NCBI RefSeq assembly: GCF_011758745.1
Contig: NZ_JAANOV010000001.1
Span: forward strand, 1,488,001 to 1,552,000
DNA length: 64,000 bases
Direction of reading: 5' to 3'
Origin: Amycolatopsis granulosa
GTDB taxonomy: Bacteria > Actinomycetota > Actinomycetes > Mycobacteriales > Pseudonocardiaceae
Shown here: positions 1 to 64,000 of the stretch, piece by piece
How the letters are laid out: every line of letters begins with the position of its first letter
How positions within the stretch are numbered: position 1 is the first letter of the stretch
The notes under the pieces: generated by a model
The model's input: the letters and a program-made list of their open reading frames with translations, nothing else
Databases searched by the model: none
What the model was told of the DNA's origin: nothing
Made by a program: the position numbers and the translations under genes

Positions 1-871
1 TCACGCCGAGGAAGCCGATGTTGGTCGCCGAGTAGGACCGGTCCATCTGCTTCACGATCTGCGGCAGGAAGAAGGTGAACCCGTACAGCCCGCACGCGGC
101 GAACAGGTTCGCCAGCGCCAGGTAGAGCACCTTGCGGTCCTTGACGACCCGCAGCTGGCCCAGGAAGGTCTCCTTCCGCTCGGGTGCGTAGTCGGAGTTG
201 ATCTCCGTCTCCAGCCAGTCCTTCTCCTCGGCGGTGAGGAAGCTCGCCTGGCTGGGCTTGTTCGGCAGCCAGGCCAGCACGATCACGCCGACCAGCACCG
301 CGGGCAGGCCCTGCAGGAGGAACACCCAGCGCCAGGACGACATGCCGAACCAGTGGACGTGGTCGAGGATCAGGCCGCCGGTGAGACTGCCGAGGATCAT
401 CGCGATCGGCTGGGCGATCGCCAGCGTCGCGATGGCCCGGCCGCGCTCCTTCGGGCGGAACCACAGCGTCAGGTACAGCAGCAGGCCCGGGTAGAGGCCG
501 GCCTCGGCGATGCCGAGCACGATCCGGGCGAGGTAGAGCTGCGGGATGTTCTGCACGAACCCGGTGACCACGGTGACGATGCCCCAGCTGATCGCGATCC
601 GGGCGAGCCAGATCCGCGCGCCCACCTTCTTCATGATCATGTTGCTGGGGACCTCGAACACCACGTAGGCGAGGAAGAAGATCGCCGACGCGGTGCCGAA
701 CACTGCCGTGGTGATCGCCAGTTCGTGCTGCATGCCGAGCTGGGCGTAGCTGATGTTCGACCGGTCCATGTAGTTGAACACGTACAGCAGCGCGACCAGC
801 GGCAGGACTCTGCGGCTGACCTTGCGGATCGTGCGGCTGCCGACATCGCCGGCAGCGGTGGTTTCGCTCAT
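1..871 (-). CDS. MFS permease, anion:cation symporter-like (3' end cut off by window)
   Basis: Starts at the ATG read from 871, 5 nt after an AGGAG ribosome site; the C-terminal part lies outside the window. The visible ~290 residues begin with a cytoplasmic N-terminus, then alternating hydrophobic segments. The loop after helix 2/3 has WFRPKERGRAIA, typical of the ACS subfamily (4-hydroxyphenylacetate, galactonate and tartrate permeases). It should import a small organic acid in symport with protons; the substrate cannot be read from sequence. It lies 79 bp downstream of the flavoprotein gene on the same strand and is probably the last gene of the IclR-controlled operon, so it likely imports the substrate of the enzymes encoded upstream. 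Confidence 0.85.
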   Translation of the reverse strand, partial: MSETTAAGDVGSRTIRKVSRRVLPLVALLYVFNYMDRSNISYAQLGMQHELAITTAVFGTASAIFFLAYVVFEVPSNMIMKKVGARIWLARIAISWGIVTVVTGFVQNIPQLYLARIVLGIAEAGLYPGLLLYLTLWFRPKERGRAIATLAIAQPIAMILGSLTGGLILDHVHWFGMSSWRWVFLLQGLPAVLVGVIVLAWLPNKPSQASFLTAEEKDWLETEINSDYAPERKETFLGQLRVVKDRKVLYLALANLFAACGLYGFTFFLPQIVKQMDRSYSATNIGFLGV

Positions 872-950
872 GTCTCTCCTCGTTGAGTACAACAGTTCTG
901 GAGCGAGGGACCGCCTCGGGTTCCGCTCCCGGACCGCGGCGCGTGCCACT

Positions 951-2366
951 TCACGAGGTCGTGACCGCGGCGTTGCGGCCGGCGATGCGGCCCATGGTGA
1001 GGGCGTTGGCGACGGCGTTGCCGCCGCCGACGTAGCGCGGGCCGAGCACGCCGGCACCGGCCTCGCCCGCGGCGAAGAGGCCGTCGATGACCTCGCCGCG
1101 CTCGTCGCGCACGGCCGCGCGGGCGTCGATCTCCAGCCCGGCGTGCGTGCACACCAGCTCGGCGGGCAGCAGGCGCGCCGCGTAGAACGGGGGCTCGGCG
1201 ATCGGGTCCGGGTTGCCCGTCACCCCCTTGCTGGCGAGCGTCCGGTGGCGCAGGAACTCCGGGTCGTGCCCGGCGGGCAGCTGCTCGTTCCACCGGCGGA
1301 CCGTCGCGATCAGCGCGCCGGCGGGGATCCCGGCCTTGCCGGCCAGCTCGGCCAGGTCCGCCGCGCGCAGCGTGCGCCCGGCCTCGGCCTCGGCGAGGAC
1401 GTACTCGGCCGTCCAGTGCGCGTATCCGGGCGGGAGGGTCCGGCGGGCGCGTTCGTCGAAGATCATCCACGCGGTGCCGCCGTGCCGTTCGATGATGCCG
1501 CCGGACACCGCGTAGGAGGCGTCCTCGTCCATGAACCGGCGCCCGCGGGCGTCCACGTGGATGCGCGATTTCGGCGGGAACCCGGACTGCCAGTGGTGCA
1601 GGCGCTGGAAGTAGGCGGTGGGCAGCAGCAGCCCCCAGCCGTCCCCGGCGACCGCCGCGCCGACCTGCGCGCCGAAGCGCAGGTGGTCGCCGCGGCTGCC
1701 GTCCGCGGCGACGACGAACAGGTCCTCGCCCGCCCGCAGTGCCGCCGGGTAGTAGCGCGCCAGCAGACCCGGGTCGCGGGCGAACCCGCCGCTGGCCACC
1801 ACCACCGCCCGCGCCCGCACCTCGATGCCGTCCGCGACGACCCCCGCGACCCGGCCGTGCTCCTCGAGCAGCCGCTCGACCCGGGTGCCGAGGACGATCT
1901 CGACCTGCCGCGTGCGTGCCGCCCTGGCGAGCACCTGGACCACCCCGTAGCCCTGGTCCCTGGGCACGTGACCGCGCCACACGTCCTCGACCCCGGCCTG
2001 GCACAGGCCCGGCGTGTGCGCGTTGCCGGACAGCTTCGCCGGGATCTCCACACCCAGTCCGATCAGCCAGTCCAGCGTCGGCCCGGACTGCACGCAGAAC
2101 GCGGCGATCAGCCCCGGGTTCAGCTGCCAGGCGTTGAGGTCCATGTAGTGCTGGAAGAACCGTTCCGCGGAGTCCTCGACTCCCAGCGCGGCCTGCACGC
2201 TCGTGCCGGCCGCGGTGAACAGGCCCGCGGACAGCTGGGTCGAACCGCCGAGCTCCCGTTCGGACTCGAACAGCAGCACCGAAGCGCCCTGCTCGGCGGC
2301 GGACACGGCGGCGGCGAGACCGGCGCCACCGCCACCGACGACCACGACGTCCCAGTCGTCGGTCAC
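951..2366 (-). CDS. FAD-dependent dehydrogenase, fumarate reductase/3-ketosteroid Delta1-dehydrogenase-like
   Basis: 471 residues from a GTG start that overlaps the stop of the upstream SDR gene (GTGA), with GGGGAG just before it. A Rossmann FAD-binding motif (VVGGGGAGLAAA, ~residues 9-20) opens the protein and a second FAD contact (GGGNAVANALTMGRIAGRN) closes it; this layout is that of the FAD_binding_2 family. Members abstract two hydrogens from a C-C bond next to a carbonyl (ketosteroid, cyclohexanone or fumarate-type substrates). With two SDRs and a SnoaL-like protein in the same operon, oxidation of a cyclic alcohol/ketone is plausible, but the substrate is inference. Confidence 0.85.
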   Translation of the reverse strand: MTDDWDVVVVGGGGAGLAAAVSAAEQGASVLLFESERELGGSTQLSAGLFTAAGTSVQAALGVEDSAERFFQHYMDLNAWQLNPGLIAAFCVQSGPTLDWLIGLGVEIPAKLSGNAHTPGLCQAGVEDVWRGHVPRDQGYGVVQVLARAARTRQVEIVLGTRVERLLEEHGRVAGVVADGIEVRARAVVVASGGFARDPGLLARYYPAALRAGEDLFVVAADGSRGDHLRFGAQVGAAVAGDGWGLLLPTAYFQRLHHWQSGFPPKSRIHVDARGRRFMDEDASYAVSGGIIERHGGTAWMIFDERARRTLPPGYAHWTAEYVLAEAEAGRTLRAADLAELAGKAGIPAGALIATVRRWNEQLPAGHDPEFLRHRTLASKGVTGNPDPIAEPPFYAARLLPAELVCTHAGLEIDARAAVRDERGEVIDGLFAAGEAGAGVLGPRYVGGGNAVANALTMGRIAGRNAAVTTS

Positions 2367-3139
2367 GACAGCTCCCCTTCCATGTCGGCGATGATGCGGT
2401 GGTAGAGCCCGTTCGACACCAGGCCACCGTCCACAGTGATCTCACTGCCGGTCAGGTAGCTGGACCGCTCGGACAACAGGAACAGCACCGCCTCGGTGAT
2501 CTCCGCCGGCCGCGCCATGCGCCCGGCCGGGATGCTCGCGACGGCCGAGGCGACGAACGCCTCCGCCCCGTCGAGCAGCCCGGTGTCCACGAGCCCGGGG
2601 TGCACCGAGTTGACCCGGATCCCCCACCGGGCGAAGTTGCCGGCAGCCGATTTGGACAGCCCGGTCAGGCCCCACTTGCTGGAGCTGTAGGCGGGCGAGA
2701 AGTAGCCGATCTGGCCGGCGATCGAGGAGATGTTCACGATCGACCCGCCACCCGAGTCCCGCATCAGCTCCGCCACGGCCCGCATGCCGTGGAACGGGCC
2801 GGACAGGTTGACGCGCAGGACCTGTTCCCAGACCTCGCCGGTGGTGTCCAGGAACTCCAGGCGGCGGGAGATCCCGGCGTTGTTGACCAGGCCGGTGAGA
2901 CGGCCGCGGGTGGCGCGGATCTCCGCGACGACCCGGGCCCACGCGGCCGGGTCGGTGACGTCCAGTTCGTGCGCCGACGCCGACCCGCCCCCGGCTTCGA
3001 TCTCCGCCACCACGGAACCGGGGTCGGCGATGTCCGCCAGGCACACGTGCGTGCCGTGCCGGGCGAGCGCGCGGGCGTGGTGAGCGCCCATGCCACCGGC
3101 CGCGCCGGTGACGAGCACCGTGTCCGGGTACTCAGACAT
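2363..3139 (-). CDS. Short-chain dehydrogenase/reductase (SDR) 1
   Basis: 258 residues, classical SDR. The cofactor motif TGAAGGMG is at residues 11-18, NNAG at 86-89, the catalytic serine in NISS (~138-139), and Tyr151/Lys155 in YSSSK. The C-terminus has the usual YLTGSEITVDGG. It should interconvert an alcohol and a ketone with NAD(H) or NADP(H) in the cytoplasm. It overlaps the next gene upstream by 8 bp and the flavoprotein gene downstream by 4 bp, so these genes are translationally coupled. Confidence 0.88.
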   Translation of the reverse strand: MSEYPDTVLVTGAAGGMGAHHARALARHGTHVCLADIADPGSVVAEIEAGGGSASAHELDVTDPAAWARVVAEIRATRGRLTGLVNNAGISRRLEFLDTTGEVWEQVLRVNLSGPFHGMRAVAELMRDSGGGSIVNISSIAGQIGYFSPAYSSSKWGLTGLSKSAAGNFARWGIRVNSVHPGLVDTGLLDGAEAFVASAVASIPAGRMARPAEITEAVLFLLSERSSYLTGSEITVDGGLVSNGLYHRIIADMEGELS

Positions 3140-3938
3140 GCCGCGACCCGCCGTCCACGGCGATGCTGTGCCCGGTGACGTAGCGGGCGCTGTCGGAGAG
3201 CAGGAACAGCAGCGGTCCGACGACCTCCTCCGGCGAGCCGAGCCGGTGCAGCGGCACGACGTCGAGCGCGTGCCGCAGCGCCGCCGGATCCTCCTTGACC
3301 CACCGGGTCATCTCGGTGTCGACGTAGCCGGGCGCGATCGAGTTGACGCGGATGCCCCGGTCACCGAGCTCGACGGCGAGCGATTCGGTGAGGTGCGCGA
3401 CGGCGGCCTTCGAGGTGCAGTAGGCGCCGCGGCCACGGCGGACGCGGACGGCCGACACCGATGACATGTTCACGATCGCGCTGCCCGGCGCCATGTGCCG
3501 CGCGGCGGTCTGGGCGCCGTACAGAACACCCTCGACGTTGACCGCGAGGGTCGCGCCGATCTGCTCCGGGGTGATCTCACCAACGGTCGCGTACGGGAAG
3601 ATTCCCGCGTTGTTGACCCAGAAGTCCAGGCGGCCGAACCGCTCCAGTGCCAGCTGCGCCACGGTTTCGTGGTCCTCGGGCCGGGTGACGTCGATGCGGG
3701 TGCCGACGATCTCGCCGGCCTTCTCGGCCGCCGCGACCTCGGCGGTCAGCTCGCGCGCCGTGGCGAGCATGCCCGCTTCGTCGATGTCGGCACCGACGAC
3801 GTGCACGCCGCGCACCGCCAGGGCCGCCGTGAACCGCGCCCCCATTCCGCGGGCCGCGCCGGTCACGACCGCGACCTTGCCCGCCAGTTCCGGGTAGACC
3901 GCCGTCATCGGCTCGTGCTGGGCGCGGGTGTCGCTCAT
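3132..3938 (-). CDS. Short-chain dehydrogenase/reductase (SDR) 2
   Basis: 268 residues from ATG, preceded by CGAGGAGCACCG. It is a classical SDR: TGAARGMG (26-33), NNAG (109-112), MSS (158-160), and Tyr173/Lys177 in YCTSK. A short extra N-terminus of about 12 residues precedes the first strand. Its ATG overlaps the stop of the SnoaL-like gene (ATGA). Two different SDRs side by side suggest two successive or stereochemically different alcohol oxidations in one pathway. Confidence 0.88.
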   Translation of the reverse strand: MSDTRAQHEPMTAVYPELAGKVAVVTGAARGMGARFTAALAVRGVHVVGADIDEAGMLATARELTAEVAAAEKAGEIVGTRIDVTRPEDHETVAQLALERFGRLDFWVNNAGIFPYATVGEITPEQIGATLAVNVEGVLYGAQTAARHMAPGSAIVNMSSVSAVRVRRGRGAYCTSKAAVAHLTESLAVELGDRGIRVNSIAPGYVDTEMTRWVKEDPAALRHALDVVPLHRLGSPEEVVGPLLFLLSDSARYVTGHSIAVDGGSRHV

Positions 3939-4447
3939 CGGTGCTCCTCGTTCTGCGAGTTCTGGGGGTTCGGCGAGTTCTGGGGGTTGTGCGGCTGGTC
4001 GTCGCGGCGCACGGTGCGGCGGCGGATGCGCCAGGTGCCCGCGTACCGGACCAGCTCATCGGTGAGGGTGGTCAGGCGCAGGAGTTCGGGCGGGCCGCCC
4101 GGCAGGGTGCGCACGATCTGCAGGTAGGCGTGCACAGTGACAGCGCCGACAGCGCCGACAGCGCCGACACAGTCCACACCGTCCACACCGTCGGCACCAT
4201 CCACACCGTCGGCGGGCACGACGTGCACGTTGGTGAGCACGTGACGGGTGATGCCGTCCTGCCCCGCGAAGTCCTCGGCGAACCTCCGCAGGTCCGCGGT
4301 GCCGGTGACCGGTGCCGGATAGCTCGGTGAGCGGAACTCGCCGTCCGGGGTGAAGGTGTCCGCCCACGCCGCGGCATCGCCGTTGTCGATGAAGTGGCTT
4401 TGCGCGCCGTAGAGCTGGTGCACGAGCACGAGCGTCGCCACGTCCAC
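3935..4447 (-). CDS. SnoaL/NTF2-like protein with internal low-complexity insert
   Basis: First gene of the operon. I place the start at the GTG read from 4447 because a strong GAGGAGG (4453-4459) lies 5 nt upstream; the longer reading from 4471 would put this ribosome site inside the gene. The ~170-residue product has the cone-shaped SnoaL_4 pattern (LYGAQSHFIDNGDAAAWADTF near the N-terminus, RxxxNVHV, RIRRRTVRRD near the end), the fold of small isomerases, dehydratases and hydroxylase beta-like subunits. Unusually, the loop before VHAYLQIV is expanded with DGVD/GAVGAV repeats, and the C-terminus is an Asn/Gln/Pro-rich tail (NPQNSPNPQNSQN). Both come from short tandem DNA repeats. Confidence 0.75.
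   Translation of the reverse strand: MDVATLVLVHQLYGAQSHFIDNGDAAAWADTFTPDGEFRSPSYPAPVTGTADLRRFAEDFAGQDGITRHVLTNVHVVPADGVDGADGVDGVDCVGAVGAVGAVTVHAYLQIVRTLPGGPPELLRLTTLTDELVRYAGTWRIRRRTVRRDDQPHNPQNSPNPQNSQNEEHR
3945..3991. repeat. Short tandem repeat encoding an NPQNS-type tail
   Basis: Imperfect units reading gagttctgggggttcg are repeated near the 3' end of the SnoaL-like gene and encode its Asn/Pro/Gln/Ser-rich C-terminus. Confidence 0.6.
4139..4214. repeat. In-frame tandem repeat inside the SnoaL-like gene
   Basis: On the + strand, three copies of a nine-base unit (gacagcgcc) are followed by several copies of another nine-base unit (gtccacacc, with variants). The reading frame is kept and encodes the DGVDGADGVDGVD and GAVGAVGAV insert. 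Length differences between strains would be expected. Confidence 0.75.
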
Positions 4448-4483
4448 GGTGACCTCCTCGGGGGGTTGCACGCCAGATTGAAC

Positions 4484-4511
4484 GTGCTATTATCGCACGC
4501 AGCGTGCGAAC
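4484..4511. promoter_or_regulatory. Candidate IclR operator/promoter between divergent genes
   Basis: A perfect palindrome (CGCACGC, A, GCGTGCG; 4494-4508) lies in the 112-bp gap between the operon and the iclR-type gene. It abuts ctattat (4487-4493), which on the minus strand could be the -10 box of the operon. Binding by the neighbouring regulator is inference from position. Confidence 0.55.
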
Positions 4512-4559
4512 TACGGAAACAGTAGGTCGGTGCCCGCCGGCCGTCAAGGGGGTGCCGCC

Positions 4560-5231
4560 ATGTCCGAAGTCGACTCGGGAATGTCGAAAACGCTGCACAA
4601 CGGGTTGCAGATCCTCGAGCTGCTCGTCGCGCACCCGCAGGGGATGACGCTGACCGAGATCGCGGAGGGAATCGGGGTGCACCGCACGGTGGCGCACCGG
4701 CTCGTGCGGACACTGGAGGCGCACCGGTTGTGCCGGCGCGACCGGTTCAAGCGGATCTCGCTCGGCACCGGCCTGGTGCGGCTGGCCGAGCCGGTGGAGC
4801 AGGACCTGCGCACGCTGGCGCGGCCGGTGCTGGAGGAGCTCACCGACCTCACGCAGGCCACGGCACACCTGGTGGTGCGGGAGAACGCCGGGGAGGTGCG
4901 GATGCTCATGATCGTCGAGCCGCGCCAGGCGCGGATGCACGTGAGCTTCCGGCCCGGTCAGGTCGACCCGATCGACCGCGGCTCGGCCGGGCTGGCGATG
5001 CTGGCCGCGGGGCCGCCGGCAGCGGGCGAGCGGGAGGAGGTGACGCTGGCGCGCAAGCGCGGCTTCGCGGTGTCCTACGGCGAGATCGCCCCGTCGGTGA
5101 TCGGCGTTTCGGCGATGGTGCCGGGGCGGGAGGTCAGCATCGGCCTGTCGTTGTTCTCCGCCCCGGACGAGGAGGCGCTGGGCCGCACCGTGGTCGACGC
5201 GGCCCAGCGGCTGGGTTCCCTGTTGCGGTGA
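4560..5231 (+). CDS. IclR-family transcriptional regulator
   Basis: About 223 residues. I start at the ATG at 4560, which follows AAGGGGG; an in-frame ATG at 4530 lacks a ribosome site. The N-terminal winged helix (GMTLTEIAEGIGVHRTVAHR, then RTLEAHRLCRRD) is followed by the IclR effector domain (LEELTDLTQATAHLVVREN, then DPIDRGSAGLAML). IclR proteins bind a small carboxylate or aromatic ligand and act as repressors or activators. It is divergent from the flavoprotein/SDR operon and very probably controls it through the palindrome at 4494-4508. Confidence 0.88.
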   Translation: MSEVDSGMSKTLHNGLQILELLVAHPQGMTLTEIAEGIGVHRTVAHRLVRTLEAHRLCRRDRFKRISLGTGLVRLAEPVEQDLRTLARPVLEELTDLTQATAHLVVRENAGEVRMLMIVEPRQARMHVSFRPGQVDPIDRGSAGLAMLAAGPPAAGEREEVTLARKRGFAVSYGEIAPSVIGVSAMVPGREVSIGLSLFSAPDEEALGRTVVDAAQRLGSLLR

Positions 5232-5244
5232 CGACCGGCGCCGG

Positions 5245-5397
5245 TCAGCGCTGACCCTTGCGCGGCACCAGCTTGACCAGTGCCACACCGGCCAGCAGCA
5301 GCATCAGCCCCGCCAGCACCATCCAGGCGGTGCCGAACCCGGTGTAGGCCAGCGCGGCCGACCCGGACCCCGCGGCGGTGAAACCCTTTCCGTACAT
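5245..5397 (-). CDS. 50-residue membrane mini-protein with LAYTG motif
   Basis: Starts at the ATG read from 5397, with GGAGG 8 nt upstream. The protein has a Gly/Ser/Ala-rich N-terminus, then LAYTG, a hydrophobic helix (WMVLAGLMLLLAGVALVKLV) and a basic tail (PRKGQR). That is the layout of a sortase anchor: LAxTG is the class E motif common in actinobacteria. There is no export signal ahead of it, so anchoring is doubtful; it may simply be a small single-pass membrane protein. It follows the glycosyltransferase gene by 5 bp on the same strand, so the two are co-transcribed. Confidence 0.7.
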   Translation of the reverse strand: MYGKGFTAAGSGSAALAYTGFGTAWMVLAGLMLLLAGVALVKLVPRKGQR

Positions 5398-5402
5398 CGC
5401 TT

Positions 5403-6506
5403 TCACCTCCCCCCGGTGGTCAGGTGGTGCCAGCCGGCCGCACGCCGCAGCACCGCGTCCCGCCACCCGGCCAGGTACACACCGAGGCGGAAGAAGTCGT
5501 AGTAGATCTCGGGCAGGAACAGCAGCGTCAGCAGGATGCCGCGCCACCCCGCCTTGCGCACGGTCACCACCCGGTCGACGACGCACACCGCGCCGACCGC
5601 GAGCCAGAACGGGTGCAGCACCATCGGCATCCCCGCCGCGAGCGACAGGCCCAGCAGCAGCGGGTACCCCACGATGACCAGGAAGCCCAGCACCGCCCAC
5701 AACTGCTGCCCCAGGTACGGCAGCGTGACCCGGTTGACGCCGTGCGACCGCAGGTTGTCGATCGCGCCGCGCTGCCACCGCACCCGCTGCCGCCACAGAT
5801 CCCGCCAGGTCGGCATCAGCTCGGTCGTCGTCGCGCACCGGGCCGGGGACACGCACCGGTACCCCAGCCGCAGGCACGCCAGGGTGATCTCCATGTCCTC
5901 GGTCAGCGCCCGCCGGTCGTAGAACTCCCCCGCCCGGCCCGGCAGCGCGCCGCCCCGCGCCGCGGCGATCTCGTGCAGCACCGGCACCCGGAACAGCGTC
6001 GAGGTGCCGGTCAGCACCCACACCCCCCTGCCGCGCCGCAGGATGTCCCGGGCGTAGCGGACGTACTCGTTGCGCTGCAGCTGTTCGATCAGTCCCCGGC
6101 GGCCTTCGCCGTAGAAGATCCCGCCCACGGCGCCGACGGCCGCGGAACGCTCCATCGCCGCGAGCGCGGTTTCGATCCACTCCGGGGCGAGGATCGAATC
6201 GGCGTCCATCACCAGGACCCGGTCGTCGCCGTCGAGCTGGGGCAGGACGACCGCCAGTGCCTGGTTCAGCGCACCGGCCTTCTTGTCCGTGTTGGCGACG
6301 GTCTCCAGCACGCGGGCGCCGTGCGCCGCCGCCACCGCCGCGGTGTCGTCGGCGCAGTTGTCCGCGACGACGAAGATCGCGTCCGGGGTCACCGTCTGCG
6401 CCCGGACCGAGTCCAGCGTGGCGGCGATGCTCGCGGCTTCGTCATGCGCGGGGATCAGGACCACGACCCGGTCCCGGCCCAGCGAGTGACGAGGAGTAAC
6501 CAACAT
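5403..6506 (-). CDS. Family 2 membrane glycosyltransferase, processive type
   Basis: 367 residues. A GT-A domain comes first: IPAHDEAASI for nucleotide-sugar binding, the metal motif DAD at 101-103, the catalytic TED at 202-204 and QRVRW at 240-244. The last is the Q/RxxRW motif of chitin, hyaluronan and poly-N-acetylglucosamine synthases. Three or four membrane helices follow, from about residue 265 (LWAVLGFLVIVGYPLLLGLSL onward). It should polymerise or transfer a sugar on the inner face of the membrane and perhaps export the product. The 50-residue membrane protein downstream is a likely partner. Donor and product are unknown. Confidence 0.85.
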   Translation of the reverse strand: MLVTPRHSLGRDRVVVLIPAHDEAASIAATLDSVRAQTVTPDAIFVVADNCADDTAAVAAAHGARVLETVANTDKKAGALNQALAVVLPQLDGDDRVLVMDADSILAPEWIETALAAMERSAAVGAVGGIFYGEGRRGLIEQLQRNEYVRYARDILRRGRGVWVLTGTSTLFRVPVLHEIAAARGGALPGRAGEFYDRRALTEDMEITLACLRLGYRCVSPARCATTTELMPTWRDLWRQRVRWQRGAIDNLRSHGVNRVTLPYLGQQLWAVLGFLVIVGYPLLLGLSLAAGMPMVLHPFWLAVGAVCVVDRVVTVRKAGWRGILLTLLFLPEIYYDFFRLGVYLAGWRDAVLRRAAGWHHLTTGGR

Positions 6507-6695
6507 GACTGGGATATAGGCGGGAAAGCGCAGGTCATTAGCCCGAATGGATAGTGACGAACATCACACTTCATTACGCTCTGTTGACAACACGAAGGGT
6601 GTTCGAATTTTCCCGAACCCGGGCCGGAAGCCCCGGGCCACCCGGGCCGTTCGCCTCTGGCGGCCGGCCCGGACCCGTGATCCTAAGCTCTCCCC

Positions 6696-7316
6696 ATGGC
6701 GAAGTACTTCGACGTGCACCCGGACAACCCCCAGCGCCGGTCGATCGCTCAGATCGTCGACCTGCTGCGGCGCGACGGGCTGATCGTCTACCCGACCGAC
6801 TCGTGCTTCGCGCTCGGCTGCCAGCTCGGCAACCGCGACGGGCTGGACCGCATCCGCGCCATCCGCCACCTCGACGACCGCCACCACTTCACCCTGGTGT
6901 GCCGCGACTTCGCCCAGCTCGGGCAGTTCGTGCACGTCGACAACACCGTCTTCCGCGCGATCAAGGCCGCCACCCCGGGCAGCTACACCTTCATCCTGCC
7001 CGCCACGAAAGAGGTGCCCCGGCGGTTGCTGCACGCGAAGAAGAAGACCGTCGGTGTGCGGATCCCCGACCACGCCGTCACGCGGGCGCTGCTCGACGAG
7101 CTGGGCGAGCCGCTGGTGTCGAGCACCCTGCTGCTGCCCAGCCACGAGGAGCCACTGACGCAGGGCTGGGAGATCAAGGACGAACTGGACCACGCGGTCG
7201 ACGCGGTCGTCGACTCCGGCGGCTGCGGCACCGAGCCCACGACGGTGATCGACTTCTCCGGTGGCGAGCCGGAAATCGTCCGAAAGGGTGCCGGGGACCC
7301 GGCACGTTTCGAATAA
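6696..7316 (+). CDS. YciO/YrdC/Sua5-family protein (L-threonylcarbamoyladenylate synthase-like)
   Basis: 206 residues, one YrdC domain filling the protein (GLIVYPTDSCFALGCQLGN near the start, PGSYTFILPATKEVPRRLL in the middle, KKTVGVRIPDH after it). The family makes threonylcarbamoyl-AMP for the t6A37 tRNA modification. This protein lacks the C-terminal Sua5 domain and begins with a YciO-like extension (MAKYFDVHPDNPQRRSIAQ), so it is closer to YciO, whose role in the cell is not settled. It is the only gene of its unit; the upstream 190 bp has no obvious promoter consensus. Confidence 0.85.
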   Translation: MAKYFDVHPDNPQRRSIAQIVDLLRRDGLIVYPTDSCFALGCQLGNRDGLDRIRAIRHLDDRHHFTLVCRDFAQLGQFVHVDNTVFRAIKAATPGSYTFILPATKEVPRRLLHAKKKTVGVRIPDHAVTRALLDELGEPLVSSTLLLPSHEEPLTQGWEIKDELDHAVDAVVDSGGCGTEPTTVIDFSGGEPEIVRKGAGDPARFE

Positions 7317-7383
7317 CTCTGGACATCGCCGCCGTCGCGGGTCACGCTGGAAAAACGCACCGTGATCCGCGAGGAGGCTGGCG

Positions 7384-7524
7384 ATGAGACTGGGCCGCAA
7401 ACTTGCCGTGGGCGTCGTCGTCGAAGAATCCAGGGCCGAAGAGGTCGCGCCGGTCGAGGAGCCCCGCGACACCGTGGAAACCCCCGAACCGGAGCGTCCC
7501 GCCCCCGTCACCGCCGACCGCTGA
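7384..7524 (+). CDS. 46-residue acidic/proline-rich protein
   Basis: ATG at 7384, 6 nt after a perfect GAGGAGG. A short basic/hydrophobic start (MRLGRKLAVGVVV) is followed by a Glu/Pro/Val-rich tail. It ends 3 bp before the next gene, so the pair forms one transcript. I do not recognise a family. The strong ribosome site and codon use support a real gene. Confidence 0.55.
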   Translation: MRLGRKLAVGVVVEESRAEEVAPVEEPRDTVETPEPERPAPVTADR

Positions 7525-7527
7525 GCC

Positions 7528-8205
7528 ATGGCGGGCCGGCTGTCGTTGCGCCGCACGCCCCAGGAACGGCGCGACGTCCCGTGGCGCGGGTACAAGCTCG
7601 CCTACCCGATGGTGTCGGCCGACGGCACGGAGGCCGGTTTCACGGGCGTATCGCTCGGCCGCACACACGCCTACGGTGTGCGGGCCGAGGCCCGGTGCGC
7701 GCAGAGCAGCCGCCACCAGAGCCCGTCCCGCCTGTGCGACTGCGGCTTCTACTGCTTCCACGACCTCGCCGACGCCCGCGCGCTGGCCTGCGACCCGCAG
7801 TACCAGCAGAGCGTGCTGCTGGAGGTGGACGCCGCCGGCCGGTACTTCCTGTACGAGCGGGGCGTGCGGTACTCGAAACAAACCGTCCGGTCCGTGCACG
7901 CCGGGTTGTGCGCATGCGGGTGGCCCGCACAGGTGTTCGTGGCGACCGGCACGGGCGTCGTCGGCTGGCGCAAGCTGCTGCCGGTGTGCTCGACCTGCGC
8001 CGGGAACCGGCCGCCGTTGACGCTGGACCACTTCAGCCGTCTCGCGGGCGTGCCAGTGCACCGGGACGATCAGGCGGTGGCGTTCACCGCCGGGGCGGCC
8101 GCGAACCCGGAGCTGGTGCCGCTGCTGTCCGCCGAGGTCACGCTCCTGCACGCCCGCCTGGACGAGCTGCAGAGCCAGCTGGACCGGCTCACCAAGGGGC
8201 ACTGA
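7528..8205 (+). CDS. Cys-rich protein of unknown function, 225 residues
   Basis: No family recognised. The N-terminal half has several cysteines and histidines that look like metal ligands: RLCDCGFYCFHD (CxCx3C), LCACGWPAQVF and LLPVCSTCAGN (CxxC). The C-terminus is a short predicted coiled coil (LLHARLDELQSQLDRL). No signal peptide or membrane helix. Repeated CxC/CxxC pairs suggest one or two zinc sites, so a nucleic-acid or protein-binding role is possible. It follows the 46-residue gene by 3 bp. Confidence 0.65.
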   Translation: MAGRLSLRRTPQERRDVPWRGYKLAYPMVSADGTEAGFTGVSLGRTHAYGVRAEARCAQSSRHQSPSRLCDCGFYCFHDLADARALACDPQYQQSVLLEVDAAGRYFLYERGVRYSKQTVRSVHAGLCACGWPAQVFVATGTGVVGWRKLLPVCSTCAGNRPPLTLDHFSRLAGVPVHRDDQAVAFTAGAAANPELVPLLSAEVTLLHARLDELQSQLDRLTKGH

Positions 8206-8398
8206 GCGCTCTGTCCGAAGGCGACAGTGAGCCGGACGGGGAGATCGCGGACCGGGGCACGATCCGAGGATGACCCGTTCGACCTCACCGGGCACGTCGC
8301 CTTCTGGGGCGCCAGCACCACACGCAACGAGGAGACCGCGGCCGATCTCGCCCGGATGGAACCTGGGTTCCTGCTTCGTCAGCGTGCGCGCCGCCGGG

Positions 8399-9277
8399 TC
8401 ACGGTGCGCCGGGGAACGGCAGCACCTGGTCCGGGTAGTCGGCGGTGACCCGGCCGGGGAAGCTCGGCGACCGCTTCTCCAGGAACGCCATGACGCCTTC
8501 GCGCGCGTCCTTGCCGGTGCCGAGCTCCAGCAAGGCGCGGGAGTCGGCACGGTGGGCGTCCCACGGCGTCGGCGAGCCGAGCATGCCCCACAGCAGCTGC
8601 CGCGACACCGCGACCGACACCGCCGAGGTGTTGTCCACGATCTCCCGCGCGATCCGGTGCGCCGCCGGGATCAGCTCCTCCGGTGGCACCACGCGGGACA
8701 CCAGTCCCCCGGCGCGCGCCTCGGCCGCGTCGAACACCCGCCCGGTCGCGACCCACTCCATTGCCTGCGAGATGCCGACGATCCGGGGCAGGAACCACGA
8801 GGACGCGGCCTCCAGCACGATGCCGCGCCGGGCGAACACGAACCCGAACCGGGCGTTCGCGCCGGCGATCCGGATGTCCATCGGCAGCGTCATCGTCACC
8901 CCGATCCCGACCGCGGGCCCGTTGACCGCCCCGATCACGACCTTCTTGCTCGCCGCGATCCGCAACGCCACCGCGCCACCGGCGTCGCGCGGGACACCGT
9001 CGATCTCGCCGAAACCCCGCACGTCGCCGATCGCGCCGCGGTCGAAGGTGCCGGCGCCGCGGCCGAGGTCCGCGCCCGCGCAGAACCCGCGCCCGGCACC
9101 GGTCACCACGACCACGCGCACCGCGTCGTCGGCATCCGCTGCGTCGAACGCGGCGATCAGCTCGTGCGCCATCTCCAGCGTGAACGCGTTCAGCCGCGCC
9201 GGCCGGTTCAGGGTGATCGTCGCGATCCCGCCGGTGACCTCGTAGGTGATCTCGCCGTAACTCACCGCACCGCCCAT
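8399..9277 (-). CDS. Enoyl-CoA hydratase/isomerase (crotonase family)
   Basis: 292 residues from the ATG read from 9277; upstream in-frame codons do not look like this family. A crotonase fold with both oxyanion-hole stretches is visible: GAGRGFCAGADL, where the peptide NH groups bind the thioester carbonyl, and NGPAVGIGVTM. It should hydrate or isomerise the enoyl-CoA made by the acyl-CoA dehydrogenases encoded just upstream in the operon. The C-terminal helix that closes the active site is present (GKDAREGVMAFLEKRSPSF). The exact substrate is unknown. Confidence 0.88.
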   Translation of the reverse strand: MGGAVSYGEITYEVTGGIATITLNRPARLNAFTLEMAHELIAAFDAADADDAVRVVVVTGAGRGFCAGADLGRGAGTFDRGAIGDVRGFGEIDGVPRDAGGAVALRIAASKKVVIGAVNGPAVGIGVTMTLPMDIRIAGANARFGFVFARRGIVLEAASSWFLPRIVGISQAMEWVATGRVFDAAEARAGGLVSRVVPPEELIPAAHRIAREIVDNTSAVSVAVSRQLLWGMLGSPTPWDAHRADSRALLELGTGKDAREGVMAFLEKRSPSFPGRVTADYPDQVLPFPGAP

Positions 9278-9321
9278 CGTCGTGGGTACCGGACGAGCCT
9301 GAGCACGTGTGGCGGCCCGGC

Positions 9322-9355
9322 GACGGCCCGGTCGAGCAGCACCGGCCGGGCCGTC
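9322..9355 (-). terminator. Stem-loop at the end of the acyl-CoA dehydrogenase gene
   Basis: GACGGCCCGG (9322-9331) and CCGGGCCGTC (9346-9355) form a 10-bp stem with a 14-base loop. There is no T-run, so it may attenuate or protect the RNA rather than fully terminate before the hydratase gene. Confidence 0.4.
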
Positions 9356-10391
9356 ACGGCACCCGCTCCAGCCGGTCGGCGAGCCGCGCCCACTGCTCCG
9401 CGGGCGTGCCGAACAGCAGCTCACTGCTCTTGGCCCGCTTGTAGTACAGGTGCGCATCGTGTTCCCAGGTGTAGCCGATGCCGCCGTGCAGCTGGAGCCC
9501 GGTGGCCGCCGCCCGGAAGTACGCGGGGCCGGTGAACGCCTGCGCGGTCGCCGCGGCGAGCGGCAGCGCGTCCGGGTCGTGGTCGGCGGCCCACGCCGCG
9601 TACCGCAGCAGCGACCCGGCCCGTTCGCTCGTGCTGTACAACTCCGCGCACGCGTGCTTGACCGCCTGGTAGGAACCGATGGCGCGGCCGAACTGCACCC
9701 GCACCTTGGCGTAGCCGACGATCGTGTCCAGCACCTTGGCGATCCCGCCGACCTGTTCCGCGGCCAGCGCCACCGCCGCCAGGTCGCGCACCCGCTCCAG
9801 CACCGCGCCCGGGTCGGCGTGCTCGAGCCGGCGGGCGGGCGCCGCGGAGAACTCCAGCTTCGCCTGGCCTCGCGTGGGGTCCAGGGTGGTCAGCGCCCGC
9901 CGGTGGCCCTCCGCGGTCACGAACCACCCGGCGGGGGTGTGCACCACGAAGACCTCGGCCACGTCACCGGAGAGGACGAACGGCGCGCACCCGTCGAGCA
10001 CCCAGCCGCCGTCGCGCTCGGTCGCGGTCACCCCGGACAGCGCCACCGCGCCGACCTGCTCCCCCGCCGCCAGCGCGGGCAGGACCTCGGTGTCGCCCAG
10101 GGCCGTCAGGGCGTCGGCCGCCAGCACCGCGGAGGCGAGGAACGGCACCGCCGCCAGCGCGCGGCCCAGTTCCTCCAGCACCACGCACCGCTCGACGTGC
10201 CCCGCGCCCGCACCGCCGAGCTCCTCCGGAACCACGAGCCCGGTCAGCCCCAGCTCCGCCATCCGCCGCCACAACCCGCGGTCGTAGCGGGCGTCACCGT
10301 CCACAACGGACCGCACGTCGTTGTGGTCGGCCAGCAGGTCGCGCACCGCGGACCGCAGTTGCCGCTGTTCGTCGTCGAGCACCAGCTGCAC
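9354..10391 (-). CDS. Acyl-CoA dehydrogenase, short (345-residue) subunit
   Basis: GTG start read from 10391 after GAGAGGAG. It has the ACAD layout: N-terminal helices (LGLTGLVVPEELGGAG), a shortened middle beta domain (WVLDGCAPFVLSGDVAEVFVV) and a C-terminal four-helix domain ending in HGGIGYTWEHDAHLYYKRAK. It is shorter than the usual ~380 residues and is encoded next to a second full-length ACAD. The same arrangement occurs in mycobacterial FadE pairs that form alpha2beta2 enzymes for steroid side chains. A heteromer is therefore likely (inference). Confidence 0.87.
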   Translation of the reverse strand: MQLVLDDEQRQLRSAVRDLLADHNDVRSVVDGDARYDRGLWRRMAELGLTGLVVPEELGGAGAGHVERCVVLEELGRALAAVPFLASAVLAADALTALGDTEVLPALAAGEQVGAVALSGVTATERDGGWVLDGCAPFVLSGDVAEVFVVHTPAGWFVTAEGHRRALTTLDPTRGQAKLEFSAAPARRLEHADPGAVLERVRDLAAVALAAEQVGGIAKVLDTIVGYAKVRVQFGRAIGSYQAVKHACAELYSTSERAGSLLRYAAWAADHDPDALPLAAATAQAFTGPAYFRAAATGLQLHGGIGYTWEHDAHLYYKRAKSSELLFGTPAEQWARLADRLERVP

Positions 10392-10402
10392 GGCTTCTCC
10401 TC

Positions 10403-11575
10403 TCAGGCGGGTCGCTGCGTGCCCACCCGCAGCTCGCGGAAGGGCACGTCGCGGTCGGCGACGGGTTCGCGGGGCAGCCCGAGGATCCGGTCACCGATGA
10501 TCGTGCGCTGGATCTGGTCGGTGCCACCGGCGATGCTCGACGACGGGGTCTGGTTGATCGCCAGCGCCAGCTCGTCCCCGGCCGCGTCGTCCGGATCCCA
10601 GGCGATGGCGTGCGGTCCGGCGATCAGCCCGGCGACCGCGACGGCCTGTTGTCGCAGCTGGGCGCCGGCGAGTTTGGCCACCGAGCCGCGTGCCCCGGGC
10701 GGGGAACCGGCCTCGGCCTCCTGCCGCAACCGCGCGTTGAACAACGCCAGCGCCCGTTCGGCCGCGTACAGCTTCGCCAGTTCCACCCGCACCACCGGAT
10801 CGCGGTCGCGGCCGTACCGGCGCGCGGTCTCGGCGAGGTTCGCGTGCGCCAGCGGGTCGTGCCGGATGCGGACGAACCCGCCGATCGACACGCGTTCGTG
10901 GCCGAGCATGGTCACCGCGGCCGGCCAGCCGCCGCCGACCTGCCCGAGAACCGCGCCGGCCGGCAGCCGCAGGTCGGCGAAGTACACCTCGTTGAACGGC
11001 GCCCGGCCGGTCATGTCCGTCAGCGGCCGCACGGTCACCCCGGGCGCGTGCATGTCGATGAGGAACATGGTCAGGCCCTGGTGCTTGGGCACGTCCGGGT
11101 CGGTGCGGGCGAGCAGCGCACCGAAGTCGGCCAGGTGCGCGACCGTCGTCCACACCTTCTGCCCGTTGACCACCCACGAGTCCCCGTCCCGGACCGCGCG
11201 GGTCTGCAGGCTCGCGACGTCGGACCCGGCGCCCGGCTCGGAGAACAGCTGGCACCAGATCTCCTCGCCGCGCAGCAGGGGCCGGATGTAGCGCGCCTTC
11301 TGCCCGGCCGTGCCCAGGTCGAGGATCGTCGGCCCGCACATGCCCATGCCGATGCGGAACACCGAGGTCGGCAGGTCGTAGTGCGCCGCCTCCTGGTCGA
11401 AGATCTGCTGCTCGGCGGCGGTGAGCCCCTGCCCGCCGTACTCCGTCGGCCAGGTGATGCCGGCCAGCCCGGCGTCGTGCAGTGCGGCCTGGAACCGCTT
11501 GGCGGTCGCCAGCTCCTCGTCACCGGGGACGTTGGCGGCCAGCCACGCGCGGACCTTCTCGCGGAACCCGGTCAC
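10403..11575 (-). CDS. Acyl-CoA dehydrogenase, full-length subunit
   Basis: 390 residues from a GTG that overlaps the thiolase stop (GTGA). ACAD motifs are WPTEYGGQGLTAAEQQIFDQE (N-terminal domain), CQLFSEPGAGSDVASLQT (the FAD/substrate strand) and VNGQKVWTT. The C-terminal end is SSSIAGGTDQIQRTIIGDRILGLPREP, with the usual GGTxxIQ pattern. It should introduce the alpha-beta double bond into an acyl-CoA and pass electrons to ETF. Probably pairs with the 345-residue ACAD encoded 11 bp downstream. Confidence 0.9.
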   Translation of the reverse strand: MTGFREKVRAWLAANVPGDEELATAKRFQAALHDAGLAGITWPTEYGGQGLTAAEQQIFDQEAAHYDLPTSVFRIGMGMCGPTILDLGTAGQKARYIRPLLRGEEIWCQLFSEPGAGSDVASLQTRAVRDGDSWVVNGQKVWTTVAHLADFGALLARTDPDVPKHQGLTMFLIDMHAPGVTVRPLTDMTGRAPFNEVYFADLRLPAGAVLGQVGGGWPAAVTMLGHERVSIGGFVRIRHDPLAHANLAETARRYGRDRDPVVRVELAKLYAAERALALFNARLRQEAEAGSPPGARGSVAKLAGAQLRQQAVAVAGLIAGPHAIAWDPDDAAGDELALAINQTPSSSIAGGTDQIQRTIIGDRILGLPREPVADRDVPFRELRVGTQRPA

Positions 11576-12705
11576 GCGATCAGCTCCAGGATGGTCGCGT
11601 TGGCCTGCCCGCCGCCCTCGCACATCGTCTGCAGCCCGTAGCGGACACCGCTGGCACGCATGTGGTGCACCAGCGTGGTCATCAGGCGCGCGCCGCTCGC
11701 ACCGAGCGGGTGGCCGAGCGCGATCGCACCGCCGTGCGGGTTGAGGGTCTTGGGGTCCGCGCCGGTTTCCGCCAGCCACGCCATCGGCACCGGCGCGAAC
11801 GCCTCGTTCACCTCGAACACCCCGATGTCGCCCAGGGACAGGCCGCTGCGCCGCAGGGCTTTGTGCGTCGCCGGGATGGGTGCGGTCAGCATGATCACCG
11901 GATCGGCACCCGCGAGCACGGCGGTGTGCACGCGGGCGAGGGGCCGCAGGCCCAGCTCGGCCGCCTTCTCGCTGGTGGTCATCAGCAGCGCGGCCGCACC
12001 GTCGCTGATCTGCGAGCTGTTGCCCGCGGTGATCACGCCGTCCTCGGCGAAGGCGGGCTTGAGCTTCGCGAGCTTCTCCAGCGAGCCGCCGCGGCGCACA
12101 CCCTCGTCGGCGGTCACCGCACCGAGCGGGAGCAGCTGCTCGTCGAAGGCGCCCGAATCCTGCGCGGCGGCCGCCTTCTCGTGCGAGGCCAGGGAGAACT
12201 CGTCGACCTGGGCACGGCTGAACCCCCACCGTTCGACGATCATCTCCGCGCCGGCGCCCTGGTGGGGCCGCACCCCGCCGTAATGGGCCAGCAGCCGTTC
12301 GCCGAGCGGGTTCGCGCCCTGCGCGGCGAAGCCCATCGGCACCCGGCTCATCGACTCGACCCCGCCGGCCACCACCACGTCGTAGTGCCCGGCGATCAGG
12401 CCGGCGGCGGCGAAGTGCACACTCTGCTGGGACGAGCCGCACTGCCGGTCCACGGTCACGCCGGTCACGGTCTCCGGCCAGTCCGCCGCCAGCACGGCGT
12501 TGCGGGCGATGTCGCCGGTCTGCTCACCGGCCTGGCCCACGCACCCCCACACCACGTCGTCGATCCGGCCCGGGTCCAGGCCGGTCCGCTCGGCGAGGCC
12601 GCGCAGCACGTGCGCGGACAGATCCACCGGGTGCACCCCGGACAGGCCGCCGTCGCGCTTGCCCACCGGGGTGCGCAGCGCCTCCACGATCACCGCGTCT
12701 CGCAC
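11572..12705 (-). CDS. Thiolase (acetyl-CoA C-acyltransferase)
   Basis: 377 residues, GTG start read from 12705 after AAGGAGGAG. The nucleophile Cys89 sits in DRQCGSSQQSVHFAA. The second half has NEAFAPVP, HGGAIALGHPLGASGARLMTTL and the C-terminal CEGGGQANATILE with the second catalytic Cys. It cleaves 3-ketoacyl-CoA with CoA and so completes a beta-oxidation round with the neighbouring enzymes. It overlaps the ligase gene upstream by 16 bp. Confidence 0.93.
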   Translation of the reverse strand: MRDAVIVEALRTPVGKRDGGLSGVHPVDLSAHVLRGLAERTGLDPGRIDDVVWGCVGQAGEQTGDIARNAVLAADWPETVTGVTVDRQCGSSQQSVHFAAAGLIAGHYDVVVAGGVESMSRVPMGFAAQGANPLGERLLAHYGGVRPHQGAGAEMIVERWGFSRAQVDEFSLASHEKAAAAQDSGAFDEQLLPLGAVTADEGVRRGGSLEKLAKLKPAFAEDGVITAGNSSQISDGAAALLMTTSEKAAELGLRPLARVHTAVLAGADPVIMLTAPIPATHKALRRSGLSLGDIGVFEVNEAFAPVPMAWLAETGADPKTLNPHGGAIALGHPLGASGARLMTTLVHHMRASGVRYGLQTMCEGGGQANATILELIA

Positions 12706-14252
12706 GGCTCCTCCTTCTCCTTCGGCACGTAGCGCTCTTGCAGGCGGCGCTTCACCAGCTTGCCGGTCGGGGTGCGGGGCAGCTCGCCGGTGAAATCCAC
12801 GCTGCGCGGCACCTTGTAGTGCGCGATCCGCTCGCGCAGGTGGGTCAGCAGCTCGGCTTCCAGCTCCGGTCCCGGGATCACGCCGGGCGCGGGCTGGACG
12901 ACGGCCTTGACGGCCTCCCCCATCTCCTCGTCCGGCACGCCGATCACGCCGACGTCGAACACGGCGGGGTGCAGGGCGAGCGCGTCCTCGACCTCCTGCG
13001 GGTAGATGTTCACCCCGCCGGAGATGATCACGAAGGCCTTGCGGTCGGTGAGGTAGAGGTAGCCGGCCTCGTCGAGGTAGCCGACGTCGCCGGTGGTGGT
13101 CCAGGTTTCGTGCTCGGGGTGCTGCGCCGCGCGCGTCGCGGCCTCGTCACGGTGGTAGGTGAACGGGACCTCGTCGCGTTCGAAGTAGACGGTCCCGGTC
13201 TCGCCGGGCGGCAGCACCATGCCCTTGTCGTCGCAGATGCGGGTGACGCCGACCACCGCGCGGCCCACCGAGCCGGGCCGGGCAAGCCACTGCTCGCTGT
13301 CGATGAACGTCATCCCGGCGCCCTCGGTGGCCGCGTAGTACTCGACGAGGATCGGCCCCCACCAGTCGATCATCGCGCGCTTGACCTCGACCGGGCAGGG
13401 CGCCGCGGCGTGCACGGCCACCCGGTGACTGGACAGGTCGTAGCGGGACCGCACCTCCTCCGGCAGCTTGAGCATGCGCACGAACATCGTCGGCACCCAC
13501 TGGCTGTGCGTGACGCCGTAGGTTTCGATGGCCCGCAGCGCGGCCTCGGCGTCGAAGCGTTCCATCATCACCACCGTCCCGCCGAGCCGGTGCACCGCCG
13601 CGCCGAACCGCAGCGGCGCGGCGTGGTAGACCGGCGCCGGGGACAGGTAGACCGCGTCCGGTCCGAAGCCGTACAGGTGCCGCAGGACCGGGGTGAGGGT
13701 GTCGCCCGGCTCGTCCACCTGCCGACCGGGCAGGTCGACCTGGATGCCCTTCGGGCGGCCCGTGGTGCCGGAGGAGTACAGCAGGTCCGCGCCGCACGGC
13801 TGGTCCGCCGGACGGCGCGGGGAACCGGACGCGAGGAACGCGTCGTAACCGGCGTACCCGTCGGCCTCGCCGCCGTAGACCAGCTTGACCGGCACGTCCG
13901 GGAGCAGTTCGGCGACCGCGCGGGCCAGCGGGCCGAGCGCGGCGGAGACCACGAGCGCGCGGGCGCCGGAGTCGGTGACGATGTAGGCGGCCTCGGCCGG
14001 GGCCAGGTGGCTGTTGACCGCGGCGACGTAGCGACCGGAGCGCATCGCGGCCCAGTAGACCTCGTAGGCGCGGACCGAGTTGTCGCTGAGCAGTGCGACG
14101 GTCTCGCCGCGGCCCACGCCGGCGCCGGTCAGGGCGTCGGCGAGGCGGGTGGACCGCTCGTCGAGCTCGCCGTAGGTCAGCCGCTCGCCCGAGCCCGCCA
14201 TGATCACGGCGGGCCGTCCGGGGTCGGCGTCGGCGTGGGTACCCGGATACAT
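12690..14252 (-). CDS. Acyl-CoA synthetase (AMP-forming, FadD-like)
   Basis: 520 residues from the ATG read from 14252, preceded by GAGGAGGAGCCGC; longer in-frame starts lack this. Adenylation motifs: LLYSSGTTGRPKGI (P-loop-like A3), YAATEGAG (A5), TGDVGYLDEAGYLYLTDRK (A7/A8) and the catalytic lysine in PRTPTGKLVKRRL near the end. It activates a carboxylic acid to its CoA thioester. It is the first gene of the beta-oxidation operon and faces a tetR gene. Sequence resembles FadD3/FadD13-type ligases, but the substrate is not determinable here. Confidence 0.92.
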   Translation of the reverse strand: MYPGTHADADPGRPAVIMAGSGERLTYGELDERSTRLADALTGAGVGRGETVALLSDNSVRAYEVYWAAMRSGRYVAAVNSHLAPAEAAYIVTDSGARALVVSAALGPLARAVAELLPDVPVKLVYGGEADGYAGYDAFLASGSPRRPADQPCGADLLYSSGTTGRPKGIQVDLPGRQVDEPGDTLTPVLRHLYGFGPDAVYLSPAPVYHAAPLRFGAAVHRLGGTVVMMERFDAEAALRAIETYGVTHSQWVPTMFVRMLKLPEEVRSRYDLSSHRVAVHAAAPCPVEVKRAMIDWWGPILVEYYAATEGAGMTFIDSEQWLARPGSVGRAVVGVTRICDDKGMVLPPGETGTVYFERDEVPFTYHRDEAATRAAQHPEHETWTTTGDVGYLDEAGYLYLTDRKAFVIISGGVNIYPQEVEDALALHPAVFDVGVIGVPDEEMGEAVKAVVQPAPGVIPGPELEAELLTHLRERIAHYKVPRSVDFTGELPRTPTGKLVKRRLQERYVPKEKEEPCETR

Positions 14253-14304
14253 GCGGCTCCTCCTCGAACGCCTCGGCTCCCCTGCGAGAGTGCAAGCATT
14301 CCGC

Positions 14305-14328
14305 GGAACAGTCAACACCGACTGTTAC
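14305..14328. promoter_or_regulatory. TetR operator between fadD-like and tetR genes
   Basis: AACAGTC (14307-14313) and GACTGTT (14320-14326) form a perfect 7+7 palindrome with a 6-bp spacer, flanked by GG and aCC. It sits 14 bp before the tetR start and 54 bp before the ligase start, so one bound dimer could repress both. Operator assignment is inference from symmetry and position. Confidence 0.7.
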
Positions 14329-14340
14329 CGGGTTAGGCTG

Positions 14341-14976
14341 ATGCCCGTGGTGACCGAAACCCGGACCCGGCAGGACCGCGCGGCCGGAACGCGCACCCTG
14401 ATCCTGGACGCGGCGGTCGCGTGCCTGGTCGAGCTCGGCTACGCCGGTGCCTCCACGCTCGCGATCCAGGCCAAGGCCGGGGTGTCCCGCGGCCGCCTGC
14501 TGCACCACTTCCCGTCGCGGGACGAGCTGCTGGTCGCGGCCTCGCAGCACCTGTCGGCGAGCCGGTTGCGGCAGACCGAGGAGCGGCTCGCCGAACAGCT
14601 CGCCGGTGAGCCGGAGGGGCCGCGCCGGGTCGAGCGGTGCATCGAGCTGCTGTGGATGACCTTCCACGAACCGGCGTTCTGGGCGGCCGTCGAGCTGTGG
14701 ACCGCGGCGCGCACCAATCCCGCGCTGGCCGAGGCCCTGCGCCCGCAGGAACGCGCACTGCGGGACGCGATCCGCCGTGTCGGCGACCGGATCTGGGGAC
14801 CGGCGGTGTGCGCGCACCCGCGTTATCCGGAGCTGCGGGAGCTGCTGTTCACCAGCATGCGGGGCGCGGCCCTGCCCTACGCCTTCGAGAAGGAGCGGCG
14901 GCCGGCACACGACCCGCACGTCGCCCTGTGGAAGTCGCTGGCCCGCCGCCTGCTCTTCGCGGACGGCCAGTGCTGA
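14341..14976 (+). CDS. TetR-family regulator of the beta-oxidation operon
   Basis: 211 residues from the ATG at 14341. N-terminal HTH: TRTLILDAAVACLVELGYAG, then STLAIQAKAGVSRGRLLHHF, matching TetR_N. The C-terminal helical ligand domain begins near residue 70 and is of the kind that senses acyl-CoA or lipophilic ligands. It is divergent from the ligase/thiolase/dehydrogenase operon with a clear palindrome in between. Repression relieved by an acyl-CoA intermediate would be typical. No ribosome site of note precedes the ATG; translation may be nearly leaderless. Confidence 0.9.
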   Translation: MPVVTETRTRQDRAAGTRTLILDAAVACLVELGYAGASTLAIQAKAGVSRGRLLHHFPSRDELLVAASQHLSASRLRQTEERLAEQLAGEPEGPRRVERCIELLWMTFHEPAFWAAVELWTAARTNPALAEALRPQERALRDAIRRVGDRIWGPAVCAHPRYPELRELLFTSMRGAALPYAFEKERRPAHDPHVALWKSLARRLLFADGQC

Positions 14977-15146
14977 CCGAGCTCGCCCGCCACGCGCGCA
15001 CGCACGGCGACCAGCCCGCGTTCTCGTTCGAGGGCACCACCCTCTTCGCGTCCACGCGGCTCGGCGCGATCTGCGTGCCGGTGCGCTACAAGCGGCCACG
15101 GCACATCGCGGTGGTGACCGCGCTGGCCGCCGCCGAGCGGATCTAG
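14970..15146 (+). pseudogene. Remnant of an acyl-CoA synthetase gene
   Basis: From the GTG at 14970, overlapping the tetR stop, 58 codons can be read. The first part (LTELARHARTHGDQPAFSFEG) looks like the N-terminus of an AMP-forming acyl-CoA synthetase. TRLGAICVPV then resembles a segment about 60 residues further on, and PRHIAVVTAL resembles the C-terminal end just before the catalytic lysine. Most of the enzyme is missing, so this is a deletion relic that keeps the frame. A short expressed peptide cannot be excluded. Confidence 0.6.
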
Positions 15147-16081
15147 CCGCCGGTCAGCGCCTTGACCACGCGCGACGGGCTGGGGCGGCCCAGCCGCTCG
15201 GCCATCCAGGCGCTCGTGCGCACCAGCGCGTCCAGGTCGACGCCGTGGTCGATGCCCAGGCCGTCGAGCATCCACACCAGGTCCTCGGTCGCCAGGTTGC
15301 CCGTCGCCGCCTTCGCGTACGGGCAGCCGCCGAGGCCGCCCGCCGACGAGTCCACTGTGGTCACTCCGGACCGCAGTGCGGCCAGGGTGTTGGACAGCGC
15401 CTGGCCGTAGGTGTCGTGGAAGTGCACGGCCAGCGCGCTCACGTCACCGAAGGCCGCCAGCACCGCTTCGACGTGACCCGGCGTCGCCACGCCGATCGTG
15501 TCGCCCAGGGACAGCTGGAAACAGCCCATGTCGAGCAGCCGCCGGCCCGCGGCCGCCACCTGTTCGACCGGCACCGCGCCCTCCCACGGGTCGCCGAAGC
15601 ACATCGACAGGTACGCCCGCACCTGGAGGCCCTCGTGCCGGGCGCGGCGCACCACCGGCTCGAACATCGCGAACTGCTCGTCGAACGAGCGGTTCAGGTT
15701 CTTGCGCGCGAAGGTCTCGGTGGCGCTGCCGAAGATGGCGATCGACTCGACGCCGAGCGCGAGCGCCCGGTCCAGCCCGCGCTCGTTGGGCACCAGCACC
15801 GGGTAGCGGACGCCCTCGCGCCGGTCGAGCCCGGCCAGCAGGTCGTCGGCGTCGGCGAGCTGGGGCACCCACTTCGGGTGCACGAAACTGGTGGCCTCCA
15901 GCGTGCGCAGCCCGGCATCGGCCAGCCGGTCGAGGAACTCCAGCTTGGTGTCCAGCCCGACGATCGCCTGCTCGTTCTGCAGCCCGTCGCGCGGCCCGAC
16001 CTCCCAGATCGTCACCCGGCCCGGCAGGTCGCCCCGCGACGCCTCGCGCTGGGGCAGGCCCAGCTCCCGCACAGTCACCAC
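15143..16081 (-). CDS. Hydroxymethylglutaryl-CoA lyase-like aldol lyase
   Basis: 312 residues, a TIM barrel of the HMGL family. WEVGPRDGLQNE carries the metal-binding Asp and the Arg that binds the acyl carbonyl; HFHDTYGQAL gives the two metal histidines; the signature GLGGCPYAKAATGNLATED holds the catalytic Cys. It cleaves HMG-CoA or a related 3-hydroxy-3-methylacyl-CoA to acetyl-CoA plus a ketoacid. Two consecutive GTG codons make the start uncertain by one residue. It ends 4 bp into the relic gene on the other strand and lies 20 bp downstream of the FAD/FeS dehydrogenase gene, so it may be the last gene of that operon. Confidence 0.9.
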   Translation of the reverse strand: MVTVRELGLPQREASRGDLPGRVTIWEVGPRDGLQNEQAIVGLDTKLEFLDRLADAGLRTLEATSFVHPKWVPQLADADDLLAGLDRREGVRYPVLVPNERGLDRALALGVESIAIFGSATETFARKNLNRSFDEQFAMFEPVVRRARHEGLQVRAYLSMCFGDPWEGAVPVEQVAAAGRRLLDMGCFQLSLGDTIGVATPGHVEAVLAAFGDVSALAVHFHDTYGQALSNTLAALRSGVTTVDSSAGGLGGCPYAKAATGNLATEDLVWMLDGLGIDHGVDLDALVRTSAWMAERLGRPSPSRVVKALTGG

Positions 16082-16100
16082 ACCTCTACGTTAACGCTCA

Positions 16101-18965
16101 CTAACGCTGCCGTCCAGTGTCCACCACCGGCGGCTCACCAGATCCGGGAGTCACCGGCAGGGCGCGGGCGAGAACCTGTGCCAGATGCAGCGCCTGCCGG
16201 CCGGTGAGGTCGTCGATCTGCGTGCGGCAGCTGAATCCGTCCGCGAGCACCAGGGTGTCCGGGGACGCGGCCGTCACCTCGGGCACCAGCACCCGGTTCG
16301 CCGCCGCGACCGACACCTCGTAGTGCCCCTTCTCGACCCCGAAGTTCCCGGCCAGCCCGCAACAGCCGGAGTCCAGCGTCCGGTTGGTCACGCCCACCTT
16401 CCGCAACAGCCGCTCGTCCGCCGCGTTGCCCATCACGGCGTGCTGGTGGCAGTGCTGCTGCGTGATCGCCGACGCCGCCACCTCCGGGAACGACACGTCC
16501 GGCGCGAAGCGCTCCAGGAACTCGGCCAGCGTGAACGCCTGGGCGGGCAGCCCGTGCAGCTCCGCCTCGTCGAACAACTCGCGCGCGTCGTGCCGGAACA
16601 CCGCCAGGCAGCTCGGCTCCAGCCCCACCACCGGCGTGCCCGCCTCCAGGTGCGGCCGCAGCACCCGCAGCGTGCGCCGCAGCACCCGCCGCGCCACGCC
16701 CAGCTGCCCGGTGGAGATCCAGGTCAGCCCGCAGCACACCGACGACGACGGCAGCACCACGTCGAACCCGGCGTGCTCCAGCACCCGCACCGCGTCGTGA
16801 CCCACCTCGGGCGAGAGGAAGTTGGTGAACGTGTCCGGCCACAACAGCACCTTCGGCCGGCCCCGGTCCCGGGCGGTGAACCCGCGCCGGAACGTCCGCC
16901 GTGCGAACCGCGGCAGCGACCGCTCCGGGGTGATCCCGCCGGCCTTCTTCACCACCCCGGCCAGCCGCCCGCCCAGCACCCGGTTCACCAGTCGCGGCGT
17001 GCCGGACGCCAGCCGCGCCAGCAGCGGCAGGAACCCGAGCGTGTAGTGGCTGGCCGGGCGCAGCCGCCCGGCGTAGTGCTGGTGCAGGAACTCGGCCTTG
17101 TAGGAGGCCATGTCCACGTTGACCGGGCAGTCGGACAGGCATCCCTTGCACGCCAGGCACAGGTCGAGCGCCTCGAGCACCTCGGTGGACCGCCACCCGT
17201 CGGTGACCGTCTCCCCGCGCATCATCTCGAACAGCAGGCGCGAACGGCCGCGCGTCGAGTGCTCCTCGCGGCCGGTGACCATGTAGCTCGGGCACATCAC
17301 GCCGGACGAGGTGTCCACACAGGCCCCGACGCCGACGCACCGCCGGGTCGCCGTCGCGAGGCTGCCCCCGTCGTGCGGGTACTTCAGCGTGATCGGCAGT
17401 GACCGGACCGGCCCGTCGAACCGCAGGTCCGCGTCCAGGCGGCGGGGCCGCACCAGGTTCCCGGGGTTGAGCAGGTCGTCCGGGTCCCAGATCCCCTTGA
17501 ACCGCTCGAACAGCGCGAGGATCTCCGGCGGGTACATCCGCGACAGCAGTTCCGCCCGGGCCTGGCCGTCACCGTGCTCGCCGGACAACGAGCCGCCGTG
17601 CGCGACCACCAGGTCCGCCGCGTCCTCCAGGAACGCCCGGAACTGCCGCCGCCCCTCGCCGGTGGTGAGGGCGAAATCGATGCGCACGTGCACACAGCCC
17701 TCGCCGAAGTGTCCATAAGGGACCCCGCGCAGGCCGTACTTGCTCAGCAGGGCACGGAAGTCGCGCAGGTAGGCGCCCAGGTTCTCGGGCGGCACCGCGG
17801 AGTCCTCCCACCCCGGCCATGCCTCGGAACCGTCCGGCATCCGGGTCACGATCCCGGCCGCGGCCTCCCGCACCGACCACAGCAGCCGCTGATCGGCCGG
17901 CCGGGTCTCCACCACGGTCGCCGCGCCGGTGTCCCGCGCCAGCACGGCGGCAACCTCGGCCGCCCGCTCCGCCGCCTGTTCCGGGTCCGCTCCCCCGACC
18001 TCGACGAACAGCCAGCCGCGCCCCTCGGGCAGCAGGTCGACCGCCGGGTGCGGGCGCCGCACCAGCAGCGAGTCGATCAGGTCGCGGCCCATGCCCTCGA
18101 CCGTCAGCGGCCCCAGCGGCAGCACCGACGGGACGGCGTCGGCGGCCGCGATGTCGTCGGCGTACCCGGCGACGACCAGCGCGCGTGCCGCGGGCGCGGG
18201 CACCAGCCGCACGGTGATCTCGGTCAGCAGCACGCAGGTGCCCTCGGTGCCGACCAGCGCGCGGACCAGGTTCGTCCCGTTCTCCGGCAGCAGCTGGTCC
18301 AGCGCGTACCCGGACACCCGTCGCGGCAACGGCGGGAACGCCGTGCGCAGCAGCGCCAGGTTGTCCAGCGCGAGCTGCTTCGACGCGGCGGCGCGCGGAT
18401 CGTCCGGCAGCGACGGCCCGACCACCAGCCGGGTCCCGTCCGCGGTGAGCACGTCCAGCGCGACGACGTTGTCCGCCGTCCGGCCCCACGCCACCGAATG
18501 CGAGCCGCACGCGTCGTTGCCGACCATGCCACCGATCGTGCACCGGCTGTGCGTGGACGGGTCCGGCCCGAAGGTCAGGCCGTGCGGCGCGGCCGCCGCA
18601 CGCAACGCGTCGAGCACCACGCCGGGCTGCACGCGCGCGGTCCGCGTTTCCGGGTCGATCTCCAGCACCCGGTTCAGGTGCCGGCTGTAGTCGATCACCA
18701 CGCCCTCGCCGAGCGCCTGGCCGCCGATGCCGGTGCCCGCACCGCGCGCGGTGACGGGGATACCGAACTCCCGGCACAGCCGGACGGTCGCCGCCAGGTC
18801 CTCCACAGTGGACGGAAACACCACGGCCACCGGCACGTGCCGGTAGTTCGACGCGTCCATGCTGTAGACGGCGCGCGCCGTGGTGCCGGATTCCACCTCA
18901 CCGTCGAGCGCGTCGGCCAGCTCCGCCAGGAACTGGCCCACCCGCTCCTCCGCCACGACCGTCAT
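16101..18965 (-). CDS. FAD/4Fe-4S D-2-hydroxyacid dehydrogenase (YdiJ/GlcDF fusion-like)
   Basis: 954 residues from the ATG that overlaps the FmdB stop (ATGA). Residues ~40-230 are a PCMH-type FAD-binding domain (PVTARGAGTGIGGQALGEGVVIDYS) and ~240-530 the FAD-oxidase C domain, including GHFGEGCVHVRIDF. Next comes a pair of 4Fe-4S stretches (GVGACVDTSSGVMCPSYMVT and CLACKGCLSDCPVNVD), then two CCG domains (VCCGLTW, GCCGLAGNFG). This one-chain fusion of GlcD-, GlcF- and heterodisulfide-reductase-like parts is the build of E. coli YdiJ, a D-2-hydroxyglutarate dehydrogenase. Electrons probably go to the quinone pool. Neighbouring hydroxyacid-oxoacid transhydrogenase makes D-2-hydroxyglutarate the likely substrate (inference). 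Confidence 0.9.
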   Translation of the reverse strand: MTVVAEERVGQFLAELADALDGEVESGTTARAVYSMDASNYRHVPVAVVFPSTVEDLAATVRLCREFGIPVTARGAGTGIGGQALGEGVVIDYSRHLNRVLEIDPETRTARVQPGVVLDALRAAAAPHGLTFGPDPSTHSRCTIGGMVGNDACGSHSVAWGRTADNVVALDVLTADGTRLVVGPSLPDDPRAAASKQLALDNLALLRTAFPPLPRRVSGYALDQLLPENGTNLVRALVGTEGTCVLLTEITVRLVPAPAARALVVAGYADDIAAADAVPSVLPLGPLTVEGMGRDLIDSLLVRRPHPAVDLLPEGRGWLFVEVGGADPEQAAERAAEVAAVLARDTGAATVVETRPADQRLLWSVREAAAGIVTRMPDGSEAWPGWEDSAVPPENLGAYLRDFRALLSKYGLRGVPYGHFGEGCVHVRIDFALTTGEGRRQFRAFLEDAADLVVAHGGSLSGEHGDGQARAELLSRMYPPEILALFERFKGIWDPDDLLNPGNLVRPRRLDADLRFDGPVRSLPITLKYPHDGGSLATATRRCVGVGACVDTSSGVMCPSYMVTGREEHSTRGRSRLLFEMMRGETVTDGWRSTEVLEALDLCLACKGCLSDCPVNVDMASYKAEFLHQHYAGRLRPASHYTLGFLPLLARLASGTPRLVNRVLGGRLAGVVKKAGGITPERSLPRFARRTFRRGFTARDRGRPKVLLWPDTFTNFLSPEVGHDAVRVLEHAGFDVVLPSSSVCCGLTWISTGQLGVARRVLRRTLRVLRPHLEAGTPVVGLEPSCLAVFRHDARELFDEAELHGLPAQAFTLAEFLERFAPDVSFPEVAASAITQQHCHQHAVMGNAADERLLRKVGVTNRTLDSGCCGLAGNFGVEKGHYEVSVAAANRVLVPEVTAASPDTLVLADGFSCRTQIDDLTGRQALHLAQVLARALPVTPGSGEPPVVDTGRQR

Positions 18966-19330
18966 GAAGCCGGGCCCCCGGGCAGCGGATCGCCGGCCCG
19001 CAGCGGCGCGGCGGCGAACCGGCCCTCGTGCGCGAGCACCGGACGGCGGTCGCCGGCCAGCTCCGGGTACTTCTGTTCGAGCTTCTCCCGCCGGGTCATC
19101 TGCCGGTGCCAGTGCCGCACCGTCTCCCGGTCGCCGTTGCCGGTGCCGCGCCAGCTCTTCGGCGCGTCGTCCCGGCTGGGCCCGGCGGAGGCGACCCCGC
19201 CCAGCCGCGCCGCGGGTGGCAGCCGGTGCGGCACCGAGCCGCACGAACAGGACGGAGCCGGGCTCGCGGACGAGGGCACGAGCGCCTCGAACCGGTTCCC
19301 GCACTCGCACGAGTAGTCGTAGATGGGCAT
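18962..19330 (-). CDS. FmdB-type zinc-ribbon protein
   Basis: 122 residues. The N-terminus (MPIYDYSCECGNRFEALVP) and the following CSCG make the four-cysteine FmdB ribbon. The remainder is polar and basic with the helix REKLEQKYPEL. FmdB-like proteins accompany many amide, formamide and acid catabolic genes and are thought to be regulatory or accessory, without a proven mechanism. Coupled on both sides: 4 bp after the transhydrogenase stop and overlapping the dehydrogenase start. Confidence 0.8.
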   Translation of the reverse strand: MPIYDYSCECGNRFEALVPSSASPAPSCSCGSVPHRLPPAARLGGVASAGPSRDDAPKSWRGTGNGDRETVRHWHRQMTRREKLEQKYPELAGDRRPVLAHEGRFAAAPLRAGDPLPGGPAS

Positions 19331-19334
19331 GGTG

Positions 19335-20612
19335 TCACCAGTTCTCGATCGACTGGGCGAAGATCGACGCCAGGTCCTCGTCGCGCACCGGCCGGGGCGA
19401 GATGGTCAGCAGCCGCTCCTGCTTGAGCGTGCCCTCGACCAGGCCGGGGATGTCGCCCTCGTCGTAGCCGACCCCGCCGATCCCGTTCGGGGTGCCGATG
19501 TCGCGCATCAGCGAGGACAGCACGAACGGCAGCTGGTCCACCGGGTCGCGCTGCTCCGGCGCGCCCGGGTCGAGGATCCGCGCCGCGCGCAGGTGCTTGT
19601 CCGGGTTCGTCGGGAAGGTGAACCGGAACGCCGCGGGCGCGGTCAGCGACACCGACTCGCCGTGCGGCACCATGGCCTCGTCCTGCGGGTAGTTCTTCGG
19701 CCGGTACTCCTTCACGCGGCCGGCGATCGGGTACGCGCAGGCGTGCGGGATGTGCACGCCGGCGTTGCCGAACCCCATCCCGGCGAACGTCGCGGCCAGC
19801 ATCATGTCGGTCCGGGCAGCGAGGTCACCCCCGTTGAGCACCGCCTTGCGGAACGACCGCGCCAGCAGCGTCAGCGCCTGCTCGGTCCAGGCGTCGGAGA
19901 TCGGGTTGGACCCGCAGTAGGCGACCCGGGTCTCCGCGCGGTGCCGGGGGAAGGAGTCGAACGGCTTGGCCGTGTAGGACTCCAGCGCGTGGCACAGCAC
20001 GTCCATCCCGCTCGCCGCGGTCACCTCCGGCGGCATGCTCAGCGTCAGCAGCGGGTCGACCACCGCCATCGACGGCCGCAGCCGGGGATGGCTGATGCCG
20101 GACTTCACCTTCAGGTCGAGGAAGTCCATGATGCACACCGGCGTGGTCTCCGAGCCGGTGCCGGCCGTGGTGGGCACCGCGACGAGCGGCTTGAGCGGCC
20201 CGGCCGGCGCCTTGCCCTGGCCGATCGGCTTGTTGACGTAGTCGTAGAGGTCCGCGGGATAGGTGGTCATCAGGTTGATGGCCTTGGCGGTGTCGATCGA
20301 CGAGCCGCCGCCGACGGCGATGAAACCGTCCCACTGCGACTGACTGGCGAAGTCGACCGCGGCCTGGATGCTCACGTCGGTCGGCTCGACGTGCACCTGG
20401 TCGTAGGTTTCCACGGTCAGCCCGCCGGCCTTGGCGGCCGCGGCCACCCGTTCCGGCACTCCGGTCGCGGCGACGCCCGGGTCGGTGACGATGAGGACCC
20501 GCTCGGCGCCCATCTGGGCGAGGTCCCAGCCGATCTCGTCGACGGCGCCGGCGCCGAACTTCAGTGGGGTGGCACCCCAGGTGAAGACGGTCTCGGTGAG
20601 GTATTCGGTCAT
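19335..20612 (-). CDS. Hydroxyacid-oxoacid transhydrogenase-like iron alcohol dehydrogenase
   Basis: 425 residues from the ATG read from 20612. Group III iron-dependent alcohol dehydrogenase: GGGSSIDTAKAINL for the nucleotide, VPTTAGTGSETT, then metal ligands in ASGMDVLCHALESYTA and HIPHACAYP. Its length and the MDVLCHALESYTA/GNAGVHIPHACAYPIAG stretches match human ADHFE1. That enzyme moves hydride from 4-hydroxybutyrate to 2-oxoglutarate, giving succinic semialdehyde and D-2-hydroxyglutarate, with tightly bound NAD. It sits between a lactonase and a YdiJ-like dehydrogenase, which fits this reaction. Confidence 0.85.
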   Translation of the reverse strand: MTEYLTETVFTWGATPLKFGAGAVDEIGWDLAQMGAERVLIVTDPGVAATGVPERVAAAAKAGGLTVETYDQVHVEPTDVSIQAAVDFASQSQWDGFIAVGGGSSIDTAKAINLMTTYPADLYDYVNKPIGQGKAPAGPLKPLVAVPTTAGTGSETTPVCIMDFLDLKVKSGISHPRLRPSMAVVDPLLTLSMPPEVTAASGMDVLCHALESYTAKPFDSFPRHRAETRVAYCGSNPISDAWTEQALTLLARSFRKAVLNGGDLAARTDMMLAATFAGMGFGNAGVHIPHACAYPIAGRVKEYRPKNYPQDEAMVPHGESVSLTAPAAFRFTFPTNPDKHLRAARILDPGAPEQRDPVDQLPFVLSSLMRDIGTPNGIGGVGYDEGDIPGLVEGTLKQERLLTISPRPVRDEDLASIFAQSIENW

Positions 20613-20623
20613 GGCAGTCCCTT

Positions 20624-21430
20624 TCAGGCGAAGTACCCGTCGGGTGCGAACGGGAGGGCGGCGGCCTGTTCGGGGTCGTGCCCGAAGATCACCTCGGCGT
20701 TGGTCTCCTCGGCGATGCGGCGCAGCTTTTCCACCGACTCCAGCCAGCGCACGCTGTCCCACACGATCGCGGCGCCGATGGCCGGCGGGCCCCAGCTCTC
20801 GCCGAGGTAGACGGCGTCGGAGGTGAAGATCTTGGTGCCGGTCTCCGGCAGGTCCACCCGCAGGGACATGGTCCCCCAGGTGTGGCCCGGTGTCGCGATG
20901 ACGCTGACGCCCGGCGCGATTTCGGCGTCACCGGAGACGAGTTCGTAGTCGATGCCCTCGTAGTCGGCCTTGAGGTGGGCGCCCTTGAACGGGCCGTCGA
21001 TGCCGAGGGCGCCCTCGTGCTCCTCGGAGTTGACGACGATGCGGGTCCGGCCGCCGGCGAAGAGCTTGGCGTTGGCCGCGTGGTCGAAGTGCAGGTGGGA
21101 CAGCACCAGCACGTCGATGTCGTCGGGCGTCAGCTCCAGCGCCGCCAGCGAGTCCTCCAGGTAGGTGGTGCCCTCCTGGACCGGGAAGAACTCCTGCAGG
21201 CCGGTCGGCGCCCAGCGGGTCTCCCAGTCCCGCGGCACGCCGGTGTCCCAGAGGATGCGCCCGTCCGGGTGCTCGATGAGCACCGCGTGGGTCGGGCAGG
21301 TCGTCCACACCGCTTCCTTGCGGGTGTTCGCCCGGTCGGTGATCGTCGCACCCGGCTTGAGCAGCAGCCAGGTCTGGTCGCATTCCATCGTCCCGGTCCG
21401 GAGCAGGTGGACCTTGCTCGGTGCCGTCAT
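20624..21430 (-). CDS. Metallo-beta-lactamase-fold lactonase (AttM/AiiA-like)
   Basis: 268 residues, ATG read from 21430 after AAGGAGG. The dinuclear metal motif HLHFDHA, the later TPGHTWG and SDAVYLG, and an N-terminal lid ([13 protein letters not shown]) are those of the N-acyl-homoserine lactonase family. AttM-type members also open gamma-butyrolactone to 4-hydroxybutyrate. Given that the next gene encodes a 4-hydroxybutyrate-type transhydrogenase, lactone catabolism is more likely than signal quenching as its main job, although both could occur. Cytoplasmic; no signal peptide. Confidence 0.85.
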
Positions 21431-21474
21431 CGGTGCCTCCTTGCGCCTCGAACGAACCAGCGAGGCACACAGTG

Positions 21475-21494
21475 GCATGTAGCATGCTACTCAG
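21475..21494. promoter_or_regulatory. Candidate GntR operator before the lactonase operon
   Basis: A perfect 12-bp palindrome, GTAGCATGCTAC (21479-21490), lies in the 60-bp gap between the gntR stop and the lactonase start. FCD-type GntR proteins bind short palindromes of this size. Ligand and binding are untested. Confidence 0.5.
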
Positions 21495-22204
21495 TCAATG
21501 GCGGGGTACCCGGTCCACTCCATCGAGACCGGCGGCACCGGGTCGCCGCTCGCCGCGGCCTCCTGCCCGATCAGCAGGCGGGCCGTGTTGAGCAGGTGCG
21601 CGCGCATGCTCTCGGCCGCTTCCCCGGCCTTGCCGGACTCGATGAGCGCGAAGATCGCCTCGTGCTCGGCGAGGATGTCGGCCAGGCTGCGCGAGGTGTC
21701 CACGGTCGAGGTACCGCGCAGCAGCACCATGTCGCGCAGCGAGTCGACGTACCGCGCCAGCCGGACGTTGCCGGACGCGGAGTTGATCAGCTCGTGGAAG
21801 CGCCGGTCGGCGGCCATGAACCTCGCCTCGTCGTGCACCTGCGCCGCGACCCGCATCGTCTTGAGCTCGGCGCCCAGCTCCTTCACCCAGGCGGCCGTGC
21901 GCTGGGTGACGGCGCGGTAGGTCGCCGGCACCTCCAGCAGCAGCCGGATCGCGAAGACCTCCTCCAGGTCGTGCAGGGACGTCTGAAGGATCCGCACGCC
22001 GCGGTTGCGCTCGAAGCGCACCATGCCGCGCTCGGCCAGCTGGATCAGCGCTTCGCGCACCGGCGTCCGCGACACGCCGAGGCGCTCGGCGAGGTCGTGC
22101 ACCGAATACAGTCGCCCCGCGACGAGCTCCCCGTTCACGATGGCGGTCCGGAGCTCGTCGACGATCTTGCCGGCGAGGTTGGCGTCGTTCCCGATCTGCC
22201 GCAT
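21491..22204 (-). CDS. GntR-family (FCD) transcriptional regulator
   Basis: 237 residues from the ATG read from 22204. N-terminal winged helix (LYSVHDLAERLGVSRTPVREAL) followed by an all-helical FCD domain whose metal/ligand ligands are recognisable (Asp in MAADRRFHELI, His in EHEAIFALIE). FCD regulators sense organic acids. It is co-directional with and upstream of the lactonase, transhydrogenase, FmdB and dehydrogenase genes, and divergent from the molybdenum hydroxylase genes with only 61 bp between; it could control either side. Confidence 0.9.
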   Translation of the reverse strand: MRQIGNDANLAGKIVDELRTAIVNGELVAGRLYSVHDLAERLGVSRTPVREALIQLAERGMVRFERNRGVRILQTSLHDLEEVFAIRLLLEVPATYRAVTQRTAAWVKELGAELKTMRVAAQVHDEARFMAADRRFHELINSASGNVRLARYVDSLRDMVLLRGTSTVDTSRSLADILAEHEAIFALIESGKAGEAAESMRAHLLNTARLLIGQEAAASGDPVPPVSMEWTGYPAID

Positions 22205-22265
22205 CGCAGAAGTTTCCCACGGCGGCGGCGGTTTCACGCCCCAGGCGCCGGGTACGCCCCGGGTC

Positions 22266-22769
22266 ATGGACGCGGAGATCACCTTGCGTGTCGACGGCAC
22301 CACCCACCGCCTGGCGGTCGACTGCCGCACCACGCTGCTGGACGCGCTCCGCGAACGGCTCGGCGTCACCAGCGCGAAGAAGGGCTGCGACCACGGCCAG
22401 TGCGGTGCCTGCACGGTGCTGGCGGACGGCCGCCGGGTGCTGTCCTGTCTGACCCTCGCCGTCGCGCGGAGCGGGTCCGAGGTGACCACCGCCGCCGGGC
22501 TCGCCCCGGACGGCGAGCTGCACCCCGTGCAGCGCGCGTTCCTCGAGCACGACGGGTTCCAGTGCGGCTACTGCACGCCCGGCCAGATCTGCTCCGCCGT
22601 GGGCATGCTGGACGAGGCCGGCCGGGGCTGGCCGAGCCACGTGAGCCCGGACCTGACGGCGCACCCCGCGCTGACCCGGGCGGAGATCGCCGAGCGGATG
22701 AGCGGCAACCTGTGCCGCTGCGCCGCCTACGCCGGCATCGTCGCCGCGATCGAGGAGGCGGCCGGGTGA
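22266..22769 (+). CDS. Molybdenum hydroxylase, [2Fe-2S] subunit (PaoA/CoxS-like)
   Basis: 167 residues. The first cluster is ligated by CDHGQCGACTVL and a following Cys (SCLTLAV); the second by FQCGYCTPGQI and GNLCRCAAY. It passes electrons from the molybdenum centre to the FAD subunit. There is no Tat signal, unlike E. coli PaoA, so the enzyme should be cytoplasmic. The three subunit genes overlap by GTGA, indicating a strictly coupled operon. Confidence 0.95.
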   Translation: MDAEITLRVDGTTHRLAVDCRTTLLDALRERLGVTSAKKGCDHGQCGACTVLADGRRVLSCLTLAVARSGSEVTTAAGLAPDGELHPVQRAFLEHDGFQCGYCTPGQICSAVGMLDEAGRGWPSHVSPDLTAHPALTRAEIAERMSGNLCRCAAYAGIVAAIEEAAG

Positions 22770-23737
22770 AGCCGTTCAGTTACGACGCGCCGGCCGACGC
22801 GGCGACCGCCGTCCGCACCGTCGCCGCCGACCCGTCGGCCGTGTTCCTGGCCGGCGGCACGAACCTGCTCGACCACCTCAAGCTCGGCATCACCCGCCCG
22901 GCTCGCCTGGTCGACGTCACGAACCTGACCTCCACCGAGATCACCGAGCACGACGGCGGGCTGTCGATCGGTGCGGGCGTGCCCAACAGCGACCTGGCCG
23001 CCGATCCGCGCGTGCGGTCACGGTACCCGGCACTGGCCGAGTCGCTGCTGGCCGGCGCGTCCGGGCCGTTGCGGAACATGGCGACCACCGGCGGGAACCC
23101 GTTGCAGCGCACGCGGTGCGTGTACTTCCAGGACGTCACGACACCGTGCAACAAGCGGACACCCGGCTCCGGCTGCTCGGCGATCGGCGGCTACACCCGC
23201 TACCACGCGATCCTCGGCGCGTCCGAGCACTGCGTGGCCACCCACCCGTCCGACCTGGCGGTCGCGCTGGCCGCGCTGGACGCTTCGGTGCGGGTGCTCG
23301 GGCCGCACGGCGAGCGCACCATCCCGTTCACCGAGCTGCACCGGCTGCCCGGCGACACGCCGCAGCGGGACACCGTGCTGGAGCACGGCGAGCTGATCAC
23401 CGCGATCGACCTGCCCGCGCCGCCCGCCGGACGGCAGCGGTACCGCAAGGTCCGCGACCGGGCGTCGTACGCGTTCGCGCTGGTGTCGGTCGCCGCGCTG
23501 CTCGACGTCGCGAACGAGACCGTCCGCGACGCGCGGATCGCGTTCGGCGGGGTCGCGCACAAGCCGTGGCGCGCGTGGCAGGCCGAGGACGTGCTGCGCG
23601 GCGCACCCGCGACCGATGCGACGTTCCGCGCCGCCGCCGGGGCGGAGCTGGCGCAGGCGCGGCCGCTGCCGGGCAACGAGTTCAAGGTCCCCCTGCTGAC
23701 CCGCACCCTGGTGTCCGTGCTCCGGGAGCTGTCGTGA
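22766..23737 (+). CDS. Molybdenum hydroxylase, FAD subunit with extra FeS cluster (PaoB-like)
   Basis: 323 residues from a GTG. FAD-binding: FLAGGTNLLDHLKLG and TTGGNPLQRTRCVYF. An insert with cysteines (RTRCVYFQD, TPCNKRTPGSGCSAIGG) matches the additional [4Fe-4S] site of E. coli PaoB and 4-hydroxybenzoyl-CoA reductase beta. Such a cluster is uncommon among xanthine-oxidase-family enzymes. The CO_deh_flav_C domain closes the protein. Confidence 0.92.
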   Translation: MKPFSYDAPADAATAVRTVAADPSAVFLAGGTNLLDHLKLGITRPARLVDVTNLTSTEITEHDGGLSIGAGVPNSDLAADPRVRSRYPALAESLLAGASGPLRNMATTGGNPLQRTRCVYFQDVTTPCNKRTPGSGCSAIGGYTRYHAILGASEHCVATHPSDLAVALAALDASVRVLGPHGERTIPFTELHRLPGDTPQRDTVLEHGELITAIDLPAPPAGRQRYRKVRDRASYAFALVSVAALLDVANETVRDARIAFGGVAHKPWRAWQAEDVLRGAPATDATFRAAAGAELAQARPLPGNEFKVPLLTRTLVSVLRELS

Positions 23738-25806
23738 CCGCGATCGGGAAACCGCTGGTGCGGCGTGACGGCGCGCGCAAGGTCACCGGCGCCGCCACCT
23801 ACGCCTACGAGACACCGGTCGACGCGCCGGTGTTCTGCCACCCCGTGCAGGCCACCGTGGCGCGCGGCCGGATCACCGCGATCCACACCGCCGAGGCCGA
23901 GGTGCTCGACGGCGTGCTCGACGTCATCACCTTCCGCACGGCCGAACGGCTGGCCTCCACCGAGGACCGCGAGCTGGCGGTGCTGCAGGACCGCGAGGTG
24001 GCCTTCCGCGGCCAGGTGATCGGCCTGGTGATCGCCCGGACCTCGGAGATCGCCCGCCACGCCGCGGAACTGGTGTTCGCGACCTACGCCGAGACAGCGC
24101 ACGACACCGAGCTGTCCGCCGATCGCGACGACCTGTACGCACCGGAGAAGGTGAACCCCGCGTTCCCCACCGACACCGGGACCGGGGACGTCGACGCCGC
24201 GATGGCATCCGCGGAGGTGACGGTCGAGCGGACCTACCGCACCGCGATGTACCACAACAACCCCCTGGAGCCGCACGCGACGACGGCGTTGTGGGACAAC
24301 GACTCCCTGACGTTGTGGGACTCCACGCAGGGCGTGCACCCGTCCCGCAAAGCCATCGCGAAGGTGTTCGGCCTGCCCCCGGAGCGGGTGCGGGTGGTGT
24401 GCCCGTTCGTCGGCGGCGGGTTCGGGTCGAAGGGCCTGCCGCACGCCAACGTCGTGCTGGCCGCGATGGCCGCGCGGGCGCACCCGGGCCGTCCGGTGAA
24501 GCTCGCGCTCACCCGGCAGCAGATGTTCGCCCTCGCCGGGTACCGGACGCCGACGATCCAGCGGATGCGCCTGGGCGCCACCCGCGACGGCAGGCTGACC
24601 GCGCTCGGGCTGGACGTGGTGGAGCAGACCTCGCGGATCAAGGAGTTCGCCGAGCAGACCGCGGTACCGGCCCGCATGATGTACGCCGCGCCGAACCGCG
24701 GCACCACCCACCGGCTGGCCGCGCTGGACGTGCCGGTGCCGTCGTGGATGCGCGCGCCCGGCGAGTGCCCTGGCATGTTCGGGCCCGAGGTCGCGATGGA
24801 CGAGCTGGCGTACGAGCTGGGCCTCGACCCCATCGAGCTGCGCGTGCGCAACGAGCCCGGGGTGGACCCGGAATCCGGGCGGCCGTTCTCCAGCCGTCAC
24901 CTGGTCGAGTGCCTGCGCGAGGGCGCGCGGCGGTTCGGCTGGGACGGGCGCGATCCGCGCCCCGGGGTGCGGCGGGAGGACGGCTGGCTGACCGGCACCG
25001 GGGTGGCGGCGTCGGTGTACCCGTCGTCGTCACGGGCCGGGACGACCGCACTGGTGCGCTTCTCCGGCGGCCGGTACGCCGTGGAGATCGGTGCGGCGGA
25101 CCTGGGCACCGGGGCGTGGACGGTGCTGCCGCAGATCGCCGCGGACGCCCTGGACGTGCCGGTCGAGGAGGTCGACGTGGCACTGGGCGACACCGCGTAC
25201 CCGGTGGCGGCGGTGGCCGGCGGCTCGATGGGCACGGCGACCTGGGGTTCGGCGATCGTGGAGGCGGCGCGCGCGTTCCGGGACAAGTTCGGCCGCGACC
25301 CGGACGACGGTGACGAGGCCGACGCGACGACGGGCGACAACCCGGCGCGCGAGAAGTACGCGATGTACGCGTTCGGCGCGCAGTTCGCCGAGGCGCGGGT
25401 GCACGCCGACACCGGCGAGATCCGGGTGCCGCGGCTGCTCGGTGTGTTCGCCGCCGGGCGGATCGTCAACCCGCGGACCGCCCGGTCGCAGTTCCTCGGC
25501 GGGATGACGATGGGCCTGTCGATGGCGCTGCACGAGGACAGCGTGCTGGACCCGCGGTTCGGGCACGTGGTGAACCACGACCTCGCCGAGTACCACATCG
25601 CGGTGAACGCGGACGCGCCGGACGTGCAGGCGCACTGGCTGGACGAGGAGGACCCGCACGTCAACGCCCTGGGCGTCAAGGGAATCGGCGAGATCGGGAT
25701 CGTCGGCACGGCGGCCGCGGTGGCCAACGCGGTGTTCCACGCGACCGGGGCGCGCATCCGCGACCTGCCGATCACCCTGGACAAGGTGCTGCCCGCGCTG
25801 CCCTGA
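23734..25806 (+). CDS. Molybdenum hydroxylase, molybdopterin subunit (PaoC/XdhA-like)
   Basis: 690 residues from a GTG overlapping the FAD-subunit stop. Molybdopterin-binding stretches VCPFVGGGFGSKG and MRAPGECPGMFGPEVAMDELA are visible; the catalytic base is the Glu of GVKGIGEIGIVG near the C-terminus. With the small and FAD subunits it forms an (alpha beta gamma) aldehyde oxidase or N-heterocycle hydroxylase. The closest recognisable arrangement is PaoABC, an aromatic-aldehyde oxidase. No insertion chaperone (PaoD/XdhC) gene is adjacent, so maturation must rely on one elsewhere. Confidence 0.93.
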   Translation: MTAIGKPLVRRDGARKVTGAATYAYETPVDAPVFCHPVQATVARGRITAIHTAEAEVLDGVLDVITFRTAERLASTEDRELAVLQDREVAFRGQVIGLVIARTSEIARHAAELVFATYAETAHDTELSADRDDLYAPEKVNPAFPTDTGTGDVDAAMASAEVTVERTYRTAMYHNNPLEPHATTALWDNDSLTLWDSTQGVHPSRKAIAKVFGLPPERVRVVCPFVGGGFGSKGLPHANVVLAAMAARAHPGRPVKLALTRQQMFALAGYRTPTIQRMRLGATRDGRLTALGLDVVEQTSRIKEFAEQTAVPARMMYAAPNRGTTHRLAALDVPVPSWMRAPGECPGMFGPEVAMDELAYELGLDPIELRVRNEPGVDPESGRPFSSRHLVECLREGARRFGWDGRDPRPGVRREDGWLTGTGVAASVYPSSSRAGTTALVRFSGGRYAVEIGAADLGTGAWTVLPQIAADALDVPVEEVDVALGDTAYPVAAVAGGSMGTATWGSAIVEAARAFRDKFGRDPDDGDEADATTGDNPAREKYAMYAFGAQFAEARVHADTGEIRVPRLLGVFAAGRIVNPRTARSQFLGGMTMGLSMALHEDSVLDPRFGHVVNHDLAEYHIAVNADAPDVQAHWLDEEDPHVNALGVKGIGEIGIVGTAAAVANAVFHATGARIRDLPITLDKVLPALP

Positions 25807-25928
25807 CCGGGGCCGGCCGCGCCGGAGATCTTTTTCCGGCTGGTGAGGGTTTACCCGCCGGGCGGCCTGGGTAGCCGGGCGCCGGAGTCGCAATCCGGTG
25901 TCGCGCAGGGGTGCCGCTGGGTGCAGCA

Positions 25929-25970
25929 GGAGGCCCCGGTCCACCTCCCCCTCGGCGGGCCGGGGCCTCC
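25929..25970 (+). terminator. Strong stem-loop between the hydroxylase operon and hisS-like gene
   Basis: GGAGGCCCCGG (25929-25939) pairs perfectly with CCGGGGCCTCC (25960-25970). It lies 122 bp after the hydroxylase operon and 79 bp before the hisS-like start. No T-run follows. It may terminate the upstream transcript or act in the leader of hisS. The rest of the 242-bp gap shows nothing else recognisable. Confidence 0.5.
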
Positions 25971-26048
25971 GGCTGTCCAGGGGTCCCGCTCACCGCGTGC
26001 GGCGCGCGCGGGACAATGGCGGGGTACCCGAGCGCAAAGGACCGTTTC

Positions 26049-27335
26049 ATGGCGAAGGCCGCCGAGCCACCTTCCGGGACCCGCGACTTCCTGGCCGACG
26101 ACGTGCGGCGCCGCAAAGCCGCGTTCGACACCGTCAGCGCCGTCTTCGAGCGGTACGGCTTCGACCCCCTGGAGACCCCGGCGTTCGAACGCCTCGAGGT
26201 GTTCGCCGGCAAGCTCGGTGAGGACGCGTCGGCCCTGATCTTCAAGATCCTCAAGCGCGGGGTGCACGAGGCCACCGGCGAGGCCGACCTGGCGCTGCGC
26301 TACGACCACACCGTCCCGCTCGCACGGGTGATGGGTACCTATGGCAGCAAACTGCCCTCGCCGTACAAGCGGTACGCGATCGGCCCCGTGTGGCGCGCCG
26401 ACCGGCCCGCGCAGGGCCGGTTCCGCGAGTTCGTCCAGTGCGACCTGGACACGGTCGGCTCGGCCTCGCCGCTGGCCGACGCCGAGACGCTGTGGGCGAT
26501 CAACGACGCGCTCACCGAGCTGGGTGTGGCGGACTTCCGGTTCTTGGTCAACAGCCGCCAGGCCCTGCACGGCCTGCTGGAGGCGTACGGCATTCCCGAG
26601 GACTCGGGCGCGAAGGTGCTGGGCAGCCTCGACAAGCTGGACAAGGCCACCCCGGACGCGGTGATCGCCGAGCTGGCGGACCGCGGCGTGCCGGCGGCGA
26701 CGGCGGAGAGCCTGGTCGGCGACGTGGTGGCCACCGACACCGACCGCATCCGCAAGCAGCTGGACACCACCGAGCGCGGCCGCGCCGGCCTCGCCGAGGT
26801 GGACAAGCTGGTGGAGCTGACCGCCGGGCTGCCGTCCGGGCGGGTGGTGTTCACCCCGCGGATGGTGCGCGGCCTGGACTACTACACCGGCCCGATCTTC
26901 GAGGTCACCGCGGCCGGTTACCCGGGTTCGATCTCCTCCGGCGGCCGGTACGACGGGCTGGTGGCGAAGCTGGGCGGACCGGACATGCCGGCGTGCGGCG
27001 GGTCGATCGGCCTGGAGCGCATCCTGGCGGGTCAAGCGGCCGGTGCCGAGCAGGCCGGTGGGCTGGACGTGGCGCTCACCGTGCTCGGCGCGGAGGACGA
27101 GGTGCTGCGGCTGGCGGGACGGCTGCGGGCCGAGGGCCTGCGCACGGGCGTCTACCTCGGCACCTCCGGCAAGCTGGCGCGCCAGCTGAAGTGGGCGAAC
27201 GACCAGCACGCCCGCACGGTGCTGATCTACGGCCCGGCCGAGCAGGAGGCCGGCGAGGTCACGGTGCGGGACATGGCCTCCGGCGAGCAGACCCGGATGC
27301 CGGTCGACGACGTGCCCGCCCACCTGCGCCGGTAG
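26049..27335 (+). CDS. hisS: Histidyl-tRNA synthetase, archaeal/eukaryote-like type
   Basis: 428 residues from the ATG at 26049. Class II core: PPSGTRDFLADD at the start, motif 2 (YKRYAIGPVWRADRPAQGRFREF), the histidine motifs GLDYYTGPIFEV and ISSGGRYDGL, motif 3 (GGSIGLERILA), and a C-terminal anticodon-binding domain (LRTGVYLGTSGKLARQLKWAN). The ATP/His region reads LRYDHTVPLARV and GLDYYTGP, as in archaeal and eukaryotic enzymes, rather than the bacterial LRPEGTA and LDYYNRTVFE. It could be the sole HisRS or a second one (resistance or amino-acid-related). A standard hisS elsewhere in the genome would decide. Confidence 0.88.
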   Translation: MAKAAEPPSGTRDFLADDVRRRKAAFDTVSAVFERYGFDPLETPAFERLEVFAGKLGEDASALIFKILKRGVHEATGEADLALRYDHTVPLARVMGTYGSKLPSPYKRYAIGPVWRADRPAQGRFREFVQCDLDTVGSASPLADAETLWAINDALTELGVADFRFLVNSRQALHGLLEAYGIPEDSGAKVLGSLDKLDKATPDAVIAELADRGVPAATAESLVGDVVATDTDRIRKQLDTTERGRAGLAEVDKLVELTAGLPSGRVVFTPRMVRGLDYYTGPIFEVTAAGYPGSISSGGRYDGLVAKLGGPDMPACGGSIGLERILAGQAAGAEQAGGLDVALTVLGAEDEVLRLAGRLRAEGLRTGVYLGTSGKLARQLKWANDQHARTVLIYGPAEQEAGEVTVRDMASGEQTRMPVDDVPAHLRR

Positions 27336-27342
27336 CTCCGGG

Positions 27343-28008
27343 TCAGCTCGCCGAGGTCCCGCCGAAGGGCAGGTCGTCCAGGTTCGAGCGGAGTTCGTGC
27401 AGGTCGGCGAAGATGCGGTTCGCGCCGTTGTCCGTCAGCTCGGCGGCGCCGAACCCGCCGGTCAGCAGCCCGACCGAGGGCAGCCCGATGCGGCCCGCTG
27501 CGACGCAGTCCCACACCGAGTCGCCGATGACCACCGCCTGCTCGCCGCGCACCTTCTCCAGCGCGACCTCCAGCAGGTCCGGTTCCGGCTTGGTGGCCTC
27601 GACGTCCTTCGAACTGGTCCAGTCCCCCGCCAGCTCGCGGCCGTCGATGAGGTCGAGGTAGTGGTCGACGTGGTCGGGTTTGCCGGAGCTGGCCAGCACC
27701 ACCCGGTACCCGGCGTCGCGGGCCGCCCGCAGCAGCTCGTGCGCGCCGCCGAGGGCGCACACCTCGGGCAGCATGCCGTCGGCGAGTTCCTTCCACTTGG
27801 CGCGGATGTCGTCGCCGCTTGAGTCCTCGACCTCCTGGCCGGCGACCTCGGGCACGAGCTGGTCGCCGCCCATCCCGATGGCGCGGTGGATCCGCCACAC
27901 CGGCACGGTGACGCCGTAGCTGCGGAACGCGCGGAACCAGGCGAGCGCGTGGTGGTAGTTCGTGTCCACCAGCGTGCCGTCCACATCGAGCACGAGAACC
28001 TTGGCCAT
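27343..28008 (-). CDS. HAD-superfamily phosphatase, PGP-like
   Basis: 221 residues from the ATG read from 28008 (a GTG 18 bp upstream is possible). HAD motifs: LDVDGTLVDT (nucleophile Asp and acid Asp), LASSGKPDHVDHYLD (motif II Ser), KPEPDLLEVAL (motif III Lys) and IGDSVWDCVAA (motif IV Asp). The alpha-helical C1 cap between motifs I and II is present. It hydrolyses a small phosphate ester such as phosphoglycolate or a sugar phosphate. It ends 7 bp from the convergent hisS gene. Confidence 0.88.
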   Translation of the reverse strand: MAKVLVLDVDGTLVDTNYHHALAWFRAFRSYGVTVPVWRIHRAIGMGGDQLVPEVAGQEVEDSSGDDIRAKWKELADGMLPEVCALGGAHELLRAARDAGYRVVLASSGKPDHVDHYLDLIDGRELAGDWTSSKDVEATKPEPDLLEVALEKVRGEQAVVIGDSVWDCVAAGRIGLPSVGLLTGGFGAAELTDNGANRIFADLHELRSNLDDLPFGGTSAS

Positions 28009-28047
28009 GCCGGACGGGTTGCCCACGCCGCTCGCCCGGGAAACCGG

Positions 28048-28734
28048 TCAGCCGAGCGTGCTCACATAGCCGAGCAGCCCCACCGCGGGCACGGCCGCCA
28101 GCACGAGCCGGAGGTCCGGTCGCGGCGCCGACCGCAGCAGCCGCACCCCGGAGGGCACCAGCGCCACGCACAACCCGGTGACGGCCAGGATCGACAGGAC
28201 GGTCGTCCCCTTCAGCACCCCGAGCGGCAGCGCCGAGGTCGCCGCCAGCCCCAGCGCCCGCACGGGGTGCAGCACGCCGGCGCGCCAGGCACCGAAGGCG
28301 AGCACCGGCCACCCGAGCAGGATGGTGAAGGACAGGAAGCTGAACAGGTGCAGGTCACCGTAGGCGTCGGCGACGAACCCGGTGGCGAACCCGGTGCCGC
28401 CGTGCCGGGCGAGGGCAAGGGCGGCCTGGTCGAACCCGGCGTGGAAGGTCCGCTCGAACAAGCCGGCGACGACCAGGACCGCACCCCAGTGGGCCCATCC
28501 CGGCCGCGCCCGGCGGACGTGCCCGGCGAGCGCGAGCACCGCCGGGCACAACAGGACGGTGCCGCCGGACACCAAGGTGTAGGCCGCGGTCAGCAGCCCG
28601 GGGTGGTCGACGGCCGCGGCGAGCTGGTGCGGGAAGAAGAAGGGGAACGGCACGCGCAGCAGGAGGCCGGCGAGCAGCAACAGCGGCGCGGCGATCATCG
28701 TCGTGCCGCCGATCCAACGGGTTTCGCGAGTCAT
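28048..28734 (-). CDS. Polytopic membrane protein of unknown function
   Basis: 228 residues; start at the ATG read from 28734 with GGGAGG 8 nt upstream. About six hydrophobic helices are visible (from MIAAPLLLLAGLLLRVPF to LVLAAVPAVGLLGYVSTL), separated by short charged loops. No family recognised; it resembles small actinobacterial integral membrane proteins. It is divergent from the sensor kinase gene (132 bp apart), so it may be a target or partner of that two-component system. Confidence 0.7.
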   Translation of the reverse strand: MTRETRWIGGTTMIAAPLLLLAGLLLRVPFPFFFPHQLAAAVDHPGLLTAAYTLVSGGTVLLCPAVLALAGHVRRARPGWAHWGAVLVVAGLFERTFHAGFDQAALALARHGGTGFATGFVADAYGDLHLFSFLSFTILLGWPVLAFGAWRAGVLHPVRALGLAATSALPLGVLKGTTVLSILAVTGLCVALVPSGVRLLRSAPRPDLRLVLAAVPAVGLLGYVSTLG

Positions 28735-28866
28735 GGGAAGAACCTCCCAGCGCGGCCGCCGCGGCGAATCGGACCGCAGCCGACACTGCGCGCGCCCGGC
28801 ATCAGACCTGGGTATGACCGCCGTGGTCGGACGTGGTGCCGCCGGGATGCCGGATATCGTGCGGTG

Positions 28867-29949
28867 ATGAGCGAGTGGCGTGCCCGTGCGGCGGACGTGC
28901 TGCTGCCCGGGCTGCTGGTCGTCGCCGATGTCGCGGTGGCCGGCAACCTGTTGCACGAGGACCCCGGGTGGCGGTTGCCGGTGTCGCCGGCCGTCGCGCT
29001 GGTGATCGGGCTGCTGGTCCTGGCCCGGCGGCGGTGGCCAGTTCCGGCGCTGGCGTGCGTGCTGGCCGTGTCACTGGCCGCGGCGTTCCTCGGCGTCCTG
29101 TGGGACCCGTTCGCCGGCGCCGCGCTGGTGCTGTACCTGGTCGCGCTCACGCGGGAACGCTCCACCGCGCACCTGGCCGCGGCGGCTGCCGTGGCCGCCC
29201 TCGGCGGACTCGCTGCCTGGTGGTTCGCCCTCGGGGTGCCGCTGCTGGACGCGGCGTGGACGGCCGGGCGCGCCGTTCGCGCGCACCGGGCGCAGGCCGA
29301 GCAGCTGGACCGGCAACGGCAGCACCAGATCCGCACGGACGAGCGGCTGCGCATCGCGCGGGAACTGCACGACGTCGTCACGCACGGGATGGGGTTGATC
29401 GCCGTGAAGGCGGGAGTGGCCAACCACGTGGCCGCGTCCCGGCCGGAGGAGGCGCGCGACGCGCTCCGGGTGATCGAGGAGACCAGTCGCGAGGCGCTCG
29501 GCGACATGCGGCGGCTGCTCACCGCGTTGCGCGACGACACGGAGGCGCCGGCCGGCCTCTCCGATCTGCCGGGGCTGGTGACGCGGGCGGCCGCGGCGGG
29601 TGTCACCGTGGAGCTGGTGGTGGCGGCCGGGGACCTGCCGCGGCCGGTCGGTCTCGCGGTCTACCGCATCGTGCAGGAAGCGGTCACGAACGTGATCAAA
29701 CACGCCGCTCCCGCGCGGTGCCGGGTCGTGGTGCGCGACGAGGCGGGCACGATCCGGGTCGAGGTGACCGACGACGGCCGCCGCTCGGGCCGTGCGGACA
29801 GTCCGGTCCAGCACGGGCACGGGATCGTCGGCATGACCGAGCGGGCCGCCCTGTACGACGGCGAGCTGACCGCGGAACGGTTGCCGGAGGGCGGTTTCCG
29901 GGTTCGCGCGCTGCTGCGGTACGCACCGGCGGAGGTTCCCCTTGGCTGA
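28867..29949 (+). CDS. Sensor histidine kinase, NarL/DesK type
   Basis: 360 residues from the ATG at 28867. Four or five N-terminal membrane helices (to about residue 125), a short linker, the HisKA_3 dimerisation helix with His168 in ARELHDVVTH, and a HATPase domain (N-box IVQEAVTNVIKHA, G-box GHGIVGMTERAALYDG). There is almost no extracytoplasmic loop, so it probably senses the membrane state or a lipophilic stress. It overlaps the response regulator by 8 bp. Confidence 0.93.
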   Translation: MSEWRARAADVLLPGLLVVADVAVAGNLLHEDPGWRLPVSPAVALVIGLLVLARRRWPVPALACVLAVSLAAAFLGVLWDPFAGAALVLYLVALTRERSTAHLAAAAAVAALGGLAAWWFALGVPLLDAAWTAGRAVRAHRAQAEQLDRQRQHQIRTDERLRIARELHDVVTHGMGLIAVKAGVANHVAASRPEEARDALRVIEETSREALGDMRRLLTALRDDTEAPAGLSDLPGLVTRAAAAGVTVELVVAAGDLPRPVGLAVYRIVQEAVTNVIKHAAPARCRVVVRDEAGTIRVEVTDDGRRSGRADSPVQHGHGIVGMTERAALYDGELTAERLPEGGFRVRALLRYAPAEVPLG

Positions 29950-30613
29950 GCCGCTGCGCCTGGTGATCGCCGACGACCAGGCCCTGCTGCGGGGAAGTTT
30001 CCGGATGCTGGTGGACAACGAAGAGGACATGACGGTGGTCGGCGAGGCCGCGACCGGGGCGGAAGCGGTCGAAGTGGTCCAATCCACCCGCCCCGACGTC
30101 GTGCTGATGGACGTGCGGATGCCCACGATGGACGGCATCGAGGCGACCCGGCTGATCACCGAGCGGGCACCCTCGGTGCGCGTGCTGATCCTCACGATGT
30201 TCGACCTGGACTCGCACGTGTTCGGCGCGCTCCGCGCCGGCGCGGCGGGTTTCCTGCTCAAGGACACCCGCCCGGCCGACCTGTGCGCGGCCATCCGGGT
30301 GGTCGCGGACGGGGAGGCGCTGCTGGCCCCGGCCGTCACGCGCCGGCTGATCGCCGAGTTCGCCCGGACGGCCGAGCCCCGGCCGCCGCTCGGCCGGGAA
30401 CTGGACGTCCTCACACCACGCGAGGCCGAGGTGCTGACGCTCATTGCGCACGGCCTGTCGAACACCGAGCTGGCCGGCCGCCTGCACCTGTCCCCGGCGA
30501 CGGTGAAGACCTACATCGGGCGGCTGCTCACCAAGCTGGGGGCCCGCGACCGGGCCCAGCTGGTGATCATCGCCTACGAGTCCGGTCTGGTCACCGCATC
30601 CCGCGGGAGGTAA
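29942..30613 (+). CDS. NarL/LuxR-family response regulator
   Basis: 223 residues from a TTG start inside the kinase gene, so translation is coupled. Receiver domain: DDQ at 11-13, phospho-acceptor Asp57 in VVLMDVRMP, and Lys in FLLKDTRP. LuxR-type HTH at the C-terminus: LTPREAEVLTLIAHGLSNTELAGRL and SPATVKTYIGRLLTKL. It acts as the transcription output of the kinase; the divergent membrane protein gene at 28734 is a natural target to test. Confidence 0.94.
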   Translation: MAEPLRLVIADDQALLRGSFRMLVDNEEDMTVVGEAATGAEAVEVVQSTRPDVVLMDVRMPTMDGIEATRLITERAPSVRVLILTMFDLDSHVFGALRAGAAGFLLKDTRPADLCAAIRVVADGEALLAPAVTRRLIAEFARTAEPRPPLGRELDVLTPREAEVLTLIAHGLSNTELAGRLHLSPATVKTYIGRLLTKLGARDRAQLVIIAYESGLVTASRGR

Positions 30614-30644
30614 GCCCCGGTGTGGCGCGGTGTGGCGCGGTGCC

Positions 30645-31757
30645 TCAGTGGACGAACACCATCTGCGGGTACCGGGGCGACGGGCCGTCCAGCAGGTGGT
30701 CGTCCCGGCCGCGCAGCCACCGGTCGAAGAACGACGCGACGTAGGCCCGCTGCGTGCGCACCGCCGTCACCGGGTCGATCGTGCCCAGCGGCACGCCCAG
30801 CTGGGGCAGCAGTGTGGCCGCGTCGGTGAAGGTGGCGTGCTCGGAGCCGGCCAGTTCCAGCTGCCGCGCCCAGCCCCGGGTCGCGGCGAGGAAGGCGTCC
30901 CAGCCGGGCCCGGTGTCGGTCTCCCCGTCCTTGCCGACCAGCAGGAACGGCCGGTCCAGGCCGTGTGCCGCGGGCGGCGTCAGGCTGCCGTCGAACCAGG
31001 TCAGGTTCCCGTCCAGGTTTACCCCGGCGATCACGCGCGGGTCGGCGGCCATCGTCATCGCCGCGGCCGTGCCGCCCATCGAGTGGCCGATCATCCCGAC
31101 CCGCCGCACGTCCAGCCGGGACGCGAGCGCGTCCAGCACGAAGCGCGTGTCCGCCACCCGCACGCCGAGTGCCTTGCGCAGGAACGGATCGGGGGCGCCC
31201 GGGTCGGTCATCGTCCGCACGGAGCCGTCCGGGAACTGCACTTCCGGCGCCTCCCAGGTGTGGTCGATGCTCACCACGACGTACCCGCGGCTCGCGAGGT
31301 CCTCGGTCGTCGCGGTCCCCCACGTGCGGGGCTCGCCCAGGCCGGGCGAGTACACGATCACCGGCCACCGCCCCGGCACCGGCACGGCGTCCCGGCGGGA
31401 CCGCGTCGTCACGCCCGCCCAGTTCGTGCCGGCCGGCACGCCGAGCCCGAGTATCCCGTTGACGGTGACCGCATCGAAGTGCGCCGCCGCGCCGGGCAGC
31501 ATGTACGGCGCCGGCGCTGCCGGGCCCGGCAGCGCCGGGTAGTGCACGGTCACCATCAGCTCCCGCGCGCCGCCCCGCCACGGGTCCGGCCGGGCCGGGT
31601 CGACCAGGTGCAGCTCGGTCTCCCCGACCCGGTGCGGACCCGTGAGCGCGGGCAGTGCGAGCCCCGGTACGGCCGGAGCCGGGGCGGCGGAAGCCGGGAC
31701 GGCCGTCGCGGCGAGCAGGCCAGCCATGAGGGCGAGCAGGAACGATCTCCGCATCAT
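30645..31757 (-). CDS. Secreted alpha/beta hydrolase (PAF-acetylhydrolase/lipase-like)
   Basis: 370 residues from the ATG read from 31757; an in-frame reading from further upstream lacks a signal peptide. Sec signal: MMRRSFLLALMAGLLAATAVPASAAPAPA. Catalytic serine in IGHSMGGTAAA, an Asp-bearing strand around DRPFLLVGKDGETDTG, and His in SEHATFTD. The layout is that of chlorophyllase/PAF-AH-type esterases acting on short or oxidised acyl esters. It is convergent with the response-regulator gene. Confidence 0.85.
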   Translation of the reverse strand: MMRRSFLLALMAGLLAATAVPASAAPAPAVPGLALPALTGPHRVGETELHLVDPARPDPWRGGARELMVTVHYPALPGPAAPAPYMLPGAAAHFDAVTVNGILGLGVPAGTNWAGVTTRSRRDAVPVPGRWPVIVYSPGLGEPRTWGTATTEDLASRGYVVVSIDHTWEAPEVQFPDGSVRTMTDPGAPDPFLRKALGVRVADTRFVLDALASRLDVRRVGMIGHSMGGTAAAMTMAADPRVIAGVNLDGNLTWFDGSLTPPAAHGLDRPFLLVGKDGETDTGPGWDAFLAATRGWARQLELAGSEHATFTDAATLLPQLGVPLGTIDPVTAVRTQRAYVASFFDRWLRGRDDHLLDGPSPRYPQMVFVH

Positions 31758-31822
31758 GGCGATCAGGCTGCCCCAGCGTGCCCGCCGCGACATCCGGGAA
31801 CATCCCGGACGCGACCCGGGAA

Positions 31823-32236
31823 TCAACCCCGGTGCGCGGTGGCGCCTCGTTCGTCCCCGGTCCAGTCGGTGTTGAAGCCGTCCAGGTGCGGGTGGTACAT
31901 CTCGTCGCCGGAGTGCTGCGTGAATTCCACCTTCACCCACAACGCGTCCAGGCCGAACATCTCCACGCAGGCGTCGATCAGCGCCTGGGCGAGACGAGCC
32001 CGGGTCTGCACCGGACGGCCGCTCCGGACGTCGCACATGATGAGCGCCGACGGGGTCGGGGGGCCGTCGTCGTGGCACCGCCACACCCCGCCTTCACCGA
32101 GGTCGTGCACGGACACGGTGAGGAGGTCCTTGCCCACTTGCATGATCTCGCCGTAGATCTCGCCGAACCGTTGCGCAAGCGCTTGCTTCGCGGCGACCGG
32201 GGTGGTCAGGGGCAGATCGATCTGGATGGATGGCAC
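31823..32236 (-). CDS. Tautomerase-superfamily protein
   Basis: 137 residues, GTG start read from 32236. After removal of the first Met the chain begins with Pro1 (PSIQIDLPLTTPVAAKQALA), the catalytic base of 4-oxalocrotonate tautomerase, MSAD and MIF-type enzymes. Residues 60-115 (LIMCDVRSGRPVQTRARLAQALIDAC) repeat the beta-alpha pattern. It probably isomerises or hydrates an unsaturated keto acid formed by the amidase/nitrilase pathway. It lies 39 bp downstream of the amidase gene, as the last gene of that operon. Confidence 0.82.
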   Translation of the reverse strand: MPSIQIDLPLTTPVAAKQALAQRFGEIYGEIMQVGKDLLTVSVHDLGEGGVWRCHDDGPPTPSALIMCDVRSGRPVQTRARLAQALIDACVEMFGLDALWVKVEFTQHSGDEMYHPHLDGFNTDWTGDERGATAHRG

Positions 32237-32275
32237 GGGTTGTCCCTTTCTGCGTGGATGGGCGCGGCGGTCGCG

Positions 32276-33625
32276 TCAGCGGCCGTCACGCGCGGCCGCC
32301 TCCACTGCCCGCGCGGCAGCGAAGAGGAGGTGCTCGTGGCCCGGCGCGGCGACGAGCTGCACGGCGGCCGGCAGCCCGTCGTGCAGCCCCGCCGGGACGC
32401 TGATCGCCGGCGTGCCGGTCATGTTCCACGGGCTGGTGAGGGAAAGCAGGGCCGAGCGCACTTCGAGTTCGGTTCCGTCGACGAGCGTGCTGCGGGCCCC
32501 GATCGGGGGCGCCACGAACGGGACCGTGGGGAGCGCGAGGAGGTCGTGGGTCCGCAGCAGCTCCTGGACGAGGCTGCCCAGTTCCCGGCGCGCCGCGTCC
32601 GCCCGCTCGTAGTCCGCGGCAGAGATGTTCCGGCCCTTGTCGAGCCGCGCGAAGACCTCGGCGTCGATCCGGTCGCGATCGGCGTCCAGGTGGTGCCGGT
32701 GCACCTCGAAGGCTTCGCGGCTCTGGAGCGCGGTGAACACGTCGAACAGGTCGTCGGCGCGGTCCCAGCCGGGGAACCCGGGGACCTTCTCGCAGGCCAG
32801 TCCGGCACGCGTCACCAGCTCGTGGGTCAGTTCCTCGATGCCCGGGTCGCACCGGGCGATGTCACCGGCCCGGATCCAGCCGACCGCGATCGACCGCGCG
32901 TCGTCGGGAAGGGGCCGCACGGGCTGGTCGGTGAGTGCCTGGTAGCCGAGCAGGGCGTCGTCGACGGAATCGGTGAACAGGCCGACGTGATCGAGGGTGG
33001 GCGCCAGCGGGTGCACGCCCGTGCTGGGAATGGCGTCGTAGGCCGGCTTGAACCCAACGGTCCCGCACAGCGCCGCCGGCACCCGGACCGAGCCCGCGGT
33101 GTCGGTGCCCAGTGAGAGGGGAACCATGCCCGCGGCCACGGCCACCGCGCTGCCTCCGCTGCTGCCACCCGAGATCCGGCCCGGATCGCGGGGGTTGCGC
33201 GAGGGGCCGTGCACGGAGCGGTCGCCGGTCGCGCCGTAGGCGAACTCGTGCAGGGTGGTCTTGCCGACGATGACCGCACCGCGCTCCCGCAGCCGGGTCA
33301 CGACCGCCGCGTCACTCGTCGCCGGGGCGCCGGACGACGTCGCCGAACCGCAGGTGGTGGGCAGCCCGGCCATGTCGATGAGGTCCTTGACGGCGACCGG
33401 GATGCCGTGCAGGGGGCCGCGGTCGAGACCCGAAGCCAGTTCCTGATCCGCCCGCCGCGCCGCCTCAGCGGCCCCGGCCTCGTCCACCAGGACGAAGGCG
33501 TTGACGGTCGCGTTGCGGTCCCGCACCGCCCGCACCGCGTCGGCGGCCAGCTGCGCGGCGGAGATCTCCCCGCGGCGCAGCGCCCGCCCGAGGTCGGTGA
33601 TGGAGGTTCCCGGTGTCTGTGTCAT
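32276..33625 (-). CDS. Amidase (amidase-signature family)
   Basis: 449 residues from the ATG read from 33625. The Ser-cisSer-Lys triad is visible: Lys80 in IPVAVKDL, Ser155 in SGGSSGGSA and the nucleophile Ser179 in GTDTAGSVRVP (normally GTDTGGS). Hydrolyses a carboxamide to acid and ammonia. It overlaps the membrane protein gene by 4 bp. Similar proteins include indoleacetamide hydrolases, allophanate and aryl amidases. Genomic company with a nitrilase suggests that an amide intermediate or side product of a nitrile is used. Confidence 0.92.
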   Translation of the reverse strand: MTQTPGTSITDLGRALRRGEISAAQLAADAVRAVRDRNATVNAFVLVDEAGAAEAARRADQELASGLDRGPLHGIPVAVKDLIDMAGLPTTCGSATSSGAPATSDAAVVTRLRERGAVIVGKTTLHEFAYGATGDRSVHGPSRNPRDPGRISGGSSGGSAVAVAAGMVPLSLGTDTAGSVRVPAALCGTVGFKPAYDAIPSTGVHPLAPTLDHVGLFTDSVDDALLGYQALTDQPVRPLPDDARSIAVGWIRAGDIARCDPGIEELTHELVTRAGLACEKVPGFPGWDRADDLFDVFTALQSREAFEVHRHHLDADRDRIDAEVFARLDKGRNISAADYERADAARRELGSLVQELLRTHDLLALPTVPFVAPPIGARSTLVDGTELEVRSALLSLTSPWNMTGTPAISVPAGLHDGLPAAVQLVAAPGHEHLLFAAARAVEAAARDGR

Positions 33626-34806
33626 GAGGAAATCCCTGGTACGAGGTGGAGGAGCGGCACGATCGCCGCGGTGGAGAAGCTCATCGAGGCCACGTTCCCG
33701 ATGAACGGGTGGAAGCTGCCCGGCAAGCGGCGTGAGATCGCCGCCGCGAGCGGGGGCCCGACGAGTGCCCCCGCGAGGGCGCCCGCGACGACGGACCCGA
33801 CGGTGCCGCCCAGAGCCAGCACGGTCGCCGGTGCCACGGACACCACCGGCACGAACGTCGGGTAGAAACCCAGCGCCCGCCACTTCTTCCGCCACATCAG
33901 GACGCCGGCGAGCGCGGTGAGGGCCTGGCTCGCCAGCACGGCCAGGAACAGCCCGGTGCTGTAGGCGAGCGCCGACGGGCTGACCAGGTAGGCGAGGACG
34001 GCGGCGGCCAGCATGGCGCCGCTGGCCCACTCGTTGCCGAAGAACTGCGCCTCGCTGAAGTCGGCGAGCGCCCGGCGGAGGACCCACCACGGTGACGTCG
34101 ACGGAGCGGACGGGGTCACCGCCGCCGCCGGCACGGACCGCCACTGTCCGGGCGGCGGCATCCAGGGCAGGAACCGGCACGCCCCGAACGCCACGAGGGC
34201 CCCGAGCCACATCCCCGCCGTGGCCCCGACGACCGGGGGCAGGTGCGCCGGCCCGCAGACGTACTCGACCACGAGGATCGACGCCGGCGGGGTCACCAGC
34301 GCCCCGGACACGGCGGCCGTCACGCAGACCCGGAGCGCGGGCCCGTAGAGGACGACCATGGCCGGTGCGGTGGCGACCAGCGGCACGAAGAGGGGCTGCC
34401 ACAGTCCCGGTCGCAGCGTCCACCCCCAGGCCAGGAGGCCCAGGGCCAGGCTGACCACGGCGGTGCCGACCACCGGGGGCCAGATCCCGGTGCCGCAGGC
34501 CTGCACGAACCCCGCCCACCGCCGGGAGGTCCGCTGCGCGAGGTGCGCGAACAGACCGCCGAGGAACAACCCGAGGCCGGCGGCGGCCACGGCGTAGAAC
34601 TGCGGTTCGCTCATCGCGGTGACCAGCCAGGAGGCCAGACCCCGGACATCGGTGTAGTCGCCGGCCCATTGCCGGCCGTCGGAGCGACTGGTCGTGGCGG
34701 CTACCACGACCACGAAGACCACGAAAATGGCACAACCGGCCGCAGCGGTGACGCGCGCGGCGCTGCGCGAGACGGGAACGCCCCCGTTGGCGTTCGAGGC
34801 CGTCAT
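33622..34806 (-). CDS. Polytopic membrane protein, putative transporter of the amidase/nitrilase operon
   Basis: 394 residues with roughly nine or ten hydrophobic helices (for example AAGCAIFVVFVVVVAATT, FYAVAAAGLGLFLGGLFAHL, GTVGSVVAGALAGALVGPPLAAAI) and two internal GxxxG-rich repeats. I do not recognise the family. It lies between the nitrilase (4 bp) and amidase (overlap) genes, so uptake of the amide or nitrile, or export of the acid, is the natural guess. Confidence 0.7.
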   Translation of the reverse strand: MTASNANGGVPVSRSAARVTAAAGCAIFVVFVVVVAATTSRSDGRQWAGDYTDVRGLASWLVTAMSEPQFYAVAAAGLGLFLGGLFAHLAQRTSRRWAGFVQACGTGIWPPVVGTAVVSLALGLLAWGWTLRPGLWQPLFVPLVATAPAMVVLYGPALRVCVTAAVSGALVTPPASILVVEYVCGPAHLPPVVGATAGMWLGALVAFGACRFLPWMPPPGQWRSVPAAAVTPSAPSTSPWWVLRRALADFSEAQFFGNEWASGAMLAAAVLAYLVSPSALAYSTGLFLAVLASQALTALAGVLMWRKKWRALGFYPTFVPVVSVAPATVLALGGTVGSVVAGALAGALVGPPLAAAISRRLPGSFHPFIGNVASMSFSTAAIVPLLHLVPGISS

Positions 34807-34810
34807 GTCG

Positions 34811-35722
34811 TCACCGGGGCAGCGGCGCGCTGCCGCGGTAGCCGAGCATCTGGTCGTAGAGATCCGTGCGGCGATCGCGGTGCAGGTCGTTCAGCTGGTT
34901 CCAGATCGGGGCGGTGCGGGCCGCCGTGAGGTCGACGTCGGCGTAGATGATGGTGTCCTCGTCGGGCCCGGCGATGCGGTCGATGGGCCAGCCGTTCGTG
35001 CCCGCGATGAGCGAGTTGCCCATGAAGCCGGCGCCGCGTTCCTGGCCGATCCGGTCGGCGGTGGCGATGAAGACGTTGTTCGCGTGCGCGGCCGTCATCG
35101 TGAGGTACGCGGCCATGCACACGCCGCTCGCGTCGTACAGCGGCGGTGGCGTCCAGACCCAGCCGGTGGGGATGCAGATGATGTCGGCGCCCATCTGCGA
35201 CACGATCCGGGCCGTCTCCGGGAACCAGATGTCCCAGCACACCAGCAGCCCGATCCGGCCGATGCGGGTGTCGAAGACCTGGAAGCCTTCGTTGCCGGGG
35301 GTGAACCACAGCTTCTCGGTGTTCCACAGATGGGTCTTGCGGTAGCGCCCGACGTACCCGTCGGGGCCGACCAGGACCGCGGTGTCGAACAGCTGGTGGC
35401 CGTCCTGCTCGACCACGCACCCCACGATGTACACGTCCCGCTCGGCCGCGATGCGGGCGAACGACTGCACGCTGGGGCCGTCCGGGACCGCCTCGGCGTG
35501 TGCGAAGGCCTCATCGCGGGTCTCGAAGACGTAACCGGTGGTGGCCAGCTCGGGCAGGACGATGAGGTCGGCGCCGCCGTCCGCGGCGGCGATCAGGCGC
35601 TCCTCGACCGCCGCCGCGTTGGCCTTCAGGTTCTCCACGCCCACCCGGGGCTCGAACTGTGCGACCGCGACCCGGACCGGGCTGACCCGGGTGTCCTGGC
35701 CGGCCTGCGTCTCTTCCGTCAT
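34811..35722 (-). CDS. Carbon-nitrogen hydrolase (nitrilase superfamily)
   Basis: 303 residues; the ATG read from 35722 follows GAGGAGACGCC and is preferred over one 21 bp upstream. The Glu-Lys-Cys triad is Glu58 (VLPELATTGY), Lys129 (RYRKTHLW) and Cys162 (LLVCWDIWFPE). The family includes nitrilases, aliphatic amidases, carbamoylputrescine amidases and omega-amidases; the TGY and YRKTHLW context is closer to the amidase branches than to true nitrilases. First gene of an operon with a membrane protein, amidase and tautomerase. Confidence 0.92.
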   Translation of the reverse strand: MTEETQAGQDTRVSPVRVAVAQFEPRVGVENLKANAAAVEERLIAAADGGADLIVLPELATTGYVFETRDEAFAHAEAVPDGPSVQSFARIAAERDVYIVGCVVEQDGHQLFDTAVLVGPDGYVGRYRKTHLWNTEKLWFTPGNEGFQVFDTRIGRIGLLVCWDIWFPETARIVSQMGADIICIPTGWVWTPPPLYDASGVCMAAYLTMTAAHANNVFIATADRIGQERGAGFMGNSLIAGTNGWPIDRIAGPDEDTIIYADVDLTAARTAPIWNQLNDLHRDRRTDLYDQMLGYRGSAPLPR

Positions 35723-35744
35723 GGCGTCTCCTCGGCTGCCCAAA

Positions 35745-35808
35745 GTGGTTTCACTTTGAAACCATGAGTGGCAACCCTAGAGCACTGTGGTTTAAACTTG
35801 CAACCACT
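35745..35808. promoter_or_regulatory. Two inverted-repeat HxlR operators between divergent genes
   Basis: TGGTTTC (35746-35752) and GAAACCA (35758-35764) form a perfect palindrome, and GTGGTT (35787-35792) with AACCAC (35802-35807) a second, related one. The 128-bp gap is AT-richer than its surroundings. Repeated GGTT/AACC half-sites between an hxlR gene and its neighbour suit autoregulation and control of the nitrilase operon (inference). Confidence 0.65.
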
Positions 35809-35850
35809 CCGGAGCAGATTTCCGGCGCACGACGAACAAGGGGGACACCG

Positions 35851-36318
35851 ATGGGAGCGCGGGGCGTGAGCCACCGGCAGGCGGAATGCCCGGTCGCCAG
35901 GACCGTGGACGTGATCGGCGACCGGTGGTCGCTGCTCATCATCCGCGACGCCTTCGACGGCATCCGCCGGTTCAGCGAGCTGCAGCGGAACCTCGGGCTC
36001 GCCAAGAACATCCTCGCGACCCGCCTGCGCGAACTCGTGGCCCAGGGCATCCTGGAGGTCGTCCCGGCGGCCGACGGGTCCGCCTACCACGAGTACGCGC
36101 TGACCGACCGGGGCCGCGAGCTGTTCGGCGTCATCGTGGCGCTCCGCAAGTGGGGCGAGGCGCACCTGTTCGACGAGGACGAGCCGCGCTCGGCGCTGCT
36201 GGACGTCGAGACCGGGCGTCCCGTCGAACTCCAGGTCACGAACGCGGCCGGTCAGCCCATCAGCGCCGGCGACGCGTTCGTGCGCAAGGTGGCCGCGACC
36301 CCGGCCCGAGCCGGCTGA
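35851..36318 (+). CDS. HxlR-family winged-helix regulator
   Basis: 155 residues from the ATG at 35851, after AAGGGGG; an in-frame ATG at 35764 would lie within the operator. HxlR core: CPVARTVDVIGDRWSLLIIRDAF, with the usual N-terminal Cys, then FSELQRNLGLAKNILATRLREL (recognition helix) and a wing. A ~55-residue C-terminal tail follows (SALLDVETGRPVELQV). The lone Cys in the CPV motif is a possible redox or electrophile sensor. Divergent from the nitrilase operon, which it probably controls. Confidence 0.9.
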   Translation: MGARGVSHRQAECPVARTVDVIGDRWSLLIIRDAFDGIRRFSELQRNLGLAKNILATRLRELVAQGILEVVPAADGSAYHEYALTDRGRELFGVIVALRKWGEAHLFDEDEPRSALLDVETGRPVELQVTNAAGQPISAGDAFVRKVAATPARAG

Positions 36319-36333
36319 CCACGCCGCCGCCGG

Positions 36334-36951
36334 CTACTGCCCGGTGTGCACGACCTCGGCCGCCCAGGGGCGCTCCTGCGTGTGCAGGGCCCAGTAGTGC
36401 TCGGCGATGTCGTCGGGATCGAAGGGGGTGCCGGGCGCGACCGGGCCGTCCACCGTCACCGACGCGACATGCACGCCGGACGGCCCGTACTGCGCGTCCA
36501 GGAGCGACACGAGCGTGCGCACGCCGGCCTTGCCCAGCGAGAGGCTGACGTAGCGCGGGTCCGGCTCCGGCATGCCGCCGGTGATCAGGATCGTGCCACT
36601 CCCCCGCTCCGCCATGGCCGGGGCGACGTGCGCCGCCGCGGTCAGCGCGCCCACCACGTTCACCGCCCACGCGTCCAGGTGCCCCCGGGCGGACAGGTCA
36701 CCCGGCCCGTCCGGCTGGATGATCGCCGCGTTGTACACCAGCACGTCGGGCGTGCCGAGCTCGCCGGCCGCGACGTTCAGGGCACCCCGCAGCGCGTCCT
36801 CGTCCGTCGCGTCGGCGACCAGCGCACGGGCGCCCGGCACCGCCCGCTCCGATCGCGCGATGGTCACCACCGGCAGCCCTTCCCGCACGAATCGCCGTGC
36901 CACGGCCTGTCCGATGCCCGGTCCCGCTCCGATGATCACTACTCCGCTCAT
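36334..36951 (-). CDS. Atypical SDR-family protein lacking the YxxxK motif
   Basis: 205 residues from the ATG read from 36951. Rossmann start MSGVVIIGAGPGIGQAVARRF (GxxxGxG intact), DAT and YNAAI in the expected places. Where classical SDRs have YxxxK, this has VSLSLGKAGVRTL: the lysine is there but the tyrosine position is Leu. It may bind NAD(P) without normal SDR chemistry or use another residue. Last of a possible unit with the F420-type protein and imine reductase genes, though 76 bp separate it. Confidence 0.8.
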   Translation of the reverse strand: MSGVVIIGAGPGIGQAVARRFVREGLPVVTIARSERAVPGARALVADATDEDALRGALNVAAGELGTPDVLVYNAAIIQPDGPGDLSARGHLDAWAVNVVGALTAAAHVAPAMAERGSGTILITGGMPEPDPRYVSLSLGKAGVRTLVSLLDAQYGPSGVHVASVTVDGPVAPGTPFDPDDIAEHYWALHTQERPWAAEVVHTGQ

Positions 36952-37027
36952 GGCACCGACGGTAGAACCCTGACACGGTGACAGGGTCAAGACCGCGGCT
37001 GGGCCGGCCGGCCGCGTGCGCCGCGCG

Positions 37028-37456
37028 TCAGCGGATCTTTTCGCCGTAGACGCGGTCGACCTTCAGCGTCATCAGCACCCGGCGGTCGGCGACCATCACC
37101 TGCCGGTACTCGTCCCAGTCCGGGTGCTCGCCCGCGGCGCGGCGGTAGTAGTCGACCAGCGCGCCGACCTCCGGGCCGTGCGGATCGGTGCCCGGTCCGG
37201 TGAGCGTCACCGTGCCCTCGGCGGTCGCCCACGCCCACCCGTCGGAGCTGGTGACCTCCAGCGCGGCCCGCGGGTCGCGGCGCAGGTTGCGCGTCTTGGC
37301 CCGGCCCTCGGTCATCGACACCAGCACCACCCCGGCCTCGCGGTCGTAGTAGGGCGTGACCGGCGAGAGGTGGGGCAGGCCGTTCGCCTTGATCGTGGCG
37401 AGGACGGCGATCCTGCTCTCGGCGAGCAACTGGTGCGGGTCGAAGGACGTACTCAT
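37028..37456 (-). CDS. PPOX-class F420-dependent oxidoreductase-like protein
   Basis: 142 residues, split-barrel flavin/deazaflavin fold. AVLATIKANGLPHLSPVTPYYD and the later KTRNLRRDPRAALEV give the phosphate-binding Arg/Lys cluster typical of F420-binding members of the PNPOx-like family in actinobacteria. It overlaps the imine reductase stop (ATGA), so the two are produced together. Substrate unknown; reduction of an imine-related or quinone compound is possible. Confidence 0.8.
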   Translation of the reverse strand: MSTSFDPHQLLAESRIAVLATIKANGLPHLSPVTPYYDREAGVVLVSMTEGRAKTRNLRRDPRAALEVTSSDGWAWATAEGTVTLTGPGTDPHGPEVGALVDYYRRAAGEHPDWDEYRQVMVADRRVLMTLKVDRVYGEKIR

Positions 37457-38313
37457 GATCGCTCCTTGTCGGGTGCCTGGAACTGCTCGATCACCGAAAC
37501 GTAGCTGTCGCCGCCGTGTCCCGCCGCCACCGCGCGCCGCGCCAGCTCACGGGCGAACGCCGGTGGCCCGGAATCAACCCCGGCGGCCACGCTCTCCTGG
37601 ACGACCTGGTCGATGGCGGCCAGGTGGGTGTCGAGGGTGGCGTCGACGGGCGGGTACCGGCCCTCGTCGATCTGGCGCGCATATCCGGGCAACCATGCGG
37701 CGACCGTCTCGATTCCCGCACCGGCGAACGGGACGAACGACTCCGCCGGCACCCCCGCGGCCCGCAGCAGGGCGGCGCTGTGCAGGAACCCGTTCAGGAT
37801 GCCGTACATCAGGCCCAGCACGGCGGTCTCGTGCAGTGCGGCCAGGCCGGGGTCGTCGCCGAGGAAGGTCGCGGCGCCGAGGTCGCGCAGGAGGTGCTCG
37901 TGCTCGTCGAAGGCCGCGCGGTTTCCACTGTAGACGATCGCGGATGCGGGGGTGCCGATGTCGGACGGGGCCGCCATGATGGCGCCGTCCAGGTAGCGGC
38001 TGTGGCGCGCGGCCGTCTCCCGCGCCTCCCGCGAAGCACCCGAGCTCAGGTTCACCACGACCCGGCCGTCCAGGTCCCCGGCGGCGTCGAGGACCTCCCG
38101 CACAGCCGCGGAGCCGGTGACGCACACGATCACGACCGGGCTCGCCGCAACCGCCTCCCGCACGGATCCGGCCACGACTGCCCCGGGGAGCGCGTCCGCC
38201 TTGCCGGGCGAACGGTTCCACACGGTGGTGGTGTGCCCGGCGCGCAGCAGCGCACCGGCGAGGGCCCGGCCCATCAGTCCCAGACCGAGAACGGTCACGG
38301 CGTGTTTGGTCAT
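37453..38313 (-). CDS. Imine reductase/6-phosphogluconate-dehydrogenase-like oxidoreductase
   Basis: 286 residues from the ATG read from 38313. N-terminal Rossmann domain GLGLMGRALAGALLRAGHTTTVWNRSPGKA, in the NADPH-dependent pattern (WNRS). The C-terminal helical dimerisation domain has GDDPGLAALHETAVLGLMYG and DSGPPAFARELARRAVAAGHGGDSYVSVIE. These stretches are characteristic of bacterial imine reductases, which reduce cyclic imines; the natural substrates are mostly unknown. It is divergent from a MerR gene and followed by an F420-type gene. Confidence 0.85.
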   Translation of the reverse strand: MTKHAVTVLGLGLMGRALAGALLRAGHTTTVWNRSPGKADALPGAVVAGSVREAVAASPVVIVCVTGSAAVREVLDAAGDLDGRVVVNLSSGASREARETAARHSRYLDGAIMAAPSDIGTPASAIVYSGNRAAFDEHEHLLRDLGAATFLGDDPGLAALHETAVLGLMYGILNGFLHSAALLRAAGVPAESFVPFAGAGIETVAAWLPGYARQIDEGRYPPVDATLDTHLAAIDQVVQESVAAGVDSGPPAFARELARRAVAAGHGGDSYVSVIEQFQAPDKERS

Positions 38314-38325
38314 GGCACGATGGTG

Positions 38326-38349
38326 GACGTTCAGACCGGTGTGAAGGTC
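38326..38349. promoter_or_regulatory. MerR-type operator between imine reductase and merR genes
   Basis: GACgTTCA (38326-38333) and TGAAgGTC (38342-38349) form an imperfect palindrome. On the minus strand TTGACC at its right edge can serve as -35 for the imine reductase, which suits MerR activation from within an overlong spacer. The regulator's own GTG is 15 bp away. Confidence 0.55.
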
Positions 38350-38364
38350 AAGGGAGGAACCAGG

Positions 38365-38745
38365 GTGCTGATCGGCGAACTCGGCAGGCGGACGGGTGTC
38401 AACGCCCACCAGCTGCGCTACTACGAGGCCCAGGGCCTGCTGAAACCCACCCGGGGCGGCAACGGTTACCGCGAGTACGACGAGGACGCGGTGGTGACCG
38501 TCACCCAGATCCGGCACCTGCTCGATGCGGGCCTGTCCACCGAGGAGATCGCGGTGCTGCTGCCGTGCGCCAGCGGAGCGGAACCGGAGCTGGAGCCGTG
38601 CGACGAGCTGGTGACCGTGCTGCGCGGACGGCTCGACGGGCTCGACGGGCACATCAGCGCGCTGCTGCGCGCCCGCCAGACCCTGCACGGTTACCTGGAG
38701 GCCACGGAACGCCGGTGGGACGCGCGGCGGACCGCGGCGGTCTAG
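38365..38745 (+). CDS. MerR-family transcriptional regulator
   Basis: 126 residues, GTG at 38365, 6 nt after AGGGAGGAA. MerR HTH: IGELGRRTGVNAHQLRYYEAQGLLKP and GNGYREYDEDAVVTVTQIRHLLDAGLSTEEI. The dimerisation helix carries Cys residues (LLPCASGAEPELEPCDEL) that could sense electrophiles or metal. Divergent from the imine reductase gene and likely its activator. Confidence 0.9.
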   Translation: MLIGELGRRTGVNAHQLRYYEAQGLLKPTRGGNGYREYDEDAVVTVTQIRHLLDAGLSTEEIAVLLPCASGAEPELEPCDELVTVLRGRLDGLDGHISALLRARQTLHGYLEATERRWDARRTAAV

Positions 38746-38756
38746 CCGTGCCGGCA

Positions 38757-38784
38757 CCCGGACGCGCGGGATCCCGCGTCCGGG
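38757..38784 (+). terminator. GC stem-loop after the merR gene
   Basis: CCCGGACGCG (38757-38766) pairs with CGCGTCCGGG (38775-38784). It starts 12 bp after the merR stop; no T-run. Confidence 0.55.
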
Positions 38785-38843
38785 GGACCCCACCGTTTCC
38801 GCCCGGGCGTCCCGGGTACGCGAACGGTGAGGAGGTAAGCGCC

Positions 38844-39086
38844 ATGAACATGTTCGACAAGGCCAAGGACGCACTGAGCAAGAACCCGGACAAGGCCGAC
38901 CAGGGCATCGACAAGGCCGCCGAGGCCGCGAAGGGCCGGTTCGGCGAGCACGGGGACCAGATCGACCAGGCGTCGGAGAAGGCCAAGGAGTACGTGCGCG
39001 GACAGGGGCAGGAGCAACCGCCGGGGCAGGAGCAACCACCGCAACCGCCGGGGCAGGAGCAACCGCCGCAACCGCCGCCGCAGTGA
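38844..39086 (+). CDS. Small MT0933-type antitoxin-like protein with PQ-rich repeats
   Basis: 80 residues, ATG at 38844 after GAGGAGG. The N-terminal 50 residues (MNMFDKAKDALSKNPDKAD, then GIDKAAEAAKGRFGEHGDQ) match the small helical MT0933/Rv0909 antitoxin family of actinobacteria. The tail is three imperfect repeats of GQEQPPQPP, coded by a repeated 27-bp DNA unit. No toxin gene is adjacent, so it is probably one of the many orphan members, whose role is not known (they resemble CsbD-type stress proteins). Confidence 0.7.
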   Translation: MNMFDKAKDALSKNPDKADQGIDKAAEAAKGRFGEHGDQIDQASEKAKEYVRGQGQEQPPGQEQPPQPPGQEQPPQPPPQ

Positions 39087-39110
39087 CGCACGACCCCACC
39101 CGGCCGTCGA

Positions 39111-39147
39111 ACGGGCCGGCCCCGCCTTCCCGGCGGAGCCGGCCCGT
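39111..39147. terminator. Bidirectional stem-loop between convergent genes
   Basis: ACGGGCCGGC (39111-39120) pairs perfectly with GCCGGCCCGT (39138-39147), 24 bp after the antitoxin-like gene and 43 bp before the end of the convergent hydrolase gene. Confidence 0.6.
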
Positions 39148-39189
39148 CGCCGTACCGCGCCCGATGTGTGCGAAGCACCGCGGCCCTGG

Positions 39190-39876
39190 TCAGGCCGCGT
39201 CGGCCACCGCCGCGATAAGCCTGGCGAGTTCGGCCGGCTTGGTCTGCATGGGCCAGTGGCCCGAGTCGATGTCCACGAAGCCCAGGTGCTTGACGTTCGC
39301 GAGCTCGGCCACGTCACCGGCCTTGATCCACTCCCGCGCCTGGGCCGGGGTGAACTCGGGGCACACCACCACGACCGGCACGTCGAAGCGCCGCTCGTCG
39401 GTCAGCCGCACCACGCCCCTGGCGACCCCCTCGGGAACGGGGATCGCGGCGGCGGCGAAGGCGCGCCTGGCCTCCTCGTCCAGGTCGGCCGAGTCCGGCC
39501 CCTCGAACGCGGCCCAGCCGGGGAACGGCAGGACGCCGTCCCGCAGCTCGAAGAATCTCGCGTAGCGCTGTCCGTCGGCGGCTGGGAACCCGCCGACGAA
39601 GACGGCCCCGGAGATCTGGTCCGGCCGTGCGTCGGTGGCCAGCCACGCCAGGCTGCAGGCGGCCGAGTGCCCGACCACCAGCGGCTTGCCCGCGGCGGAG
39701 TCCACGGCGGCGAGCACGACCGCCACCTGGTCGTCGAGCGTGGCGGAAGCGGATCCGTCGCCCTGGCCGGGCAGGGTGACCGGCACGGGACGATGGCCGA
39801 GCAACCGGAGTTCGGAGGCGACCACGTCCCACGCCGATCCGTCGAGCCACAGACCGGCGATGAGCACGATGTCCAT
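39190..39876 (-). CDS. Alpha/beta hydrolase
   Basis: 228 residues from the ATG read from 39876 (MDIVLIAGLWLDGSAW). Nucleophile Ser in VVGHSAACSLA, a late Asp region (FVDIDSGHWPMQTKP) that also contains the catalytic His. The small size and lack of a large cap resemble the EstC/hydroxynitrile-lyase-like and salicylate-esterase-like groups. Cytoplasmic. Substrate unknown. Single gene. Confidence 0.85.
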   Translation of the reverse strand: MDIVLIAGLWLDGSAWDVVASELRLLGHRPVPVTLPGQGDGSASATLDDQVAVVLAAVDSAAGKPLVVGHSAACSLAWLATDARPDQISGAVFVGGFPAADGQRYARFFELRDGVLPFPGWAAFEGPDSADLDEEARRAFAAAAIPVPEGVARGVVRLTDERRFDVPVVVVCPEFTPAQAREWIKAGDVAELANVKHLGFVDIDSGHWPMQTKPAELARLIAAVADAA

Positions 39877-39972
39877 GCGCCGCACCCTAGAGCCGACCCC
39901 CGACAATCTGTGTCAGGCTGAGGATGCACCTGGATTCTTCGCCGGGTCGAGCTGGGGCTCGGAGCGCGCAGA

Positions 39973-40380
39973 TCAGTGATCGTTCGTGAACGGCCACGCG
40001 CCGCAGCCCCAGGCGCAACCCGTGACGGTGTACCGCTTCCCCTCGGTCAGGTTGTACTTGGCGCCGTCCGAGGCGCGCTTCGTGTTACACGCGAACTTTC
40101 CACCCGGCGCCGTGAACGTGTACTGCGTGGTTTTCCCGTTTCCGAGGCCCACCCAAACTCGCGGGGTCTTACCGTCCGCTTTCGTGTCGCAGATCGAGAC
40201 GACGTCGCCGTATTCCTTCACGTAGATGGTGAAGTCTCCGGACGAACCCTTCCAGACGTGGTCCCAGCTGCCCCCATCCGGCGGCGCCGGCGCGGCTGAG
40301 GCGGTGCCGTCGAAGGCCAGAACCCCTAGAGCAGCAGCTGCCAAGGCCACTGCGGCACGCGCGCCCTTGCGAGACTTCAT
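39973..40380 (-). CDS. Small secreted protein with two disulphide-type cysteine pairs
   Basis: 135 residues, ATG read from 40380 after GGAAAGGAAAACCG. Sec signal MKSRKGARAAVALAAAALGVLAFDGTASAAPA. The mature ~100 residues are beta-rich (FTIYVKEYGDVVSICDTKADG) with four cysteines in ICDT, FACNT and GCAWGCGAW. I do not recognise the family. A paralogue, broken by a stop codon, lies 530 bp away in the same orientation, so this is a tandem family. Confidence 0.7.
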   Translation of the reverse strand: MKSRKGARAAVALAAAALGVLAFDGTASAAPAPPDGGSWDHVWKGSSGDFTIYVKEYGDVVSICDTKADGKTPRVWVGLGNGKTTQYTFTAPGGKFACNTKRASDGAKYNLTEGKRYTVTGCAWGCGAWPFTNDH

Positions 40381-40907
40381 CGGTTTTCCTTTCCGGTTGG
40401 AAGCGATGGCATACGGTAGCGCCTGATGATCAAGACAACAAGGGGATCGTTCAACAATCCACTCGTGCGGCGAGGGCGTCATCCCAGGGGCCGGAGGGCG
40501 GTCCGCGTGAACACATGCTTCGGCCGGGGCGGTCACCCGTCACCTGAGTCGTGCCGGCAACGCGGGTGAGCAGGGTGTTCAGGTCAATCAGGCCGCGGTG
40601 CGAGGTAGCGGATTCGCCGGGGCGCGCGGCGACCGCGACGGTGCCGTCGTGGCCACGCTCACGCGAGGCGATGTGGATGAACGGCCGATGGCCTGTTCAC
40701 CTGGCCCGCTGCACCCGCCGGACGATCCGCTCGCCCCTGAGGTGGGGCCGGGCTCGTCCGGGCGAGCGCCGGCGGCGTGCTGACAAGCACGCAGGATGCC
40801 GGAATCGGCCGGCAGCTCACGGTCTCGCTGTCACCGTGCGGGCCCGGCCGGCGGCGAGACCCATGACGCGGTCCGGGCCGGCCGGGCCGGACTCGCGAGA
40901 CCGCGGA
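40381..40907. other. 527-bp gap without a convincing gene
   Basis: Holds the promoter region of the secreted protein (AT-rich near 40385-40460) and then GC-rich sequence. Short open frames on the + strand here lack ribosome sites and family resemblance. Nothing else recognised. Confidence 0.6.
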
Positions 40908-41255
40908 TCAGCGATCGTTCTTGAACTTCCACTTACCGCAGACCATGTTGGCGCAGGCGTCGATCGTGATCATCTTCCCCTCGGGAAGGTTTCATTCTCC
41001 GCCCTGCGAAGCAGACCTGGAATCGCAGGTACCGTTGCCGTATTTCGCCCAGAACTCGTACCTCTGGATCTTCGAGTCCTCGGTGAACACCCGCAGGTGC
41101 GGCTTGAAGCCGTCCGCCTTCGTGTCGCAGATCGAGATGATGTCCTCGTGCACCTTCACGTAGACCTTGAAGTCGCCGGCCTTGCCCAAGACGGTCAAGT
41201 CACGCCGGAGGTGGGCGCCGGCGGAACCGGGCCCGGCCTCGGCGACAGCGATCAC
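40908..41255 (-). pseudogene. Broken paralogue of the small secreted protein
   Basis: Read from 41255, 87 codons resemble the mature part of the protein at 39973-40380: GDFKVYVKVHEDIISICDTKADGF aligns with GDFTIYVKEYGDVVSICDTKADGK. After GGE there is an in-frame TGA (40992-40994). The same frame then continues as NLPEGKMITIDACANMVCG to a second stop, matching NLTEGKRYTVTGCAWGCG. The frame is therefore intact apart from one nonsense codon. No signal peptide is left at the N-terminus, so it also lost its start region. Confidence 0.75.
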
Positions 41256-41845
41256 GAGGTCGGGTAGAGGCGCCCCATCAGTTCCAGCACCTCGTCGATC
41301 ATCGCGCGGGCCTTCGCCTTCGACGGCGCCGCCGCCACCTCACGCCCGGCTTCGGTGGCCATCGCCGTCAGGCTCAGCACCAGCATGTCGCTCAGCGGCC
41401 GGGTGTGGCCGTTGACCAGCGTCGAGTTCGCGTGCAGCCATTCCCGGAACCGCTGCCGGGTGAGCAGCCCGAACCCGGCGGGCCCGCTGCCGGACAGGAA
41501 GACCCGCGCCAGTTGCCGTTCCTCCCAGCACCCGTCGAGGTAGGCCCGGGTGCCCGCGATGAACAGCCGCAGCGCGTCCTCCTCCCCTGCCGCCAGCGCG
41601 GTCCGGAACGCCCGCGCCGACCGGTGCTGCTGCCGCCGCGTGTACTCGTCGTACAGCGTGATCCACAGGTCCGCCTTGGCGGTGAAGTGGTGGTAGAGGC
41701 TGCCGATGCTCGCGCCCGCCCGCTCGGCGATGTCGACCAGCTTGGCGTCCTCGTAACCGGAGGCGACGAACACCTCGCGGGCGGCGTCGAGCAGCGCGGC
41801 CCGCGTGATCTGGGCTCGCGTGCTGCCGGTGGTGGCCTCGGTCAT
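41252..41845 (-). CDS. TetR-family transcriptional regulator
   Basis: 197 residues. HTH: TRAALLDAAREVFVASGYED, then DIAERAGASIGSLYHHFTAKADL. The C-terminal domain is helical (DALRLFIAGTRAYLDGC and onward). Its target is not evident: the pseudogene downstream is co-directional and there is nothing divergent within 190 bp except non-coding sequence and a small HTH gene. Confidence 0.9.
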   Translation of the reverse strand: MTEATTGSTRAQITRAALLDAAREVFVASGYEDAKLVDIAERAGASIGSLYHHFTAKADLWITLYDEYTRRQQHRSARAFRTALAAGEEDALRLFIAGTRAYLDGCWEERQLARVFLSGSGPAGFGLLTRQRFREWLHANSTLVNGHTRPLSDMLVLSLTAMATEAGREVAAAPSKAKARAMIDEVLELMGRLYPTS

Positions 41846-42041
41846 ACCCCGATTGTGCCGGACGGCGCGCTGCGCGCCGGTCCCGGCGTGGGATCAGCCC
41901 CGCCCGGACACCGGCGGGCCTGCCCGGCTGGGTGCCGGTGGATGGCGGGCTCCGACCGACGCAACCGGCTCCACCCGGTCTACTGTGGACAATCCGGGAG
42001 GCGGTATGGCGCGCCGCCGCGCGGGACTCGGCCCGGCCGGG

Positions 42042-42236
42042 CTAGATCATCTCCTGCCGGACGGCCCACACCACGGCCTGGATGGGGGTCGCCACGCCGA
42101 GGCGGTCGCAGATCCCCCGCACGCGGCGCCGCACCGTGCGCCCGGACAACCCCATCCGGCAGGCCACCTCGTCGGGCGACAGCCCCTCGGCCAGCAGGCG
42201 CAGCAGGAGCAGGTCACGGCGTGGCAGCTCGATCAC
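42042..42236 (-). CDS. Stand-alone HTH protein (LuxR/sigma-type, ~64 residues)
   Basis: I start at the GTG read from 42236, 6 nt after AGGAG. The frame is open to an ATG at 42341, but that ATG would overlap the start of the divergent gene. The product is little more than one HTH: LPRRDLLLLRLLAEGLSPDEVACRMGLSGRTVRRRVRGICDRL, ending in TPIQAVVWAVRQEMI. It closely resembles the protein at 49993-50217. No receiver or ligand domain is present, so it may act by binding DNA alone or with a partner such as the divergent TPR protein. Confidence 0.7.
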   Translation of the reverse strand: MIELPRRDLLLLRLLAEGLSPDEVACRMGLSGRTVRRRVRGICDRLGVATPIQAVVWAVRQEMI

Positions 42237-42339
42237 CTCCGGCTCCTCTCCCACACCGGAATCGTGATCGCCGGGCCACGGCCGGTCAAGGACGGAACGG
42301 GGTTGACCTTCGAGCAGGTCGAGGTCCCAGGCTGGCGTC

Positions 42340-42732
42340 ATGAGCCGAGAAGAACTGACCCGGGCGTTGCAGGCGGACCCGGCGGAGGCGCGGCGGATCC
42401 TGGCGCGGGTGTGGGAGACGGGTTCCCCGGTGGACCGGTGCGCGGCGGCACACTGGCTCGCCGACCGGCAGGACTGCGCGCGGGACGAGCTGGCGTGGGA
42501 TCTGCGCGCACTGGAGGCGGCCCGGGCCGCGGAGCCGGCGGAGGTGCGCGGGTTCTTCCCGTCGCTGCACCTCAACCTCGGTGACGTGTACCGCAGGCTG
42601 GGCGATCTGCCCCGCGCACGCGAGCACCTGGCCGCGGCGCAGGCCGTGCTGGACACCCTCGCCGACGACGACTACGGGCGGATGATCCGTGGCGGCGTGG
42701 CCCGGCTGGCGGACCGGCTCGGACAGGGGTGA
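42340..42732 (+). CDS. Tetratricopeptide-like protein
   Basis: 130 residues, all helical. The pattern FFPSLHLNLGDVYRRLGDLPRAREHLAAAQAVLDTL is a TPR unit; the N-terminal half (LTRALQADPAEARRILARVWETG) looks like a degenerate one, with VDRCAAAHWLADRQDCARDELAWDLRAL between. TPR proteins bind peptides or partner proteins. It is divergent from the small HTH gene and might regulate it; no enzymatic motif. Confidence 0.75.
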   Translation: MSREELTRALQADPAEARRILARVWETGSPVDRCAAAHWLADRQDCARDELAWDLRALEAARAAEPAEVRGFFPSLHLNLGDVYRRLGDLPRAREHLAAAQAVLDTLADDDYGRMIRGGVARLADRLGQG

Positions 42733-42752
42733 CGGGCGCGAAGCCACGTGGA

Positions 42753-42784
42753 GGTCCGGCCCGGCGTGCCCGCCGGGCCGGACC
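42753..42784. terminator. Strong bidirectional stem-loop
   Basis: GGTCCGGCCCGGCG (42753-42766) and CGCCGGGCCGGACC (42771-42784) form a perfect 14-bp stem with a 4-base loop between the convergent TPR and isomerase genes. Confidence 0.7.
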
Positions 42785-42790
42785 CGTCCC

Positions 42791-43696
42791 TCACCCCAGC
42801 CGGAGCGCCGCCAGGTAGTCGTGCATCCGGCCGGCCCGGGAATCGGTCAGCGGGTTGCTCTGGTCGTCGTTTTCGATGATGAACTCCCGCACGCCCAGCC
42901 GCGTCGCCGCACCGAGGATCGTGCGGTAGTCGATCACGCCGGTGCCGAGGTCGGCGAGGTTGCCGTGCGCGTCCAGGTCCTTCACGTGGGCCAGCAGCAT
43001 CCGGTCCCGGTTCGCCCGCATCAGCTCGACGTTGTCCTGCGCGCTCAGGCCCGCCGCGGACGACCAGCCCATGTCCAGCTCCAGGTACAGCAGCGACGGA
43101 TCGGAACCGTCGAGCAGGATCTGGTAGAACGTGCGGCCGTCCGGACCGCGCCCGAGGAACTCGCCGGTGTGGTTGTGGTACCCCAGCTTCATCCCCGCGC
43201 GCCGGATCTTCTCCCCCGCCCGGTTGAACGCCGGACCGGCCGCGGCGAACCCCTCGGCGGTGTCCGGCACGCCGCCCGGGCACACGAGGTAGCGCTGGCC
43301 GAGGATCCGCCCCATCTCGATCAGCTGGTCCAGCCGCTCCGGGTCGGTGAACTCGGCATACCCGTGGTGGCTGGACACCGCGCGCAGCCCGTAGGAGTCC
43401 AGCAGGGGCCGGATCTGCCGCGCGTGCGCGGGGTCGGTGCCGCCGGGGAAACCGGCGAACTCCAGGTTGCGGTACCCGGCCCGCGCCAGCGCCCGCAGCA
43501 CCGCCTCCGGCTGGGCCATGAACGCGTCCCGCACCGAGTACATCTGCAGCCCGATCTTGGTGTTCGGGATGCGACCTCCACCGGCGGCGGCCGCGGACCC
43601 GGCCCCGATCCCGGCCGCCGCGACCCCGGCCGCCGTCGCCGCCACCCCGCGCAGGAACCGCCGCCGGTCCACGACGACGGGCGTTCCACCACACAT
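42791..43696 (-). CDS. Secreted (Tat) sugar phosphate isomerase/epimerase-like TIM barrel
   Basis: 301 residues, ATG read from 43696 after GGGAGGAGGAG. Twin-arginine signal DRRRFLRGVAATAAGVAAAG. The barrel (AP_endonuc_2 family) has KIGLQMYSVRDAF, SSHHGYAEF, GYHNHTGEF, LELDMGWSS and HVKDLD, i.e. the Glu/Asp/His metal ligands. Relatives act as 3-keto-sugar isomerases or 2-dehydro-sugar epimerases and often sit beside ThuA, GFO/IDH or DUF1080 genes, as here. Export by Tat suggests it folds with its metal in the cytoplasm and works outside. Confidence 0.85.
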   Translation of the reverse strand: MCGGTPVVVDRRRFLRGVAATAAGVAAAGIGAGSAAAAGGGRIPNTKIGLQMYSVRDAFMAQPEAVLRALARAGYRNLEFAGFPGGTDPAHARQIRPLLDSYGLRAVSSHHGYAEFTDPERLDQLIEMGRILGQRYLVCPGGVPDTAEGFAAAGPAFNRAGEKIRRAGMKLGYHNHTGEFLGRGPDGRTFYQILLDGSDPSLLYLELDMGWSSAAGLSAQDNVELMRANRDRMLLAHVKDLDAHGNLADLGTGVIDYRTILGAATRLGVREFIIENDDQSNPLTDSRAGRMHDYLAALRLG

Positions 43697-43713
43697 CTCG
43701 CTCCTCCTCCCGC

Positions 43714-44652
43714 TCAGTGCTCGTGCACGCCGTCCGGCATGGTGCCGTCGGCGTTGCGGACCAGGAACATGCCGGCCATGCCCATGTCCGAGTGGTTCTG
43801 GACGTGGCAGTGGTACATCCACATGCCCGGTCCGACGCCCTCCCCGGCGATCACCTGGAACCCGAACGACACACCGGGGTTGAGGTCCTTGATGTCGATC
43901 AGCGGGCTGTTGTCGTACTCGGAGAGCCGCGTGCCGGTCCGGTTGTCCAGCCAGCGGTGCCCGTGCAGGTGGAAGGTGTGGAAGTTGCTGCCGTGCCCGA
44001 TCGCGATCCACTCGACCCGTTCGCCGAGGTTCGCCTCGAACGTCGGCACGGCGTCGCGGGAGCGGTTGTTGATCATCATGTCGTTGAACACCACGACGAA
44101 CTGGCGCCTGGGCAGCAGATCACCCCGCCGCCGCACCACCAGCGCACCGTAGAGTCCTTTGAGGATGCCCTCGGTGCCGTGCTCGGTGCCCATCGCGTGG
44201 TCGTGGTAGTGCCAGTACCCGGCGCTGCCCTCGGCCCACGACCCGTCCGCCCGCCGGTAGGAGGTGTGGCTGCGCCAGGTGTAGTGGCGGGTCTGGCCGG
44301 GCATCACCGCGGAGTCGTTCATCAGGGTGCCGTCGGAGTGGACGTCGTAGTCGACGCCGTGCGGGTGCAGCGACAGCACCCGGTCGGTGGTGTTGACCAG
44401 ATCGATCTCGAGGGTGTCGCCCTCCCACATCTCCAGCACCGGACCGGGCACGGTCGCCGCGCCCGGCGCCAGCCCGTACCCGTACAGCTGGTCGGAGATC
44501 TTCTCGGCGTACACCGTCAGGCGCCGGGTCTCACCCTGCGGGCGGGCCGGCGCGGCGGTCGCCACCCCGGGCACGGACACGGACACGGCCAGCCCGGCGG
44601 CCGCGCTGCCGAGCACGGCGCGGCGGGACAAACCGCGGGACTTGGGAAACAT
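43714..44652 (-). CDS. Two-domain multicopper oxidase (small laccase)
   Basis: 312 residues with a Tat signal (SRRAVLGSAAAGLAVSVSVPGVATAAP). All four copper-binding stretches are visible: SLHPHGVDY, GYWHYHDHAMG, FHTFHLHGHRW and the type 1/trinuclear MYHCHVQNHSDMGMAGMF, with Met as axial ligand. Two cupredoxin domains rather than three mean that, like Streptomyces SLAC, it should assemble as a trimer. It oxidises phenols, metals or a protein partner with O2. 17 bp downstream of it lies the isomerase gene and 24 bp upstream the cupredoxin-Ig gene. Confidence 0.92.
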   Translation of the reverse strand: MFPKSRGLSRRAVLGSAAAGLAVSVSVPGVATAAPARPQGETRRLTVYAEKISDQLYGYGLAPGAATVPGPVLEMWEGDTLEIDLVNTTDRVLSLHPHGVDYDVHSDGTLMNDSAVMPGQTRHYTWRSHTSYRRADGSWAEGSAGYWHYHDHAMGTEHGTEGILKGLYGALVVRRRGDLLPRRQFVVVFNDMMINNRSRDAVPTFEANLGERVEWIAIGHGSNFHTFHLHGHRWLDNRTGTRLSEYDNSPLIDIKDLNPGVSFGFQVIAGEGVGPGMWMYHCHVQNHSDMGMAGMFLVRNADGTMPDGVHEH

Positions 44653-44676
44653 GAAGAATCCTTTCGCCGGAGGAAG

Positions 44677-46299
44677 TCACGCCATGCGCCGGTCGGCCGG
44701 CTGCTGCTCCTGCCGGGACGGACCGGTGGAGGACACGACGGTGAAGGTGACGGTGCCGGTCGCGCTGGTGTTGCCGGCCAGGTCGGTGGCCCGGTAGCGG
44801 ACGGTGTGGGTGCCGAGGTGGTCGATGACGAACGGTTTGTGGTAGCGGGTGAACACGGAACCGTCCACAGAGTACTGGACGCGTGCCACTCCGGACGCCT
44901 CGTCGGTCGCCATCAGGGTGACTGTCACCGGACCGAGGTAGTCCCACGACCAGTTCTGCGCACCGGACAACTGCGCGGTGACGACCGGCGGGGTCACGTC
45001 GCCGGCGGCGGCGATCGTGAACGAGGCCGTCTGCGCCGCGCTGGTGTTGCCGGCCCGGTCGGTCGCCCGGTAGTGCACCGTGTGCGGGCCGACCGCGGTG
45101 ATGGTCACCGGCTGGCCGTAGCGGACGTATCCGGCGCCGTCGAGGTCGTACTCGACCGACGCGATGCCCGATTCGGTGTCGGTGGCCGTCAGCACGAGGG
45201 TGGCCGTGCCGAGGTAGCCGCCCTCGGTGTTCTGCTCGCCGTCCAGCCGGGCGGTGACGAAGGGCGCGACCACGTCGCCGAGCGGGTCCACCCGGACCGT
45301 CAGCGTCTTCGGCTCACTGGTGTTGCCCGCCTTGTCGGCGGCCCGGTAGATCAGCGTGTGCGTGCCGGCCTGCAGGACGATCGGCTGGCGGTAGGTGAGG
45401 TACGCGCCACCGTCCACAGTGTACTCTACCGCCGCCACACCGGATCCGGTGTCGGTGGCGATGAGGGTCACCGTGGCACTGCCGGCGTAGTTCCCGGCGT
45501 CGTTGCGCTGACCCGCGACGCTCGCGGTCACCTGGGGCGGCGTGGTGTCCTCCGCGGGCTGCACGACATTGATCACCACGGTCTTCGGCTCGCTCGCGTT
45601 GCCCGCCTCGTCCGTGGCCCGGTAGTGCACGGTGTGCGCGCCGGGGGTGGTGATGGTGACCGGCGCGGTGTAGGGGCGGTAGGTGTCGTCGTCGAGTGTG
45701 TACTCGACGGTGGCGACGCCGGAACGGTCGTCGGTCGCGGTCAGGGTGACGGTGGCGCTGCCGACGTAGTTGCCGTCGCCGTCGGTCCTGCCCGCGACGG
45801 TCGCGGTCACCTCGGGCGGTGTGGTGTCCTGCTGGCCGCCACCGGTGGTGACGACCAGCTCGCCGCTCATCGTGTGCCCGGGCATCGCGCAGTAGTAGCG
45901 GTACTTTCCCGGAGTCAGGGTGACCGGCACCTGGTGCAGCCCGTGTTCGGCGTCCAGCGGGCTCGCGGTGATGTTGACGGCGACGTCGTGGTTGTAGCCG
46001 GGAGTCGACGTGTCGAACGTCAGCGTGTGGGTCATGCCGGTCGTGTTGCCGGTGGCGGTGCTGTTTTCGAACACGATGGTCGCCGCGCCCGCCACGGCAC
46101 TCGCCGGTGCCGAGGCGTAGGCGGTCATGCTGTCGTTCGCGGTCCAGGTGAGGACCTGCTCGGCGGCGGGGGTGACGTCGCCGGCCGTGACGGGCGCCGG
46201 ACCGGCGATCGCGGTGGCCGCCGTTGTCGCCGTGGCACCGGTGAGCAGGCACAGTCCCGCGATCCCGGTCACGAGCAGGCGGCGTGGGAAGACACGCAT
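44677..46299 (-). CDS. Secreted cupredoxin with four Ig-like repeats
   Basis: 540 residues, ATG read from 46299 after GAGGAGAAGG. Sec signal to about residue 32. Residues ~40-155 are a plastocyanin-like domain with Cu ligands His in GMTHTLTF and Cys/His/Met in YYCAMPGHTMSGELVV. Four Ig-like/OmpL47-type repeats of ~95 residues follow, each starting DxTPPxVTA and containing SGVATVEYTLDDD and HTVHYRATDEAGNAS. The repeats are stalks or adhesion modules. The copper domain could shuttle electrons between the neighbouring glucose-dehydrogenase-like protein and the laccase (inference). Confidence 0.88.
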   Translation of the reverse strand: MRVFPRRLLVTGIAGLCLLTGATATTAATAIAGPAPVTAGDVTPAAEQVLTWTANDSMTAYASAPASAVAGAATIVFENSTATGNTTGMTHTLTFDTSTPGYNHDVAVNITASPLDAEHGLHQVPVTLTPGKYRYYCAMPGHTMSGELVVTTGGGQQDTTPPEVTATVAGRTDGDGNYVGSATVTLTATDDRSGVATVEYTLDDDTYRPYTAPVTITTPGAHTVHYRATDEAGNASEPKTVVINVVQPAEDTTPPQVTASVAGQRNDAGNYAGSATVTLIATDTGSGVAAVEYTVDGGAYLTYRQPIVLQAGTHTLIYRAADKAGNTSEPKTLTVRVDPLGDVVAPFVTARLDGEQNTEGGYLGTATLVLTATDTESGIASVEYDLDGAGYVRYGQPVTITAVGPHTVHYRATDRAGNTSAAQTASFTIAAAGDVTPPVVTAQLSGAQNWSWDYLGPVTVTLMATDEASGVARVQYSVDGSVFTRYHKPFVIDHLGTHTVRYRATDLAGNTSATGTVTFTVVSSTGPSRQEQQPADRRMA

Positions 46300-46370
46300 G
46301 GTTTTCCTTCTCCTCGCAGGGTGGGATCCGGTGGCGCCACCACGGCGGCGCCACCGGAAAGCGGGTGTCG

Positions 46371-49300
46371 CTACAGCTGCCGCACCCGGATGTTGCGGAA
46401 CTCGATCACGTCGCGGTCGCTGTGGTTCTGCAACCCGATGAACCCGCTGAAGAACTGCCGCAGGTCCGTCGGCGGGTCACCGGCGCGCGAGGACTGCTTG
46501 CCGGGCGTGTTGTCGAACTCGTTGATCACCACGCCGTTGCGGATGATGGTGTAGTGCTGGCCGGTCACCCGCACCTCGTAGTCGTTCCACACACCCTTCG
46601 GCGTCGGCATCGCCCGGTCCAGGCCCAGCTGGGAGAAGTTGTAGACCGAGCCGGTCTTCTGCGCGTCGCCCGCCGGGTTGTCGTTGATCTGGATTTCCTG
46701 TCCACAGTAGATCGCGACCCACGCCTGCGAGGTCCGCGCGGAGCCGACCGTGCCGCAACTGCCCGGCGGACGCTGCTCCAGCGGCGTGCGCGGATCGGGG
46801 AACCGGGTGAACACCCCGCTGTTCGCGCGGTCACCGGCCGGTGCGACATCCCGGAACTGGAGCCGCACCGAGAAGTCGGCGAACGACTTGCCCGAGTACC
46901 ACAGCATTCCCATGCCGCCGGCGCTGTGCAGGGTGCCGTCGGATTGCAGGTCGAACCGGCCGGCCGGCGCCTGGCTCCAGCCCGCCGTGGAGGTGCCGTC
47001 GAAGATCCACTCGTAGCCCGTCGCGCCGGCCTTGCCCACCGCCGACGACGCCGCCGCCCGGTTCAGCTGGTTGACCTCCTTGTCCGACAACAGGTTCACG
47101 CCGCGCAGCTGCGTGGCCAGCCCGGACACGTACGCGGTGAACGCGTCGTGACCCGGCCAGGGCCGCTCGTCGTCGAGCAGGTCGTTGATGGTGCAGCCGA
47201 GTCCGAGGTTGCGGTTGGGCACCGCGGTCTCGCCGTCCAGGATCCACACCCGCTGGCGGGCGTCCGGGGCCGGGCAGCTCACGGTCACCGGCAGGTGCCC
47301 GGTGGCCTTCGCACCGTCGGCGTAGGTGACCTCCAGCGTGGCGTAGTAGGTGCCGCCACGCAGGTAGGTGTGCTTCGGGTTGGCCTCGGTGGACGTGGCG
47401 CCGTCACCGAAGTCCCACCGCCACGCGACACCGCCCGCCCGGGTGCCGGTGAACGCCATGGTCATCGGGCCGGCCTGCGTGGTGGCCCCCACCGTCGCCG
47501 CGTCCGGCGCCGGGGTGGCCGCCCCGCCGTGGTAGGTGATGCGCAGCAGCTTCTGGTTGGGGTCGAGGCTGAAGAACCCGCCGGCGTAGTCCAGCAGGTA
47601 CAGCGCGCCGTCCGGGCCGAACTTGGCGTCCATCCAGCTCTGCAGGCCGGTGTCACCACCGCCGCCCTTGATGATCTGCCGCAGGTCCTCGGCGAACGCC
47701 GGTGCGCCCTGCGCGGGCACCCGGGCCGGGTCCAGTGTCACCGCGATCCGGTTGTTGCCGTTGGACTCGTCACCGATGAACCACTTGTCCTCCCAGTACG
47801 CCGGCCACGCGACACCACTGCCGGTGTTCGCCTCGGCGCGGTGGAAGGTCGGGCCGGACATCACGGCCTGGCCGCCGCCCTTGAGGTAGGGCTCGGTGTA
47901 GGTCGCGTCGGACTGGACGTAGGTCGGCACGCCGCTGCCGTCGGCGCGCGCCGGGTAGACCGGGCCACCGCCCTGCGGCGAGTACCAGATGGCGTTGTCC
48001 CGGGCCGGCGGGATGTCCACCAGGCCGGTGTTGCGTGGCGAGGTGTTCTTCAGGCCGGTGCAGTCGTACCAGCCGGTGAGGACGCTCGCGTCGGTGTCGC
48101 TCCGGTCCCGGTAGGGCTGCCGGTTGCCCATGCAGTAGGGCCAGCCCTGGTTGCCCGCCGACGTGATGACCGTGGCCGTCTCGTACTTCGCGGGCCCCAG
48201 GTCGGGGTTGGGGGCGCCGGCGTCCGGGCCGACCCAGCCCGCGGTCAGCCAGTCGTGCTGCTTGTCGATGGCCAGCCGGGCGATGTTGCGCACGCCCATC
48301 ACGTAGATCTCCGGCCGGGTCTTGCCGCCGCCCTGCTCGGCTCCGGTGAACAAGTTGCCCGGCGGGATCGTGTAGGTGCCGTCCGACTCCGGGTGGATGC
48401 GCAGGATCTTGCCGTTGAGGTCGTTGGTGTTGCCCGACGTGCGGCGCGCGTCCTGGAACGAGGTGCCCTGGTACTCGGCCGTCCAGTTGTTGCCGGAGTA
48501 GCCGCCGGAACCGCCGGAGGAGTTGTTGTCGCCGACGCCGACGTAGAGGTTCCCGGCCCGGTCGAACGCCATGCCGCCACCGGCGTGGCAGCAGCTGTGG
48601 ATCTGGGCGTTCCAGTGCAGCAGGTCCTTGCGGGTGGACTGGTCGATGGTCTGCCGCGCGGCGTCGTAGGTGAACCGGGACACCGTGCGCTGGCCGATCC
48701 GCTTCTCCCGGTCGATCGAGTCGTGCGGCATCCAGTAGACGTAGATCCAGCCGGTGCGGGCGAAGTCCGGGTCGAGGGTGATCCCGACCAGGCCCTCCTC
48801 GTTCTTGACCAGCTCGTCACCACTGCCGCGGTTGCCCATCACCGCGAGCGTGGTGAGGAGCTTGACCTGCTTGGTCCTCGGATCCCACTGGTGGATCGTG
48901 CCGCAGCCCAGCCCCACGTTCGGGTCGGCCCAGTCCACGACCGGGCCGGACGGGCAGGCGGCCTTGCCGATGTAGAACACCGTGCCGTCGGGGGCGATGG
49001 TCAAGCCGTGCGGCTCGCCGATCTGGTCCAGCTGGCCGGGCTGGTTCTTCCCGGTGAGCCGTTCCACGGTGTAGTTCGAGGCGATCGTGGCCTTGCAGTC
49101 GCCGCGCACCATGCCGGTGGTCCACCGGATCGCACCCAGCAGGTGGCCGCGGAAGAGCTGGTCGGTGGTGTAGCTCTCGGTGGTGCGGCCCATGCCGGTG
49201 TAGAAGGAGCGTCCGCCGGAGTAGTCCCGGCACCACGACACCGGGTGGAAGGCGCCGTTGGCACCCTGTCCCGCCTGGTACTTCCACTCCTCCACCTGCG

Positions 49301-49934
49301 CGATGGTGTGCACCTGGCCGAGCGGGTTCGGGCTCCAGTTCAGCCACTGGTCGGAGCGGGTCCAGTTCAGCGGCAGCCCGGCGTTGGCGGGATGCTGCCG
49401 GTCGGTGACATCGACCACGGCCTGCTGGACGGTGTCCGGGCCGGCGGCCGGCCGGGTGCCGATCAGCCCCGTGAACCAGTCCGATGTGGACTGTGCGCGG
49501 GCCGCGTCGTGGACGCCGACGAACCCGTTGCCCGCGGCGACGAACGCCTTGAGCGCGTCCTCCTGCGCGGCGCTGAGCGTCACCGAGTCGGCGGACAGGA
49601 ACACCACACCCCGGTAGCGGGCCAGGTTGGCGGGGGTGAACGCGGCGGGATCCGCCGACACGTCGGCCTGGAACCCGCCGGTGCGGCCGAGGTCCTGGAT
49701 CGCCGCGGCGGCCGTGTTCACCGGGTCGGCCTGCCGGTCGGACGGGCCGTGGAAGACCAGGACCCGCACCGGTTCCGGAGTCTGCGCGGCCGGTTGCGGT
49801 GCGGGCCCGGGTGCCGGAGCCGCGAGCGCGGGCGCCACGGGCACGGCGGTCAGCAGGACCAGTCCGCACAACTGGGCCAGTACCCGCCGGAGTCTCGAAG
49901 TTCTGGATCGGTTCGGTTCACGTCTGTGCCGCAT
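46371..49934 (-). CDS. Secreted ThuA - PQQ glucose-dehydrogenase-like - PKD - DUF1080 fusion
   Basis: 1187 residues with a Sec signal (to about residue 39). In order: a ThuA-like domain (~55-265: [30 protein letters not shown]), a PQQ-dependent sugar dehydrogenase beta-propeller (~300-750: [56 protein letters not shown]), a PKD domain (~765-850: [24 protein letters not shown]) and a C-terminal DUF1080/3-keto-disaccharide hydrolase lectin-like domain (~960-1187: [51 protein letters not shown]). Such fusions probably oxidise a glycoside and cleave the keto-glycoside outside the cell. First gene of the operon. Confidence 0.9.
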   Translation of the reverse strand: [1187 protein letters not shown]

Positions 49935-49992
49935 ACCATCCCTCGCCTGGAGTTCGGTGTTTCCTGGGCTCGCGGGGGTTCTCCCGCTCGGA

Positions 49993-50217
49993 TCAGATGA
50001 GCCTGCGCCGCGCGGCCCAGACCACGGCCTGGATCGGGGCGTGCACGGCCAGCCGGTCGCAGATCCGCCGGATCCGGCGCTGCACCGTGCGGTTGGACAG
50101 GTTGAGCCGCCGGGCGACCGCGTCGATCGGCAGGCCGTCGGCGAGCAGGGCGAGCACCGCGAGTTCCTCGGCCGCGAGATCGGGCGCTCTGAGGGGTTGG
50201 TCGAGCGTGGCGGTCAC
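49993..50217 (-). CDS. Stand-alone HTH protein, paralogue of the one at 42042
   Basis: 74 residues from a GTG. One HTH: LAAEELAVLALLADGLPIDAVARRLNLSNRTVQRRIRRICDRL, ending APIQAVVWAARRRLI. The last 30 residues are nearly the same as those of the protein at 42042-42236. It lies 58 bp upstream of the large ThuA/dehydrogenase gene in the same direction, so it may regulate the keto-sugar operon. The two paralogues bracket that operon. Confidence 0.75.
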   Translation of the reverse strand: MTATLDQPLRAPDLAAEELAVLALLADGLPIDAVARRLNLSNRTVQRRIRRICDRLAVHAPIQAVVWAARRRLI

Positions 50218-50600
50218 TTCCCGCCTGCCCTAAGGCCGGCCGGCAGCGTGATTCGGGATCGGATCAGCATTGATCTCTGCCCTCCCAGCAGCGGGCGATT
50301 GATGCTCTGGGGAAACTAACCACTTCTGCGCACGGTAGGAAGATGTTTGTCGCGAACTGGCCACTGGAACGCCGCGTGCAGGAAGAAGTGACTCCGTTCG
50401 GACCACAACGTTCGGCGGATGCCGCTGACTCACCCGGCGAGGGCCAGCTCCAGCCGGGCAAGCCGGCCGGGATCCGCGATCAGCCGGTAGCCGGTGATCC
50501 GCGGAAACGGTCACCTTCGTCGAACGGGCGCCGCGGCTCGTGGTGGGCGACAGGGAGGACCGGTAACCTGACGGCGAGCCCGGCGATCTGGGGGGAAGCC
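50218..50600. other. 383-bp gap without a convincing gene
   Basis: AT-richer stretch near 50260-50350 probably holds the promoter for the HTH and ThuA-fusion genes on the minus strand. No inverted repeat or RNA structure stood out. In-frame codons ahead of 50601 do not look coding. Confidence 0.55.
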
Positions 50601-51197
50601 ATGGGGGCGCGGCACTACTTGCGGAACGAGCGCCGCACCTTCGCCGCGATCGGACTCGCACTGCGCGGCCGGAAAGCGCTCGACGACGACGCCGTCGCGC
50701 TGCCGTACTCGGCCGCGCAGCGGTCGTTCCTGGTCGTGTTCGCGGTGGTGACGGTGGTCGAGGGGCTGCTGTTCGCGCTGGTGAGGTTCGGTCCGGCGGT
50801 GCACGTCGTGCTCGCCGTCCTCGAGGTGTACTCGCTGCTACTGGTGGTCGGCCTGCTGTGCTCGGCGACGGTGTACCCGCACTCCGCGTCCCCGCGCGAG
50901 GTGCGCGTGCGGCACGGCGCGCACCTCGACGTACCGGTCCCGGTGACGGCCATCGCCGCGGTCCGCGCCCGCAGCGAGGACCACTCCGGGAAGCGGGCAC
51001 TCACTCTCCAGGACGGCACGTTCACCGTGGCGCAGTCCTGGCAGACGAACGTCGTCCTCGAACTGCGGCACCCCGTCACCGTCACCCGCCCGCTCGGCCG
51101 CACCGGCGAGGCCCGGGTGATCAAGTTCTACGCCACCGATCCGCGGGCCGCCGTGGCCGCGATCGAGGAGGTCGCGCAGCGCCGGCGGGCGCGGTGA
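50601..51197 (+). CDS. Two-helix membrane protein of unknown function
   Basis: 198 residues from the ATG at 50601 after GGGGGGAAGCC. Two adjacent membrane helices (FLVVFAVVTVVEGLLFALV, VVLAVLEVYSLLLVVGLLC) are followed by a soluble beta-rich domain of about 100 residues (VRVRHGAHLDVPVPVTAI and onward, ending AVAAIEEVAQRRRAR). No recognised family; it resembles actinobacterial membrane proteins that carry a PH-like domain. Single gene. Confidence 0.7.
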   Translation: MGARHYLRNERRTFAAIGLALRGRKALDDDAVALPYSAAQRSFLVVFAVVTVVEGLLFALVRFGPAVHVVLAVLEVYSLLLVVGLLCSATVYPHSASPREVRVRHGAHLDVPVPVTAIAAVRARSEDHSGKRALTLQDGTFTVAQSWQTNVVLELRHPVTVTRPLGRTGEARVIKFYATDPRAAVAAIEEVAQRRRAR

Positions 51198-51226
51198 GCG
51201 ATCCCCGCCGGCGCCTTCCGGGTCCG

Positions 51227-51469
51227 CTACGCCTGGGTCACCTTCGGTTCGCGGGCCCGGTACCCGTCCGGCCCGCTGTGCGAGCGCGTGAACGGCAGAC
51301 GTCCGCCCACCTTCTCGCCGACCTTGGCGCGGACGAACCCGGCCGCGCCCTGGACGGCCGGGTGGTCGGCGACCGCGCGGTAGGTCCGCACGATCTGCTC
51401 GTACCGCGCACGACCGGCCCGAGCGCCGAGCACGTACCCGACGCCCGCGCCGAGCAGGAAAGTCTTCAT
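51227..51469 (-). CDS. Small YtxH-like membrane-anchored protein
   Basis: 80 residues, ATG read from 51469 after AGGAGG. The N-terminus MKTFLLGAGVGYVLGARAGRARYEQI is the glycine-rich single helix of the YtxH/DUF3618-like proteins common in actinobacteria. The remainder is polar. Function unknown; stress or envelope role often suggested. Convergent with the membrane protein gene at 50601. Confidence 0.75.
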   Translation of the reverse strand: MKTFLLGAGVGYVLGARAGRARYEQIVRTYRAVADHPAVQGAAGFVRAKVGEKVGGRLPFTRSHSGPDGYRAREPKVTQA

Positions 51470-51611
51470 GCGCGCCTCCTGGTGTCTCCGCCTCGATCAC
51501 CATTGTCCCCCAATCCCCGGACCGGTGCCGGGGGGTGCTTGCAGAGCGCGATCGCCGATGAGCTAAAGTTCTGTCCCGTCAGCCCGGAGCGATCCGGGCG
51601 CGGCAGAGCAT

Positions 51612-51686
<75 letters not shown>

Positions 51687-51692
51687 GCACAA

Positions 51693-51722
51693 ACAGGGCC
51701 TCGGAGATCATCCGGGGCCTGT
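51693..51722 (+). terminator. Stem-loop supplied by the element after tRNA-Asn
   Basis: ACAGGGCCTCGG (51693-51704) pairs with CCGGGGCCTGT (51712-51722) with one bulge and one wobble pair; gtgttg follows. It lies between the tRNA and the convergent integrase and may end both transcripts. Confidence 0.5.
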
Positions 51723-51741
51723 GTTGCATCCAGGGGTGACA

Positions 51742-52902
51742 TCAGTTCCCCGAGGCCAGCTGGTTCATCCGCTCGGCCATCTGCCGCTTCGCCTGGTCCA
51801 GCACGTGACCGTAGATGTTGGCTGTGGTCGTGATCGAGGCGTGGCCCAGCTGCTCCATCACCTCGCGGATGGTGGCCCCGTCTTCGAGGAGAAGCGTCGC
51901 GCCAGTGTGTCTTAGGTCATGCACTCGGCTGCGATCGATGCTCGCTCTCCGTAGCACCCGGTCGAGCATGGTGTTGACGTTCCGCGGCTCGACCACCCTC
52001 CCCGTTCGGGTGATGAACACGAGGTCGTCCGGCTGCCCCGGTGCCGGGTTGAGGGGCTCGGTCAGCCGCTCGGCGGTGTCCCGGCGGTGCGTCTTGAGGG
52101 CCGCGAGGCAGACGGGCGGCAGGTAGAGCACGCGCCGGGACTTCTTGGTCTTGGGCTCCCCGAACATCAACTGGCCGCGCACCCGCTGGACCGTCCGCCG
52201 GACGTGGAACTCCCCCGTCGTCAGGTTGATGTCCGACCAGGCCAGCCCCAGAACTTCGCCTTTCCGGAGTCCGGTGGTGATCAGCACGAGCCACAGCGCC
52301 TGCAACCAGTGCTCCGAGGCGTGCCGGATGAACCGCCGCGCGTCGGCCGCCGACACGGGCTCGACCTCGAAGTGATCCCGCGACGGCGCCTTGACCAGGG
52401 TGGTCACGTTGCGTCCGATCAGCTCTTCCCGCACGGCGTTGTTAAGCGCACTCCGCAACACCTCGAACACGTTCTGCACGTAGCGCGCAGACAGCGTCCG
52501 GCCGTGGATCGTCTCCATCTTCCGGAGCTTCGCGAGCATCTTCCGGACATCGGCCGGCGTCAGAGCGTTCAGCTTCCGCGACCCGAGCAGCGGCTTGAGG
52601 TACCGCCGGACGACGACCTCGTACCCCGAGTAGGTCGACGCCCCACGCTCGACCCGCACGATTTCGTCCAGCCAGTAGTCGAGGTAGTCCCCCAGCTTCA
52701 TGGACGAGGAGATCGACGGCACGCCCTTGCGGTTGTTGTCGAGCAGCTCGATGCGCTTGTTGTTCACCTCCTCCCAGGTCTTGCCGTAGACGTACTTCCG
52801 CTGCCGGGTTCCGTGCACCGTGAGCACGTAGACCGCCGCCTGGTAGCGCCCGTCCTTGCGCTGCACGATGGTGCCCATCCCGTTCGCCGCGCGCTTCGCC
52901 AT
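51742..52902 (-). CDS. int: Site-specific tyrosine recombinase (AICE integrase)
   Basis: 386 residues from the ATG that overlaps the xis stop (TGATG). N-terminal AP2-like arm-binding region (GTIVQRKDGRYQAAVYVLT), SAM-like core-binding domain (~70-170: SMKLGDYLDYWLDEIVRVER), catalytic domain with Arg213 (TTGLRKGEVLGL), His328-x-x-Arg331 (HDLRHTGATLLLEDGA), His354 and Tyr364 (LGHASITTTANIYGH). It recombines attP with the tRNA-Asn attB. Its 3' end is 56 bp from attL, the usual pSAM2-type arrangement. Confidence 0.95.
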   Translation of the reverse strand: MAKRAANGMGTIVQRKDGRYQAAVYVLTVHGTRQRKYVYGKTWEEVNNKRIELLDNNRKGVPSISSSMKLGDYLDYWLDEIVRVERGASTYSGYEVVVRRYLKPLLGSRKLNALTPADVRKMLAKLRKMETIHGRTLSARYVQNVFEVLRSALNNAVREELIGRNVTTLVKAPSRDHFEVEPVSAADARRFIRHASEHWLQALWLVLITTGLRKGEVLGLAWSDINLTTGEFHVRRTVQRVRGQLMFGEPKTKKSRRVLYLPPVCLAALKTHRRDTAERLTEPLNPAPGQPDDLVFITRTGRVVEPRNVNTMLDRVLRRASIDRSRVHDLRHTGATLLLEDGATIREVMEQLGHASITTTANIYGHVLDQAKRQMAERMNQLASGN

Positions 52903-53081
52903 CACGCCGCCTGTGCCGTCAAGGATCGGACGTACTCCTCGATCGCGTCCCGGGGAATCCGGCGCGAGCCGAACACCTTGACGGACCGCAACTGTCCTAA
53001 CCGGATCAAGTCGTAGACCCGCGTCCGGCCGATGCCGAGCAGGTGCGCGGCTTCGTCGACGCGGAGCAGGATCGGTTCCAT
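52902..53081 (-). CDS. xis: Excisionase (MerR/excisionase-type HTH)
   Basis: 59 residues, ATG read from 53081 after AAGGGAGAAGC. The winged HTH LRVDEAAHLLGIGRTRVYDLIRLGQLRSVKVFGSRRIPRDAIEEYV is that of helix-turn-helix excisionases. It bends DNA at att sites and directs integrase to excision. Translational overlap with int keeps the two in balance, and it is 11 bp downstream of the replication gene. Confidence 0.92.
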   Translation of the reverse strand: MEPILLRVDEAAHLLGIGRTRVYDLIRLGQLRSVKVFGSRRIPRDAIEEYVRSLTAQAA

Positions 53082-53092
53082 TGCTTCTCCCT

Positions 53093-54580
53093 TCAGTGGC
53101 TTTCGATCTCTTCTCGCGCAACATGTTTGCGCTCCCGCGCCTTGGCCGCGGCCGTGTTCGCCAAGGCGGCGTCGCCGATGGTCAACCACCCGACGCCATC
53201 GAAGATCCAGTTGAGAGTGACCGCCGACTGTTCGCCGTCTTCATCCGCATCGACCGGTAGTGCTTCTTCGGGGTGTTCGCCGCGCTGGAATGCCTTACGG
53301 ACAGCCCTCAGCGCTGTGAGGGTGGTGGAGTAACGGCGGCTCTTGGTGGAGAAGTGCCCGCCGAAGCCGAGCATGTGCGCCCACTTCTGGAGCTTGCCCC
53401 AGCCTTCAGCCCAGTCGGTGCGTTGTTGTGTGCTGGTGTAGTAGAAGGGCCGCTGTCCGAGTCGCCAGCAGGCGACGAGCTGCCGTGATTGGTGGTTGTC
53501 GCGGTCCGCGTGCATGTTCGCGTCGAGCTGTGTCAGGCGTCGGGAGACGTGCCCGGCCTCTTCAGTGGCTTTGGTGGCGTATTTGGCGAGGTAGGCCGCC
53601 ACTGCCGTAGTCGTCAGCGCCCCGCGGTCGTCCTGGTCGCTCACGTTGAGGTGGACGGGGCGAATGTCGCGCTGCTTGCCCCAGGTCAAAGTCCAGCCAG
53701 TGCGTTGCCGGGGGTGGGGTGCCGTGGTGAAGCGCGTGACGGTCGCAGCGGTGTCGATGAGGCTGCTCAGCAGCTCCGGCGTGATACTCGGGTCCGGCGT
53801 CACGATGGTATCCGGATCAGCCGGGTTGAGCCCGTCGAGCCTGATCAGGGCGTGGAAGTGCACAACGCCGCGCCGCTGGTACTCGGCCACTTTGACGTAG
53901 GAGAGCCGGACCTTGACGCCCCGGTCCTTGGCGGCGGTTTTGAGGTAGCGGCTCAGGGTGATCGTGGTGCGCCGCCACAACTCCCCGGCGTGGAAGTTCC
54001 AGACCGCCTGGGCTTCGTAGTCGTAGCAGTCCCGGCAGATCGGCTCCCCCACGCACGAGTCGTCCTCGCCATGCCGGACCCGGCACTCAGTCGAGCGACC
54101 ATGCGGGCAGAGCGGGGCGTACCGCCGGGGTCGACAGGGCTTGACCTGCCCGTTGCTGACCACGCGAGTGTGCACGGCCCCGAAGGCCGGCGCGGTGAGC
54201 GTGACGAAGAAACACGGGTGCTCGGTGACGCTCTCCGGCACGCCCTTGCCGCCGACGAGCCCGGCCTTCACGAGTTGGTAGGTGTCGGCCCGGTAGGTCT
54301 CGGCGCAGGCGGGACAGACCGAGGCGCGGCGGTTCTTGCAGGCGACGTAGAGCAGGCCGTCGGGCATGTCGTCGGTGACCCGTTCGACCTCACCGCCGCC
54401 CCAGTCGGCTTCGACTCGGAGGCGTACTGGTCGGGAGCAGGGGGCCGCGGGCATGACGTGGGCGAGCCACCAGCGGTAGTCGGGGCTGGTCGCGCGGCGG
54501 AGGATGTCCGGCTCGGCGACGGCTCCCAGCCCCACCACGGTCTTGGTGGTGGGGCTGAGGGTCATGGTCGAGACGGTCAA
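53093..54580 (-). CDS. repSA: RepSA-like rolling-circle replication initiator
   Basis: 495 residues from a TTG read from 54580 (an ATG 15 bp later is possible). N-terminal zinc-binding cysteines (SVCPACAETYR at ~88-97, CPHGRSTEC, ICRDCYDYEA). The metal-binding HUH motif is HFH at 241-243 (GVVHFHALIRLDG), and AYLAKYATKATE (329-340) carries the candidate nicking Tyr334. It nicks the element's double-strand origin after excision to start rolling-circle replication. Its product should also drive xis and int expression, which lie directly downstream. Confidence 0.92.
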   Translation of the reverse strand: MTVSTMTLSPTTKTVVGLGAVAEPDILRRATSPDYRWWLAHVMPAAPCSRPVRLRVEADWGGGEVERVTDDMPDGLLYVACKNRRASVCPACAETYRADTYQLVKAGLVGGKGVPESVTEHPCFFVTLTAPAFGAVHTRVVSNGQVKPCRPRRYAPLCPHGRSTECRVRHGEDDSCVGEPICRDCYDYEAQAVWNFHAGELWRRTTITLSRYLKTAAKDRGVKVRLSYVKVAEYQRRGVVHFHALIRLDGLNPADPDTIVTPDPSITPELLSSLIDTAATVTRFTTAPHPRQRTGWTLTWGKQRDIRPVHLNVSDQDDRGALTTTAVAAYLAKYATKATEEAGHVSRRLTQLDANMHADRDNHQSRQLVACWRLGQRPFYYTSTQQRTDWAEGWGKLQKWAHMLGFGGHFSTKSRRYSTTLTALRAVRKAFQRGEHPEEALPVDADEDGEQSAVTLNWIFDGVGWLTIGDAALANTAAAKARERKHVAREEIESH

Positions 54581-54592
54581 GGGTGCTCCGGG

Positions 54593-54844
54593 TCAGGCGA
54601 ACAGATGCGCGTAGGTCTCCACGTCCCGGGTGGTGGCCCAGCGCCAGCCCTCCAGGAGTTCGCCGGTTGGCGAGTAGGCGGGCAGCAGCGCGTAAGGGTC
54701 GAACGCGGAAATCGGCAAGGCGACGAAGCCGCCGATTTCGGGGGCGTGGGCCAGGCGGGCGACGTCGACGGCGTTGTTGTCGCCGGTGACGAAGACCCAT
54801 AGCTGCTCGGGGGTGAGGGCCATGGGTTTGGTTGCGGTCAGCAT
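54593..54844 (-). CDS. Small AICE protein of unknown function
   Basis: 83 residues (MLTATKPMALTPEQLWVFVTGDNN and onward). No recognised domain; acidic and partly hydrophobic with an ALPAYSPTGELLEGW-like segment. It lies between the TraB-type and Rep genes in the same direction. Proteins of this size and place recur in pSAM2-type elements, where some are called Spd-like, but homology is not demonstrated here. Confidence 0.65.
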   Translation of the reverse strand: MLTATKPMALTPEQLWVFVTGDNNAVDVARLAHAPEIGGFVALPISAFDPYALLPAYSPTGELLEGWRWATTRDVETYAHLFA

Positions 54845-54883
54845 GAGGGCAGTCCTCTCCTGCGAGTCGAATTGCGAATGGGA

Positions 54884-55690
54884 TTAAGCGGTCTTGCGAG
54901 TGCGGAGTTGGCGCGCGTATTCGACGAGGGAATGGATGTGCTCGTCGGTGAGATAGGCGGTCTTCATCCGCCGTGGGGTGCCACCTTCGGCGAGCAGCAG
55001 GGCGACGCCGCGTTCCTCCGGCGCGATGTTGGAGGCGTCGAATCCCTGCGCGGCCCAGCCCCGGCCGAGAATGATGTCCGAGCTGGAATCAGTAGTGCAG
55101 CGATAAGCCATGCGATACCCGAACAGGTCCCGCAGCGAAGTGGGGATGATGTCGGCCGAGGGCCGTTGAGTGGCAGCGACGACGATGATCCCGGCAGCCC
55201 GGCCCCGGGCCACGAGGTCGCGCAGCAGGCGGACGAACTGTTCTTGCTGGTCCTTGGTGCCCATCGTGGCCGAGAACAGGGCCAGTTCATCGATCACAAG
55301 CATGATCACGTCGAACGGGTCGTGACGATCGATCTTGCGCCGCCGCACCCGGTCCAGCTCGACATACCGGCGGTCCATCTCCGCCTGCAACCGCTCCAGC
55401 GCGGTCAGAGCGCGTTCGATATCGGGGCCGACGAACAGGTCGGCCACCTCGCGCCACAGGCCCAACTCGACCTGCTTGCCGTCGAACAGCCACAACGACA
55501 GGTCCGGGCACAGTGCCCCATGAGCAACGATGTTGTTCAGCCCGACCGACTTTCCGGCACCGGGCTCACCAGCGAGCAGAATGTTGCGCCAGATCAGCTC
55601 GATGTCGACGCCGTAGCCGTCTTCGTAGATACCGAGGTGGACAGGGTCATAGATCGAAAGCCCAGCCACCGGAATCGTGTTCTTCCGCAT
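54884..55690 (-). CDS. traB: FtsK/SpoIIIE-type DNA translocase (TraB-like transfer ATPase)
   Basis: 268 residues. Walker A GEPGAGKS at 41-48, Walker B VIMLVIDELALF with Asp134-Glu135, then an arginine-rich sensor stretch (VARGRAAGIIVVAATQRPS), as in FtsK_SpoIIIE. It lacks the N-terminal membrane part and the C-terminal gamma-type winged helix is very short (TPRRMKTAYLTDEHIHSLVEYARQL). In AICEs one such protein moves double-stranded DNA between hyphal cells at clt sites. The membrane anchor seems to be the separate gene upstream. Confidence 0.9.
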   Translation of the reverse strand: MRKNTIPVAGLSIYDPVHLGIYEDGYGVDIELIWRNILLAGEPGAGKSVGLNNIVAHGALCPDLSLWLFDGKQVELGLWREVADLFVGPDIERALTALERLQAEMDRRYVELDRVRRRKIDRHDPFDVIMLVIDELALFSATMGTKDQQEQFVRLLRDLVARGRAAGIIVVAATQRPSADIIPTSLRDLFGYRMAYRCTTDSSSDIILGRGWAAQGFDASNIAPEERGVALLLAEGGTPRRMKTAYLTDEHIHSLVEYARQLRTRKTA

Positions 55691-55699
55691 GACCAGCCC

Positions 55700-56425
55700 T
55701 CAGTCGATGTAGTCGGACAGGTCGTCAGCGACCACCGCAGCCGGCCGCGGCGCGGGCTTGTCCTGCACCGGCAGCGACGTGACCGTGGCGGCCGCGATGG
55801 GCTCGGTCCCCTCACCACGGGTCTTGCGAACAAGAGACGCCACCTTCGCCAGGGGCGAGTCGATCGGCGTCGAGCGGTCCAGCGGGTCACGACGGATGAC
55901 CTCGACCGCGAACAGAGTGGACAGCTTGCGCACCCGGTGCACCCGCGCGTCACGGGCGTAGCAGGCAGGCGCGATGTACTCGAGGACCGCTTCCAGGTCC
56001 CCGGCGGAGGAGCCCGCGCGGCTCCACAGCCAGATGCGCTCCCCGGTCTTCGTCGGCCGCGCCCACAGCATGAACGGCAGCGCGCCGTCCAGGTTCATCG
56101 TCCGAGCGCGCGCCTGCCGCAGGCAGGTCCGCAGCCGATGCCGGTCGACCAGGCACCAGAACCGGGAGGACACGAACCAGCGGGTCTGCGGCACCAGCAC
56201 CACAACGACCACGGTCCCGGTGAAGATCAGCCAGGCGTAACCCTCGCCGACCTGGTGGTACAGCCACGCCATGCTCACGAGGAACACGGCGGTCAGAAAG
56301 ATCTCCGCGCGCCAGCGCAGCAGCACGCCCAGGCCGACCACGAACCAGTGCCGCTTCGGGGCGTGCCAGAACTCCATGACATCGATGCGGCGCGCGCCAC
56401 GCGCCCGGCGGATAGACTTCGCCAC
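55700..56425 (-). CDS. Membrane partner of the TraB-like ATPase
   Basis: 241 residues from the GTG read from 56425 after GGAGGA; an ATG 48 bp later is an alternative. Two membrane helices near residues 35-75 (EIFLTAVFLVSMAWLY, YAWLIFTGTVVVVVLVPQ), a basic cytoplasmic segment (RFWCLVDRHRLRTCLRQARARTM), and a C-terminal domain that ends in an acidic DDLSDYID. It precedes the ATPase by 9 bp. In many AICEs these two parts are one polypeptide, so this looks like a naturally split TraB. Confidence 0.75.
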   Translation of the reverse strand: MAKSIRRARGARRIDVMEFWHAPKRHWFVVGLGVLLRWRAEIFLTAVFLVSMAWLYHQVGEGYAWLIFTGTVVVVVLVPQTRWFVSSRFWCLVDRHRLRTCLRQARARTMNLDGALPFMLWARPTKTGERIWLWSRAGSSAGDLEAVLEYIAPACYARDARVHRVRKLSTLFAVEVIRRDPLDRSTPIDSPLAKVASLVRKTRGEGTEPIAAATVTSLPVQDKPAPRPAAVVADDLSDYID

Positions 56426-56449
56426 GACTCCTCCAAGGTGGAGACGAAA

Positions 56450-56501
56450 GAGGCACGGGTCCGGACAGGAACCGCCAAGAACCAGGCCGGTCCCGTGCTT
56501 C
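56450..56501 (-). terminator. Imperfect stem-loop upstream of the transfer genes
   Basis: GAGGCACGGGTCCGG-type arm (56450-56464) and its near complement (56487-56501, CCGGTCCCGTGCTT) with two mismatches. It lies in the 166-bp gap between the SCO3933-type gene and the transfer operon. It could be a terminator or a single-strand origin-like hairpin. Confidence 0.4.
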
Positions 56502-56591
56502 TCTTCGAGGGAATGACTAGCGGCCGGCGGTGTTCCGCTCAGCCAGATTCCGGCTGTTGTGCCGGGTGAGCACTTCAGACGTTCGTCACGG

Positions 56592-56927
56592 TCAGGAAGC
56601 GGAGTTCGCCGACGTCTTCGAACCGGAGACAGCCTTGATGTCGATCGCACGGAAAGCCACGCCGTTGCGGCCGTTCTGTGCCCACGGAATCGCCTGCAGC
56701 TCAACGGGCGTCACGACGGTGCCAGTGGTGACCTTGGGGGCCTGCGCGGCCGCGACAGTCACACTGATCACCTCCGCACCCGAGCGGTCCATGGCAACCA
56801 GCTGCACAGTCCACATCGGAACATTCGTGCTGCGCTCGACCCGCTGAATCCCGTTCTGATCAGTCTTCGGCTGAGCCTCCCGGCCCACCGTGAACGTCAC
56901 CTGCGAAGTGTCGATGACCAGACGCAT
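56592..56927 (-). CDS. SCO3933-family AICE regulatory protein
   Basis: 111 residues from the ATG read from 56927 after TTGGAGGACAGG. The pattern MRLVIDTSQVTFTVGREAQPK, WTVQLVAMDRSGAEVISVTVAA and GVAFRAIDIKAV is that of the SCO3933 family found in actinobacterial integrative elements; Pra of pSAM2 has a comparable place and size. It likely activates replication or transfer genes. First gene of the leftward core operon and divergent from the XRE-PLD gene. Confidence 0.75.
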   Translation of the reverse strand: MRLVIDTSQVTFTVGREAQPKTDQNGIQRVERSTNVPMWTVQLVAMDRSGAEVISVTVAAAQAPKVTTGTVVTPVELQAIPWAQNGRNGVAFRAIDIKAVSGSKTSANSAS

Positions 56928-57035
56928 AACCTGTCCTCCAAGGGTGATCAGTTCCGCACCGCTCCATAGCGCTCTTCGGTGCGTCCCTGACGATGCCGCC
57001 GAGGACGGGGACGGCTTCACCTCACGGAAGGACAT

Positions 57036-57071
57036 CTAGGGACGTCTCTGGTAGCGTGAAGACGTCCCTAG
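57036..57071. promoter_or_regulatory. 11-bp inverted repeat operator between the two divergent AICE regulators
   Basis: CTAGGGACGTC (57036-57046) and GACGTCCCTAG (57061-57071) are perfect inverted repeats around 14 bp. The site lies between the SCO3933-type and XRE-PLD genes, and also overlaps the likely promoter of both. Probable target of the KorSA-like GntR protein or of the XRE protein (inference). Confidence 0.65.
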
Positions 57072-57092
57072 GCGTACTTGGGGGGAGGGTCG

Positions 57093-57842
57093 ATGGCCAA
57101 TGAGCGTTTGCGTGACGCCCTGCTGTCGCGGGGCCTCACCCCGGACGAGCTCGCCGAGCGTATCGCAGTGGACCCGAAGACGGTCGAGCGCTGGATCACC
57201 AAGGGCCGCACGCCCTACGCGAAGTCGCGACACAAGATCGCCGCAATCTTGCAGGAGAGCGAGAGCTACCTGTGGCCGGACGCGCTGTCCGAGGTCAAGG
57301 CCAGCGAGGTCAGCAACTCCGAAATCGTGAAGGTCTACGCCCACCGCAACTCGGTGCCGGCCGACCTGTGGGACAAGCTGCTGGCGCAAGCCACGACGTA
57401 CGTGGACATGCTGGTCTACGTCGGCATGTTCATGACCGAGAAACCCGGCCTGCTGGAGCTGCTGCGAAGCAAGGCCAAGGCAGGGGCGCGAATCCGGCTG
57501 CTGTTCGGCGACCGGGACGCCCCGGCTGTGATCCAGCGCAGCACCGACGAGGGCATCGGACCGCACACGATCTCGGCGAAGATCGACCACGCGCTGGCCT
57601 ACTTCCGCAAGCTCGACGGCGTGTCCGGGATCGAGATCCGCACCCACGGAACGGTGCTCTACAACAGCATCTTCCGGTTCGACGACGAGATGATCGTCAA
57701 CCCGCACGTCTACGGCAAGATGGCCGCCCACGCCCCCGCGCTGCACCTGCGGCGGTTGTCGGCGGGCGACCTGTTCACCACCTACGCGGACAGCTTCACC
57801 GCCGTGTGGGAGCACGCTCAACCGCACAAGTGGGAGGACTGA
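57093..57842 (+). CDS. XRE-type regulator fused to a PLD-like domain (DUF5919)
   Basis: 249 residues, ATG at 57093 after GGGGGGAGGG. Residues 1-65 are an HTH (LRDALLSRGLTPDELAERIAVDPKTVERWI). Residues ~90-245 are a PLD-like domain: YVDMLVYVGMFMTEKP, GARIRLLFGDRD, EIRTHGTVLYNSIFRFDDEMIVNPHVYG. The phospholipase-D motif HxKx4D is altered (HGTVLYNS, lysine replaced by Thr), so enzymatic activity is uncertain. Such proteins occur repeatedly in AICEs beside a Nudix gene. It is followed by the Nudix gene after 5 bp. Confidence 0.85.
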   Translation: MANERLRDALLSRGLTPDELAERIAVDPKTVERWITKGRTPYAKSRHKIAAILQESESYLWPDALSEVKASEVSNSEIVKVYAHRNSVPADLWDKLLAQATTYVDMLVYVGMFMTEKPGLLELLRSKAKAGARIRLLFGDRDAPAVIQRSTDEGIGPHTISAKIDHALAYFRKLDGVSGIEIRTHGTVLYNSIFRFDDEMIVNPHVYGKMAAHAPALHLRRLSAGDLFTTYADSFTAVWEHAQPHKWED

Positions 57843-57847
57843 GGCTC

Positions 57848-58318
57848 GTGCCGAAGAAGGACTACTACGACGACCCCGACGCCCCGGCCGCCAACAGCAT
57901 CGTGACCGCGGTCGCCGCGATCGTGCGCAACGAGGCTGGCGAAATCCTGATGATCGAGCGCACCGACAACGGCCTGTGGGCGCTCCCCGGCGGGGCCCAG
58001 GACCTCGGCGAGTCGGTGGTGGACGCGGTGCGGCGCGAGGTCGAGGAGGAAACCGGGCTGACGGTCGAGGTCACCGGGATCAGTGGCATCTACTCCGACC
58101 CTAAGCACGTGATCGCCTACGACGATGGCGAGGTCCGGCAGGAGTTCTCGATCTGCTTCCATGCTCGGCCGTTGGCGGGTTCGTTGCGGCCCAGCTCGGA
58201 GTCACGGCAGGTGTATTGGGTCGCGCCGGAGCGCCTGGACGAGCTGGACATTCACCCGTCCATGCGGCTGCGCATCGACCACGCGGTCAAGAACCCCGCG
58301 GACGTCCATTTGGGTTAG
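57848..58318 (+). CDS. Nudix hydrolase
   Basis: 156 residues from a GTG. The Nudix box is complete: GGAQDLGESVVDAVRREVEEETGL, about residues 52-75, matching Gx5Ex7REUxEExGU. It hydrolyses a nucleoside diphosphate linked to another moiety; the substrate is unknown. In pSAM2-like elements a Nudix gene downstream of a regulator has been proposed to degrade or adjust a signal controlling transfer. Its last 32 bp overlap the convergent HD-domain gene. Confidence 0.92.
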   Translation: MPKKDYYDDPDAPAANSIVTAVAAIVRNEAGEILMIERTDNGLWALPGGAQDLGESVVDAVRREVEEETGLTVEVTGISGIYSDPKHVIAYDDGEVRQEFSICFHARPLAGSLRPSSESRQVYWVAPERLDELDIHPSMRLRIDHAVKNPADVHLG

Positions 58319-58865
58319 CCGCCGAGACGGCGGAGAGACGGCCCTTCGTGCGCTCGACGGCTGCCAGCAGTTCAGGAGTGGCACCGGTAATGAACCGAGT
58401 CACGAGGTGGTCATGGCCGTAGCGCCGCTTGATCTCCGCGATGCGATCTTCGGCGTCGACGGTCTCGCCGTCCGGCGAGGTGGTGAGGTCGCAGTACCAG
58501 AGCGCGTCGCGGATCGAGCCGCGCTCATCGTGGAAGTCGGCCAGCTCGTCGGTCAGCCCCCGCAGTTCGGCTTCATAGACGGCGTAGGAGTGGTGTGCGA
58601 CGAGGTGCACGAGCCGTTCGGGGGCATCGACCTTGGCGAGGTAGGTAGCGCCGTCGATGGGATGGAAGCCGGTGTCGACCAGATCGGGGGCATACCCGAT
58701 GTCGTGAAGGATGGCCGCGGCTTCGAGGAGTTCGGCGTCCGATCCGGCGACCGGCGCGAGGGTGCGCGCCTGCCGGGCTACGCCCTGGACGTGGGCCCAT
58801 CGTCGAGGCAGCGCGTCACGCAGCTTCGCCTCGGAGAGGTCGTATGCCCACGAGATCAGCGACAT
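58287..58865 (-). CDS. HD-domain phosphohydrolase
   Basis: 192 residues. The metal ligands are visible in order: His in RRWAHVQGVARQA, His-Asp in AILHDIGYAPDL, His-His in LVAHHSYAV and a C-terminal Asp (YCDLTTSPDG). HD proteins of this size cleave phosphate from nucleotides. With the Nudix enzyme it forms a pair of nucleotide-processing enzymes in the AICE control region. Co-directional with the GntR gene (15 bp downstream of it). Confidence 0.88.
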   Translation of the reverse strand: MSLISWAYDLSEAKLRDALPRRWAHVQGVARQARTLAPVAGSDAELLEAAAILHDIGYAPDLVDTGFHPIDGATYLAKVDAPERLVHLVAHHSYAVYEAELRGLTDELADFHDERGSIRDALWYCDLTTSPDGETVDAEDRIAEIKRRYGHDHLVTRFITGATPELLAAVERTKGRLSAVSAANPNGRPRGS

Positions 58866-58880
58866 CCGCCCACCGTAACG

Positions 58881-59180
58881 TCAAGATTCAGCGGACGCAC
58901 GAGGCCCGCGAACGAAGGTGCCCTTAGAGCGGACGGTCACGACCAGGCCCAATTCGCGGAGGATGCTGGTCGCATGTCGGGCCGTGCCCAGCGAGACGCC
59001 GTACTCGGCGGCCAGCCGACGCTCGGCCGGCAACGGGGTGTTGGGGGCAAGCTTGCCCGCGGCAATGAGCCTGGCCAGGTGATCGGCCAGCTGCTCGTAG
59101 ATGTACTTGTCCGGATTGCTGTCCGGATCAAAGACGATGCGTTCGTCGACGGCATGGCTGCCGTCGAGGTCACCGCTCAT
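58881..59180 (-). CDS. korSA: GntR-family repressor (KorSA-like)
   Basis: 99 residues, ATG read from 59180 after CAGGAGGGAGC. A GntR winged helix (IYEQLADHLARLIAAGKL, PLPAERRLAAEYGVSLGTARHATSILRELG, TVRSKGTFV) without a ligand domain. This short GntR form is the usual KorSA/KorA repressor of AICEs, which silences transfer and pra-type genes. The likely operator is the inverted repeat at 57036-57071. Symbol given by analogy. Confidence 0.82.
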   Translation of the reverse strand: MSGDLDGSHAVDERIVFDPDSNPDKYIYEQLADHLARLIAAGKLAPNTPLPAERRLAAEYGVSLGTARHATSILRELGLVVTVRSKGTFVRGPRASAES

Positions 59181-59262
59181 GCTCCCTCCTGCCTGTCGGC
59201 AATACCGGTTCCGCACCCCGCCGCACGACGGCGCCGCTCGTCGCGACAGGGCACGACCGCCA

Positions 59263-59285
59263 GGATATCCGATTTTGGGATATCC
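59263..59285. promoter_or_regulatory. Tandem GGATATCC palindromes before the small XRE gene
   Basis: GGATATCC occurs at 59263-59270 and again at 59278-59285, 15 bp apart centre to centre, also readable as one larger inverted repeat. It lies in the 130-bp gap between the GntR gene and the XRE gene and is a likely operator for one of them. Confidence 0.6.
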
Positions 59286-59310
59286 GTCGGCTCTCCGGTC
59301 GCCTTGACAG

Positions 59311-59550
59311 GTGGAGAAGTCGATCTACTCGGCCGAGTACCAGCAACTCTGCCGCCTCCTGCGCGAGCTACGCCAGGAGGCTGGCCTCACGCAGGTACAG
59401 GTAGCAGAGCGGCTGGGTGTCCCACAGTCGTTCGTCAGCAAGTACGAAACCGGCGAGAGGCGGCTCGACGTGGTCGAATTGCGTCATATCTCAGCGGCAC
59501 TCAATGTCAAGTTCACAGATTTACTATCACAATTGGACCTAGATTTGTAG
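59311..59550 (+). CDS. Small XRE-family regulator
   Basis: 79 residues from a GTG without a clear ribosome site (TTGACAG precedes it), so leaderless translation is possible. HTH: LCRLLRELRQEAGLTQVQVAERLGVPQSFVSKYETGERRLDVVELRHISAAL. It ends 34 bp before the convergent end of the ABC-type ATPase gene. Codon use shifts to AT-rich codons towards its end, like the cargo genes, so it may have arrived together with them and could be their regulator. It could also belong to the AICE. Confidence 0.8.
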   Translation: MEKSIYSAEYQQLCRLLRELRQEAGLTQVQVAERLGVPQSFVSKYETGERRLDVVELRHISAALNVKFTDLLSQLDLDL

Positions 59551-59583
59551 GATATCGCGACCGAAGCGCCGCTTCTCATCGAT

Positions 59584-61545
59584 TCATTCCGCGGCGATCC
59601 AATCGACCGGAATCAAGGCGACACCTCGTCGCCAGTTATCCACGACGGCGTTCTGAAACCAGTCGTCTGTCAGATTTGCATGGTCGCACACAATCACCTG
59701 TAATTCACCTTCAAGCTCATTAACCACATCGTTCATCAACTTGAACTGACGTCGTACAGCTTGCCAGTCGGCGTCCTCGATTTCCGCTGCATCGGCAACC
59801 TCCTCGGGAAAGAACGCCTGAGTAGGTTGGTCAAACATGACGAAGCGCGGAACCGGCCTACCATTAGATACGAACCATTTATGAAGCGCAAGATGGACCG
59901 CCAGATGATATCCGATCCAGTTTTCGGCGCTGCCTACGCGCGTAAGAGGGCGAACACCACCCGGAGTTACGGCCGAGACGGTGAGACGATCAGGATCAAG
60001 ACGAATGTAATGTTCCGAGTTCTCCAGTTGCAGGTATCGGGAATAGTTCGTCAGGTCCGCCCCAATCTGACGCAAGATCTCGTCCATACGCGCATCGACA
60101 CTATCGTCATCGATCAACGCTTGAAGCGATTCCACTCGCAGTCGGGCAGCCTCCTCAGCTTGAGTTAGCGTCGCAATTCGATCGTCGCCAAAAATCCCCC
60201 TATCTAGCTCCTGTGCGATTCGTCCTTGCAGAAACGCTCGCCTCACCGAAATATCATCAGCGTCAGAAGCTGCATTACCAGCGGAAACTAATGCGTTTAA
60301 CTGCGCCAAGTTCACACGAATCTCGTCGCGTAATTGATCACGACGTTCATAGAGGCTTCTAAGCTCAGCCTCCCGTCGCGGACGAATATTACCCGAGGTT
60401 GCTAAACTACGACCGATCTCCTCACGCAAGGAATTGAGGAGATCTATGCTCGGGTCCGGATTCTCGATCTCTTGTAGACACAGCGGACAAATATCTTCCC
60501 GATGTGCTCCCTCGGATTTCGTTCTAGGCATGAGTTCCAATGCCTGTAAGCGGTCGGATTGGTACCGCAACTCATCGTCGAAATCTTCTTGCTCCGAGCG
60601 AAGACCTCGCAGAAGGTCGATACTATCAGACAGATCGCGATACTCCGCGCGTAGACGACGACGCTCGTCGAGCAATGCTCGCCGCCTACTAACACTTCCA
60701 TCAACTCCAGGAAGTCTTTCACCTTGACGATTGTCAACTTGAGACTGAGGCGAATTCAATGCAAGTTCTAGTAAACCCCGGACATTCTCAAGGGGGCCCT
60801 GGGAGTAGTTGGCAGGTATCAGACCGAGGTCTGCCGCATCTCGAATCAAAGCGACGTGTCTTGAATCCTGCTCATCCATCAAAGCGCGAGCGTCTTCTAA
60901 TTCTCTCCTAGTTCGACGAAGAATTCGGCGCGCCTGCAAAAATTGCTGACGCAGTACCACGCGTTCTGGATCGATAGCGCCAAGAAAATACGGAAGGGTT
61001 TCTCGGATGGTTGCCGCGATTCCCTCTTCGCCTTGCCTATGGAACAAGAACTGTTGACTCGCGATCTCTGTCTGCTTCTGGAAACTGTAGAAAAGTGCCT
61101 GACGAACCGAAACGTCGAAGCTGCTTCTTAGGGAAGTTCTTTGCTCTACTCGGAACGATTCAATTCCAAGTCGCTCGCTCAGTTGTTCGCGGAGCACAGT
61201 GGTGTCTGCGTTGACTCTCAATGCAGAGTAATCCGGTAGATCCAGCCTACTGTCCCCAATCAACATCATGGCGCGACTTGTTGTGGCGGTCTCAGGATTG
61301 GGACGAGCTAAAAGCAAACGAGCAGAGCCGATCTGCACAAGCGTGGCATACCAACTCACCGCCTCCGAAATAATTCCCAGAGGGAGCGTAACTTCGTCAC
61401 GACCAAGGCAAAACTCAACAAGGTCGAGGACGGCCGATTTACCAGTTTTCGAACGTCCTGTCAGGATGTTTAGACGTCCCGGCATCAGGCGAAGATCGCG
61501 TCTTTTCCCCTCATGACTGTAAACAGAAACTGCCAGTATCTGCAT
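59584..61545 (-). CDS. DUF3732-type SMC/Rad50-like ATPase, ABC-3C ATPase component
   Basis: 653 residues. Starts MQILAVSVYSHEGKRRDLRL, followed by Walker A GRSKTGKS at 30-37, as in DUF3732 proteins. A long coiled coil (about 195-330 and 370-510) is broken by a zinc hook, CPLC at 353-356, as in Rad50. The C-terminal half has a signature-like stretch (RVGSAENWIGYHLAVHLAL, ~536-554), Walker B VMFDQPTQ (569-576) and DHAN (621-624). DUF3732 ATPases are the motor of predicted ABC three-component conflict systems. G+C is about half by eye, far below the chromosome. The start follows the middle-component stop by 2 bp. Confidence 0.88.
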   Translation of the reverse strand: MQILAVSVYSHEGKRRDLRLMPGRLNILTGRSKTGKSAVLDLVEFCLGRDEVTLPLGIISEAVSWYATLVQIGSARLLLARPNPETATTSRAMMLIGDSRLDLPDYSALRVNADTTVLREQLSERLGIESFRVEQRTSLRSSFDVSVRQALFYSFQKQTEIASQQFLFHRQGEEGIAATIRETLPYFLGAIDPERVVLRQQFLQARRILRRTRRELEDARALMDEQDSRHVALIRDAADLGLIPANYSQGPLENVRGLLELALNSPQSQVDNRQGERLPGVDGSVSRRRALLDERRRLRAEYRDLSDSIDLLRGLRSEQEDFDDELRYQSDRLQALELMPRTKSEGAHREDICPLCLQEIENPDPSIDLLNSLREEIGRSLATSGNIRPRREAELRSLYERRDQLRDEIRVNLAQLNALVSAGNAASDADDISVRRAFLQGRIAQELDRGIFGDDRIATLTQAEEAARLRVESLQALIDDDSVDARMDEILRQIGADLTNYSRYLQLENSEHYIRLDPDRLTVSAVTPGGVRPLTRVGSAENWIGYHLAVHLALHKWFVSNGRPVPRFVMFDQPTQAFFPEEVADAAEIEDADWQAVRRQFKLMNDVVNELEGELQVIVCDHANLTDDWFQNAVVDNWRRGVALIPVDWIAAE

Positions 61546-61547
61546 CG

Positions 61548-62036
61548 TTAAGGTCTAACCCCTAGGAGTGAAAATGCCGTGGTGACGTCAGTTGCTGCAA
61601 ACCATTTGCCACAGGTGCGCGCTCCCGCCACAACCGCCCGAAGTTCTTGAGAGTGACTCCGACGCACTCTCTTGGGCCGTCGGCGGACATAGAGAATCCC
61701 GTTTCGCATCTCTAAAAGCTCACACCTCAGGCTATGACGGACAGCATGTCTGGTTGTAGGTACAAGAATCCTAGCAATCTGGGGAAACTGCGCATGCAGC
61801 GTTGGATTTGATACACACCAGGAGGCTAGCGTCTTGCGTCTACTTTGAGTGACCGAAGCACGCAGCTGCGGATTCAACGTCAGAGGCATCACGAGGAATG
61901 AACAATAAAACGGAAAACCTTCAGAGTTCTCCTCAGAATAGGACTCGACGGCAAAGGTTAGCGCTACGGATGTAATCGCAGGATTGAACAGAGCCAGAGC
62001 TTCGGGAGAATGGGCTTCAGACACTGACATCAACAA
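61548..62036 (-). CDS. ABC-3C middle component
   Basis: 162 residues from the ATG read from 62036 (a second ATG is two codons later). A small globular protein beginning EALALFNPAITSVALTFAVESYSE, with FYCSFLVMPLTLNP and a C-terminal stretch with VVAGARTCGKWFAA and TDVTTAFSLLGVRP. The NPA...L start, the size and the position between a DUF3732 ATPase and a nuclease-bearing protein fit the family named three-component ABC system middle component. It overlaps the effector gene by 20 bp. Its role is thought to be bridging motor and effector; this assignment is mainly from context. Confidence 0.75.
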   Translation of the reverse strand: MLMSVSEAHSPEALALFNPAITSVALTFAVESYSEENSEGFPFYCSFLVMPLTLNPQLRASVTQSRRKTLASWCVSNPTLHAQFPQIARILVPTTRHAVRHSLRCELLEMRNGILYVRRRPKRVRRSHSQELRAVVAGARTCGKWFAATDVTTAFSLLGVRP

Positions 62037-63219
62037 GAAGACTCTCGAGTTTCAACTGAAAATCAGGGTGCCATCCGATCCTGTAACCAGCATATCCGTC
62101 AGCGATAGCGTGGATCATTCCTCTTGTAAACCATGGCTGATCGAAGCGGTCGCGCAGGCGTGCGCGTGCGTCGCGCGCTAAGAGAGAAAGAACCTCCCGG
62201 CCAGCATGCTTCTCCTCAATTTCTCCCCTTGCTACTTGCTCGACCTTCTCGTCAAAAATTTGCTCCCATTCATCGTGCAGAGCACAGGCGAACCGATCCA
62301 ACTCCACTTCGGCAACCAAATTATTCCTCAGCCACTCAGAGCGCTGGGCATACGATCTGTGATAGTCACGTATCGCTTTCCAGAGTCTTCTGTTATCGAG
62401 GGCTATCCAGAAGAGTTGCTGCACGAATTCGCGGTCGTGGAATGCCCGCGAATCCTCTTCAACGAAGGGAGAGTTTTGAATCGCTAAAGAAACTGGAAGC
62501 GTATCCGATCTGAATTGATCCACAAGGTCTTCCACGTAGCTTTGCAGATCGTGGCCCGTTATCGCTGGCAGGGAACCGTCCAGTAGGCGGACCGCGATAC
62601 CCGCCCACCACCCCTTAATCTGCTGCAGAAAGCTGTCCTCATTGCCTCGTGCGATAGCGTATCGAAGAATACTAAGCAGTGGTGCGTCGATCTCACGCGC
62701 AATTGTTGAACCGTCTTCTACTACAATGCATTCGACTAGACTCAAACGGTCATGTACTTGGAGGTCGAGAAATTTTTTACGCCAGTCAGCTGTTTTCTTG
62801 CTCTTGGATTCCTCTGCAGCCGTAACGAGAGCCTGTAGTGCAGCCTGTACGTCTCGTCCCGAATCTGAGCGAAGGCACGCAAGCGGGCTGCCCACCGGCG
62901 CAGTTGCTGTGGTGACTAGCCGGAGGATCGGACTACTACCTTCCCAGCTTCTCCTCATGTCCATCCAGACATTCAGACTTCGCCACACGTCCGCGTTGTA
63001 GGCTGTGAGGTCGGATGCAGGTTGTACCTGATGTTTCGTTTGCAGCAACTCGGAAGGAGTGCCGTCGATCCCGAACTCGATATCGTCCAGCGCTTCCAGC
63101 CTAAGCTGACACGCCGGATCATCACTCGCTCGCTTCGCCAACTCGACTAGCGCCCACATGCACTGATGAAAGTAGCCGAGCGCGTTGCCTGCTGCACCGT
63201 GCGAGCTATCGGGCGACAT
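62017..63219 (-). CDS. ABC-3C effector with Cap4/DUF4297-like nuclease domain
   Basis: 400 residues, first gene of the operon. The N-terminal ~200 residues begin GNALGYFHQCMWALVELAKR, then LRLEALDDIEFG and SELLQTKHQVQ. The E42, D45-D46, Q60-x-K62 pattern is that of the PD-(D/E)xK-type dsDNA nuclease domain of Cap4 and DUF4297 proteins. The rest (~200-400: YVEDLVDQFRSDTLP, LWKAIRDYHRSYAQRSEWLRNN, GYRIGWHPDFQLKLESL) is helical and resembles the C-terminal domain by which ABC-3C effectors dock on the other components. It should cut DNA when the ATPase senses invading or broken DNA. Confidence 0.8.
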   Translation of the reverse strand: MSPDSSHGAAGNALGYFHQCMWALVELAKRASDDPACQLRLEALDDIEFGIDGTPSELLQTKHQVQPASDLTAYNADVWRSLNVWMDMRRSWEGSSPILRLVTTATAPVGSPLACLRSDSGRDVQAALQALVTAAEESKSKKTADWRKKFLDLQVHDRLSLVECIVVEDGSTIAREIDAPLLSILRYAIARGNEDSFLQQIKGWWAGIAVRLLDGSLPAITGHDLQSYVEDLVDQFRSDTLPVSLAIQNSPFVEEDSRAFHDREFVQQLFWIALDNRRLWKAIRDYHRSYAQRSEWLRNNLVAEVELDRFACALHDEWEQIFDEKVEQVARGEIEEKHAGREVLSLLARDARARLRDRFDQPWFTRGMIHAIADGYAGYRIGWHPDFQLKLESLLVDVSV

Positions 63220-63855
63220 GGCAATAGAACTTACGGTGATCGATGTTCAACGGCAAGACGGCAATCGGGCGGCGCCTCAGCACCCTCACTCACCTCCGCG
63301 TAGGTTTCCTGTAGTTGAGAAGTTTCTGTACGTCTTCAAGCCGCCCTGCCGGGCGGGCGCGCGGGCCGAACTGGCGCGCGGCCGAGCTGTCCCGCTCCGC
63401 TCTGCACGGCCGCGCTCAACGCCGTCGGCCGGCGCGCGCAGGGCGGGGGAAGGCGCACGAGAAAGACACGGAGCACCCGAGACAGGCGGCTGACGGTAGG
63501 CGCCACCTTTCCGCGATCGCCGGATGGTCAAAGCCGGGCCGGGTGCCGTCAACCCCGCTTCGCGCCGATCACGCCTCCGGTGGTCGGCTCGTGCACGCAC
63601 AGTCACGTCTCGTAGTTCGGCTGTGCGGCGTGATCGGTTACAAGGGTTGACGGCACCCGGCCCGGCTGTAGACGGCTTTGGATCGCGGAAAGGTGACGAG
63701 CGGCCAGTCAGCAGCCCGTTGAACAGCGTTGTTGCGCCCGCGCGGCCCGCCGTGGCTGACATCCAATTGTGACATCAACAGGGGCGGTGGGGAAATCCGA
63801 AGGACGAGGACGAGCCGAAGCAGCGAAAGCCCAGGTCGCCAGCAGCCACCATGTA
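63220..63855. other. 636-bp gap between the ABC-3C operon and attR
   Basis: The first ~80 bp must hold the promoter of the ABC-3C operon. Composition jumps back to GC-rich at about 63350. Frames read at 63286-63762 (minus) and 63315-63650 (plus) are low-complexity Arg/Ala/Pro-rich and not convincing proteins. The main structure is the large palindrome at 63504-63695. Confidence 0.7.
63504..63695. repeat. 192-bp interrupted palindrome
   Basis: Three nested pairs of arms: CACCTTTCCGCGATC (63504-63518) with its complement at 63681-63695; a 23-bp arm starting GCCGGGCCGGGTGCC (63533-63555) with its exact complement at 63644-63666; and CGATCACGCC (63566-63575) with GGCGTGATCG (63627-63636). The right side has an 11-bp insertion (near 63667-63677). 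It can fold into a long cruciform or RNA hairpin. It may be a MITE-like dispersed repeat or a cis site (clt or origin) of the AICE. Confidence 0.85.
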
Positions 63856-63900
63856 GCTGTTAACCGAAGGGTTGTTGGTTCGAGTCCAACCGGGGGAGCT
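63856..63900. repeat. attR, 45-bp direct repeat
   Basis: Exact copy of 51642-51686, from the anticodon loop to the 3' end of tRNA-Asn. The 5' half of the tRNA is absent here, so this is not a functional tRNA gene. Confidence 0.95.
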
Positions 63901-63904
63901 TCCA

Positions 63905-63929
63905 CCCCAGGTCAGCGACCTGGGGTTTT
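63905..63929 (+). terminator. Original chromosomal terminator of tRNA-Asn
   Basis: CCCCAGGTC (63905-63913), loop AGC, GACCTGGGG (63917-63925) and TTTT: a textbook intrinsic terminator right behind attR. It presumably ended the tRNA-Asn transcript before the element inserted and separated them by 12.2 kb. Confidence 0.8.
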
Positions 63930-64000
63930 GTCATTCCAGGAACTCGGCGGGCCCGACCCGCCAGAAACCCGCCACTTTCACTCGGCGAACACAACCCAAA

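Follow-up and report, generated by a model that had tools for sequence, protein, structure and literature searches.

The four genes considered here lie on the minus strand at positions 42791–49934 of a 64,000-nucleotide stretch of the Amycolatopsis granulosa genome (contig NZ_JAANOV010000001.1), referred to below as the window. They encode a ThuA–propeller–PKD–DUF1080 fusion of 1187 residues (49934–46371), a secreted cupredoxin with Ig-like repeats (46299–44677, 540 residues), a two-domain small laccase with a twin-arginine leader judged by eye (44652–43714, 312 residues), and an AP_endonuc_2 TIM barrel with the Tat-type leader RRRFLRG (42791–43696). The likely start of this last gene is the ATG at 43696, which, read by eye, lies downstream of a GGAGGAGG ribosome-binding site. 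Since the intergenic gaps measure only 71, 24, and 17 bp, the four genes likely form one operon. This gene content had been proposed in a sequence-only reading of the window and is confirmed by the ORF coordinates and by matches in Pfam, NCBIfam, and the PDB.

The first gene product is a secreted protein with five recognizable parts, all encoded on the minus strand. A ThuA domain (residues 57–272; 49119–49766; PF06283, 192.5 bits) is followed by a GSDH-like propeller (residues 285–806; 47517–49082), assigned from a Pfam GSDH match of 68.9 bits together with a structural model and invariant residues. Then come a PKD domain (residues 809–884; 47283–47510; PKD_4, PF18911, 49.4 bits), an unnamed domain of about 80 residues (47010–47273), and a DUF1080 domain, also called 3keto-disac_hyd (residues 976–1185; 46380–47009), which exceeds the PF06439 cut-off (120.4 versus 26.8 bits) as the sole protein region to do so in the host genome. 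The unnamed domain, which in many relatives also ends the cupredoxin protein or lies close to its C terminus, has no Pfam match, and its model (pLDDT 86.7) found no confident fold match in the PDB (best E 2.1). Thirteen other genomes of the host order encode full-length relatives of the fusion with 67–91% identity. The AlphaFold2 model of the propeller (pTM 0.89) adopts the six-bladed GSDH fold, with VIA-align Z scores of 36.4 (2ism), 36.3 (3a9g), 33.8 (PQQ-bound 3das), and 30.1 (sGDH, 1qbi). A discoidin-like insert occurs in relatives.

The type-1 (blue) copper domain of the second protein (45835–46194, minus strand) has the ligands His, Cys, His, and Met, each conserved in at least 99% of 89 sequences. 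This domain scores below the Pfam Copper-bind cut-off (17.1 versus 21.2 bits); a long relative at locus L034 reaches 20.7 bits. Four OmpL47-type Ig-like repeats follow it (NCBIfam). The third protein contains the Pfam domains Cu-oxidase_2 and Cu-oxidase_3, and its best PDB match is the small laccase 3t9w (597 bits), with other two-domain laccases next. Its copper motifs HPH, HYH, HTFHLH, and HCHVQNHSDMGM are conserved in at least 97% of 93 sequences. SLAC and its relatives have been studied extensively and account for dozens of PDB entries, and by analogy we infer that the protein in the window is an oligomer with O2-reducing activity. In Streptomyces coelicoflavus, the same cluster surrounds a laccase gene that matches PDB 3cg8 over its full length; we take this structure to be SLAC of S. 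coelicolor.

The fourth protein (AP_endonuc_2, 57.3 bits) matches the structure of AtOGE (8bvk). The metal ligands of AtOGE (His132, Asp163, His189, and Glu233) and its catalytic His134 correspond to H175, D209, H238, E276, and H177 in the numbering of ORF P0006, and these residues are invariant in all 24 TIM barrels at cluster loci, that of the window included. By these residues, the TIM barrel retains a 3-keto-glycoside eliminase active site. The protein also gives a weak IolE-type match, and related enzymes with other activities may share parts of the site. DUF1080 proteins have been linked to the use of 3-keto-sugars (in a section of PMC9007349). The keto-glycoside theme of the sequence-only reading thus gains support from the AtOGE-type residues and from DUF1080, present at 79 of the best 80 among at least 583 related loci.

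These 80 loci were selected by peptide patterns. Besides DUF1080, a laccase was found at 78 of the best 80 of at least 583 and a cupredoxin at 75. The TIM barrel occurs at only 12 of these 80 and was not found at the other 68; within the host order it is present at 11 of 14 loci. We rejected the four-gene set as a conserved unit for this reason: the conserved core consists of the laccase, the cupredoxin, the ThuA/propeller protein, and DUF1080, and the TIM barrel is accessory. Conservation of the gene set, which the sequence-only reading had made one of its tests, stands for the core and falls for the TIM barrel. The propeller clade is present in 31 of 197 genomes of the class, and in all 31 a small laccase lies within 3 kb of the propeller (1.1–2.9 kb), although genomes within one family are not independent of each other. 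This 31/31 count led us to reject the laccase as a random neighbor. Conversely, 31 of the 32 genomes with a small laccase among the 197 hold the propeller–laccase pair. Because the core spans at least 28 genera (counted from record titles) and the pair is linked in the genomes of the class, the gene set is not a product of chance.

The linkage of propeller and laccase survives rearrangement. Among the best 80 of at least 583 loci, the laccase lies upstream on the same strand at 55, upstream on the opposite strand at 21, and downstream at 2. The two loci at which none was found are L057 (1.2 kb of upstream sequence) and L071 (6.1 kb of upstream and 10 kb of downstream sequence). The cupredoxin was not found at L057, L058, and L083, all three truncated where the contig ends, nor at L071 and at L094, the last within 10 kb on either side. 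Neither gene was found at L033. Six loci with distant propellers, which serve as a contrast, hold neither gene (0/6 for each). Eight of the 42 small-laccase copies in the class lie away from this propeller. In three genomes with laccase copies apart from the propeller, pairs of laccase genes adjoin a cupredoxin–Ig gene. No propeller or cupredoxin was found near the laccase copies of genomes G176 and G164 (contig 15), or near the plasmid laccase of Streptomyces sp. NBC_00316, for which the record covers the plasmid and not the chromosome.

Outside actinobacteria, 14 plasmid records matched, and five plasmid loci (Runella, Haladaptatus, Natronococcus, Halocatena, and Paenibacillus) were looked at closely. 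Runella, a member of the Bacteroidota, encodes a GSDH–PKD–cytochrome c fusion. The Haladaptatus protein joins GSDH to a plastocyanin/azurin blue-copper domain, and genes for a multicopper oxidase and a TIM barrel lie nearby. Natronococcus encodes a DUF1080–GSDH protein; close to it are a TIM–DUF1080 protein and a multicopper oxidase that has a copper-binding domain of its own. No carrier fusion was seen for the relatives from Halocatena and Paenibacillus, the latter from a scan of 3 of 11 ORFs of at least 250 residues.

The linkage to laccase and cupredoxin, together with the fusions of related propellers to cytochrome c and blue-copper domains, supports an extracellular electron chain. We lean, if only slightly, toward the reading that the operon encodes a membrane-free chain in which electrons pass from the propeller via the cupredoxin and the laccase to O2, at the expense of a glycoside. 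The conserved set and its linkage thus back the earlier suggestion that the propeller, which resembles a dehydrogenase, works together with a copper shuttle and with a laccase that reduces O2. In the proposed sequence of events, the ThuA-fusion propeller would oxidize a sugar hydroxyl, most likely at C3 of a glycoside, and would pass the electrons singly to the blue-copper domain of the Ig-repeat protein. From the cupredoxin, they would reach the two-domain laccase at its type-1 copper, and this enzyme would reduce O2 to water. DUF1080 may cleave the resulting 3-keto-glycoside and, where present, the TIM barrel, as a Mn-type eliminase/hydratase, might process it further. The propeller could bind PQQ in an altered way or use something else as its cofactor. 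The redox activity of the propeller, the direction in which electrons flow, C3 as the site of oxidation, the substrate, and the cofactor are all inferred; the literature found reports no activity for any propeller of this clade. Several observations count against the chain, namely the changed PQQ-carboxylate positions and the absence of pqqC described below, the 8 unlinked laccases among 42, and the fact that SLAC can oxidize phenols in vitro with no protein donor. The laccase copies with neither partner nearby, the gaps at L094 and L033, the 68 of 80 loci at which no TIM barrel was found, and the relatives from Halocatena and Paenibacillus also weigh on this side. Furthermore, known sGDH enzymes oxidize C1 and not C3 (according to part of PMC6881810), which speaks against a chain starting at C3.

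The active site of the propeller bears on what this domain may do. All 95 propellers share the residues C448, C449, and H450, R549 and N550, G580 and P581, and M768. By position, H450, R549–N550, and G580–P581 are the equivalents of sGDH His144, Arg228–Asn229, and the calcium site Gly247–Pro248, whose catalytic roles are described in passages of PMC6881810 and PMC6881789; they are also found in all 18 sequences collected without patterns. The 80 loci mentioned above were picked by two peptide patterns, with HSCCH in the first and RPEIYVMG in the second. Because these patterns selected some of the residues, SCCH among them, their invariance is partly built in; Cys-Cys-His is nevertheless invariant in 18 of 18 sequences from the searches without patterns.

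This conservation would be unusual for a mere scaffold, which is what one rival explanation makes of the propeller. According to this explanation, the laccase acts alone in oxidizing phenolics or cuprous ions, while the ThuA/DUF1080 proteins do no more than bind or trim polysaccharide, which targets the assembly to plant cell walls, and the propeller is a cofactor-free binding scaffold. The changed PQQ-carboxylate positions would fit such a protein, and Hedgehog-interacting protein, a binding protein, uses the same fold. PKD, the Ig-like modules, and the discoidin-like insert of relatives suggest binding to polymers, and small laccases oxidize phenols, in the case of SLAC in vitro with no protein donor present (PMC3918160). 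On the other hand, seven catalytic-center positions are invariant in 95/95 propellers, fusions to cytochrome c or blue-copper domains exist among related propellers, and this account offers no reason for the conservation of DUF1080 and the cupredoxin. We consider this explanation improbable.

In sGDH-type enzymes, Arg406 is a PQQ-binding residue. The equivalent position is basic in only one of the 95 propellers (Arg, at L045) and in 4 of 18 sequences of the wider set. Sequence alignment places Met at the position of Arg408 in 95/95 and finds neither Lys nor Arg in the stretch equivalent to Lys377 (residues 721–728) in 95/95; Arg729, close to this stretch, is invariant in 95/95. The basic PQQ-carboxylate residues Lys377, Arg408, and Arg406 are thus not characteristic of the propeller clade in this alignment. 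The reference for the comparison was a single protein, the host's own aldose dehydrogenase (L148), which is canonical and has all PQQ residues, including LKGQK and RLR. A match to pqqC is absent from the host genome (0 found) and from 29 of the 31 cluster genomes of the class, with just 2 over the cut-off; in the order, 8 of 14 cluster genomes exceed it, some with internal stop codons in the match. The search model gave no match in control genomes, and it evidently works, since 19 of 150 genomes of the order exceed the cut-off. The residue test (Arg408 replaced by Met, no basic residue in the Lys377 stretch) led us to reject the propeller as a plain PQQ enzyme. Of the PQQ residues expected from the label "PQQ dehydrogenase" in the sequence-only reading, the catalytic His, Arg–Asn, and Gly–Pro proved invariant, and the equivalents of Arg408, Lys377, and Arg406 are changed. 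With pqqC missing from the host as well, the label is not upheld, and assignment of PQQ to this propeller is weak.

The same data nonetheless leave some room, if not much in our estimation, for a true PQQ dehydrogenase that acts at C1 (aldose to lactone) and uses the copper chain as its acceptor, with PQQ scavenged or made by some hosts and DUF1080 serving only as a carbohydrate-binding jelly roll. The invariant His, Arg–Asn, and Gly–Pro would suit this assignment, and Arg729 might stand in near the Lys377 stretch. Fungal CcPDH binds PQQ without Lys377 and with another Arg in place of Arg408, and E. coli, among other nonproducers, uses PQQ from its surroundings (both from sections of PMC6881789). 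Scavenging is plausible because the aldose dehydrogenase of the host keeps all PQQ residues without a pqqC match, and 8 of the 14 cluster genomes of the order have pqqC. However, an invariant Met replaces Arg408 in the propeller, and DUF1080 and the TIM barrel point to keto-glycosides, which C1 oxidation does not make.

A fourth explanation, copper homeostasis, starts from regulation. Here the cupredoxin and laccase would handle extracellular copper, and the sugar genes would be linked by shared regulation only. SCO6710, by number two genes from SLAC (SCO6712) and probably the cupredoxin–DUF1080 gene of that locus, is listed as a glycosyl hydrolase and as a putative target of repression by CsoR, a copper sensor (in an excerpt of PMC6414726). 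A simple scan of 96 sequences for CsoR-like palindromes gave two hits, each in a flank at some distance from the cluster genes; the scanned part of the window (41001–52000) gave none, though a real site may exist. On this weak evidence, a CsoR operator at the operon was rejected. Moreover, copper supply to copper enzymes would give the same CsoR regulation, and fusions of propellers to electron carriers would be left unexplained. We regard copper homeostasis as very improbable.

Returning to the proposed electron chain, its most general form would be that actinobacterial small laccases are the terminal oxidases of a dedicated extracellular copper chain for glycoside C3 oxidation, with a propeller cofactor other than conventionally bound PQQ. 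In that case the invariant Cys-Cys-His and the Met at the Arg408 position could form a metal site or a vicinal-disulfide redox site. We judge this generalization doubtful, and equally so its extension to parallel versions in haloarchaea, with fused blue-copper domains, and in Runella, with cytochrome c. What bacterial laccases do in vivo is called obscure and speculative in part of one review (PMC7036934) and mostly unknown in a passage of PMC3527528, and among the matches listed, titles and abstracts on small laccases name no sugar-oxidizing partner set. The redox potential of two-domain laccases is low, at 0.35–0.45 V (a value given in a section of PMC8236229), which would suit a protein donor. 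The near-perfect genomic partnership with the propeller and the blue-copper protein gives small laccases a specific and testable function. If the chain is real, the laccase would serve as the terminal oxidase of extracellular sugar oxidation instead of oxidizing lignin or phenols, extracellular glycoside breakdown would have an O2-driven start that makes no hydrogen peroxide, and natural electron donors for laccase electrodes would be at hand. The cofactor of the propeller clade may differ from its annotation.

Elements of the proposed chain are familiar from other systems. Methylamine dehydrogenase reduces the blue-copper carrier amicyanin; the step from dehydrogenase to blue copper is alike, but that system lies in the periplasm, with cytochromes and a membrane oxidase at its end. 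Sequence and copper motifs place the laccase of the window among the SLAC-type two-domain laccases (S. coelicolor SCO6712, Ssl1, and EpoA). These have been studied as free-standing phenol oxidases, whereas the laccase of the window sits in a sugar-enzyme cluster. The propeller shares the six-bladed fold, the catalytic His, the Arg–Asn pair, and the Gly–Pro calcium site with sGDH/ASD and fungal AA12 enzymes. Unlike these, it has changed equivalents of Lys377, Arg406, and Arg408, a Cys-Cys pair before the catalytic His, and a fusion to ThuA and often to DUF1080. Fungal CcPDH (AA12–AA8–CBM1) and cellobiose dehydrogenase likewise connect an extracellular sugar dehydrogenase to a carrier domain (as outlined in parts of PMC6881789 and PMC6881810), but their carrier is a heme b domain with an LPMO as partner, where here it would be a cupredoxin with a laccase. 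The TIM-barrel site residues and the DUF1080 family are shared with the 3-keto-glycoside enzymes AtOGE (8BVK), the BT2157-type DUF1080 hydrolases, and LacABC. In contrast to the A. tumefaciens 3-keto-glycoside pathway, in which a flavoenzyme carries out the oxidation, and to LacABC, where oxidation is membrane-bound and faces the periplasm (from the portion of PMC9007349 on this system), oxidation by the cluster described here would be extracellular and copper-linked.

The four genes at 42791–49934 all lie on the minus strand and contain the domains that a sequence-only reading had assigned to them, with intergenic gaps of 71, 24, and 17 bp. The first transcribed gene codes for a secreted protein of 1187 residues that combines a ThuA domain, a GSDH-type propeller, a PKD domain, a small unnamed domain, and DUF1080. 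The second codes for a secreted protein (540 residues) with an N-terminal cupredoxin followed by four OmpL47-type Ig-like repeats, the third for a two-domain laccase (312 residues), and the last for an AP_endonuc_2-family TIM barrel with a twin-arginine-type leader. In the host genome, a single contig of 5.62 Mb, the ThuA and DUF1080 domains of the 64 kb window are the only copies that score over the family cut-offs. The unnamed domain between PKD and DUF1080 (about 80 residues, 47010–47273; conserved D, CTINDL, HxxF, and AAxSxxG) recurs in many cupredoxin-Ig proteins; it matched nothing in Pfam and nothing with confidence in the PDB. Immediately upstream of the operon, a 74-residue ORF on the minus strand (49993–50217) resembles a putative LuxR-type helix-turn-helix regulator. 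At 51612–55690, a tRNA-Asn gene precedes genes for a tyrosine integrase, a pSAM2-type replication initiator (RepSA), and an FtsK-like ATPase; this region looks like an actinomycete integrative element that starts right beside the operon. GC content drops from 0.70 at 50–52 kb to 0.52 at 60–62 kb.

When the whole first protein was searched against 150 genomes of the order Mycobacteriales, 13 other genomes returned full-length relatives (67–91% identity). One of these genomes holds a further, 56%-identical copy, which brings the number of loci to 14. Laccase and cupredoxin-Ig genes are both present at 13 of these and the TIM barrel at 11; the exception (L033) lacks all three, and the same genome holds a complete set elsewhere (L045). 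Six control loci of more distant propellers contain no laccase and no cupredoxin, and four contain a TIM barrel. In an ORF comparison of these loci and the controls, the cluster genes stood out as broadly shared; other neighbors recur at fewer loci, mostly within one genus or at controls. Twelve of the 13 full-length relatives (L033–L044) carry about 100–150 additional residues within ThuA that resemble a discoidin (F5/8 C) domain; neither the window protein nor its 91%-identical relative does. A further propeller protein of the host, 39% identical, contains PKD, CBM6, and FIMAH domains (L046, C1:35000–53000) and adjoins another AP_endonuc_2-like TIM barrel at a locus without laccase or cupredoxin.

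The association between laccase and propeller extends across the class. Separate searches of 197 genomes for either protein gave clear score gaps (659 to 246 bits for propellers, 316 to 69 bits for laccases), above which 31 genomes contain the propeller clade and 32 the small laccase, in 42 copies. Each of the 31 clade propellers shares its contig with a laccase 1.1–2.9 kb away, and 34 of the 42 laccase copies are near a clade propeller. The 32nd laccase genome (G164) contains three laccases and no clade propeller; two adjoin a cupredoxin-Ig gene, and the third has neither cupredoxin nor propeller. Extra laccase pairs in two genomes (G231, G280) also adjoin a cupredoxin-Ig gene, a second copy in G176 has no cupredoxin or propeller nearby, and a stand-alone small laccase on a Streptomyces plasmid is a further exception to the linkage. 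Tandem small-laccase pairs beside a divergent cupredoxin-OmpL47 gene, without a propeller (L142, L143, L145), are a module standing on its own.

The best 80 of 583 relatives span 28 genera, including Streptomyces, Micromonospora, Amycolatopsis, Nonomuraea, Cellulosimicrobium, and Jiangella. Their loci hold ThuA (80/80), DUF1080 (79/80), laccase (78/80), and cupredoxin (75/80), as the expectation of a conserved gene set had implied; the TIM barrel, at 12/80, drops out of this set. The laccase gene, 1.1–4.3 kb away, lies upstream on the same strand at 55 of these loci, upstream on the opposite strand at 21, and downstream at two. Since strand and side vary, proximity has been kept through several rearrangements. 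Among the 21 Streptomyces loci, 17 have a first protein that matches ThuA and propeller only; at 16 of those 17, DUF1080 is instead located behind the cupredoxin and Ig repeats. The remaining four loci carry the full fusion. An annotated S. fungicidicus plasmid encodes the short form as well. At the S. coelicoflavus locus, the laccase aligns over its full length (734 bits) with PDB 3cg8, presumably the small laccase SLAC of S. coelicolor. Copper motifs of the laccase are kept at at least 97% (93 sequences), and the four type-1 copper ligands of the actinobacterial cupredoxin at at least 99% (89 sequences).

An AlphaFold2 model of the propeller (pTM 0.89, mean pLDDT 80) finds its best structural matches among PQQ sugar dehydrogenases (2ism, Z 36.4, rmsd 2.3 over 331 residues; PQQ-bound 3das, Z 33.8; soluble glucose dehydrogenase, sGDH, Z 30.1). 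The Arg406 position, which we take to bind PQQ in sGDH, is basic in one of 95 aligned clade propellers (L045) and in 4 of 18 sequences when distant propellers are included. With the other sGDH roles taken from PMC6881789 and PMC6881810, the equivalents of the catalytic His144 (H450, preceded immediately by two cysteines, C448 and C449), of Arg228-Asn229 (R549-N550), and of the calcium ligands Gly247-Pro248 (G580-P581) are invariant (95/95); in all 95, however, Met768 occupies the Arg408 position and the stretch aligned with Lys377 (721–728) is free of Lys and Arg. The adjacent Arg729 is invariant in the clade. In the same alignment, the canonical aldose dehydrogenase of the host retains all PQQ-site residues examined. 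The host has no pqqC, nor do 29 of the 31 class genomes that carry the cluster; 8 of 14 cluster genomes of the order have it. Given Met768, the nonbasic Lys377 stretch, the Arg406 position, and the absence of pqqC from the host, we do not class this propeller as a PQQ enzyme. The earlier reading is partly supported, for gene-set conservation, laccase partnership, and the keto-glycoside theme but not for this assignment. The propeller works like a member of the PQQ sugar dehydrogenase fold family; according to PMC6881789, bacteria that do not make PQQ can draw on an outside supply, so its cofactor may or may not be PQQ.

The propeller is probably redox active, as some relatives outside actinobacteria are fused to single-electron carriers. 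A Runella slithyformis protein reads GSDH-PKD-cytochrome c-CBM6. A Haladaptatus plasmid encodes one GSDH and one ThuA-GSDH protein with matches to plastocyanin/azurin-type domains (36.0 and 28.5 bits, cut-off 21.2, the second without any stretch passing by itself); a TIM barrel and an annotated multicopper oxidase gene are close by. A DUF1080-GSDH protein of Natronococcus has two such neighbors, a TIM-DUF1080 protein and a multicopper oxidase that carries a copper-binding domain of its own. This link is not universal, since the surroundings of a Halocatena relative have no annotated oxidase or carrier and a Paenibacillus relative has no carrier domain. Neighbors of the Halocatena salina gene (L137) include three sugar phosphate isomerase-type genes, ABC transporters, and a Gfo/Idh/MocA oxidoreductase, possibly a keto-sugar setting.

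The best solved relative of the TIM barrel is 8BVK, described in PMC10628242 as the Mn-dependent eliminase AtOGE of A. tumefaciens, which splits 3-keto-O-glucosides by β-elimination. The window's enzyme has every one of the AtOGE metal ligands as well as the catalytic His, and these residues are invariant in 24 TIM barrels of cluster loci, this one included. For DUF1080, PMC9007349 reports a protein important for lactose use by Caulobacter, with proposed hydrolysis of 3′-ketolactose, and counts the 3-ketotrehalose hydrolase BT2157 in the same family. Given the AtOGE-like barrel and DUF1080 at 79 of the best 80 loci, the propeller most likely yields a 3-keto-glycoside. We hypothesize that the propeller would oxidize the sugar and pass electrons to the cupredoxin, and from there through the laccase to O2, with cleavage of the keto-glycoside after oxidation. 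The low redox potential given for two-domain laccases (0.35–0.45 V, PMC8236229) would suit a protein donor.

The conserved unit and its laccase partnership are strongly supported by the genomes. Among the matches listed from open-licence literature on laccase and ThuA, or on a sugar dehydrogenase together with a cupredoxin and a multicopper oxidase, no title or abstract describes this gene set. A copper study of S. coelicolor (PMC6414726) mentions SCO6710 as a putatively CsoR-repressed glycosyl hydrolase; its number would put it two genes away from SLAC (SCO6712), where the cupredoxin-DUF1080 gene would be expected. In contrast to its sGDH relatives, which oxidize sugars at C1, the propeller would act on C3, a site that we infer.
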